A stretch of 37,251 nt of DNA. Origin: Propionivibrio sp. (GTDB lineage Bacteria > Pseudomonadota > Gammaproteobacteria > Burkholderiales > Rhodocyclaceae). Positions 1-37,251 of the stretch are shown piece by piece. The notes under the pieces were generated by a model. That model saw only the letters and a program-made list of their open reading frames with translations, did not search any database and was not told the DNA's origin. The position numbers were made by a program, and so were the translations under genes. The first letter of the stretch is position 1. Each line of letters begins with the position of its first letter. The stretch is taken from positions 1-37,251 of the forward strand of contig NZ_JAPUVO010000133.1 in assembly GCF_029255185.1 (NCBI RefSeq), given 5' to 3'.

Positions 1-79
1 TCCATGAGTCACCCCAAAAAGACAGAAAACTACACAATTCCAAACGCTGTGAACAGCCCCTCTGTAACTCATTGAGCGT

Positions 80-97
80 AAACGATTATTTCTGTGG
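80..97 (+). promoter_or_regulatory. 18-nt element shared with the chemoreceptor upstream region
   Basis: The sequence AAACGATTATTTCTGTGG lies 58 bases before the HD-GYP start codon. It matches, with one transposed base pair step (TTC versus TCT), the minus-strand sequence at 9833-9816 upstream of the chemoreceptor gene. Its role is unknown. It could be a regulator site or part of a promoter, and both flanking genes belong to signalling or motility functions. No standard sigma-70 promoter is obvious around it. Confidence 0.35.
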
Positions 98-155
98 GTC
101 GACGACAATGGCATTCGCATTTTGATGCAATTGCCCTGCCATTCAGTCCCAGACC

Positions 156-1415
156 ATGCTCAAGAAAATCAATGTAGACCAACTCGTGGTCGGGATGCAT
201 CTCAAGGAGTTTTGCGGCTCATGGATGGAGCACCCTTTCTGGAGAAACTCGTTTGTCATAACCGACCCCGCGGACATTGATTCCATTCTTGCCAGCAGCA
301 TAAAGGAAGTTTGGATTGACAGCGCCAAGGGACTTGACGTAGAACCTGGGGGCTGCATTATCTCGGAAGAGGAATCCGAGGCACAGGCTGACGCCGAGTT
401 CAGCATCATAGAGTCGGCAGTGAGCGCCAGTGTTCAGGTTCCCGTTGCTGTCGAGCTTGCCCGCGCCGTCAAGATCTGCGCCCAATCCAAACACGCCGTT
501 ATGACGATGTTTCAGGAAGCGCGCATGGGCAAAACCGTTGAGACTAGCCAAGCGAGAAAGCTGGTCGAGGATATCGCCGAATCGGTTAGCCGCAACCCCG
601 GCGCCTTGATCAGTCTGGCTCGGCTGAAAACTGCTGACGACTACACCTATATGCACTCGGTGGCGGTGTGTGCGCTAATGATCGCCTTGGCCAAGCAACT
701 CAGGCTCGACGAGACGCAAACCCGCTTGGCCGGAATCGCAGGCCTGCTGCACGATCTTGGTAAATCTTCAATGCCGATGGAGGTGCTCAACAAACCGGGC
801 AAACTGACCGATGCAGAATTTAGCATCATCAAAACCCACCCGGAAGCGGGTCATGAATTGCTGCTCGACAGCGCGGACGTGGATTCGATCATTCTCGATG
901 TCGTCTTACATCATCACGAAAAAATTGACGGGTCGGGTTACCCCGAGCAACTCAAGGACAAGGAAATCAGTCTCTACGCCAAAATGGGTGCGGTTTGTGA
1001 TGTTTATGACGCGATCACGTCCAATCGCCCTTACAAGCCTGGATGGGATCCTGCCGGGTCGCTGCGCAAGATGGCCGAATGGTGCACGGGTCATTTTGAC
1101 CCGATTGTTTTTCAGGCCTTCGTCAAAAGTCTCGGCATTTACCCGATCGGTTCGCTGGTTAGATTAAATTCCGGGCGCCTGGGGATCGTTATCGACCAGG
1201 GGCAGAAATCCCTCCTGCAACCGCGCGTCAAGGTTTTCTTTTCTACCCGCGCCGATGCGCGCATCAAGCCAGAGATCGTCGACCTCGCACGGCATGGCTG
1301 TCCGGAAAAAATTGCCGGCCGTGAAGATCCGGCCAAATGGAATTTCCCGGATCTTAACGAACTCTGGTCGGGCCTGCCCGACGTTGCTTGGCACCCCGCT
1401 GCGCACGCAAAATAA
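156..1415 (+). CDS. HD-GYP domain cyclic di-GMP phosphodiesterase with N-terminal DUF3391
   Basis: The 419-residue protein is a predicted cytoplasmic phosphodiesterase that hydrolyses cyclic di-GMP, first to pGpG and possibly on to GMP. Residues 1 to about 140 resemble the DUF3391 segment that usually precedes this domain type. The HD-GYP core covers about 150-320. His167 is followed by HDLGK at 199-203, HHHE at 252-255 and the diagnostic DGSGYP at 258-263, so metal-binding and signature residues are intact. A C-terminal tail of about 90 residues follows. No receiver or membrane segment is visible, so any input must act through DUF3391 or a partner. The ATG at 156 gives the full DUF3391 start (MLKKINVDQL). 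It is separated from ahcY by the riboswitch leader and is probably transcribed alone. The family call is firm, while the physiological output (motility, biofilm) is inferred. Confidence 0.92.
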   Translation: MLKKINVDQLVVGMHLKEFCGSWMEHPFWRNSFVITDPADIDSILASSIKEVWIDSAKGLDVEPGGCIISEEESEAQADAEFSIIESAVSASVQVPVAVELARAVKICAQSKHAVMTMFQEARMGKTVETSQARKLVEDIAESVSRNPGALISLARLKTADDYTYMHSVAVCALMIALAKQLRLDETQTRLAGIAGLLHDLGKSSMPMEVLNKPGKLTDAEFSIIKTHPEAGHELLLDSADVDSIILDVVLHHHEKIDGSGYPEQLKDKEISLYAKMGAVCDVYDAITSNRPYKPGWDPAGSLRKMAEWCTGHFDPIVFQAFVKSLGIYPIGSLVRLNSGRLGIVIDQGQKSLLQPRVKVFFSTRADARIKPEIVDLARHGCPEKIAGREDPAKWNFPDLNELWSGLPDVAWHPAAHAK

Positions 1416-1421
1416 TCCGCG

Positions 1422-1427
1422 TATAAT
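1422..1427 (+). promoter_or_regulatory. -10 box of the ahcY leader
   Basis: A perfect TATAAT stands just after the HD-GYP stop codon. A start site about 7 bases downstream would fall at about 1434, exactly at the first base pair of the riboswitch P1 stem. No good -35 hexamer is present at the normal 16-18 base spacing, so the upstream half is weak or activator dependent. Confidence 0.55.
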
Positions 1428-1433
1428 TCGAGC

Positions 1434-1500
1434 CTTCCGAGGGGCGCTGCAAGACTGTTGCCATACAGTTTCAGGCTCGGAACCGTAACGGCGCTCATCC
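1434..1500 (+). ncRNA. SAH riboswitch aptamer
   Basis: This leader matches the S-adenosylhomocysteine riboswitch. P1 forms between TTCCGAG (1435-1441) and CTCGGAA (1476-1482). The conserved GGGGCGCTGC (1441-1450) follows, then a P2 stem GACTGT/ACAGTT (1453-1458 with 1465-1470), the conserved CAGGCTCGG (1472-1480), and AACGGCGCTCA (1487-1497), whose GCGC can form the pseudoknot with 1444-1447. The family is known to sense SAH and to activate SAH hydrolase genes. Here it lies 100 bases ahead of ahcY. An 8-base stretch at 1529-1536 can pair with 1471-1478 and break P1, so it is a candidate expression platform. Confidence 0.93.
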
Positions 1501-1502
1501 AA

Positions 1503-1536
1503 CCCGTGCCGGGCACGGGAAGTCGGGTGAGCCTGA
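1503..1536 (+). promoter_or_regulatory. Candidate expression platform of the SAH riboswitch
   Basis: A strong hairpin CCCGTG-CCGGG-CACGGG (1503-1519) is followed by GAGCCTGA (1529-1536). The latter is the exact reverse complement of TCAGGCTC at 1471-1478 inside the aptamer. Pairing of these two segments would enclose the hairpin and exclude P1, giving a ligand-free alternative fold. No T-run follows, so intrinsic termination is not supported. Translational or Rho-linked control is more likely. Confidence 0.45.
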
Positions 1537-1602
1537 AATGAAGTAAAACTCAGCACACCGTCATTCTTCCCCATCCCGGCCACAGTTATCAAGGAGCTTG
1601 CT

Positions 1603-3006
1603 GTGGCTGAAAACTTCAACGACTACGTAATTGCCGACCTCACGCTTGCCGACTGGGGTCGCAAGGAAATTCGCATCGCCGAAACCGAAATGCCGGGCCT
1701 GATGGCGATCCGTGATGAATTTGCCGCCGCCCAGTCGCTCAAGGGCGCGCGCATCACCGGATCGCTGCACATGACGATCCAGACCGCCGTGCTCATCGAG
1801 ACGCTGACCGCGCTCGGCGCACAAGTGCGCTGGGCTTCGTGCAATATTTTCTCGACGCAGGATCATGCCGCCGCCGCGATTGCTGCACAGAACATCCCGG
1901 TCTTCGCCGTCAAGGGCGAATCGCTGGTCGATTACTGGGATTACACGCATCGCATCTTCGAATGGGCCGATGGCGGCTATAGCAATATGATCCTCGACGA
2001 TGGTGGCGACGCCACCCTGCTGCTGCACCTGGGCGCCCGCGCCGAGCAGGATATTTCCGTCATCACCAAGCCAGGCTCGGAAGAAGAGGCCATCCTGTTT
2101 GCCGCGATCCGCGCCAAACTGGCCGTCGATCCGACCTGGTATTCAGTGCGCCTGGCCGCCATCAAGGGCGTCACCGAAGAAACGACTACCGGCGTGCACC
2201 GCTTATACCAGATGCATCAGCGCGGCGACCTCAAGTTCCCGGCAATCAACGTCAATGACTCGGTGACCAAATCAAAGTTTGACAATCTCTATGGCTGCCG
2301 TGAGTCGCTGGTCGACGGCATCAAGCGCGCCACCGACGTGATGATCGCCGGCAAAGTGGCGCTGATTGCCGGTTATGGCGATGTCGGCAAGGGTTCGGCG
2401 CAAGCCATGCGCGCGTTGTCGGCGCAGGTGTGGGTCACCGAGATCGATCCGATCTGCGCGCTGCAGGCGGCAATGGAAGGCTACCGCGTGGTCACCATGG
2501 AATATGCCGCCGACAAGGCCGATATCTTCGTCACGACGACTGGCAACTTTCACGTCATCACGCATGACAATATGCTGGCGATGAAGGATCAGGCCATCGT
2601 CTGCAATATTGGCCACTTCGACAACGAGATCGATGTCGCTTCGCTCGAAAAGTACGAATGGGAAGAGATCAAGCCGCAGGTCGATCATGTCATTTTCCCC
2701 GACGGGAAGCGCATCATTCTGCTAGCCAAGGGTCGTCTGGTCAACCTCGGCTGCGGCACCGGCCACCCGTCCTATGTCATGAGCTCCTCGTTCGCCAACC
2801 AGACGATCGCTCAGATCGAACTGTTTACGCGCACCGCCGACTACCCGGTAGGCGTCTACACGCTGCCCAAGCATCTCGACGAAAAGGTCGCGCGCCTGCA
2901 ACTGAAGAAACTCAACTCACAGCTTTCCGTGCTGCGCCCCGATCAAGCCGCCTATATCGGCGTCCCGATCGAAGGCCCGTACAAGGCTGAGCACTATCGT
3001 TACTAA
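1603..3006 (+). CDS. ahcY: Adenosylhomocysteinase (S-adenosyl-L-homocysteine hydrolase)
   Basis: This enzyme reversibly cleaves S-adenosylhomocysteine to adenosine and homocysteine, removing the inhibitory product of methyl transfer. It is NAD-dependent and cytoplasmic. The protein has 467 residues, typical for bacterial AhcY. The N-terminal substrate region reads [13 protein letters not shown]. The Rossmann motif [14 protein letters not shown] sits near residue 260. The family C-terminus KAEHYRY is intact. The start is a GTG at 1603, chosen because AAGGAG (1591-1596) lies at good spacing and the translation begins [13 protein letters not shown] as in relatives. It is the first gene behind the SAH riboswitch. 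The next gene starts 17 bases after its stop, so ahcY, the small membrane protein and metF probably form one transcript. Confidence 0.98.
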
Positions 3007-3023
3007 TCGACCAAGGGGATACC

Positions 3024-3371
3024 ATGCGCCTGATCCTGCTCTGGATACTCAATGCCGTTGCGCTGCTTGCCGTCGCTTACCTGCTGCCGTCAATTCGCGT
3101 AGCATCGTTTGGCACTGCGTTGCTCGCCGCGCTGCTGCTCGGACTGGTCAATTCGGTAGTGCGCCCCCTGTTGCTGCTGCTGACGCTGCCGGTCACGCTG
3201 CTGACGCTCGGACTCTTCATCTTGGTGGTCAACGGCCTGATGTTCTGGCTGGCTGGATCGCTGATCGAAGGTTTCACCGTCGGCGGCTTCTGGCCGGCGG
3301 TTTTTGGCTCACTGCTCTACAGCGTCGTTTCGTGGGCGCTGGCTAGCCTGCTGGTTTCCGGCAGGCGCTAA
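3024..3371 (+). CDS. Small four-helix membrane protein, phage holin family (YvlD/PF04020-like)
   Basis: The 115-residue protein is almost entirely hydrophobic, with about four predicted transmembrane helices (near residues 4-22, 28-48, 52-78 and 86-110). This matches the chromosomal 'phage holin family' proteins related to YvlD. Despite the name, no lysis genes are nearby and the family is common in ordinary chromosomes, so a holin role should not be assumed. An AAGGGG sequence lies six bases before the ATG. It is sandwiched between ahcY (17 bases upstream) and metF (22 bases downstream), an arrangement that is common in betaproteobacteria as far as I recall. Its function within the methyl-cycle operon is unknown. 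Confidence 0.85.
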   Translation: MRLILLWILNAVALLAVAYLLPSIRVASFGTALLAALLLGLVNSVVRPLLLLLTLPVTLLTLGLFILVVNGLMFWLAGSLIEGFTVGGFWPAVFGSLLYSVVSWALASLLVSGRR

Positions 3372-3393
3372 CTTTGGAATGTGATTGATCTGC

Positions 3394-4227
3394 ATGAAAC
3401 ACACCGAACTTTCCATTGAATTTTTCCCGCCGCAAACGCCTGAAGGCGTCGACAAGTTGCGCGTCGTCCGTGGCGAGTTGGCGGCGCTCAAACCGGAATT
3501 CTTTTCGGTGACCTTCGGCGCCGGTGGTTCGGCACGGGAACGCACTTTCTCGGTGGTCAAGGAAATCGCCGCCGAAGGCTTTCCTGCCGCGCCGCACCTC
3601 TCGTGCATCGGTTCAACACGTGAAAACATCAGCGCCATCCTGCAGGAGTACAAGGCCGCCGGAATCCGACGTATCGTCGCCCTGCGTGGTGATTTGCCGT
3701 CAGGCATGGCCGAAGCCGGCGATTTTCGCTACGCCAACGAACTCGTCGAATTTATCCGAGCGGAAACCGGCGACCACTTCTGCCTTGATGTCGCCGCCTA
3801 TCCCGAATGGCACCCCCAGGCGCGCAATCCGCGCGACGACCTTGCCGCCTTCGTGAAGAAGTCAAAGGCCGGAGCCAACTCGGCAATCACCCAATACTTC
3901 TACAACGCCGACGCCTACTTTCACTTCACTGATGAGGTGCGCGCACTCGGTATCGACATCCCGATCATCCCCGGCATCATGCCGATTGCCAGCTTTTCCA
4001 AGTTGGCACGCTTCTCCGACGCCTGCGGCGCCGAACTGCCACGCTGGATGCGGCGCAAATTCGAGGGGCTGGGCGATGATAGCGACGCCATCCGGGCCTT
4101 CGGCCTCGACGTCGTGACCGAACTATGCGAGCGCTTGCTATCCGGCGGTGCGCCGGGCCTGCACTTCTATTCGATGAACCAGTCGATGCTGACGCTGGAG
4201 ATCTGCAAGCGGCTCGACTTTATATAG
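3394..4227 (+). CDS. metF: 5,10-methylenetetrahydrofolate reductase
   Basis: MetF is an FAD enzyme that reduces 5,10-methylene-THF to 5-methyl-THF, the methyl donor used to remake methionine from the homocysteine released by AhcY. The 277-residue product is of normal length. It shows the N-terminal family motif SIEFFPPQTPEG, then SVTFGAGGS (near residue 45), HLSCIG, ALRGDLP, and the late SKLARFSDACGAELPRW region. I chose the ATG at 3394 over a TTG nine bases upstream because the translation then begins MKHTELSIEFFPP. No strong ribosome site precedes it, so coupling to the upstream gene is likely. An intrinsic terminator follows 45 bases after the stop. Confidence 0.97.
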   Translation: MKHTELSIEFFPPQTPEGVDKLRVVRGELAALKPEFFSVTFGAGGSARERTFSVVKEIAAEGFPAAPHLSCIGSTRENISAILQEYKAAGIRRIVALRGDLPSGMAEAGDFRYANELVEFIRAETGDHFCLDVAAYPEWHPQARNPRDDLAAFVKKSKAGANSAITQYFYNADAYFHFTDEVRALGIDIPIIPGIMPIASFSKLARFSDACGAELPRWMRRKFEGLGDDSDAIRAFGLDVVTELCERLLSGGAPGLHFYSMNQSMLTLEICKRLDFI

Positions 4228-4271
4228 GGGTGAAGGCGCTTCCAGCATGCATCCTGGAAATTGACTTCAGT

Positions 4272-4300
4272 AACGGGCTTCCACAAGGGCCCGTTTTTTT
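4272..4300 (+). terminator. Rho-independent terminator after metF
   Basis: AACGGGC (4272-4278) pairs with GCCCGTT (4289-4295), with a 10-base loop, and runs into seven T residues (4294-4300). This closes the ahcY-metF unit, which is convergent with the minus-strand lipoprotein genes beyond it. Confidence 0.85.
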
Positions 4301-4312
4301 GCTTGCCACCTC

Positions 4313-4774
4313 TCATGATGAAAGGGCATCCGGTGGCCGGCGGAAAAAGCGCTCACTATCCCTCAACTCTCGGTAGCAATCCCTGAAGTCAGCCATATAG
4401 TTGCGCCCCAGTGTGACCGCGCCATCGAAAATGGCATCACACGCGTCATCGTCAACCAAAATATCGGCTTGTTCGTCTGAAACGTCTTCGATCTTGATGG
4501 CCGAGAGCGAAGAATCATCTTTCACCTGAACGTTGAAGTGATAAGCCAACTCCTTCCTCTCATTTGGCAGGCACTCTGCCATCATGATCCTGACAGTTTG
4601 ATTCTCAGATCGAAAAGCATACACGCCCCAATCAGCTACCGATGGCCAAGGTCTCTCAACTCTTAAGTACACCACCTCGCCACCTGAGATAGTCAGCCCT
4701 TCTGTATGAATTATGGCACAGCCCGCCAGCATGGATGTAGCAAGTAATATGGCCAAAACGCGAGTGTTAAGCAT
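4313..4774 (-). CDS. Hypothetical lipoprotein
   Basis: The 153-residue protein is not recognised. It opens with a lipoprotein signal: MLNTR, a hydrophobic run, and the lipobox LAGC with the acceptor cysteine at residue 19. It is therefore probably lipidated and attached to the inner or outer membrane. The rest is acidic and soluble, with a run of Asp and Glu around the middle (DVSDEQADILVDDDACD) and a basic C-terminus. Two further cysteines follow the lipid-modified one. It begins 57 bases downstream of the beta-propeller lipoprotein on the same strand, so the pair may be co-transcribed. No clear ribosome site precedes the ATG. The cluster looks accessory rather than core. Confidence 0.7.
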   Translation of the reverse strand: MLNTRVLAILLATSMLAGCAIIHTEGLTISGGEVVYLRVERPWPSVADWGVYAFRSENQTVRIMMAECLPNERKELAYHFNVQVKDDSSLSAIKIEDVSDEQADILVDDDACDAIFDGAVTLGRNYMADFRDCYRELRDSERFFRRPPDALSS

Positions 4775-4830
4775 TTGTTCGTGGGGTCAGCTATTCATAC
4801 CGAACGAAATCTGTATTTCTCCCAGCATCC

Positions 4831-6054
4831 TCAGTTCTGCGGCAGTTGCTTGCCCGTAGCGCTGTCCCGAATCTGAGGAGCCCCTGGGCCAGCAGTAGCG
4901 AAAGTTCTACCGTCAGGTGCGATAGCGACCTCACACCCCAGGTCACGAACGGTTGTTGTCGCGCCCGTTTCAAGGTCCGTTGAGAACAGCATGAAAGCAG
5001 GCGCGAGTGTTCCTATGCAGTCCGGGCACATCATGAGGTTTGCCGTCGACACGAGATAGCGTCCGTTCGCAGAAAACGCAACACGTGATCCGCAATGAGG
5101 GGGAACTGTTCGGGCAGCCTTGGAAAATGTTGATGCTGCACCGCCGATAATTGGAGGTGCACCCAGTGTCGGCGCTCCAACAATCTGAAAACCGCGAATG
5201 GTGCCTAGCAGCCACAGCAGCGCGCCGACACCTTGTGCGCTATCAATAGTCTCGGTAGCACTAACCGCAGCAGAAACTGGTAAAGCACCTTTCTCGAACC
5301 CACCCTCAGGGCTGTGCTTCCACAGTCGCAAATCGTACCCACCTGCTGTACTTGCAAAGGCTTCGCCTTTCCGCTGGAACGCAATGCCCGTTACCGGAGC
5401 TTCATGCTCCTTCGAAACCCGCAAAAGCTTCAGGTTTCTAGCATCGAACATCGCAATCGCTCCGTTGGAAAGCCCTACGGCCAAAACGAAGCCGTCCGGA
5501 GAAATGGAAGCCGCTGTAGCCTTAGCTCCAGTTGGTAACTCGACTTTGATGGCATTTCCCCCATCGCCTACCGAGCGCACGATCACGTCGGGCCCCGCGC
5601 TGATAAGTGTCTGCCCATCAGGTGAAAAAAAGAGGTCGACGATTTGCCCTGAGAGTGGCGAACGAAATTTTTCCATTCCTGAGGCCACATCCCAAACGAC
5701 AACATTACCGGAAACACCACTCGCTGCCAGCAGTACCCCATCCGGAGAGAAGGCGAGCGGTCGCGGACGGTAGACCGCTGCAATCATCTCAAGATAGTCG
5801 CGTTGAATGGGAGTTTTGTCAGCTTCTCGTGTGAAAATTCGTCGAAACCAAAGCGGCCGTGCGTCGAACAAGGCGACCTCACCCTCGCTAGAGGACACCG
5901 CTAGAAAACGGCCGTCGGAAGAGAACGCGCTAGACACGACGTAGCCTAAAGGTTGCTCTCGCCCTGGAGTCGCGGCGCAGCCATACAGCATTATGGCCAG
6001 TAGCAATTCCACCAGGGGACGACTAAGCCATATCAGAATGGATGGCTTTATCAT
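4831..6054 (-). CDS. WD40-like beta-propeller lipoprotein
   Basis: From the ATG at 6054 the protein has 407 residues. This start is preferred over one 57 bases upstream because AGGAGGT (6067-6061) precedes it and it creates a signal with lipobox MLYGC. The mature part carries repeated blades with the pattern FSxDGxxLAxxxxxGxVxxxD. Examples are SSDGRFLAVSSSEGEVALFD, FSPDGVLLAASGVSGNVVVWD, FSPDGQTLISAG and ISPDGFVLAVGLSNGAIAMFD, and later FSANGRYLVST and APDGRTFATAGPG, consistent with a seven-bladed propeller. Such domains usually bind other proteins and no catalytic site is visible. A CPDC-type pair (MMCPDCIG) sits in a late loop. The partner is unknown, and the small lipoprotein downstream is the obvious candidate. 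Confidence 0.8.
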   Translation of the reverse strand: MIKPSILIWLSRPLVELLLAIMLYGCAATPGREQPLGYVVSSAFSSDGRFLAVSSSEGEVALFDARPLWFRRIFTREADKTPIQRDYLEMIAAVYRPRPLAFSPDGVLLAASGVSGNVVVWDVASGMEKFRSPLSGQIVDLFFSPDGQTLISAGPDVIVRSVGDGGNAIKVELPTGAKATAASISPDGFVLAVGLSNGAIAMFDARNLKLLRVSKEHEAPVTGIAFQRKGEAFASTAGGYDLRLWKHSPEGGFEKGALPVSAAVSATETIDSAQGVGALLWLLGTIRGFQIVGAPTLGAPPIIGGAASTFSKAARTVPPHCGSRVAFSANGRYLVSTANLMMCPDCIGTLAPAFMLFSTDLETGATTTVRDLGCEVAIAPDGRTFATAGPGAPQIRDSATGKQLPQN

Positions 6055-6111
6055 CGATATACCTCCTGAAGACAAGCCTCCCGCCCAATTCTCCACAGCG
6101 ATACGGCTCAT

Positions 6112-6711
6112 AATAACTTGATGGTTACATTCACCACGCCAATAACGATTATCCGAACGATTTACGAACGGTATCAGTTGCTTCCATAACTGCCCGATGT
6201 CATATTACACCCACTGACCGCTCTCGCTGCATTGCGGAGATAGCGTCGCAAGGCTCGAACGGCTACTGTGGTCGGGTGCCGTCAGATCGAAGGAAAATCT
6301 GTAGGGCCGCAACCAGTCTTGAACAGCCCTTCGACAATTCACGTGTTCGCGCCTACAGTGCAGCATGGCTGACTCACGCCCATCCATCCCAGATCACAAA
6401 CCGCCACGCCTGCCCTATACTTCCTCTGAAAGCGCCCTTGGCCATCCTGGTCATCGGTGCTTTCGCCTTTTTCCCTCCTCATTTCCCTTGCCCGGCGTAA
6501 GTCACAGCCGTAGCCACCTGTTGCTCTGCCCGCTGGTGATGCGTTCTGACAGGACGGCAGCAATAGCTGCGGATGTTCACGTCGCACGAAAATCATACGT
6601 AGGCCACGCTCATTAAGCGATTGATTTTTATCGAACGCGGCGCACTGTCCCGACAGGTTCGTCCTCCTGGGGCTTTTCTTCGTTCACGCCCAACTGAATC
6701 CCTCACGCTAA
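6112..6711. other. Gene-free stretch of about 600 bases
   Basis: No convincing gene is present. Several short open frames of 60-85 codons occur on both strands (for example plus 6276-6500 and minus 6339-6596). They overlap one another, lack ribosome sites and do not resemble known proteins. The stretch lies between the propeller lipoprotein and a decayed reading frame, so it may be eroded accessory DNA. A short AACGATTAT (6144-6152) repeats part of the element seen near 80 and 9816. Confidence 0.5.
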
Positions 6712-7187
6712 CCCTATAACAAGAGCCGTCGACAACCCTATCGTCTGCTTCAGGATCAGGCCTCAATACTGATCAGCAGTTGCCGGAATACCTACCGCTA
6801 CATTGCTGACGTTTTTGCCATCACAGATACCGATATCGACTGGCTATTACAGCAGCCCGAGGCAACTCAGGATTACGCCGATCTCTTTGGCGGGGATGTC
6901 TATATCTGCCAAACGCCAGAGGATCTGAAACAGGTCGTCGGCATGGATGTGAATTGGGCCAGCACCCATGACGGCAATTGGCCGAACGTCACCGATCTGC
7001 CGGTAGCTTGGGATAGCTGCACTTACCTTGCCGAGAAATCTGGCGATCCCGAATGGGTCATGTTCCTGCTCTGTCCCAACGATGCCGGTGGCCCTGTCTA
7101 TTACGTCCCAAAAATCTGTGGCAGGCCGCCCGAGTCGATGAGCACATGGCGGCTACCAAGGCAGTCTGGAATCCCGAGGCCGACTAG
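6712..7187 (+). pseudogene. Decayed hypothetical gene: start lost, single-base frameshift near the 3' end
   Basis: Frame 1 is open from 6712 and reads as a real protein (QPYRLLQDQASILISSC, then DTDIDWLLQQPEATQDYA, DLFGGDVYICQTPEDLK and DPEWVMFLLCPNDAGGPVYYVPK). It has no ATG, GTG or TTG before 6943. At the A-run 7110-7114 the frame goes wrong. Reading on in frame 3, as if one A were missing, gives NLWQAARVDEHMAATKAVWN and a stop at 7185-7187. The frame 1 continuation is Pro/Arg-rich and implausible. The full product would be about 155 residues. I do not recognise the family. An internal ATG at 6943 gives only a fragment. The homopolymer lesion alone could be a sequencing error, but the absent start codon argues for genuine decay. 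Confidence 0.65.
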
Positions 7188-7273
7188 TCACAACTGAAAT
7201 GCGCAACTTTGAGCATCTTATACGAACGCACCAGAAATCCCATCGGCATTCACATTTCATAGGAGATCATCGC

Positions 7274-7678
7274 ATGAGCAACACTGAAGTCATACCCCAT
7301 CTCGAAGCCCCGGACATTCGGGTGGCAAAGATCGCAACGGCGGCCAGCTTGAGCGGATCGAGCCAACTCGCATATCACCTCGGCTACCTGGCTAGCAACA
7401 AGGACAGCATCTTCTTTCGCCTCTGGAAAAACTCGGGCAATGGCAAGTTCAGCACAGACTGGCGAGCACTGGCGGACATCGAGAAGGCGTTAGCCAAGCT
7501 TCCTACAGAGTCGTCATTCACTGCCGATGCATTCGCCCCGATGTTTCAGGGACGATCCGTAAACAATCGCTACTTTACGTTTGCCTGCTTACTCGGTGCC
7601 GGATTCCTCTGCCGTACCGACAAGGGCTATTCGACCGGAATGGCAAGTTTCTCGGGGGCTTTAGAAGAGATTCGATGA
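7274..7678 (+). CDS. Hypothetical protein
   Basis: The 134-residue product is not recognised. The ATG at 7274 is chosen over upstream options because AGGAG (7261-7265) precedes it and the translation (MSNTEVIPHLEAPDIRVAK) looks natural from there. The protein is soluble and of mixed composition. A central hydrophobic patch (YFTFACLLGAGFLC, near residues 98-111) is too short and polar-flanked to be a confident membrane helix. It starts 87 bases after the end of the decayed frame on the same strand, so the two may once have formed a small transferred unit. A hairpin follows its stop codon. Confidence 0.55.
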   Translation: MSNTEVIPHLEAPDIRVAKIATAASLSGSSQLAYHLGYLASNKDSIFFRLWKNSGNGKFSTDWRALADIEKALAKLPTESSFTADAFAPMFQGRSVNNRYFTFACLLGAGFLCRTDKGYSTGMASFSGALEEIR

Positions 7679-7722
7679 AGCCGTCGGCGCTAACGCTCGA
7701 AGTTTGTCGACGGCTCGATTTG
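7679..7722 (+). terminator. Possible terminator hairpin
   Basis: AGCCGTCG (7679-7686) is perfectly complementary to CGACGGCT (7708-7715), with a 21-base loop and a moderately T-rich tail (CGATTTGATTT). It sits between two convergent genes. The long loop and broken T-run make this a weak call. Confidence 0.3.
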
Positions 7723-7756
7723 ATTTAGCCTTCAACCGCTGGGCAAAGCGAAAGCC

Positions 7757-9778
7757 TCACGTCACCCTGAAATAAGCCACTTGCTGACGCAATTTCTTCG
7801 CCATTTCCTGCAAGTGCGCCGCGTTTTCGGCATTCTTGTGCATGGTGCCATTGGTTTCCTCGGTCATCTGCGCCACCTGCTCGACACTGCGCGCGATGTC
7901 GTTGGCTCCAATAGCCTGTTCGCGGGTAGCGTTTGCAACCTCGACAGCGCGTTTCTGCGATTCAGCGGCTTCGACTGCGATGAGATCAAGCATTCCCGAG
8001 ACGTCATTGACTTTCTGCAGACCGTCCCTGATCTGAGGCGCTGCAACCTGCATGCTGGTCACCGTTTGCTGCGTCTCCTGTTGAATCAAGCCAATCACCT
8101 CGGCAATCTCATGCGTCGCCTTGGTAGTACGTTCAGCGAGTTTTCTCACCTCATCGGCCACCACGGCAAAGCCGCGTCCCTGCTCACCCGCTCGTGCCGC
8201 TTCAATCGCGGCATTTAGCGCCAACAGATTGGTTTGGTCAGCTATTTCGCGAATCACCCCGGCAATACCACTGACCTCCTCAGATCGTTTGACGAGCCCG
8301 CCGACCTGGTTCGAGGCAGCGCCAATCGACTGCGCCATTGCGTCGATTTCAATCACCGCGTGACGAATCGAAGCTACGCTGTCGCTGGTCAGCGCTGCGG
8401 TACGTTTCGAACTTTCTTCATTGGCTTTGGCCAGCGACGAAACCTCGTTGATGCTGACCGTCACCTCTTCGAGCGCTGCGGCGGATGAGGTAGTCGCCTG
8501 CACCTGTTTGTCGGCGGCAAGGCTTACATCGTTACAGGTGGTCGAAAGATGTTCTGAGGCTGTAGATATCGTGTCAGCTGCCGTGCTTACTTCAGCAATG
8601 ATGGTCCTCAATTTTCCGACCATCTGGTTCATTGCATCCATGACCTTGCCAACTTCGTCTGTGCGCCGTGTATCGACCTGTACCGTCAGATCGCCATCTG
8701 CAATGCGGCGCGAACTTAACACCAGATTACGCAAGGGCGTAATGACAATCCGGCTGAGAAAGAAGGTCAAAACGCCGAGTAATACGGCGGTGAGTATGAC
8801 GGCGGCGCCAATCATGATGTCACCGACCCGGTTGGCCAGACTGAAGATTTCATCGCTATAGCTGCCGGAGCCGACGATCCAGTTCCAGTCCTTATACTCA
8901 TTAAAGGCGACGAATTTTTCGCGGACCTTGCTCTCGCCTGCCTCCTTGTTGATCCACGGATAGACGATAGTGCCGTTACGCTTCTCGAGCATTTCCTTGA
9001 TAAAGAACTTGCCCTCCGTGTCTTTGGACTCGACGATGTTCTTCCCTTCCTGTGCCGGATGAATAAGCAGAGTACCAGCGCTCGGGCCCGGTTTTCCATC
9101 AAGCACATAGGCGTAACCCGTCTGACCAATTTTTATCTTTCTGATCGTTTCCTTCATGTGCTCAAGCGCGCTCATGATGTCGATACCGACAAAGTGGATG
9201 CCAATGATCTGACCTTTGCTGTCCCTGATCGGATCGTATTTAGTCATGTATTGCCGGCCGAAAAGTGTGGCCTTGCCGGTGTAGGACTTGCCTTCACTGA
9301 TACCGGCATAAGCCGGATGTTCCTTCGCAAGCATTGTGCCGACGGCTCTGCTCCCATCTTCTTTTTTGACCGACGTGGCTACCCGGATATAGTCATCACC
9401 ACGGCGAACAAACAGGGTGGCAACATTCCCCTTGCCCGCATTGCTAAAAGCATCGACCTCACGTGTACTGCCGTTGAACGGCACACCATTAAGTTTGAGC
9501 AGGGGGGTATCACTGTGGGATTCGACAGAATAATCGCCGACTAACGCCGCTGTGAATGTATGCGACCAGCTTTCCGCTTGCTGACGCAAGATGGAGTCGG
9601 TCTGGGCAATCATGCCAAGGATCAACTGATTGGTGTTCTGCAGCTTGGCGATTTCCTCGCGCTCGTTAATGCCTCGGATCTGGGCGCTGAGAAAAGCACT
9701 GAAACCACCGAGGGACAGAACGACAGTAGCCGCAACGATAAATGCAGTACGAAAGCGTATTGAACTTCGATCAATCAT
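7757..9778 (-). CDS. Methyl-accepting chemotaxis protein with a periplasmic Cache sensor
   Basis: This 673-residue inner-membrane chemoreceptor should bind a small ligand in the periplasm and control the CheA kinase. A first membrane helix lies at about 12-33. A large periplasmic Cache region follows (about 40-315, with [23 protein letters not shown] and [20 protein letters not shown], resembling Cache_3-Cache_2 sensors). A second helix is at about 320-346, then a HAMP linker to about 400, and the signalling domain to the end. The hairpin tip [28 protein letters not shown] falls near 518-545. It ends AYFRVT with no CheR-tethering pentapeptide. Related sensors often bind organic acids, but the ligand cannot be read here. 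It is monocistronic, with G-rich sequence ahead of the ATG. Confidence 0.95.
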
Positions 9779-9815
9779 GACCTCACCCCCGGATAAATAT
9801 AGTGAGTACTTTATA

Positions 9816-9834
9816 CCACAAGAATAATCGTTTT
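9816..9834 (-). promoter_or_regulatory. Element shared with the HD-GYP upstream region
   Basis: Read on the minus strand, AAAACGATTATTCTTGTGG lies 37 bases before the chemoreceptor ATG. It matches the element at 80-97 almost completely. Its upstream edge is half of a perfect inverted repeat TCGTTTT-CT-AAAACGA (9828-9843) that contains the stop codon of the ACT-domain gene. Confidence 0.35.
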
Positions 9835-10251
9835 CTAAAACGACGGAATGGTCGAGAACCCGTGTTTTTCCAGCATCGCCAGGCCGGCGTTGACATCGTC
9901 AACCTTGAGAACGATCACCGCTTTGTCCGCGCTGTGTTCGAGCGAGGCGTAGAGGTATTCGATGTTGACTCCTTCGTCGCGGAACAGCGCCATTATGCGC
10001 GCCAGTTCGCCTGGGTGATCAGGCACCTCGACGCCGATCACTTCAGTTTCGCGGGCGGTGAAGCCAGATGCTTTGAGCACTTGCACCGCCGCGTCGGGCT
10101 GATCAGCGACCATGCGCAGGATACCAAAATCAGTGGTATCGGCGATCGAGAGAGCGCGCAGGTTGATTCCGGCTTTGGCCAGCAAGTCGGTAACGTCGGC
10201 CAGCCGGCCGGTGGTATTTTCCATGAAGATCGAAATCTGTTTGATGATCAT
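9835..10251 (-). CDS. Tandem ACT-domain protein
   Basis: The 138-residue protein is made of two ACT-type regulatory modules. The first (residues 1-65) starts [33 protein letters not shown], and the second (about 70-138) holds [30 protein letters not shown] folds bind amino acids or related effectors. Small ACT proteins are often encoded beside phenylacetate-CoA ligase in pathways for aromatic acids and amino acids, but their effector is usually undefined. The ATG at 10251 shares its A with the TGA of paaK (TGATG), indicating translational coupling. An open frame extends upstream to 10620 inside paaK, but its translation is a shadow. It is the last gene of the ubiU-to-ACT run. Confidence 0.9.
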
Positions 10252-11555
10252 CAGATGCTCCTCTTGTCGATGATGCGCTGGGCCTTGCCCTCGCTTCTGG
10301 CGATCGAGCGCGGCTCGACCAGTTTGATGTGGGCGCTGATACCCAGCTCGCTCTTCAGTTCGTCGTGAATCCGCTTGCGCAGACGTTCCATACCGCTCGT
10401 AAGGTCGGAGAAGATGGCCTCTTCGACCTCGACCTGAACTTCGATTTCGTCGAGATGGGTAGCGCCCCGGTCGATGACGATCTGGTAGTGCGGCTGAGTG
10501 CCCTCGATGCGCATCAGCACGTTCTCGATCTGCGACGGGAAGCAGTTCACGCCACGAATGATCATCATGTCGTCGGTGCGGCCAAGCAGGCGGTGAATGC
10601 GCGCCGTGGTACGGCCACAAGCGCAGGGCTCGCGCATCAGGAAGGTGATGTCGCGTGTGCGGTAGCGCAGCAGCGGCGTACCCTCGCGTTGCAGACTGGT
10701 GATGACCAGCTCACCCTTCTCGCCGTCGGGCAGGACCTCGCCGGTTGCCGGGTTGATGATCTCGGGGTAGAAATAATCCTCGTTGAAGTGCTGGCCGTTT
10801 TTCTGATCGCACTCGGAGGCGACGCCGGGGCCAATCAGTTCGGTCAGGCCGTAGATGTCATGGGCGCTGATGTCGAGCTTGCTTTCGATTTCGGCGCGCA
10901 TGCTCTCACTCCACGGTTCGGCGCCAAAACAGCCGGCGCGCAGCGCTAGCTCGCGAAAGTCGATACCTTCTTCCCGAGCGGATTCGGCCAGGAAGAGCGA
11001 ATAGGAAGGTGTGCAGGTCAGGTGTGTCGTGCCGAAGTCGCGCATCAGCATCAACTGGCGCCGGGTATTGCCCGAGGACACCGGAATGATGTTGGCGCCG
11101 ATGCGGCGGGCGCCGTAGTGCACGCCCAGACCGCCAGTGAACAAGCCGTAGCCGTAACCGTTCTGCACTGTGTCTCCCTTTTCGCAGCCGGCCATCGACA
11201 GCGTGCGCGCCATGACGTCTGACCACATGTCGATGTCGGCTTCAGTGTAAGCGCCAACAACCGGGGTGCCGGTCGTTCCCGACGAGGTGTGTATCTCGAC
11301 CAGATCGGCGGGATCACAGGCCAGCAGGCCGTAGGGGTAGGTTTGTCGCAGTTCGTCCTTGGTCGTGAAGGGCAGTCTGGAAATATCTTTCAAGCCAGTG
11401 ATCGAATCAGGATTGACGCCCACCCGCTCAAGCTTCTCGCGGTAAAAGGGCACACGGGAATAGACCCGTTCGACCATATTCTGTAATCGATGCAGTTGCA
11501 CGGTTTGGCGCGCAAGGCTTGAGGCGCACTCGGCTTCCTTGTTCCAGATGGGCAT
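10251..11555 (-). CDS. paaK: Phenylacetate-CoA ligase
   Basis: This ATP/AMP-forming enzyme activates phenylacetate (or a related aryl acetate) to its CoA thioester. The 434 residues are normal for PaaK. The ATP-binding loop SSGTTGTPVVGAY lies near residues 95-107. YGLTELIGPGVASEC, the adenylation motif, lies near 235-250. The C-terminal lid holds RTDDMMIIRGVNCFPSQIE. The ATG at 11555 (MPIWNKEAECAS) is preferred over an open extension to 11636, because AGGAG stands nine bases before it. No paaABCDE or paaG genes are present, so aerobic ring epoxidation is not encoded here. With the ACT partner and an FNR-controlled promoter upstream, an anaerobic aromatic-acid or indoleacetate-type role is plausible but inferred. 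Confidence 0.93.
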   Translation of the reverse strand: MPIWNKEAECASSLARQTVQLHRLQNMVERVYSRVPFYREKLERVGVNPDSITGLKDISRLPFTTKDELRQTYPYGLLACDPADLVEIHTSSGTTGTPVVGAYTEADIDMWSDVMARTLSMAGCEKGDTVQNGYGYGLFTGGLGVHYGARRIGANIIPVSSGNTRRQLMLMRDFGTTHLTCTPSYSLFLAESAREEGIDFRELALRAGCFGAEPWSESMRAEIESKLDISAHDIYGLTELIGPGVASECDQKNGQHFNEDYFYPEIINPATGEVLPDGEKGELVITSLQREGTPLLRYRTRDITFLMREPCACGRTTARIHRLLGRTDDMMIIRGVNCFPSQIENVLMRIEGTQPHYQIVIDRGATHLDEIEVQVEVEEAIFSDLTSGMERLRKRIHDELKSELGISAHIKLVEPRSIARSEGKAQRIIDKRSI

Positions 11556-11581
11556 GCTCAGACTCCTGGGGTTAAGCAGAT

Positions 11582-12061
11582 TCAGTGATCGACGGCCTGG
11601 CGATGGAAGACCGGCAGGGCAGGCAGCTTCGGCCATTCGACTGCGTCAAGCATGTTCTTGACGACCAGGCCCAGTTCGGTGTCGCCCTCGATCGACAGGT
11701 CGCGGTTGAAGAACAGCGTATCCGGGTCTTCCTGGCGCAGCGCGAGTTGCAGAAAAGCCGACAGATTGGCGCCAAACGTGAGATCGGGTACGTCAGGCAG
11801 GCTGAACAGCGGGCGGAACAGTCCGTCACGATAGGTAAAGCACGCCCGGCCACCCGTATCGAGCACATCAACGAGAAAGCTGCGCCCCTCAAGCAGCGCC
11901 AGACTGTCTTCAGGCAGCAGCTTCATCTTGAGCACGGCATTCAGTCCGGTGGTCAGCAGCACGGCATGCGGCCACTGCGGCAGCCGCTTGCCGACAGCGC
12001 AAACAAAGGCCGGGAGCTTGAAGCGCGGAATGCCAAACGATTTTCGGATACTTTCGGACAT
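11582..12061 (-). CDS. ubiT: O2-independent ubiquinone biosynthesis accessory factor UbiT (SCP2 domain)
   Basis: UbiT carries an SCP2 lipid-binding domain and is the anaerobic counterpart of UbiJ, thought to hold polyprenyl-ring intermediates for hydroxylation. The 159-residue protein has the expected fold signature: LTTGLNAVLKMKLLPEDSLALLEGRSFLVDVLDTG, then FGANLSAFLQLALRQEDPDTLFFNRDLSIEGDTELG (near residues 95-130). The ATG at 12061 is preferred to a TTG two codons upstream because AAAGGAG (12076-12070) precedes it, lying within the end of ubiV. The gene begins two bases after the ubiV stop, so it is tightly coupled. Assignment rests on domain type plus adjacency to ubiV and ubiU. Confidence 0.9.
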   Translation of the reverse strand: MSESIRKSFGIPRFKLPAFVCAVGKRLPQWPHAVLLTTGLNAVLKMKLLPEDSLALLEGRSFLVDVLDTGGRACFTYRDGLFRPLFSLPDVPDLTFGANLSAFLQLALRQEDPDTLFFNRDLSIEGDTELGLVVKNMLDAVEWPKLPALPVFHRQAVDH

Positions 12062-12063
12062 GA

Positions 12064-12963
12064 TCAAACTCCTTTAAATGATGCAGCCTGATGCTGCACG
12101 CTAATGCCGGCTTTGCCGAACCAGTAGCCATCGACCATGCCTTCACTGGCCCACGCGTTGTTGTCAGGCTGCACGCGTTCACCGTGCCGCGCGGCGTCGA
12201 AGGTGGCGATGATTTCCGGCATATGCTGTGGCTGCGGGCTGAGGCGCACGCTGTCGATGCCCATCTTCAGCATTTCCGGCACTTCGGCGAGCAAATTGTA
12301 GGTCTGCGCCGACATCGTCTGAATGCCATTGATGGCCAGGAAAGACTGGCCCTCGCGCGTCTTGAGCGTCATTCCTTCGGGATGGTCGAGGCACTTGAAC
12401 TGACAGTCGTCCTTGTTCAGGCCGTAATGACGGGCGGTGAAGCAGCGCGCCGAGAAGGCGAGCGGCAGTTTGCCGTAGACGAAAACCTCGGTCTCGATTC
12501 CCGCCGGACGACTGGCGTGCAGCGTTTCGATCAGCTTACGATCAGCCTCGAGCGGCGGCACCCAGCGCTGTAAGCCGTAACGCGCGAAGGTCTCCAGCGT
12601 TGCCGCGTTGTAGATATTCAGGTGTGGCCCGGCGACAAAGGGCCGTCCGCCGGCAATGTTAACCGCACCCAGATCGTTGGCTTCAATCGTACAGCCCGCC
12701 TCATCCATCAGGCGGCGCAGCGCCTTGAGGTCGCCCTCCGATTCGAGCAAAGCCTGCGCTGAAACGACGACTTCCTTGCCGGCGTCAACCAGGTCGCGTG
12801 CCAGGCCGATCCAGTCGACAACGCGCAATTGCTGCCGGCGCGAACAGACCACCTCGCCGACGTAGATAATGTCGATGGCATCGCTCTGCGCCATTTGCGC
12901 GTAGAACTCAAGCACGTCCTGTTTTGGCCAGAAGTAGAGCAGTGGGCCTAAAGCGAGTTTCAT
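12064..12963 (-). CDS. ubiV: O2-independent ubiquinone hydroxylation protein UbiV (U32 family)
   Basis: UbiV works with UbiU as a heterodimer that hydroxylates ubiquinone precursors without oxygen, using prephenate as oxygen source in the characterised enterobacterial system. Despite U32 'peptidase' family membership it is not expected to cut peptides. The 299-residue product carries the four iron-sulfur cysteines: Cys40 (GEVVCSRR) and the cluster C-x12-C-x3-C in [21 protein letters not shown], the same spacing as E. coli UbiV. The ATG at 12963 has AGAGG six bases upstream. A 100-base inverted repeat lies between it and ubiU, which could affect readthrough. Confidence 0.95.
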
Positions 12964-12974
12964 TGAAACCTCTT

Positions 12975-13080
12975 TTGACGCAGAGATCGCAGAGACGCAG
13001 AGAACGCAGAGATTGAAAAATCAGTTCCTGTTTTTCTCTGCGTTCTCTGCGTTCTCTGCGTCTCTGCGTCCTCTGCGTTG
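12975..13080. repeat. Large hairpin of 8-9 bp GCAGAG units between ubiU and ubiV
   Basis: The left arm (12978-13012) has four units of the type ACGCAGAGA. The right arm (13035-13079) has five units of the inverse CTCTGCGT(T/C). The arms flank a short spacer with A5 and T5 runs that extends the pairing. The element lies wholly between ubiU (stop 13097) and ubiV (start 12963). It is not a CRISPR array, since there are no spacers. It resembles the degenerate palindromic repeats scattered through many proteobacterial genomes. Confidence 0.9.
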
Positions 13081-13096
13081 AAGGCGGTTAACAAAA

Positions 13097-14110
13097 TTAT
13101 CGCCACGGCCGGTTGTAGGCGCCAAGGGTTGCCTGGACGCCTTCCGAGACCTTGCCCAGTTCAGCCTGCCAGGCCGGCCTGGCCTTGAAATGGTCGGCAT
13201 CCCTGGAGAGTTCGTCGAGCGCGGCGCGCAGGGTGCGCGTTACCTGCGCAACGTAGGTCGGGCTGCGCTGCCGCCCTTCGACCTTGATCGCCGAGACGCC
13301 GATCCGGGCAATCTCCGGCAAAATCTCCAGGACGTTCAGGCTGGTCGGCTCTTCCATCGCGTAATAGATTTCGCCGCCCACCTCAAAGCGCCCCTTGCAC
13401 AGCGTCGGGTAACCAGCCGCTTCGCCGTCGCCATAGCGGTCGATTAAAATACCGTTGAGGCGCGTGGACATCTGCCCCGGCGACTTCTCCCATTTCACAT
13501 ATTTGGCCGGCGAGCAAGCGCCGACAGTGTTGGGTGATTCACCGGTGGCGTAGGAGGAAAGCCAGCAGCGCCCCTCGTTCATGACGCAGAGGCTGCCGAA
13601 GCCGAAGACCTCGATCTCGACCGGCGTATTCCTGATCACCAGTTCGACCTGGGCCAGCGTCAGCACGCGCGGCAATACTGCACGTCGCACGCCGAACTCG
13701 CGATGGGCGAAATTCACTGCCTCATAGCTGGTCGCCGAGCCCTGCACCGACAGGTGCAGGCGCAGGTCGGGGTGGCGTTTCCTGGCATAGTCGAGCAGCC
13801 CGATGTCAGCCAGAATGACCGCATCGACACCCAGATCAGCCGCGCCATCGACGGCTCGGCGCCAGTCCGCCTCGCGCCCCGGCTGGGGAAAGGTATTGAT
13901 CGCCATCAGCACTTGCTTGCCGTGCGTATGTGCGTAGCGAATGCCCTCGACCATCGCCTTATGGTCAAAATTCAGGCCGGCAAAATTGCGCGCGTTGGTA
14001 TCGTTCTTGTAGCCGAAATAGACGGCATCGGCGCCGTTATCGACGGCGGCCCTGAGCGCCGCCAGGCTGCCGGCAGGGCAAACGAGTTCAGGTGATTTTT
14101 CATGCAGCAT
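13097..14110 (-). CDS. ubiU: O2-independent ubiquinone hydroxylation protein UbiU (U32 family)
   Basis: UbiU is the partner of UbiV in oxygen-independent hydroxylation of the ubiquinone ring. The 337-residue protein starts MLHEKSPELVCPAGSLAAL, then VYFGYKNDTNARNF typical of U32 proteins. Its Fe-S cysteines are spaced as in E. coli UbiU: C-x6-C in SLCVMNEGRCWLSS, then x16 to the Cys of VGACSP, and the Cys of TLCKGRFEV. The ATG at 14110 has GAGAGG six bases upstream and is chosen over an open extension to 14137. It is the first gene of the run ubiU-ubiV-ubiT-paaK-ACT and sits behind a -10 box and an FNR-type site. The stop is followed by the GCAGAG hairpin element. Confidence 0.96.
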   Translation of the reverse strand: MLHEKSPELVCPAGSLAALRAAVDNGADAVYFGYKNDTNARNFAGLNFDHKAMVEGIRYAHTHGKQVLMAINTFPQPGREADWRRAVDGAADLGVDAVILADIGLLDYARKRHPDLRLHLSVQGSATSYEAVNFAHREFGVRRAVLPRVLTLAQVELVIRNTPVEIEVFGFGSLCVMNEGRCWLSSYATGESPNTVGACSPAKYVKWEKSPGQMSTRLNGILIDRYGDGEAAGYPTLCKGRFEVGGEIYYAMEEPTSLNVLEILPEIARIGVSAIKVEGRQRSPTYVAQVTRTLRAALDELSRDADHFKARPAWQAELGKVSEGVQATLGAYNRPWR

Positions 14111-14136
14111 GAAAAGCCTCTCGGTACGAAGCAGCA

Positions 14137-14142
14137 AGTATA
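14137..14142 (-). promoter_or_regulatory. -10 box of the ubiU promoter
   Basis: The minus-strand hexamer TATACT matches five of six consensus bases. A start about seven bases downstream (near 14130) leaves a leader of about 20 bases before the ubiU ATG. It places the FNR-type site about 40 bases upstream of +1, the standard activator position. Confidence 0.6.
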
Positions 14143-14163
14143 GCGAGAGCGTGCCAAAACTAC

Positions 14164-14177
14164 ATGATCCCCATCAA
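14164..14177 (-). promoter_or_regulatory. FNR/Anr-type operator upstream of ubiU
   Basis: TTGAT-GGGG-ATCAT on the minus strand matches the FNR consensus TTGAT-N4-ATCAA at nine of ten defined bases. Its centre (14170.5) lies about 40 bases before the start site implied by TATACT at 14142-14137, which is class II activation geometry. FNR control of ubiT/U/V is known in enterobacteria. The same logic here is inferred from the site. Confidence 0.75.
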
Positions 14178-14182
14178 TTTTT

Positions 14183-14198
14183 TGGCGTTTCAAAACGC
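14183..14198. repeat. Short perfect inverted repeat upstream of the ubiU operator
   Basis: GGCGTTT-CA-AAACGCC forms a compact palindrome between the ubiJ stop and the FNR-type site. The T-run lies on the wrong side for termination on either strand, so it may be an additional protein-binding site or a weak structural boundary. Confidence 0.4.
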
Positions 14199-14243
14199 CT
14201 TAAGTGAGGGTCGAAAAGCCGATACCGCTTGTCTTTCTGGCGA

Positions 14244-14813
14244 TCAGCGCTCGAGCAATGCGACTCGGGTTTCGAGCCGGGCCAGCGCCTCCTGCAGGCC
14301 GCTGGTTTCCGCGCAGAAGTCGGAAACGTCCTGCCGACGGGCAATGGTCGGATTTTCTTCGGTGAAATATTCGGCTAGATTCAAGGCCAGATTTTTCGCC
14401 TGTTGTTGATGCCAAGCGGCCAGTTGCCTGCCTCCGGACACCAGACGACGTGCGACAATGTCGCCAACCAGTTGCGCGAGATCACTTTCGACATCCCAGC
14501 TCAGGTTGCGGAAAACGAAACCAAGGCTCTCCGCCAGTTCAGCCGCGCCGCTAATGCGTGTGGCGGCAAACAGCGAGGGACGATCGGTCATTGCCCGCAG
14601 CGGCGCATCGGCCGGCAAGGTGATGGTTACGTCTGCCGTCGCATTGTTGTCACTGGCCACGAACAGCCCGGTCGAACCGATTGTCATTTGCCAAGACAAG
14701 GCCCCTAGTTCAAGGCGCGCTGTCTGTCCGACAAAAGGTTTGAGGCGCCCGCGCGCCCAGTCTTCGCCGGCAAGAAGATGGTTTACAAGCCCGAGCGCGG
14801 CGGCGACCAGCAT
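14244..14813 (-). CDS. ubiJ: Ubiquinone biosynthesis accessory factor UbiJ (SCP2 domain)
   Basis: UbiJ is a lipid-binding scaffold that, with UbiK, supports the aerobic Ubi enzyme complex. The 189-residue product from the ATG at 14813 starts MLVAAALGLVNHLLAGEDWARGRLKPFVGQ, the family N-terminus. It has an SCP2-like core (ARLELGALSWQMTIGSTGLF; ADVTITLPADAPLRAMT). The C-terminal helix ends in a coiled segment (SGLQEALARLETRVALLER). A TTG at 14846 would overlap the preceding gene and is less likely. It begins eight bases after the Tim44-like stop. In many relatives ubiB follows ubiJ. Here the next gene is ubiU under its own promoter, and ubiB is not in the window. Confidence 0.9.
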   Translation of the reverse strand: MLVAAALGLVNHLLAGEDWARGRLKPFVGQTARLELGALSWQMTIGSTGLFVASDNNATADVTITLPADAPLRAMTDRPSLFAATRISGAAELAESLGFVFRNLSWDVESDLAQLVGDIVARRLVSGGRQLAAWHQQQAKNLALNLAEYFTEENPTIARRQDVSDFCAETSGLQEALARLETRVALLER

Positions 14814-14820
14814 CGCACGC

Positions 14821-15678
14821 TCAACTGAGCTGCTGGATTCCGGCAATCACCCAACCCTTGCCGCCCTCGGTCGGCTTGGAGAGGTTCCAGACCTCATCGA
14901 AGGGCGCTGCGGCGGCACCGGCTACCTCACGAATCATGCCGCTAAAGTGCACGCTGGCAACGTGGCGGTTGGCTTCGGTCGTTACCTCGAGCAGTTCTGC
15001 ATTCAGGGTCACGACGTCGGTCTGTTGCGGGGCGTTACCGCGTTCGTCCATTTGCATCTTGATCTCGGCGAACATTTCCGGGGCAACGAATTCACGAATG
15101 TCGTCCATGTTTTTGGCGTCGTTGGCCGCCTGCAAGCGAACAAAATTAAGCTTGGCGATACGCAGAAAACCTTCACTGTCAAAACCTTCGGGAACGTGTG
15201 CCGCCAACGGAGAGACAGTCGCAGTCGCAGCAGCTGAGCCAAACTGTGGCGCGGCAACCGGTGGCGGCAGACCGGCACCGCCGGCGCCAGCGTACTGCAT
15301 TGCGCTGTCAGACGGCGCGGCCGTCTTGCGACCGAACAGCCATTTCAAGACGAAAACCGCTGCCATCGCTAGCAGGGCGATCATCAGGATATTGCTCATG
15401 CCTTCGCCCATTCCGAAATGCGAGAGCAGCGCGGCAATGCCAAGACCGGCAGCAAGACCGGCCAGCGGACCCATCCAGTTACGCTTGGGAGCCGCTGCGG
15501 GCGCACCGACCGGCGCCGTCGGCGTAGCTTGCTGGGCAGGCGCCGCGGGCCTTGGCGCGACCGACTGACGCTGCATGCCCAAGGATTTTCCGCCACCCAG
15601 GCGCGCCGCTTCGGCCTCGCCAACCGAGAGGCCGAGGGCCAGGATAACCGTACAAAAAGCCATTAGTATTTTTTTCAT
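14821..15678 (-). CDS. Tim44-like domain membrane protein
   Basis: The 285-residue protein begins with a secretion signal (MKKILMAFCTVILALGLSVGEAEA). A Pro/Ala-rich stretch with LGGGKSLGMQRQ follows, then two hydrophobic segments (about 72-90 and 94-114), another linker, and a C-terminal Tim44-like domain (about 165-285: EGFLRIAKLNFVRLQAANDAKNMDDIREFVAPEMFAEIK). The Tim44 fold is a lipid- or protein-binding domain. Bacterial members are exported membrane proteins of uncertain role. It lies between ubiE (11 bases upstream, with GGAG before its ATG) and ubiJ (eight bases downstream). The tight spacing suggests a membrane or lipid connection to ubiquinone synthesis, though that is inference. Confidence 0.88.
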   Translation of the reverse strand: MKKILMAFCTVILALGLSVGEAEAARLGGGKSLGMQRQSVAPRPAAPAQQATPTAPVGAPAAAPKRNWMGPLAGLAAGLGIAALLSHFGMGEGMSNILMIALLAMAAVFVLKWLFGRKTAAPSDSAMQYAGAGGAGLPPPVAAPQFGSAAATATVSPLAAHVPEGFDSEGFLRIAKLNFVRLQAANDAKNMDDIREFVAPEMFAEIKMQMDERGNAPQQTDVVTLNAELLEVTTEANRHVASVHFSGMIREVAGAAAAPFDEVWNLSKPTEGGKGWVIAGIQQLS

Positions 15679-15689
15679 TTGTATCTCCG

Positions 15690-16430
15690 TCAGAATTTAA
15701 AACCACGATGCAGGGCAACAACCCCTAACGACAGGTTGAAGTAGTCAACTTTCTCAAGACCGGCTTGTTCCATCATTCCTTTCAGTGCTTCCTGGTTCGG
15801 GTGAACGCGAATCGACTCGGCTAAATAGCGATAACTCGACTCATCCTGGGTGATAATCTCACCGATTCGCGGGATGACTTTGAACGAGTAGAAATCATAA
15901 ATCGGCGCCAGCGGTTTCCAAACCTGCGAGAATTCCAGCACCAGCAGTCTGCCACCGGGACGCAGCACGCGCCGCATTTCGGCCAGCGCCGCGTCCTTGT
16001 GCGTCATGTTGCGCAGCCCGAAAGCAACGCTGACGCAATCAAAATAGTCATCCGGAAACGGCAGCTTCTCAGCATCACACTGCGCGACCGGGAGCAGGAA
16101 TCCCTTGTCGCAGAGGCGATCACGGCCATTGGCCAGCATCGCGTTGTTGATGTCGGTCAGCCAGACTTCGCCATTTTTTCCCACCTTGCGTGAAAAAGCC
16201 AGCGCCAGATCACCGGTGCCGCCAGCCACGTCAAGCACGCGCGAACCCTCACGAACGCCGCTTCTGGCAATCGTGAATGACTTCCACAAACGGTGCATGC
16301 CGACCGACATGACGTCGTTCATCAGGTCGTATTTCTGAGCCACGGAATCGAAAACATCGGCAACGCGGCGCGCCTTTTCAGCTTCGGCAACCTGTTCGAA
16401 ACCAAAATGAGTCTGAGTCTGTTTGTTCAT
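15690..16430 (-). CDS. ubiE: Demethylmenaquinone/2-methoxy-6-polyprenyl-1,4-benzoquinol methyltransferase UbiE
   Basis: UbiE performs the SAM-dependent C-methylation in ubiquinone (and, where present, menaquinone) synthesis. The protein has about 246 residues. Family features are THFGFEQV at the N-terminus, [28 protein letters not shown] motif [14 protein letters not shown] (near residues 65-77), [21 protein letters not shown], and [17 protein letters not shown]. The end ALHRGFKF matches the family's typical close. Two ATGs are possible (16430 and 16439), neither with a good ribosome site, and I chose the one nearest the conserved start. It lies 33 bases after the DUF971 gene. The operon also feeds SAH to AhcY. 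Confidence 0.96.
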
Positions 16431-16463
16431 ACGGTGCATTAGCTGGGGTCAATCAGAGAAAAA

Positions 16464-16892
16464 TCAATGGCCAGGCCCACAACTGACCGGCGGTTTGACG
16501 GCAGGCGCAGGACAGCCCCCCGGGTCGCGACTACCACCTTCCGCCACCAGCTTGTCAAGGTAGGCTTGCCACAATTCGTCGCGGTGGATACACAGGTTGT
16601 GCAGGAGGTCCCAAGAATAGAGGCCGCTGTCGTGACCATCAGAGAAAACAGGCTTGATCGCGTAATTACCGACCGGCTCGATGGCGAGAATATTAACGTC
16701 GCGCTTGCCAATTTGCAGCGTCTCCTGCCCTGGCCCATGGCCGCGCGCCTCGGCCGAAGGCGTAAACACCCGCAGGAATTCGAACGTCAACTCGAATCGC
16801 TCACCCCCCTCGAAAGTCAGTTCGATGAGGCGGGATTTCTGGTGCAGTTTGATCTCGGTCGGAATTGGCGTATCGGAGTTCAAGCCAGCCAT
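16464..16892 (-). CDS. DUF971 domain protein
   Basis: The 142-residue protein matches DUF971, a small domain also found at the N-terminus of gamma-butyrobetaine hydroxylases. Features are PTEIKLHQKSRLIELTFEGG (a near-universal opening), FELTFEFLRVFTPSAEARGHG, IGKRDVNILAIEPVGNYAIKPVFSDGHDSGLYSWDLLH. It is cytoplasmic. Its biochemical role is not established. The DUF971-ubiE adjacency recurs in betaproteobacteria. The C-terminus here is an unusual Pro/Gly tail with two cysteines (GGCPAPAVKPPVSCGPGH). AAGG lies a few bases before the ATG. It is the first gene of the ubiE-Tim44-ubiJ run and is divergent from phoB across 161 bases. Confidence 0.9.
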   Translation of the reverse strand: MAGLNSDTPIPTEIKLHQKSRLIELTFEGGERFELTFEFLRVFTPSAEARGHGPGQETLQIGKRDVNILAIEPVGNYAIKPVFSDGHDSGLYSWDLLHNLCIHRDELWQAYLDKLVAEGGSRDPGGCPAPAVKPPVSCGPGH

Positions 16893-16987
16893 GACTACCT
16901 TTTTGTGAAAGCGAGCGCGCTATCATAACGTAAAGGCACATAACGGCACGAAAAGTCAGGACTGAAGGTTCCGTTCAAAACGCCAGC

Positions 16988-17016
16988 CTGTCATCATTTT
17001 GTAATCCTGTCTTAAT
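16988..17016 (+). promoter_or_regulatory. Pho box with three half-sites upstream of phoB
   Basis: CTGTCAT (16988-16994), CATT, TTGTAAT (16999-17005), CCTG, TCTTAAT (17010-17016) form three seven-base half-sites at 11-base period, the architecture of PhoB sites. The first matches the consensus half-site exactly, the second less well and the third poorly. A TATTAC at 17032-17037 is a possible -10. This implies PhoB autoregulation. Confidence 0.75.
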
Positions 17017-17053
17017 AAACTGGACGTCAGATATTACGGAGAACTCCATTTTC

Positions 17054-17746
17054 ATGTCTGCCACCATCCTTGTCGTTGAAGACGAGCCGTCGATTCAGGA
17101 ACTGATTGCTGCCAGCCTGCAGCATGCCGGACACCGTGTGTTGCGCGCAGATAGCGCCGAGGATGCGGTGCGCCTGGTCAACGCAACCCTGCCCGATGTG
17201 GTGCTGCTCGACTGGATGTTGCCGGGCATGAGCGGCATTCAATATGCCCGTCATTTGCGCAGCATAGAGCGTACCCGCAATCTGCCGATCATCATGCTCA
17301 CGGCGCGCAGCGAGGAGCATGACAAGGTCGCCGGACTCGATGCGGGGGCCGACGATTATCTGACCAAGCCGTTTTCCCCCCGCGAATTGCTGGCCCGGAT
17401 CAAGGCCGTGTTGCGTCGGCGAGCGCCACAGATGACCGAGGATTGCGTTGAAGTAGAAGGCCTGCGCGTTGACCCCGCAAGCCATCGGGTACACGGCAAC
17501 AGCCAGAGCCTCGATCTGGGACCGACCGAGTTTCGCCTTTTGCATTTCTTCATGACGCATGCCGAACGTGTCCATAGTCGCGCGCAGCTTCTCGATCAAG
17601 TTTGGGGGGATCATATTTTTGTCGAGGAGCGAACGATAGACGTGCACATTCGCCGCCTGCGCGCTGCGCTGGAACTGACCGGGCATGACCGCCTGATCCA
17701 GACGGTGCGTGGCAGCGGTTACCGTTTTTCGGCGCTGCCTGAATGA
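17054..17746 (+). CDS. phoB: Phosphate regulon response regulator PhoB
   Basis: PhoB is the OmpR-type transcription factor for phosphate starvation genes. The 230-residue protein has a receiver (residues 1-120) with acidic pocket Glu9/Asp10, phospho-acceptor Asp53 in DVVLLDWMLPG, Thr in MLTARSEE and Lys in DYLTKPFSP. A winged-helix DNA-binding domain follows (about 130-228: LDLGPTEFRLLHFFM, RTIDVHIRRLRAAL, VRGSGYRFS). The ATG at 17054 follows GGAG at 17038-17041 with somewhat long spacing. A Pho box lies just upstream and phoR starts three bases after the stop. No pst or phoU genes are in the window. The Pho box and adjacent PhoR support PhoB over other OmpR-family regulators. Confidence 0.95.
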   Translation: MSATILVVEDEPSIQELIAASLQHAGHRVLRADSAEDAVRLVNATLPDVVLLDWMLPGMSGIQYARHLRSIERTRNLPIIMLTARSEEHDKVAGLDAGADDYLTKPFSPRELLARIKAVLRRRAPQMTEDCVEVEGLRVDPASHRVHGNSQSLDLGPTEFRLLHFFMTHAERVHSRAQLLDQVWGDHIFVEERTIDVHIRRLRAALELTGHDRLIQTVRGSGYRFSALPE

Positions 17747-17749
17747 AGG

Positions 17750-19135
17750 ATGAGGCATGAAGCGGTGAGCACAATCTGGGTGCGCACCTTATGGCTGCTG
17801 TTGGCCATGACCGGCCTGGTCTTTGCCCCGCTGGCGCTGGGTTTTGGGCTCGATTGGGGGCTGGCGGGAGTCATCGTTTTTCTGCTGCTCATGCTGTGCT
17901 GGCAGCTACTTCATCTTCGCCAATTGACGGCTTGGCTGGAGGGCCCGATTGACGCCCCCCTGCCGCGCGGACGCGGCGCCTGGGAAATTGCCTTCGCCGG
18001 CATGCATCGCCGGACCCGCATACGTCTGGGGCAACAGCAGAACCTTGCAGAAACCCTGGAGCGCTTCATGCGTGCCTTCCAGGCGCTGCCGGACGGCGTC
18101 ATCGCCTTCGATCGCCATCACCATATCCGTTGGATCAACGAACAGGCAGAAACACACTTCGCCCTGTCGGCGGCCAGCGACTGCGGACAGGCGCTGACCA
18201 ACCTGATTCGCCATCCGGATTTCGTCAGCTATCTTGACTCCGGACGCTACGCCGAACCTCTGATTTATCGGGGTGGTCGCGTTGAGGGACTGACCCTGAT
18301 GTTACAGATCATTCCTTATGCTGAAGACCAGAATCTTCTGGTCTCGCGTGATATCAGTCAGATCGAGCGCATTGAGACCATGCGCCGTGACTTCATAGCC
18401 AACGTTTCTCATGAGTTAAAGACACCGTTGACGGTAGTCGCCGGATTCTCCGAGATGCTTGCTGACGACCACGAGACTTATAGCACTTCAGAGGTCAAGC
18501 ACTATCTGGCGCTCATTTGCGAGCAGAACGCGCGCATGCAGCGTCTGATCGAGGATCTGCTGACCCTCTCGGCACTGGAGTCCGGAAGCGCATCAACGAG
18601 TGAAGAAGCGGTACCACTGACGCCCATGCTGCACAGCATTCTGGCCGACGCCCAGGCGCTTTCGGCAGGTCAGCACGAAATTGTTCTGACGATCGAAGCG
18701 CCATCGGTGCTGTTGTGCTGTGCCAACGAGCTACGCAGTGCGTTCAGCAATCTGGCGGGAAATGCCGTTCGCTACACGCCGCCAGGCGGCAGGATAACCC
18801 TCCACTGGCGGCTGCACAAAGGCGGTGGGGAGTTTATCGTAACCGACACCGGCATCGGTATCGGCGCCCAACATCTGCCACGTCTGACCGAGCGTTTTTA
18901 CCGGGTTGATCGAAGTCGTTCGCGTGAAACCGGGGGTACCGGCCTGGGCTTGGCTATCGTTAAGCACGTACTGACGCGCCATCATGCCACACTGGAGATC
19001 GAGAGCGAGTTGGGCAAAGGCAGTCGCTTCATTGCGCGCTTTCCGGCTCGCTGTCTTGCCGGCGAGCGTACAGACTTAACAGACCGCGAAACTGACGCGT
19101 TCGAAATCCGGACCGTCGTCAAGCACATGCAGTAG
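17750..19135 (+). CDS. phoR: Phosphate regulon sensor histidine kinase PhoR
   Basis: PhoR phosphorylates PhoB when phosphate is limiting. The 461-residue protein has two adjacent N-terminal membrane helices (about 10-29 and 33-53) with almost no periplasmic loop, as in PhoR. A linker and a PAS-like domain follow (about 105-200: FMRAFQALPDGVIAFDRHHHIRWINEQAE). The dimerisation domain has the phospho-acceptor His221 in FIANVSHELKTPLTVV. The ATPase domain runs to about 440 (NLAGNAVRYTPPGG, DTGIGIGAQHLPRLTERFYRVD, GGTGLGLAIVKHV). A tail of about 20 residues (TDLTDRETDAFEIRTVVKHMQ) extends past the kinase fold. Those codons overlap the 3' end of the convergent unknown gene by 60 bases. Confidence 0.95.
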   Translation: MRHEAVSTIWVRTLWLLLAMTGLVFAPLALGFGLDWGLAGVIVFLLLMLCWQLLHLRQLTAWLEGPIDAPLPRGRGAWEIAFAGMHRRTRIRLGQQQNLAETLERFMRAFQALPDGVIAFDRHHHIRWINEQAETHFALSAASDCGQALTNLIRHPDFVSYLDSGRYAEPLIYRGGRVEGLTLMLQIIPYAEDQNLLVSRDISQIERIETMRRDFIANVSHELKTPLTVVAGFSEMLADDHETYSTSEVKHYLALICEQNARMQRLIEDLLTLSALESGSASTSEEAVPLTPMLHSILADAQALSAGQHEIVLTIEAPSVLLCCANELRSAFSNLAGNAVRYTPPGGRITLHWRLHKGGGEFIVTDTGIGIGAQHLPRLTERFYRVDRSRSRETGGTGLGLAIVKHVLTRHHATLEIESELGKGSRFIARFPARCLAGERTDLTDRETDAFEIRTVVKHMQ

Positions 19136-20677
19136 CCTGACCCGCCAGTTGCCGTCGGTAAAAATTTCGATCACCCGGCCGTATTTGAACCAGCCTGGAG
19201 GGATGACCAGCGATTGTTCAGCATCCACCGAGGCAACGGCCGACAATAGAAATGCGCGCTGGAATTTTCCGGTGCTCTCCCCCGTTGCTTCGATCGGCCG
19301 CGCTGCGGTGGCGACCGGCATACCGGGCAGAGCACGGATTCCCGCCACCAGGCCGCCGCTCTTCTCCTGCACCAGCCAGCTCGCTTGCGCCAGCAGGAAG
19401 CGCTCGCCGTCATGCGGGCAGAGCGCGAGAAGTTGACCGTGAGCCATTTTCTTGCCCGAAGAACTGCGCACGAGACGGAAGCCATTGGCCGACTGGTTGA
19501 CGACTTCCCACGTATCAACGCCGTAGGCCAGCTGCTTCTGCGGGATCTGCACAACCTGCCGGGGATCTTCATCGTGGCGGAAGGCGAGCAGGCTTTCAAA
19601 TTCCCGTGTGGAATAAATGCGGACGTTCTCTGGCTGCTCGAACTCCTTGCCCGAGATGAAATAGTGCATGTCCTCAAAACCGGTGCATAACTCAATACTT
19701 CCGGAAGTATCGTGACGCCGGAACTTTCGCGGTGCGCGCGCCTGCGACCACGGGTGGGAAAGATGTTCGAGCAGGCGCTTGCATTGACCGGTCGTGCAAT
19801 CCTCGCCCAGCCCGAGTTGGGCTGGCGGAATTTTCTGGCTTAACTGTTCCCTCGTCTGGCTGACTTTCAGGGCCAGCTGGGAGGTGTCCAAACGCCGCAG
19901 ATGGTCGGTAGTGATGGGGCGCAAGGCGACGTCCTGCATCAGATCAACAAAGTATTGGGGCGACGAATCCTCCATGTCTACTCGGTGCAGGCTGACCAGA
20001 GGTGACCACGCTATGGCCCAGCGTCGAACCAGTGTCTGCTGCCGAACCGAGAGGCTGTAATAGCCGGCCATGTCGCACAGAAGAAAGCTGATGTAGGACG
20101 CCGTGCAGTGCGTGCTGCCTCCGGTCGATTGGAGTACGTCTGGAATGGTCAAGGTAGCCACTCCCCACTCTTCAGCGCTGCCGTAGTAGCCATGCAGGTC
20201 AAGCCACAAGCCCCACGGATATCCGCGCCGCGCCCGCTGGTGCTCGATGATGGCCAGGCCGGTGTGATGGATGCAGCGGTGCAGGATCGTAGCGACCCGT
20301 TTGGTATAGGTAGCGTCCTCTCGCTCCGGCGCATCATGCTCGGCGCAATGGGCATAGGCCCGTGCCGTTTTCAGCCAAAGGGCGACAATGTTCTGGAAAA
20401 TTTTCTCTTCGACATCAGCCAGCGGAAGTGCCTTGTTCTGGTAACGCTTGGCCAGTTCTTCCGCGACGTAGGCAATAGGGAGGCGAACTTGTTCAAGCAG
20501 CCGGAAATAAGTTTCCCCATCCGGAGGCATGGCCAGAAGGCTATCAAGAAACCGGTTAAGATCGACTTCGGCCTGTAAGGCATTGCTCAACGGAAGACGT
20601 GAAATAATCTCGTAACCGGTTTTCAGGTCACGGATGGCAAAGGTGATCGGTGCAGAGGCATTCATGGCGGCTTGCAT
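19076..20677 (-). CDS. Unrecognised 533-residue protein, convergent with and overlapping phoR
   Basis: I do not recognise this protein with confidence. It has no signal peptide or membrane helix and looks cytoplasmic. The N-terminal two thirds are helical, rich in Leu, His and Arg (for example VATILHRCIHHTGLAIIEHQ and LWLDLHGYYGSAEEWG). The last 150 residues switch to short beta-type segments (WEVVNQSANGFRLV, MAHGQLLALCPHDGERFLLAQASWLVQ, GIRALPGMPVATAARPIE). These faintly recall a PilZ-like barrel, but the Arg and DxSxxG ligand motifs of PilZ are not evident. Cys residues are numerous. AGGGGTGG precedes the ATG at 20677. Its stop lies 60 bases inside the phoR coding region on the other strand, so the two transcripts overlap. 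Codon use matches the neighbours. Confidence 0.8.
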   Translation of the reverse strand: MQAAMNASAPITFAIRDLKTGYEIISRLPLSNALQAEVDLNRFLDSLLAMPPDGETYFRLLEQVRLPIAYVAEELAKRYQNKALPLADVEEKIFQNIVALWLKTARAYAHCAEHDAPEREDATYTKRVATILHRCIHHTGLAIIEHQRARRGYPWGLWLDLHGYYGSAEEWGVATLTIPDVLQSTGGSTHCTASYISFLLCDMAGYYSLSVRQQTLVRRWAIAWSPLVSLHRVDMEDSSPQYFVDLMQDVALRPITTDHLRRLDTSQLALKVSQTREQLSQKIPPAQLGLGEDCTTGQCKRLLEHLSHPWSQARAPRKFRRHDTSGSIELCTGFEDMHYFISGKEFEQPENVRIYSTREFESLLAFRHDEDPRQVVQIPQKQLAYGVDTWEVVNQSANGFRLVRSSSGKKMAHGQLLALCPHDGERFLLAQASWLVQEKSGGLVAGIRALPGMPVATAARPIEATGESTGKFQRAFLLSAVASVDAEQSLVIPPGWFKYGRVIEIFTDGNWRVRLLHVLDDGPDFERVSFAVC

Positions 20678-20918
20678 AACGCCACCCCTGGCTCATCCCA
20701 AAGTCGGGCACTATCAATCTTCGGTTTGCAACCATTCGAAGGCTCGTCCATCATTCCTGCTCCGTGCGTAATTGGCCTGACTGGGCACACCAGGCATGGC
20801 TTACCATAAAAAATAATAGTGATCAAGCTTCCCGACAGGGGAAATATGTCACATATCCGCCCTTGTTTGACCCAAATTATTCGGCCAGCTCGACCTAATT
20901 TCCGTTGCCGGTGATTTT

Positions 20919-23900
20919 TTACAGCAGAACGCGCTCGATACCGCCATTGTTGGCTTGTTGCACGTAGTTTTCCAACCAGTCCTTTCCGAGCAGATGTCTG
21001 GCCATTTCGACCACGATATAGTCGGCCTGGGTTCCGCTGTCGTCGTCATAACGCGATAAGCCCTGCAGGCAGGATGGGCAGGAAGTGAGAATCTTCACCT
21101 CGCCTTTGAAACCGTCGGCGCGCAACTTGCCGGCGCCTTTTTCGATTTCCTCCTGCTTGCGAAAGCGAACCTGGGTCGACACGTCCGGCCGGGTCACGGC
21201 GAGGGTTCCGGATTCACCGCAACAGCGATCGGAGAGATCGACCTTCTGCCCCATCAACTGGTTGACCACCTTGATTCCCGACAGGGTCTGCATGGGTGCA
21301 TGACAAGGCTCGTGGTACATATAGCGTGTTCCATTCACGCCCTCGAGCCTGACTCCCTTCTCCAGAAGATATTCGTGGATGTCGAGCAAGCGGCAACCGG
21401 GGAATATCTGCTGGAACTGGTACTTCTGCAACTGATCCATGCAAGTGCCGCAGGAGACAATGACCGTATTGATGTCCAGGTAGTTGAGTGTATTGGCAAC
21501 GCGATGGAAGAGCACACGGTTATCGGTAGTGATTTTCTGTCCCTGATCCGCCTCGCCGGCAGCGATCTGCGGATAGCCGCAGCACAGATAACCGGGCGGC
21601 AATACGGTCTGGGCGCCGATTTCGTAGAGCATGGCCTGCGTCGCCAGGCCAACTTGCGAAAAGAGGCGCTCCGAGCCGCAGCCCGGAAAATAGAAAACAG
21701 CGTCGCCGTCGTAATCGGCGGCATTGACCTTGCGTGGATCGCGAATGACCGGAACGATCGTTGCATCCTCAATGTCGAGCAAGGCGCGCGCAGTCCGCTT
21801 GGGCAGACCGCCGGGCATCGGCTTGTTGATAAAGTGAATGACTTGGGAACGTAGCGTCGGCTGGCCGAGCGTCGCTGGCGGCTGTCGCGTCTGGCGCTGG
21901 ATCAGGCCGAAGAATTTGGCCGCCCGGTAGGCTAGGCGCTGCCCGGCATAGCCCCAGTCGATCATCAGCTTGCGCACCAGTCGAATGGTCGCCGGATCTT
22001 TCATGGTCAGGAAAGCCATCGCTGCCGCCTTGGCCGGAACAAATTTCTTTTTCCCCTGTTCGCGCAGAAAGTTGCGCATACGAATCGACACATCGCCAAA
22101 ATCAATATCGACCGGGCACGGGCTGACACACTTGTGGCAGATCGTACAGTGATCGGCGACGTCGTTGAATTCGTCAAAATGCATCAGCGAAATGCCGCGC
22201 CGGGTCTGCTCTTCATAGAGAAAAGCCTCGATCAGCAGCGAGGTGGCAAGAATTTTGTTGCGCGGCGAGTAGAGCAGGTTGGCGCGCGGCACGTGGGTAG
22301 AGCAGACCGGTTTGCATTTGCCGCAGCGCAGGCAGTCCTTGATCATCGTCGAAATATCGCCAATCTCGGATTGCTCCATGATCAGCGATTCGGCGCCAAG
22401 CAGCGAGAAGGACGGCGTGTAGGCCCTGCTCAGGTCGCCGCCGGGCAGTAGTTTGCCCTTGTTGAAATGCCCCTCGGGGTCGACCCTGGCCTTGTAATCG
22501 CGGAAGGGGGCGATCTCAGCCTCGCTCAGGAATTCCAGCTTGGTGATGCCGATCCCGTGCTCGCCGGAAATGACACCGTCAAGAGAGCGGGCAAGCGCCA
22601 TGATGCGCGTTACCGCCGCGTTGGCGGTTTGCAGCATGGCGTAATCGTCCGAGTTGACCGGAATATTGGTGTGCACATTGCCGTCACCGGCGTGCATGTG
22701 CATGGCCACAAAAACGCGACTGCGCAGGGTTTCCCTGTGGATTGCGGCGATCCGTTCGAGCACCGGGCGGAAAACATTGCCGTCGAAAATGGCTTCCAAC
22801 TGCGGTTTGAGTTCGGATGTCCACGACACACGCAGTGAATAATCCTGTAGTCGGTGAAATAGCACCGGCTGGCTCGCCTTATTGGAAAAACTACCGGCGT
22901 TGATGCCAAAGTCGGCGAACTGCGCCTCGGCCTGTTTCAGCGGAAGATCAAGATGATCAAGCAGCCACTGCCATCGCGTCCGAACAACACCAACAACGTC
23001 CAGCGCGGCCTGCCGTTGGTCGCCGATCAATACGGCATTGTCGAGGTTGGCGTCGCCGCGATGCAACGGCAGACTGCCGGCGAGGAATTCAGAAAGCCTA
23101 TCGCACAACACCAGTTTGTTCTGTATCGACAACTCGATATTGATGCGCTCGATGCCATCGCAATAATCACCCATTCGCGGCAACGGGATGACCACATCCT
23201 CGTTGAGTTTAAAGGCGTTGGTATGGCGCGAAATGGCCGCAGTGCGCGAACGGTCGAGCCAGAATTTTCGGCGTGTATCGGCATCAACGGCAATGAAACC
23301 TTCGGCCGCGCGCAAGTTGCACAAACGCACGACATCGGAAGCGGCCGTCATCACGGCTTTTTCGTCGTAACCGACGATGTCGCCGATCAACACCATTTTC
23401 GGCCGACCCGAACTTTCTCCCTTGCGCTTGGCCTTGGTCGCGTAGCCGATGGCCCGCACGTAACGCTCGTCGAGATGTTCGAGACCAGCCAGCAAGACGC
23501 CGGCCTGATGCCCGATGCCTCCCGGTTTGAAATAGTCGGTAATGTCGACGATGGCCGGCACCGCCTCGCGTACCTGGCCAAAAAATTCGAGACAGACGGT
23601 ACGGGTATGCGGCGGCATCTTGTGCAGCACCCAGCGGGCGGCGACGATCAGGCCGTCAGTGCCTTCCTTCTGGATGGCTGGCAGGCCGGAAAGAAACTTG
23701 TCGGTGACATCCTTGCCTAGCCCCGCCTTGCGAAATGTGCGGCCGGGAATTTCGAGGATTTCAGGATCGCCAAATGGCGTGATGCCGTCCTTGCGGAAAC
23801 GCTGGATTTCAAAGCGCGCGATCGCCTGCTCGTGTATCTTGCCAAAGTTATGATTGACCCGCGTCACTTCCATGACGTGACCGCCCGGATCGACCATTTT

Positions 23901-24794
23901 CCACCACGCCAGATTATCCAGCGCCGTTCCCCACAGCACGGCCTTTTTGCCGCCGGCGTTCATCGCGATATTGCCGCCAATGCATGAAGCATCGGCTGAC
24001 GTCGGGTCAACGGCGAACACCCGGTCGGCAGCGGCAGCGGCTTCGGAAACACGGGCAGTAACAACGCCAGCGCCGGTGCGGATCGTGGCGCAAGGCTGGT
24101 CGCAGCCGGGCAACAACATGTCCTCAACGGCGCCGATGTCGATCAGCTTCTCGGTATTGATGACCACCGAGAGCGGGGTGAGCGGGACAGCGCTGCCGGT
24201 GTAGCCGGTCCCGCCGCCACGCGGAATGATGGTCAGGCCAAGTTCGATGCAGCCGCGCACCAGCGGCGCCATTTCCTCTTCGTTATCAGGGTAGAGAACG
24301 ACAAAGGGATAGTCGACACGCCAGTCGGTGGCGTCGGTCACGTGAGAAACCCTGGCCAGGCCATCGAAAGCGATATTGTCCCGTCGGGTATGCCTGATCA
24401 GTGTTTTCAATACCCGGCCGCGCAACGCGGCGGTGTCGTCGAAATGGCGTTCGAAGGCATCGACCGCCGCTTGTGCCGCAACATACAAACTGAGCACCTG
24501 CTCATTGCCTTGCCGCCGTTTGTCGATTTCCTCAAGGCGGTGGCGCAGCGCCTGCACCAGCGCCTCGCGACGCTGGCGGTTAGCAAGCAGATCGTCCTCC
24601 AGGTAAGGATTGCGCTGAACGACCCAGATGTCGCCGAGAACCTCATAAAGCATTCGCGCCGAACGCCCGGTAACGCGCTGGCTGCGGAGGTCGTCAAGGA
24701 TTGCCCAGTTCTCCGCACCCAGCAAACGAATGACGATTTCGCGGTCGGAGTAGGACGTATAGTTGTACGGGATTTCACGCAGGCGTGCGGTCAT
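20919..24794 (-). CDS. DUF3683 FAD-linked oxidase/Fe-S fusion, D-lactate or glycolate dehydrogenase-like
   Basis: This 1291-residue protein joins in one chain the parts that GlcD/GlcF-type enzymes keep separate. It is a predicted respiratory 2-hydroxyacid dehydrogenase. Residues 1 to about 130 match DUF3683 ([21 protein letters not shown]). An FAD_binding_4 domain follows, with [15 protein letters not shown] near 190-205, then the FAD-oxidase C-terminal domain to about 790, including [15 protein letters not shown] and [10 protein letters not shown] ferredoxin-like segment holds two cysteine clusters ([11 protein letters not shown] near 823 and [12 protein letters not shown] near 885). Two CCG domains complete the protein ([18 protein letters not shown] near 1071; HEPCH, RCCGESG near 1189). 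The substrate is not certain. No transmembrane helix is seen, so it is probably peripheral. The ATG at 24794 lacks a clear ribosome site. Confidence 0.92.
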
Positions 24795-24806
24795 GGCGAT
24801 TGTGCA

Positions 24807-24819
24807 ACGCTTAAAGCGT
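24807..24819. repeat. Small palindrome in the DUF3683 upstream region
   Basis: ACGCT-TAA-AGCGT is a 13-base near-perfect palindrome 13 bases before the DUF3683 start codon. It lies in the short divergent gap before the higB remnant and may be an operator. There is no direct evidence for a regulator. Confidence 0.3.
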
Positions 24820-24846
24820 AGGATTTTATCTTATGCTGTCCGACAA

Positions 24847-24900
24847 ATGAGACGCTTGTGTAACAGGGCGCATCAGGTTGAAATTGAGGACTACCACTAG
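24847..24900 (+). pseudogene. higB: Remnant of a HigB toxin gene (last codons only)
   Basis: Frame 24847-24900 reads MRRLCNRAHQVEIEDYH and a TAG stop. Its close VEIEDYH matches the characteristic HigB C-terminus (VEIxDYH) and it ends nine bases before higA, the normal toxin-antitoxin spacing. The remaining 75 or so toxin codons are missing. Upstream lies the DUF3683 promoter region. The 5' part of the toxin gene has evidently been deleted. Confidence 0.6.
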
Positions 24901-24909
24901 GAATTGAAC

Positions 24910-25215
24910 ATGACTAAACTGCTCGACGAAATCCACCCCGGCGAAATTCTGCTGGAAGACCTTATGAAGCCGACGGGAATTGCGGCCCGTCAGCTTGCAG
25001 CCGACATCGACGTCTCCCCCAGTCGCATCAGCGAACTAGTGCACGGTTCGCGCCCGATTACCGCCGATACGGCGCTGCGCCTGGGTCTGTTTTTCGGCAT
25101 GGAGCCTCGCTTCTGGCTGAACCTGCAAACGGAGTACGACATGCGCGTGACCGCTTGTACCCTTCAAGAAAAGATCACGCCTCGAATTCGCGTTTTTCAT
25201 CGCGCTGCCGCCTGA
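24910..25215 (+). CDS. higA: HigA-type antitoxin / HTH regulator (orphan)
   Basis: The 101-residue protein is a HigA/VapI family DNA-binding antitoxin. It opens MTKLLDEIHPGEILLEDLMKPTGI. The helix-turn-helix follows (ARQLAADIDVSPSRISELVHGSRPITADTALRLGLFFG, about residues 24-60). The family hallmark FWLNLQTEYDM comes next, and it appears complete. The ATG at 24910 is chosen over a TTG six bases earlier because AGGAA (24899-24903) is well spaced. Its toxin gene survives only as a short tail, so this is an orphan antitoxin. It may persist as a repressor of its own promoter or of neighbours, or as protection against related toxins. It is convergent with the transglutaminase cluster 33 bases away. 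Confidence 0.9.
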   Translation: MTKLLDEIHPGEILLEDLMKPTGIAARQLAADIDVSPSRISELVHGSRPITADTALRLGLFFGMEPRFWLNLQTEYDMRVTACTLQEKITPRIRVFHRAAA

Positions 25216-25247
25216 GGTTCGTGGCAACGTTGGCGCCTCGGAACAGG

Positions 25248-26210
25248 TCAACCCGAACTTTGCCAGACCCCATTCTCCAGCGGCGTGACGGTCACCGCGA
25301 CGTCGAGCTCGTGCGCGTCGCCGCCGAGGATGACGCCGCGCAAGGGTGAAACGTCGCCGAAATCACGGCCCCAGGCCAAAGTGATGTGTTGCGTGTCGGG
25401 CAGCAGGTTGTTGGTCGGGTCGAAGTCGACCCAGCCACCCCCTTCGGCGCTTGGGCAATACACCGAAATCCAGGCGTGCGAGGCATCAGCGCCAACCAGG
25501 CGCGGCTGACCAGGCGGCGGGTGCGTCAGCAGATAGCCACTGACATAACGTGCGGCCAGGCCAAGCGAACGCAGGCAGGCCAGCATCAGGTGCGCGAAGT
25601 CCTGACAAACACCGTGCTTGTCCTCCAGAATCTTAAGTACCGGCGTGGCGACCGTCGTTGCCGCCGGGTCGAACTCGAATTCGTCATGGATACGGCGCAT
25701 CAGATCCTGGACGGCGCAAAGCAGTGGGCGCAACGGTGTAAAGCTGGGTCTGGCGTAGGCCGAGAACTCACGCTTGACGCGCACGTAGGGTGATTCAAAC
25801 AAAAAGCGGTTGGCTTCAAGCCGTACCGGGGCGGCGCCGTAGGCGAGCATGCTGCTGACCTCTTCCCAGGACGGCGAAGCGGCGAGCCAGTCTGACTGAA
25901 AACCGGTTTCGGCCTGGCCATCCAGCCCCATCGGCAGGTGCGGCCGGACTTCGATGGTGCTTTCGGCGCATACGGTGAGACGGCTGTGCGGCGCTTCGAT
26001 ATCGAATTGCCTGACTGGATTGCCGAAGCAGTCAGGACGCGAGCGGGAGTGGGTGGGTTCGGGATCGATGCTGATCTGGTGCGCAAGGCAGCTTTGCCAC
26101 GGACAATCGCGCGGTGTCAGGTGCAGATGCTGGCGTGAGAGCGAGACCGGGCTTTCGTAGCTGTAGGTCGTTTCGTGAACCACATGGTAGCGGGCGGCAA
26201 TCAAATTCAT
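25248..26210 (-). CDS. Transglutaminase-like protein A
   Basis: The 320-residue protein has an N-terminal Bact_transglu_N domain (YHVVHETTYSYESPVSLSRQHLHLTPRD) and a papain-fold transglutaminase core. The triad is intact: Cys202 in GVCQDFAH, His245 in SHAWI, Asp264 in DFDPTN. Members may cut or join peptide bonds, and the substrate is unknown. No signal peptide is present, so it should be cytoplasmic. It starts seven bases after the ATP-grasp/alpha-E gene and ends the minus-strand operon. It is the most divergent of the three local transglutaminases, lacking the GSCRD motif seen in the other two. The ATG at 26210 has no strong ribosome site, suggesting coupling to the upstream gene. Confidence 0.93.
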   Translation of the reverse strand: MNLIAARYHVVHETTYSYESPVSLSRQHLHLTPRDCPWQSCLAHQISIDPEPTHSRSRPDCFGNPVRQFDIEAPHSRLTVCAESTIEVRPHLPMGLDGQAETGFQSDWLAASPSWEEVSSMLAYGAAPVRLEANRFLFESPYVRVKREFSAYARPSFTPLRPLLCAVQDLMRRIHDEFEFDPAATTVATPVLKILEDKHGVCQDFAHLMLACLRSLGLAARYVSGYLLTHPPPGQPRLVGADASHAWISVYCPSAEGGGWVDFDPTNNLLPDTQHITLAWGRDFGDVSPLRGVILGGDAHELDVAVTVTPLENGVWQSSG

Positions 26211-26217
26211 GGGCCAA

Positions 26218-28764
26218 TTACGCCGTCAGAGTCTGCCGGCCGACATCGCCGATATGGGTGAAATAGCGCATCGCCAGACGGTCCGAAAGCGTCGCTGAGG
26301 CGAGAGAAATTCCGTTGAGCGCGTTGGCCAGTTCGAGACAGGGATCGCAGTTGCGGCACTGGCTAAAATCAAGTCCTTCCAGGAGGCCCAGGTCAAAGGA
26401 CTGCAAGCGGGCAAGGGCGGGACGCAGCACGTCATCCTGCGTGTCGTCAAGCGCTCTAGTCAGACGCGTGAGATAGCGGATCAGGTTCTGCAACTGAAAA
26501 ATAACGGCATGCGGATTGGCGTCGTCGAAAACGATCAGGTCGATCGCCGGCAGCAACTCGGGCTGAGCCATATAACGCGAACGGTAGGTAATGATGCTGT
26601 CGGTCAGTTCGAGCAGCCATTCGATGCTGCCGGCTGCGCGCGTCGAGTCAAGACGCAGAAACTGACTGATGGCATCGGACAGGAAAATCAGACGTTCAAG
26701 GCGGCGGCCGATGATCAGAAAGCGCCAGCCATCGTCGCGCGTCATGTTGTCCATGGCAAATCCAGCCAGCGACGATGAAGCCAGCAGCATTTGATCGAGG
26801 AAGGCGAGTGCGTCGCTGATCTCGGGCCGTACCTTACTATAGCGCTGCAACTGAAGTTGCAAGCGGTTCAGGGCGTGCCAGTTGTCGAGCGAGAAGCGCT
26901 CGCGCACCTGGGTGCCGACCCACAGCAGGCGACGGATGTTGCCGGCGATGCTGTCTTCCCACTCGCTATCGCAGATGGCGTCAAGCAACAGCGCTTCGAG
27001 TTCGGAACGCTGCTCGGCGCTGCTCGCTTCAATCGCTTTGACGCCCGCTTTGCTATCGGCCTCGGGCAAGAGTTTGAGCGAACGGCACAGGTCGAGCGCT
27101 GAAATCAGCGCCGGGATGGCGTCAGCACCGGCGTCGACCAGCCGTGACAATCCGACGCGCAGGATCCGCGCCGCATCGTCGCAGCGTTCGGCGTAACGGC
27201 CGAACCAGTAGAGGTTTTCAACGACCCGCGAGGATAGATTGCTGCCACTACGGATCAGGTCGGTTTTGCCGACCAGCTTTTTAAGGAGGCTGAAGGTGCT
27301 GACCGCCTGCTCGCTAAGGACCCAGGTGTCCTTGCTCGATCCGCCGCGCTGCATCGAAATATAGCGCGCATTGGTCGCCGCCGTGACGCGTGTCAGCCCG
27401 CCCGGCATCACCACGTAGCCCGCTGGCGTCGCGGCGACATAAACGCGCAGGGCAACGCCACGCGGCAGCAGTCGACGGTCATGTTTCGTGCTCCACGCCG
27501 GGGCCTGCGAAAAATCAACGAGCTCTTGCGCGACATAGGCCTGCGGGCGGGCGCGCAGGCGGGCGATCAATTCTTCGCGCGACGCCCCCACCAGTTCGCT
27601 GCCAAAAATCGGGTCCATGCGCTGCGAGGGGAAGGATCCCTTGATAACCAGTTGGTCGAGATTTTCGATGGCAAACTCAAGCGCCGCCGGTTCGCCACAC
27701 CACCAGGTGCCGACCGACGGCATAGCCAGCGTTTCACCGAGTAGTTTTTCGCAAGCGCCGGGCAGGAAACCCGGCAGCGCCGCCGATTCGAGTAGTCCGC
27801 TGCCGAGCGCGTTGGCGACCAGCACCTTGCCGGCGCGCACGGCCTGCAACAGGCCGGGAACGCCGAGTGCCGAATCGCCGCGCAGTTCAAGCGGGTCGCA
27901 GTAATCGTCGTCAAGCCGGCGCAGGATCGCATGCACGCGGCGCAGTCCGGTCAGTGTTCTGAGATAGACGCAATCGCCGCGCACCGTCAAATCCTGGCCT
28001 TCGACCAGCGGATAACCGAGATAACGCGCCAGATAGGCGTGTTCGAAATAGGTTTCGTTGTACGGTCCCGGCGTCAGCAAGACGATCAGCGGCGGCTCGT
28101 TCTCATGCGGCGCCAGGTGCGCCAGGTTGTCTTGCAGTGCACGAAAGAAGTCGGCCAGATGCTGCACGCCCAGATCGCGGAACTGCTCAGGGAATACGCG
28201 CGAAACAATGATCCGGTTTTCCAGCGCGTACCCCGCGCCCGACGGCGCCTGGGTGCGGTCGGCAATCACCCACCAGCGGCCGTCTGGCGAGCGCGCCAGG
28301 TCGGCGGCATAAAGGTGCAGCCAGCTATCGCCGGGTGGGGTGATGCCCTGGCAGGGCCAGAGAAACCCATTGTGACCATAGACCAGCGCTGGCGGCAGGG
28401 TGCCATCCTTGATCAGCGTCTGCGCGCCATAGAGATCGCCAAGCACGGCGTTGAGCAGGCGCGCACGCTGCGTGATGGCGCTGGAAATCTCATGCCATTC
28501 GCCAGCAGACAGGATCAGCGGCAGCGGATCAAGTTCCCATGGCCGGTCGGTTCCTTCGGGGTCGGCGTAGACGTTGTAGGTGACGCCGTTTTCCAGAATG
28601 CGCTGGCGCACGTAACTGAGCCGGTGGCGCATCTGCTCCGGCGTTGCCGCGTTGAGGTGGTCAAAAAAAGACTGCCACGACGGGCGTACTTCACCGTTCG
28701 CTGCGATCATCTCGTCGAAACGATCGGTCTTTCTCTGATACATCGAAAGCAGGCTACGCGGCAT
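26218..28764 (-). CDS. Circularly permuted ATP-grasp (type 2) fused to an alpha-E domain
   Basis: The 848-residue protein joins two parts that are separate genes in many bacteria. Residues 1 to about 500 are a circularly permuted ATP-grasp (CP_ATPgrasp_2), with WELDPLPLILSAGEW, GAGYALENRIIVSRVFPE, RRLDDDYCDPLELRGDSALGVPGLL, and LVIKGSFPSQRMDP. These are carboxylate-amine ligases by fold, so ATP-driven amide bond formation is the expected chemistry. Residues from about 510 to 840 form the helical alpha-E (DUF403) domain, starting LSSRVVENLYWFGRYAERCDD. CRNCDPC lies near the end. It stands between the 1102-residue amidoligase gene and transglutaminase A. The ATG at 28764 lacks an obvious ribosome site, and an internal Met at 28743 is an alternative. 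The substrate is unknown. Confidence 0.93.
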   Translation of the reverse strand: MPRSLLSMYQRKTDRFDEMIAANGEVRPSWQSFFDHLNAATPEQMRHRLSYVRQRILENGVTYNVYADPEGTDRPWELDPLPLILSAGEWHEISSAITQRARLLNAVLGDLYGAQTLIKDGTLPPALVYGHNGFLWPCQGITPPGDSWLHLYAADLARSPDGRWWVIADRTQAPSGAGYALENRIIVSRVFPEQFRDLGVQHLADFFRALQDNLAHLAPHENEPPLIVLLTPGPYNETYFEHAYLARYLGYPLVEGQDLTVRGDCVYLRTLTGLRRVHAILRRLDDDYCDPLELRGDSALGVPGLLQAVRAGKVLVANALGSGLLESAALPGFLPGACEKLLGETLAMPSVGTWWCGEPAALEFAIENLDQLVIKGSFPSQRMDPIFGSELVGASREELIARLRARPQAYVAQELVDFSQAPAWSTKHDRRLLPRGVALRVYVAATPAGYVVMPGGLTRVTAATNARYISMQRGGSSKDTWVLSEQAVSTFSLLKKLVGKTDLIRSGSNLSSRVVENLYWFGRYAERCDDAARILRVGLSRLVDAGADAIPALISALDLCRSLKLLPEADSKAGVKAIEASSAEQRSELEALLLDAICDSEWEDSIAGNIRRLLWVGTQVRERFSLDNWHALNRLQLQLQRYSKVRPEISDALAFLDQMLLASSSLAGFAMDNMTRDDGWRFLIIGRRLERLIFLSDAISQFLRLDSTRAAGSIEWLLELTDSIITYRSRYMAQPELLPAIDLIVFDDANPHAVIFQLQNLIRYLTRLTRALDDTQDDVLRPALARLQSFDLGLLEGLDFSQCRNCDPCLELANALNGISLASATLSDRLAMRYFTHIGDVGRQTLTA

Positions 28765-28816
28765 CGGGCAAGGGGTGCTGGGTACTAGTAGGTCGAAGGC
28801 CGTTGAAAAAGATTCC

Positions 28817-28914
28817 CCACCAAGTCACCAAGACACCAAGGTGCACAAAGATTTGAATTTCTTGGTGCGCTCTGCACTTCCTTCGGTCGTCTTTGTGTCT
28901 TGGTGACTTGGTGG
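28817..28914. repeat. 98-bp inverted-repeat element of ACCAAG units
   Basis: CCACCAAGTCACCAAGACAC (28817-28836) and its exact reverse complement (28895-28914) form a perfect 20-bp inverted repeat around a 58-base centre. Each arm is itself made of (A)CCAAG-type units at 7-9 base steps. It fills the gap between the DUF2126 gene and the ATP-grasp gene. It is organised like the GCAGAG element at 12975 but has a different unit. No open frame lies inside. Confidence 0.9.
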
Positions 28915-28941
28915 TTCGCAATTTTTCCCAGCGCGCAAGTT

Positions 28942-31900
28942 TCAAAATTGCCGCAAGTCTAGCGTAAACGGGAAGTTGGCGTTGCGTGGCGAGAGCGGGA
29001 TATTGATCGTCCCCGGACTATGTCCCAAGGCGGTGAAGCGCGCCAGACGACGGCCTTCGGCCTCGTTGGCATTGACCGGATAGCGTTCGGGGTTGCGTCC
29101 GCCGGGATGTTCAACGTGGTACTGGCAACCACCCAGCGAGCGTTTCATCCAGGTGTCGACGAGATCGAAGACGAGTGGTGCATGGATGCCAATGGTCGGG
29201 TGCAGCGCCGACTCCGGCAGCCAGGCCCGGTAACGCACGCCGGCGACGAATTCGCCAACCTTGCCGGTCGGCTGCAGCGGCACGGCCTTGCCATTGCAGG
29301 TCAGGACATAACGGTCGCCGGCCATGCCGTTCACTTTGACCTGCACGCGCTCGCACGAGGCATCGACATAGCGCACAGTGCCGCCGACCGAGCCCTCTTC
29401 GCCCATCACGTGCCAGGGTTCAAGGGCGTGACGCAGCTCAAAGGAGATGCCCTGAGCCACAAAACCGCCGTGCACCGGGAAGCGGAATTCGAAATGCGGT
29501 GCAAACCAGTCACTCTCAAGAGCGTAACCGGCCGCGCGCAGTTCGTCGATGACGTCGTCAAAATCCTGCTTGACGAAGTGCGGCAGCATGAAGCGATCGT
29601 GCAGTTCGGTGCCCCAGCGCATCAGCCGCTCGGGTGCATAGGGTTGCTTCCAGAAACGGGCGATCAGTGCCCGCAGCAGCAGTTGCTGGGCCAGCGACAT
29701 GCGCGCGTGCGGCGGCATCTCGAAGGCGCGCATTTCGAGTAGACCCAGTCGGCCACTCGGGCCATCAGGCGAGTAGAGCTTGTCAATGCAGAACTCGGCA
29801 CGGTGCGTATTGCCGGTGGCGTCGATCAGCAGGTTGCGCAGCAGGCGATCGATCAGCCACGGGGCCACCTCTTCGTCCGCTTGCGGAAACTGGCTAAAAG
29901 CGATTTCCAGCTCATAGACCGAATCGTTGCGCGCCTCATCAACGCGCGGCGCCTGGCTGGTCGGGCCGATAAACAGACCGGAGAAGAGGTAGGACAGCGA
30001 CGGATGGTTATGCCAGTAGCTGATCAGACTGCGCAGTAGGTCAGGGCGGCGCAGGAAAGGCGAATCGAGCGCCGTCAGCGCGCCGAAAACGAAGTGATTG
30101 CCGCCACCGGTGCCGGTATGGCGACCGTCGAGCATGAACTTCTCGGAGGTCAGGCGTGACAGGTGCGCCACCTCGTAGAGATGCGTCGTGCGCTCGACCA
30201 GCTCATCCCAACTGGCGCAGGGCTGAATGTTGACTTCGATGACGCCGGGGTCGGGGGTGACGCGGAAGTTGGTCAGGCGCGGGTCGGACGGAGGCTCGTA
30301 GCCTTCGAGCAGGACCGGCGTGGCCAGGGCTTTGGCGGTGGCCTCGACGGCGGCGACGAGTTCGAGATAGTCGTCCAGACGATCGGTCGGCGGCATGAAG
30401 ATGTAGAGCAGGCCATTGCGCGCCTGAGCTGAAATCGCCGTGCGCGTGACCTCTGCCGCCGACTCATGTTTCTTCGGCGGGTGATCGGCGGTCGGCGCGG
30501 CTGGCTCGGCAGTGGGCAAGTCGGAGCTTTCGGCATGCTGCTCTTGAAGGTCAGCATGGGCCGGTAGCGCTTCGAAGTTTTGTGTCGGGTCGGGTGCGTG
30601 GGTGTAGGGGTAATCGCTCTTGGCCACCCAGGGCTGCGAATCGAGCGGCAGACGGTAACCGACCGGCGAATCGCCGGGCACCAGAAAACAACGTTCGCCG
30701 CGCAGGAACCACGGGCTGGTTTGCCAGCGCTTCGCCAGCTTTGGATGGCGCATCACCGGCAGGACGTAGCCGATGACTTTATCCAGTCCCTGGCCGAAAA
30801 TCGCCGCCAGACGGGCGCGTTCGAGCGGATCGTCGAGGCGCGCATCGTGTGGGTCGACGTTGATTGGCAAGCGGTGTTCGCGCCACAAATAATAGAAGGC
30901 ATCCTCGTAGGCCGGAAAGACGTATTTCCTGTCAAGGCCAAGACGCTCAGCCAGACTGTACAGAAAGCGCCCCGCCAACGCCGCATCAGCGCCATAGCTC
31001 TGCTTTTCGTTGGCGCACAGCGCCGGGTCGCTCCACACCGGCTGCCCGTCGCGCCGCCAGAAACAGTTGAGCGACCAGCGCGGCAATTGCTCGCCGGGAT
31101 ACCACTTGCCCTGACCGAAGTGCACGAGGCCCTGCGGCGCGTATTTCTCGCGCAAGCGATGGAAAACTTCAGCGGCGAGGATGCGCTTGGTCGGCCCCAT
31201 GGCCTCGGTGCTCCATTCGGCGCCGTCCGGGTCGTCGATCGAAACGAAAGTCGGCTCTCCGCCCATGGTCAGACGCACGTCACCGCGCTTCAGATCGGCG
31301 TCGATGCGATGGCCGAGCGTTTCAATCAGCGACCATTGCTCCTCGCTATAGGGTTTGGTGACGCGCGGCGCTTCCCAGACCCGCTCGATACTCATGCTGT
31401 GCCCGAACTCGCATTCGCACTTTGAGGTAAAACCGCTAATTGGTGAGGCCGAAGACGGCTGCGGCGAACAGGCCACCGGGATATGCCCTTCGCCAGCGAA
31501 CAAGCCGGAGGTCGGATCGAGGCCGACCCAGCCGGCGCCGGGCAGATAAACTTCGCACCAGGCGTGCAGGTCGGTAAAGTCAACGTCGGTGCCGGACGGT
31601 CCGTCGAGCGACTTGATGTCCGGCACCAACTGGATCAGATAACCCGACACAAAGCGTGCGGCCAAACCGAGATGGCGCAGCACCTGGACCAGCAGCCAGG
31701 CCGAGTCGCGGCACGAGCCACTGCCCAGGGTCAGGGTCTCCTCCGGACTTTGCACGCCGGGTTCGAGACGGATGACGTAACCGACGACATGTTGCACACG
31801 CTGGTTGATATCGACCAGGAAATCGACGCTGGGCATCGGCTTTCTCGGGATCGTGGCAATAAATTCGCCCACTTTCGGGGTCAATGGCAGGGTATGCAGA

Positions 31901-32250
31901 TAAGGTAGCAACTCATTGCGCTGCTCGGCCTCGTACTTGAACGGAAACTTCTCGGCGTAAGGCTCAGGAAAGAAATCGAAGGGATTGATCACCGACATCT
32001 CGGCGACCAGATCGACTTCAACCCGAAATTCGCGCGTTTTCTCCGGGAAGACCAGCCGCGCCAAGTAGTTGCCCTGCGGATCCTGCTGCCAGTTGATAAA
32101 GTGTTCGGCCGGCGTAACCTTTAGCGAATAGCTAAGGATTGGCGTGCGCGAGTGCGGCGCCGGACGCAGGCGCACGACCTGCGGCGAGAGAGCGACCAGG
32201 CGATCGTAGCGATAATGGGTAACGTGATTGAGGGCAACTTGAATTGACAC
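28942..32250 (-). CDS. Transglutaminase fused to DUF2126 predicted amidoligase
   Basis: The 1102-residue protein has two catalytic parts. Residues 1 to about 290 form a transglutaminase with its own N-terminal domain and triad Cys180 (GSGSCRDSAW), His229 (LHAW) and Asp245 (GLDPTSG). Residues about 310-1102 are DUF2126, a predicted amidoligase of the glutamate-cysteine-ligase fold. It has RLTMGGEPTFVS (near 325-336), TGTGGGNHFVFG (near 710), NTHRAEFCIDKLY (near 808) and GLLEMRAFEMPPH (near 835). A Glu/Ala/Pro-rich linker of about 50 residues (about 555-605) interrupts the second part. The start is GTG at 32250, with GGAG six bases before it. It is first in a minus-strand run with the ATP-grasp/alpha-E and transglutaminase A genes, and divergent from transglutaminase C. 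Coupled ligase and transpeptidase/protease activity is inferred. Confidence 0.94.
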   Translation of the reverse strand: MSIQVALNHVTHYRYDRLVALSPQVVRLRPAPHSRTPILSYSLKVTPAEHFINWQQDPQGNYLARLVFPEKTREFRVEVDLVAEMSVINPFDFFPEPYAEKFPFKYEAEQRNELLPYLHTLPLTPKVGEFIATIPRKPMPSVDFLVDINQRVQHVVGYVIRLEPGVQSPEETLTLGSGSCRDSAWLLVQVLRHLGLAARFVSGYLIQLVPDIKSLDGPSGTDVDFTDLHAWCEVYLPGAGWVGLDPTSGLFAGEGHIPVACSPQPSSASPISGFTSKCECEFGHSMSIERVWEAPRVTKPYSEEQWSLIETLGHRIDADLKRGDVRLTMGGEPTFVSIDDPDGAEWSTEAMGPTKRILAAEVFHRLREKYAPQGLVHFGQGKWYPGEQLPRWSLNCFWRRDGQPVWSDPALCANEKQSYGADAALAGRFLYSLAERLGLDRKYVFPAYEDAFYYLWREHRLPINVDPHDARLDDPLERARLAAIFGQGLDKVIGYVLPVMRHPKLAKRWQTSPWFLRGERCFLVPGDSPVGYRLPLDSQPWVAKSDYPYTHAPDPTQNFEALPAHADLQEQHAESSDLPTAEPAAPTADHPPKKHESAAEVTRTAISAQARNGLLYIFMPPTDRLDDYLELVAAVEATAKALATPVLLEGYEPPSDPRLTNFRVTPDPGVIEVNIQPCASWDELVERTTHLYEVAHLSRLTSEKFMLDGRHTGTGGGNHFVFGALTALDSPFLRRPDLLRSLISYWHNHPSLSYLFSGLFIGPTSQAPRVDEARNDSVYELEIAFSQFPQADEEVAPWLIDRLLRNLLIDATGNTHRAEFCIDKLYSPDGPSGRLGLLEMRAFEMPPHARMSLAQQLLLRALIARFWKQPYAPERLMRWGTELHDRFMLPHFVKQDFDDVIDELRAAGYALESDWFAPHFEFRFPVHGGFVAQGISFELRHALEPWHVMGEEGSVGGTVRYVDASCERVQVKVNGMAGDRYVLTCNGKAVPLQPTGKVGEFVAGVRYRAWLPESALHPTIGIHAPLVFDLVDTWMKRSLGGCQYHVEHPGGRNPERYPVNANEAEGRRLARFTALGHSPGTINIPLSPRNANFPFTLDLRQF

Positions 32251-32384
32251 AGCAGGCTCCAGTGCAAAGGGCCTGGCCAGCCGTTGGCAAAAGACGCGCC
32301 TTGTCCCTTGTCCGGCCAGCCAGAGTGTTGAAGGCGCAATGATACAAAAGATTGGCGGCTTTCAGTCAGCTTAGTAATAGGCCT

Positions 32385-32390
32385 TATACT
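32385..32390 (+). promoter_or_regulatory. -10 box for transglutaminase C
   Basis: TATACT lies 36 bases before the ATG at 32427. TTCAGT at 32361-32366 is a weak -35 at 18-base spacing. It sits in the 176-base divergent gap between transglutaminase C and the DUF2126 gene, which is where control of the whole cluster would be expected. Confidence 0.35.
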
Positions 32391-32426
32391 CCAAGGCTAC
32401 TGGCAATTAGGAATGGTGGATCAAAC

Positions 32427-33290
32427 ATGCGACGTCTTAACATCTCTCACGTGACCGAATACCGGTTCCCGGCTGCGGTATCCCTGCTACCGCATCGCCT
32501 GCGCCTGCGTCCTCTTGAAAGCCACAGCCTGAGAATCGAAGCCTCGACGCTCGACATCGCTCCGGCGCACGCCATCCGCTGGTATCGGGATGCGCTCGGC
32601 AATTCGGTAGCGATGGTCAGTTTCAGCGAACCGTCCACCTCCTTGCACGTGCTTAGCGAGGTAGACATCGCAGTTTATGACGATGCCCCGCTCGATTTTT
32701 TGATGGAGGATTACGCGGTTAACTGCCCCTTCGCCTACGCCGTCGGCGAGCAGCCCGATCTCGCGCCTTTCGAGCAAAGCGTCTATGTCGATGACCGTCC
32801 GGCGCTGCACGACTGGCTCGATGGCCTCGGTCTGCTACAGCGTCCGATCGAGACTTTCACCCTGCTCTCACAATTAAACTGCGAAATCGCCAACACGTTC
32901 ACCTATCAGATCCGCGAGGAGGAGGGCGTTCAATCCCCCGCCCAGACACTGCGCCTGAACAGCGGTTCATGCCGCGACTTTGCCGCATTATTCATGGAGG
33001 CTTGCCGTTATATGGGACTGGCCAGCCGTTTTGTCAGCGGCTACCTGCACATGCCCGATAACGAAACCGGCAATGCCACGACTCACGCCTGGTCCGAGGT
33101 CTATCTGCCTGGCCCGGGCTGGAAGGGCTTCGATCCGACCAGCGGCCTGATCACCGGCAACCAGCATATCCCGGTTGCCGTGGCGCGCCACCCTGAAACA
33201 GTACCCCCGGTTTCCGGCAGCTTCGTCGGTCCGGCCGGACAGCGTCCGGCGCTGACCGTATCCGTTCGCGTTAGCGAGCTCGGGGGTTGA
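32427..33290 (+). CDS. Transglutaminase-like protein C
   Basis: The 287-residue protein starts MRRLNISHVTEYRFPAAVSLLPHRLRLRP, a Bact_transglu_N domain. The transglutaminase core follows, with intact triad Cys182 (NSGSCRDFAALF), His220 (THAW) and Asp236 (GFDPTSG). It closes with HIPVAVARHPETVPPVSGSF. This core closely resembles the one in the DUF2126 fusion (shared GSCRD, SRFVSGY or ARFVSGY, EVYLPGxGW, DPTSGL). Both differ from protein A, so B and C are probably closer relatives. The ATG at 32427 is preferred to an open extension from 32352 because the domain starts there. It has no signal peptide. It is transcribed away from the other cluster members and toward the M16 protease gene. Confidence 0.93.
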   Translation: MRRLNISHVTEYRFPAAVSLLPHRLRLRPLESHSLRIEASTLDIAPAHAIRWYRDALGNSVAMVSFSEPSTSLHVLSEVDIAVYDDAPLDFLMEDYAVNCPFAYAVGEQPDLAPFEQSVYVDDRPALHDWLDGLGLLQRPIETFTLLSQLNCEIANTFTYQIREEEGVQSPAQTLRLNSGSCRDFAALFMEACRYMGLASRFVSGYLHMPDNETGNATTHAWSEVYLPGPGWKGFDPTSGLITGNQHIPVAVARHPETVPPVSGSFVGPAGQRPALTVSVRVSELGG

Positions 33291-33305
33291 GCACGAGCCA
33301 TGGTC

Positions 33306-33325
33306 ACCCCGGCGAACGCCGGGGT
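33306..33325. repeat. REP-like GC-rich palindrome
   Basis: ACCCCGGCG-AA-CGCCGGGGT is a perfect nine-base stem with a two-base centre, embedded in GGTCACCCCGGCG...GGGGTCTAG. That context resembles the widespread REP-type palindromes of proteobacteria. It lies 15 bases after the transglutaminase C stop, followed by a T-rich but broken stretch, so it may also attenuate readthrough into the protease gene. Confidence 0.65.
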
Positions 33326-33391
33326 CTAGTTCGTTTGTCTGATAATTCACAGCCTCTGAGCCCAACTAATTGCAAGCAAGCCCCCACCACC

Positions 33392-36106
33392 ATGACCCAT
33401 TTTCGTTATGCCCTCGTTTTGCTTGTCGCGATATGCGTTCAATGCCTTCCCTCTGTCGCCCAGCCGGCGGGCCTGGCCCGCCTCGACGCGCACGCCGCCG
33501 GTTTTTCGGCCTATGTCCTGCCGAACGGGTTCAAGATTATCCTCGCGCCATTTCCGTCAGCCGCCAACGCCCGCATCGAGTTGCTTATCAAGACGGGCAG
33601 CAAGCTCGAAGGCTACGGTGAAACAGGCATGGCGCACCTGCTCGAGCACATGCTGTTCAAAAGCGCTGGTAGGCGCGCCGATCTGAAGAGCGACCTCACC
33701 GCTCTCGGTGCAAACTGGAACGGCACCACCAACGCCGACCGCACCAATTTCTTCGAAACCGTTGCCGCCGAGCCCGAAAAAATTGATGAGGCCATTCGCA
33801 TCGAAGCCGATCGCTTCATCCGGGCCAGCTTCACAAAAGAGCATCTGGCGAGCGAGATGAGCGTCGTGCGCAATGAGTTGGAACGTAGTGATAATGACCC
33901 CGGCAGCCTGGTGATGCGCGCCTTGCAGCGTCAGAGCTACTTCTGGCACGGCTATTCGCGACCGACCATCGGTGCGCGCAGCGACATTGAGGACGCCCCC
34001 TTCAGCGCCTTGCAGGCTTTCCACCGAAAACACTATCGCCCCGACAACGCGGCACTGATCGTCTCTGGCAATTTCGACCCGCAGCGAGTCCTGGCGCTGG
34101 CCAGCCGGCTATTTGCGCACGCACGCAATCCGTCAGGCCCAAAAATCAGCAGTTGGACCCGCGAAGAACCACGGGCTACGACTAATCGCAGCGAACTCAT
34201 TCTACCGGCCGGCAAAACCATGGCCGCCAGCGCCTGGAAACTGCCCGGCATGAACGAACGGCAGACCTACGCCTTTGACCTGGGCATCAGCGCCATCTGC
34301 GACGAAGACTGGGGCAGCCTGCGCAAAGACCTGGTTCTGGAACGGCGGATTGCCGTCGCCGTGTCATGTGGAACGCATATGCAGACTGACTACAGCCTGT
34401 TGATCGCGACCGCCACGGCTGGCCAGGAAGCGGACGCCGAGCTCATCTCACGTGCGTTGCGCGAGCACATCGAAAGCGCTGCGGCCGGGGGCGTCAGCCA
34501 GGAGCAACTGGAACGCGCCCGACTAACAGAGCTCAATGCCTACGAACGAATGGAAAATGCACACGAAATGCTCGCCTCGCTCCTGTCGCAAGCCGAAGTC
34601 TCCGGCGACTGGCGCCTGTACTTCTGGCAGCGTGACATGGTCAAGACCGTCGATCGTGACGAAGTCAATGCCGCTCTAAAGAAATGGGCGGTCGGCATCA
34701 ATCGCAGCGACGTCTTGCTACGCCACGGTGAGGGCAACACGGCGCCGGAATTACCGAAATTCGCCGCGGCCACCGCACTGGTCTCGGGCAAGGAGTGGCC
34801 GGCCATCGCCATGCTGGCGGACCCACTACCGAACTCGGCCAGCGACTTGGCCAAAGCCACCATCACCATTCCCCTTGACGGATCACGGGCCAAGGCGGCG
34901 CTGATTTCGCGTCAGACCCAGGGCAGCCTGGCCTGGTTGAACCTCAATAACGACTACGGGAACGAGTCGGCACTGAGCGGCCGGCGGACGGCCTGCGCCA
35001 TCGCTGATCAACTCATGGCCTATGGCGGTGCAGGTCTTGATCGCGACCAGTTAAGCGCCAAACTCGAAGCGCTGCAGGCACAGTGGTCGTTGGGCCTTGG
35101 CGGCATCGTCATTGAAGCGCCGCGCCGGAACATTGAGGCCGCGCTGGACATCCTGCTCGGCGTGTGGGCATCACCAGCACTGCCGCAAAGCGAATTCGAG
35201 CGCCTCAAGGCCGCTGCCATCGCCAAGCTGGAAGCGGGTCTGAAGGATCCGGCGCAGCTTGCCGCCAGCGATGCCGGTCTGCGCTTTGACAATTACCCGC
35301 CCGGGCACCCGCTGCAACCTCGCTCGCTTGAGCAAAAACTGGCGGAATACCGTACCGTGAGTTTCGCGCAGGCGAGCGCCTGCGTCGCCGACTTCTCCGG
35401 ACTGGCGCAGGTTCGCCTGGCCATGGTCGGCGCCTTCTCAGAGCAGGACGTGCAGGCGGTCTGGGCCAAGGTCGCCAAACTGCCGACGGCACGAATTGCC
35501 TACGATCGGGTGCGCGACATTGACGCGCCGCTGGTCGTCGACACCACACCGCTCAAGGTATCGATGCCAGAAAAACCGAATGCCTCAATCGCCGGATCGA
35601 CTCTGCTGCGCATTACTGACGACGCGGCAGATTTTCCGGCCTTGCGCATCGCCGTCAAGGTACTCGGCGGTGATGCCGACAGCCGCATCTGGACCCGACT
35701 GCGCGAGCGCGAGGGACTGGCCTACAGCGCCGGCGCGAGTTTGTCAGGCAACCACTTCGAGCCACGCAGCAAACTGGTAATCCAGGCCAGCGCGGCCAGC
35801 GACAAGGCCGATGCTGCGCTGAGCAGCCTCAAGGAAGAACTGGCGCGGGCGCTCAAAGACGGTTTTTCGGCTACGGAAGTCGAGCGCGCCAAGCGCGCTT
35901 GGCTGCATGAGCGAAAAACCTCGCTGCGTGAGGAGCGCTCCTATGCGTCCAGCCTGGCGCAAGGGATGTATAGCGGGCGTGATTATGCCTGGTTAGCGCA
36001 GTATGACAAAAAGATCGCCACTCTGGACGCGCAGCAGGTGACACACGCCTTGCGCAAGTATCTGGCCGATGCACCCATAGTCTGGGCGATTGGTCGGGGC
36101 CAGTGA
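33392..36106 (+). CDS. Secreted M16 family zinc metalloprotease
   Basis: The 904-residue protein is an insulinase/pitrilysin family peptidase. A signal peptide (MTHFRYALVLLVAICVQCLPSVAQPA) directs it to the periplasm. The N-terminal M16 half holds the inverted zinc motif HLLEH at residues 82-86 and the downstream Glu region SEMSVVRNELERSDNDPG. The C-terminal half is the usual inactive partner, with YSAGASLSG and a late RAKRAWLHE segment. The two halves form a closed chamber that degrades peptides. The ATG at 33392 is chosen because it starts the signal sequence, although the frame is open from 33287. It follows transglutaminase C by 101 bases, with a REP-like palindrome between. A link to peptides made by that cluster is possible but only positional. 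An insertion sequence begins 36 bases after its stop. Confidence 0.93.
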   Translation: MTHFRYALVLLVAICVQCLPSVAQPAGLARLDAHAAGFSAYVLPNGFKIILAPFPSAANARIELLIKTGSKLEGYGETGMAHLLEHMLFKSAGRRADLKSDLTALGANWNGTTNADRTNFFETVAAEPEKIDEAIRIEADRFIRASFTKEHLASEMSVVRNELERSDNDPGSLVMRALQRQSYFWHGYSRPTIGARSDIEDAPFSALQAFHRKHYRPDNAALIVSGNFDPQRVLALASRLFAHARNPSGPKISSWTREEPRATTNRSELILPAGKTMAASAWKLPGMNERQTYAFDLGISAICDEDWGSLRKDLVLERRIAVAVSCGTHMQTDYSLLIATATAGQEADAELISRALREHIESAAAGGVSQEQLERARLTELNAYERMENAHEMLASLLSQAEVSGDWRLYFWQRDMVKTVDRDEVNAALKKWAVGINRSDVLLRHGEGNTAPELPKFAAATALVSGKEWPAIAMLADPLPNSASDLAKATITIPLDGSRAKAALISRQTQGSLAWLNLNNDYGNESALSGRRTACAIADQLMAYGGAGLDRDQLSAKLEALQAQWSLGLGGIVIEAPRRNIEAALDILLGVWASPALPQSEFERLKAAAIAKLEAGLKDPAQLAASDAGLRFDNYPPGHPLQPRSLEQKLAEYRTVSFAQASACVADFSGLAQVRLAMVGAFSEQDVQAVWAKVAKLPTARIAYDRVRDIDAPLVVDTTPLKVSMPEKPNASIAGSTLLRITDDAADFPALRIAVKVLGGDADSRIWTRLREREGLAYSAGASLSGNHFEPRSKLVIQASAASDKADAALSSLKEELARALKDGFSATEVERAKRAWLHERKTSLREERSYASSLAQGMYSGRDYAWLAQYDKKIATLDAQQVTHALRKYLADAPIVWAIGRGQ

Positions 36107-36142
36107 AAAGGCGGTGGTTACCACTTTTCCATAAAATGATTC

Positions 36143-36181
36143 GTGCTTATCCGGTTAGCTCCCATGCCTACTACCTGTAGT
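36143..36181 (+). repeat. Left terminal inverted repeat of the insertion sequence
   Basis: The first 14 bases are identical to the right end. The next 25 carry seven differences. The repeat includes the last codons and stop of the transposase gene. Confidence 0.88.
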
Positions 36182-37186
36182 GGGACGTAATTTTTTTGCA
36201 TATAGTTCGGCATAGGTTGGCGCAGTGACGTCGCCAGCAATGCCCAGCAGGGAGCGGAAAGCGTTGAATGGGTAGAAGCGGCGGTTGAAGCGGAACGTGA
36301 ATTCGTTGAGATAGGCTTGCAAGTGTTGCGGGCTGACGCCGTGGTGAATGCCACGTAGCCATGTTTTAAGATTGGAGAACACGAGGTGAATGATGGGCAG
36401 GAAGGTCTCGGCAACTTGCACGTCGCCACGTTCAGCAACGGCAGTATGAAGATATCCCCGTTTTCCAAGAGTCGCGTAGCCGTTCCAGTCATCGGTAACA
36501 ATGGTGGCGCCTGGCGCAACGATGTGCTCGATGAAGCCACCCAACGATTTGGCACTTCGGTCTGGCACTACAGCGAGTCGAACGCGTCCTGCGTACCGTC
36601 CAGTCCTCCGCTTGTTGAGGCTGCCACCGGGCTTGCGTTGTTTAACCTCGACGGCACCGGCGACGAGAACCATGTCGTGAACGCCTCGGCCCTTGCCGCG
36701 AGTACGACCGCCGACGTAGGTTTCATCGGCTTCGACGTGTTCTCCGGGGTTGCCACCAATTTGGTCCTGGTCGGGCCGCACCATGCCGGCCCGCAGTTTG
36801 TGAAGAATTTGGAAAGCCGTCTCGTAGCGCGGCAGTCCGAGTTGCCGTTGGAACTGGACGGCCGACATGCCGGGCGTCTGGCTGGCGACCAAGTAGGCTG
36901 CCCAGAACCATACCGGGAGCGGTGTGTGAGTGCGTTCCATGACCGTGCCAGCAGTGAGGCTCGTGTCCCGTTTGCAATGACGACACCGACAAACGCCGGG
37001 GCGATTGGCGAAGCGATAAGGCTCTCCGGACGAGCCGCATTGCTCACAAACGAACCCGGCGTCCCATCGGGCGCGTTCAAGGTAGGCCGCGCACGCCGCT
37101 TCGTCCGGGAACAGTCGCTGAAACTCGGGAAGCGAGCGGGGAAACGGCAAATCGTCTCGTTCAAGCACGTCGATAACCATGGCCAT
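36155..37186 (-). CDS. IS1595 family transposase (ISXO2-like)
   Basis: The 343-residue protein catalyses transposition of the element. An N-terminal zinc ribbon (CEQCGSSGEPYRFANRPG... CRCRHC, about residues 47-73) recognises DNA. The ISXO2-like catalytic domain carries the acidic residues in EADETYVGG (near 150) and TDDWNGY (near 234). The late EFTFRFNRRFYPFNAF segment (near 290-306) holds the Asn that replaces the third acidic residue in many ISXO2-type enzymes. The gene is full length with no frameshift, so the element may be active. Its TAA lies inside the left inverted repeat, so its last eight residues are encoded by the repeat. The start could be 37186 or the ATG six bases later, and neither has a strong ribosome site. 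Confidence 0.92.
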   Translation of the reverse strand: MAMVIDVLERDDLPFPRSLPEFQRLFPDEAACAAYLERARWDAGFVCEQCGSSGEPYRFANRPGVCRCRHCKRDTSLTAGTVMERTHTPLPVWFWAAYLVASQTPGMSAVQFQRQLGLPRYETAFQILHKLRAGMVRPDQDQIGGNPGEHVEADETYVGGRTRGKGRGVHDMVLVAGAVEVKQRKPGGSLNKRRTGRYAGRVRLAVVPDRSAKSLGGFIEHIVAPGATIVTDDWNGYATLGKRGYLHTAVAERGDVQVAETFLPIIHLVFSNLKTWLRGIHHGVSPQHLQAYLNEFTFRFNRRFYPFNAFRSLLGIAGDVTAPTYAELYAKKLRPTTGSRHGS

Positions 37187-37212
37187 CCCAAGTTGGCACA
37201 GATGCTCAACAT

Positions 37213-37251
37213 ACTACCGGTAGTGGATTTGGGAGACAACCGGATAAGCAC
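37213..37251 (-). repeat. Right terminal inverted repeat of the insertion sequence
   Basis: This is the partner of 36143-36181 and finishes exactly at the window edge. The edge is therefore likely an assembly break at a multicopy element. Confidence 0.85.

Follow-up and report, generated by a model that had tools for sequence, protein, structure and literature searches.

A DUF2126-containing form of the ATP-grasp/alpha-E/transglutaminase module in Propionivibrio and its nitrogen-control signatures

What function unites three transglutaminase-fold proteins with two candidate ligases encoded at one locus, and under which condition would such a set be needed? The question is raised by four genes on a 37,251-nucleotide stretch of Propionivibrio sp., here called the window, which is one contig of a 3.26 Mb genome assembled in 141 contigs. 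The families involved are those of the circularly permuted ATP-grasp/alpha-E/transglutaminase (TG) module of Iyer et al. (2009), for which peptide synthesis or modification was predicted, as relayed in the accessible parts of PMC5666114, PMC6376114 and PMC3597751; papers of 2017, in the portions available, still describe what this set of families does as unconfirmed. The cluster is very probably a DUF2126-containing form of that module, with NtrC/sigma-54 control at the level of the genus. The module is of a known kind, and what is new is the link of its DUF2126 form to the nitrogen-starvation regulon in this genus. A statement that joins identity, control and nitrogen recycling, weighted to the first of these, is likely as a whole, and the recycling mechanism in particular is a tentative proposal, somewhat short of an even chance.

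Three of the genes lie on the minus strand. The leading one (28942..32250) encodes a 1102-residue fusion of Bact_transglu_N and Transglut_core with DUF2126 (1346 bits, residues 277-1100) and has the triad C180/H229/D245. It is accompanied by the circularly permuted ATP-grasp/alpha-E fusion (26218..28764, minus strand; 848 aa; Pfam CP_ATPgrasp_2 at 2.6e-154 and Alpha-E at 3.9e-62) and by TG1, a stand-alone TG-fold protein of 320 aa (25248..26210, minus strand; Bact_transglu_N at 7.4e-28 and Transglut_core at 3.9e-21; triad C202/H245/D264). Across a divergent gap of 176 bases (32251..32426), the plus strand encodes TG4, another stand-alone TG-fold protein with Bact_transglu_N and Transglut_core, at 32427..33290 or, as a longer frame opening with TTG, from 32352. 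Coordinates and Pfam domains agree with the initial annotation, which described three intact TG-fold proteins, one of them joined to DUF2126, near an ATP-grasp/alpha-E fusion. The two minus-strand triads are exact as it gave them; C182/H220/D236 in TG4 holds exactly only when numbering starts at the ATG at 32427 and becomes C207/H245/D261 when it starts at the TTG at 32352 (the Asp placed by the FDPT string), and the gap of 176 bases depends on the same start. The count of five domains was too low: beside ATP-grasp, alpha-E and DUF2126 there are three TG domains, every one with an N-terminal region of its own. As had been proposed, no signal peptide was seen in the four N-termini, which were read by eye. 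A profile search of the genome returned three Bact_transglu_N matches, all in the window; a second ATP-grasp and alpha-E pair, unfused and without an adjoining TG, is located on contig 108.

The arrangement recurs in other genomes. DUF2126 is present in 23 of 40 relatives (own genome counted) and in 56 of 281 class genomes, 93 of which have CP_ATPgrasp_2. A survey of co-occurrence, recommended when the locus was first read, shows that all 56 DUF2126 genomes also have the ATP-grasp (Fisher 2e-34, a value that ignores relatedness). The one-strand order TG-DUF2126, ATP-grasp/alpha-E and TG1, with TG1 as gene three, is found in 16 of 19 relatives' loci and in 18 of 40 class loci, the latter being the 40 best-scoring DUF2126 loci with the own locus left out. 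It is also present in 52 of 80 named loci, which were located through TG1; these 52 are every named locus with TG-DUF2126 in the stretch. An ATP-grasp gene lies within the stretch in 35 class loci and in 18 relatives' loci. It is fused as in the window in 15 of the former, where 4 more long frames lack an alpha-E match, and in 16 of the latter, with none more. As gene order and co-occurrence both recur, the genes belong together: the conserved neighbourhood on which the initial annotation had made its reading depend exists in relatives.

Clustering of the neighbours of 62 loci, with clusters retained when present in at least 5, returned the module genes, antisense shadow frames and a few further groups, whose names were mostly assigned by eye: an unnamed protein in 9 loci, ABC ATPases in 7, a DEAD helicase in 6, and a PP2C phosphatase and an adenosyltransferase-like protein in 5 each. 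The unnamed protein has about 416 residues (for example L096:2966-4216 and L097:1822-3078, where L numbers denote loci), and its L096 copy gave no Pfam or NCBIfam match. In L097 it and a separate ATP-grasp gene diverge from a spacer that holds an NtrC-like box.

The module of Iyer et al. (2009), as far as the three papers cited above relay it, shares domain families and neighbourhood logic with the window, which has CP_ATPgrasp and alpha-E together, adjacent TGs with intact Cys-His-Asp and a conserved neighbourhood; the window form differs in being doubly fused (TG-DUF2126 and ATP-grasp-alpha-E) and in having an extra divergent TG. The set I35_5080-83 of Burkholderia cenocepacia H111 likewise comprises DUF404/407, DUF403, a TG protein and a large TG protein, according to the available text of PMC5491218, and we infer that the large one contains DUF2126. 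There, however, ATP-grasp and alpha-E are separate and expression depends on NtrC and sigma-54, whereas the window species has them fused and lacks an NtrC-like box. The Anbu operon (PP_2685-2688 of Pseudomonas putida; also Y. bercovieri) has ATP-grasp, alpha-E and transglutaminase in common with the window but, in the accessible published descriptions, consists of four genes without DUF2126, and the window set is without an Anbu match. Anbu lies within the fetched stretch in 14 of the 40 class loci, 5 of the 19 relatives' loci and 10 of the 80 named loci, the label having been compared with PDB Anbu chains for one protein, from Azospira; the two sets share a stretch in Aromatoleum, Azoarcus, Azospira and Rudaea. 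Searches of the window, of the Propionivibrio loci that were fetched and of the 20 kb surrounding the unfused pair on contig 108 (L003) gave no Anbu match.

How far can ligase chemistry be read from these proteins? Over residues 10-484 the ATP-grasp half matches PDB 3n6x at 6.9e-87, the single solved relative found, which carries the annotation of a putative glutathionylspermidine synthase. At E < 0.1, the profile of the whole fusion returned from the PDB, besides 3n6x, only two designed proteins, over the alpha-E part. An alignment of 31 sequences of the fusion, from which L049 was excluded, shows invariant residues, and a homologue of the ATP-grasp protein from Y. bercovieri releases phosphate from ATP, as stated in the accessible part of PMC6376114. 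DUF2126 is a putative ligase, a designation that follows the 'putative' label of its Pfam entry. Its alignment comprised 44 sequences, with fragments L022-L031 and L013, L014 and L074 excluded. Comparison with glutamine synthetase profiles by hhalign gave a probability below 1%, no similarity being detected with these shallow profiles, and probabilities were likewise below 1% against the ATP-grasp/alpha-E fusion and the TG proteins. The PDB yielded only two chance-level matches (E 0.06), and a Pfam search relaxed to E 10 gave DUF2126 itself as the sole family. A likeness in motif order between DUF2126 and glutamine synthetase, noticed by eye, was set aside as non-evidence. Searches for DUF2126 and for the NCBI-style names of the four proteins found no paper in the collection searched. 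In two relatives the DUF2126 frame is split into two overlapping pieces (L048:7527-10860 and L049:7261-10528), through sequence error or decay.

Of 115 TG sequences in the alignment, 110 have C-H-D at the triad columns; two of the remaining five read C-S-D, one has an undetermined residue and two extend past the end of the fetched stretch. TG4 lies divergent at the matching place in five further loci of the same genus. A midpoint-rooted tree was built from 92 of 241 TG sequences, with some genomes present twice under two locus ids. It groups TG4 in a clade with support 0.99 whose sister is formed by the TG domains of DUF2126 fusions (support 0.98); a recent origin of TG4 by duplication of the TG domain of the fusion is not favoured by this topology. 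The TG4 clade includes stand-alone TGs from two further class genomes (identities of 45 and 50%; support 0.96), each divergent to a stand-alone 713-residue relative of DUF2126 (L244:2431-5548 and L246:3035-6154). In this relative the HTGTGGGNH stretch is altered and EVN, HRxE and ExRAF are retained. From the position of TG4-like TGs beside stand-alone DUF2126 relatives it follows that TG4 may once have partnered such a protein. A third stand-alone relative, L245, showed no recognizable TG among the long frames listed for it.

A probable condition of expression is suggested by sequences upstream of the operon. NtrC binds boxes of the form GCAC-N7-GTGC and sigma-54 promoters follow a -24/-12 consensus; these sequences were used for the scans. 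Of 12 readable Propionivibrio loci, 10 have both an NtrC-like box and a sigma-54-like promoter ahead of TG-DUF2126; L040, with its start cut off, was left out of the pair scan and L014 never entered it. Propionivibrio dicarboxylicus DSM 5885 is among the relatives that have the box. The exceptions are the window and L039, which has the promoter without the box before TG-DUF2126 and carries box and promoter as a pair before its separate ATP-grasp gene. The promoter lies at -49 to -75 (mostly -51), and an exact box lies 54-88 bases farther upstream. The distances between the two, 54 (four loci), 56, 66 (three), 77 (two, including L039), 80 and 88 (the second box of L034), step by about one helical turn, a pattern that in related loci is suggestive only. 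Because the loci are related, the genus sites are not independent of one another.

Outside the genus the pair was found in 8 of 47 loci, at 9 of 81 starts versus 1 of 374 control starts (Fisher 1e-6). The control starts are those of mechanical frames of at least 250 codons, some of which are probably not genes, and the single positive one is divergent to the ATP-grasp gene of a module. In 39 of the 47 loci the scan detected no pair, L044 and L045 among them showing it when measured from the frame start; nitrogen control of the module is not universal. Among the named loci the pair precedes 11 of 60 starts. Seven of these are starts of TG-DUF2126 in records of the first set of loci or close to them, one belongs to the separate ATP-grasp gene of a record of the same description, and the other three, L182 (Pseudomonas sagittaria), L210 and L235, clearly fall outside that group. 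A strict search for the signature in the whole genomes of eight relatives, picked because the box had already been seen there, gave 11 matches, of which 8 lie at this operon, 2 at Ammonium_transp starts and 1 at a probable nirB (pyridine-nucleotide oxidoreductase and BFD-like domains). The reversed pattern had no match in 9 genomes. Published expression data point to the same condition in two other genera. In B. cenocepacia, expression of I35_5080-83 requires NtrC and sigma-54 (PMC5491218, available part). In P. putida, PP_2685-2688 are induced by nitrogen limitation and termed likely NtrB/NtrC targets in the accessible portions of PMC7801951, PMC8050072 and PMC3325844; the values given for the Anbu gene PP_2685 in PMC7801951 are uneven (1.12, 4.81 and 1.45).

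The window departs from its genus. No GCAC-N7-GTGC box occurs in the 400 bases upstream of its TG-DUF2126 gene, even with one mismatch allowed, and the divergent gap measures 176 bases versus 238-472 in the five same-genus loci with TG4. In the alignment of these 6 loci, the stretch absent from the window gap is where the five relatives carry the box. What is left is a weakened sigma-54-like promoter, AGGCGCGTCTTTTGC (32287..32301, minus strand), with two mismatches to the -24/-12 consensus; of stretches drawn at random from the window, 6.9% score as high, and the relatives match the consensus better at the corresponding place. The shared control from the gap envisaged in the initial annotation is half right: relatives carry the NtrC-like box and sigma-54-like promoter there, ahead of TG-DUF2126, but the gap of the window is without the box, and a response of the divergent TG4 gene to it would be conjecture. 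The genome itself encodes NtrC and RpoN. A scan confined to the glnA stretch also showed that this gene retains an exact box and, at a distance of 110 bases, wider than the spacing of the signature search, a sigma-54-like site, so that the regulator is apparently used elsewhere. Upstream of the ammonium transporter the fetched stretch shows a sigma-54-like site, 52 bases from its edge, and no exact box. A signature search of the own genome at a spacing of 30-60 gave no match; one match at 36-66, in a frame with a marginal helix-turn-helix match, was taken as chance. The operon has probably moved from nitrogen control to another mode of expression in this species. The loss is seen in one genome, and an assembly error may account for it instead.

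What the module does can be proposed from its families and its control. The ATP-grasp protein, and probably DUF2126 too, would join a carboxyl to an amine using ATP, and the Cys-His-Asp TG-fold enzymes would act in the cytoplasm on amide bonds of this kind, cleaving or transferring them. A role in nitrogen recycling is hinted at by the nitrogen-starvation control sequences of the relatives: the module would serve nitrogen economy when ammonium is short, and build-and-cleave processing of peptides or protein conjugates, with Anbu as peptidase where it is linked, would return amino-acid nitrogen. The economy of using up ATP to form amide bonds when nitrogen is limiting is not self-evident. According to the accessible part of PMC6376114, moreover, Anbu showed no peptidase activity in tests and the operon proteins no specific interaction, and PMC5666114, as far as available, reports unchanged expression under several other conditions. 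A rival proposal, already in print in the portions of PMC6376114 and PMC5666114 available, takes the chemistry to be protein tagging for recycling, akin to pupylation: proteins would receive an amino acid or short peptide from the ligases and lose it again through the TG-fold enzymes, and those that bear the tag would be degraded by Anbu where it is linked. The nitrogen signatures at the operon and the loci shared with Anbu speak for it; the lack of an Anbu match in the fetched Propionivibrio loci and the reported lack of Anbu peptidase activity and of specific interactions speak against it, and we regard it as unlikely. The two ligase chemistries of the initial annotation are predictions from the families, and its peptide-tag pathway is conjecture. 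A bolder version, speculative and rather improbable, has nitrogen starvation switch on a system for marking proteins: with no ubiquitin-like modifier involved, DUF2126 and ATP-grasp would couple amino acids or short peptides to them, the TG-fold enzymes would conjugate or take off the tag, and Anbu, where linked, would degrade the products, the window lineage being uncoupled from NtrC. By analogy, it would have in common with the Pup-proteasome the logic of tagging, then degrading, under nitrogen starvation.

The substrates could instead be small molecules, the ligases making a soluble peptide or a protected amine that the TGs trim; storage, osmotic balance and the breakdown of amines are the purposes considered. 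The label of 3n6x fits such a pathway, and Bact_transglu_N, DUF403, DUF404 and DUF407 associate with urea-metabolism domains in marine metagenomes (PMC3597751, accessible part). No amine-breakdown gene recurred near the set in the neighbour clustering described above, but the remaining genes of a pathway need not sit in the neighbourhood; this explanation is possible and, in our view, somewhat doubtful. It could also be that the nitrogen signature is a quirk of the genus or motif noise and that the module is constitutive housekeeping. Intact genes without a box in the window species and the 39 loci outside the genus in which the scan detected no pair are consistent with this; the rarity of the signature, whose other matches are ammonium transporters and the probable nirB, and the expression data from two other genera make it very unlikely. 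The preferred reading, a DUF2126-containing form of the known module under nitrogen control in the genus, also has a practical consequence: signatures and published expression data together indicate the condition and the organisms to examine, and species with and without the enhancer offer a natural comparison.

Several other features of the window were recorded. An open reading frame of 533 residues at 19076-20677 gave no Pfam match at 0.001. Downstream of TG4, an M16 peptidase (33287-36106) has a longer frame that overlaps the end of TG4 and, when read from the Met at 33392, what looks by eye like a signal peptide; it was rejected as a partner of the module, no match having been found in the fetched loci of relatives. 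An IS1595-type transposase (36155-37186) lies at the contig end. At 12064-16439, two U32 peptidase-family genes, SCP2, a Tim44-like gene and a ubiE/COQ5 methyltransferase stand in a row, of which the U32/SCP2 set resembles one for oxygen-independent ubiquinone synthesis.
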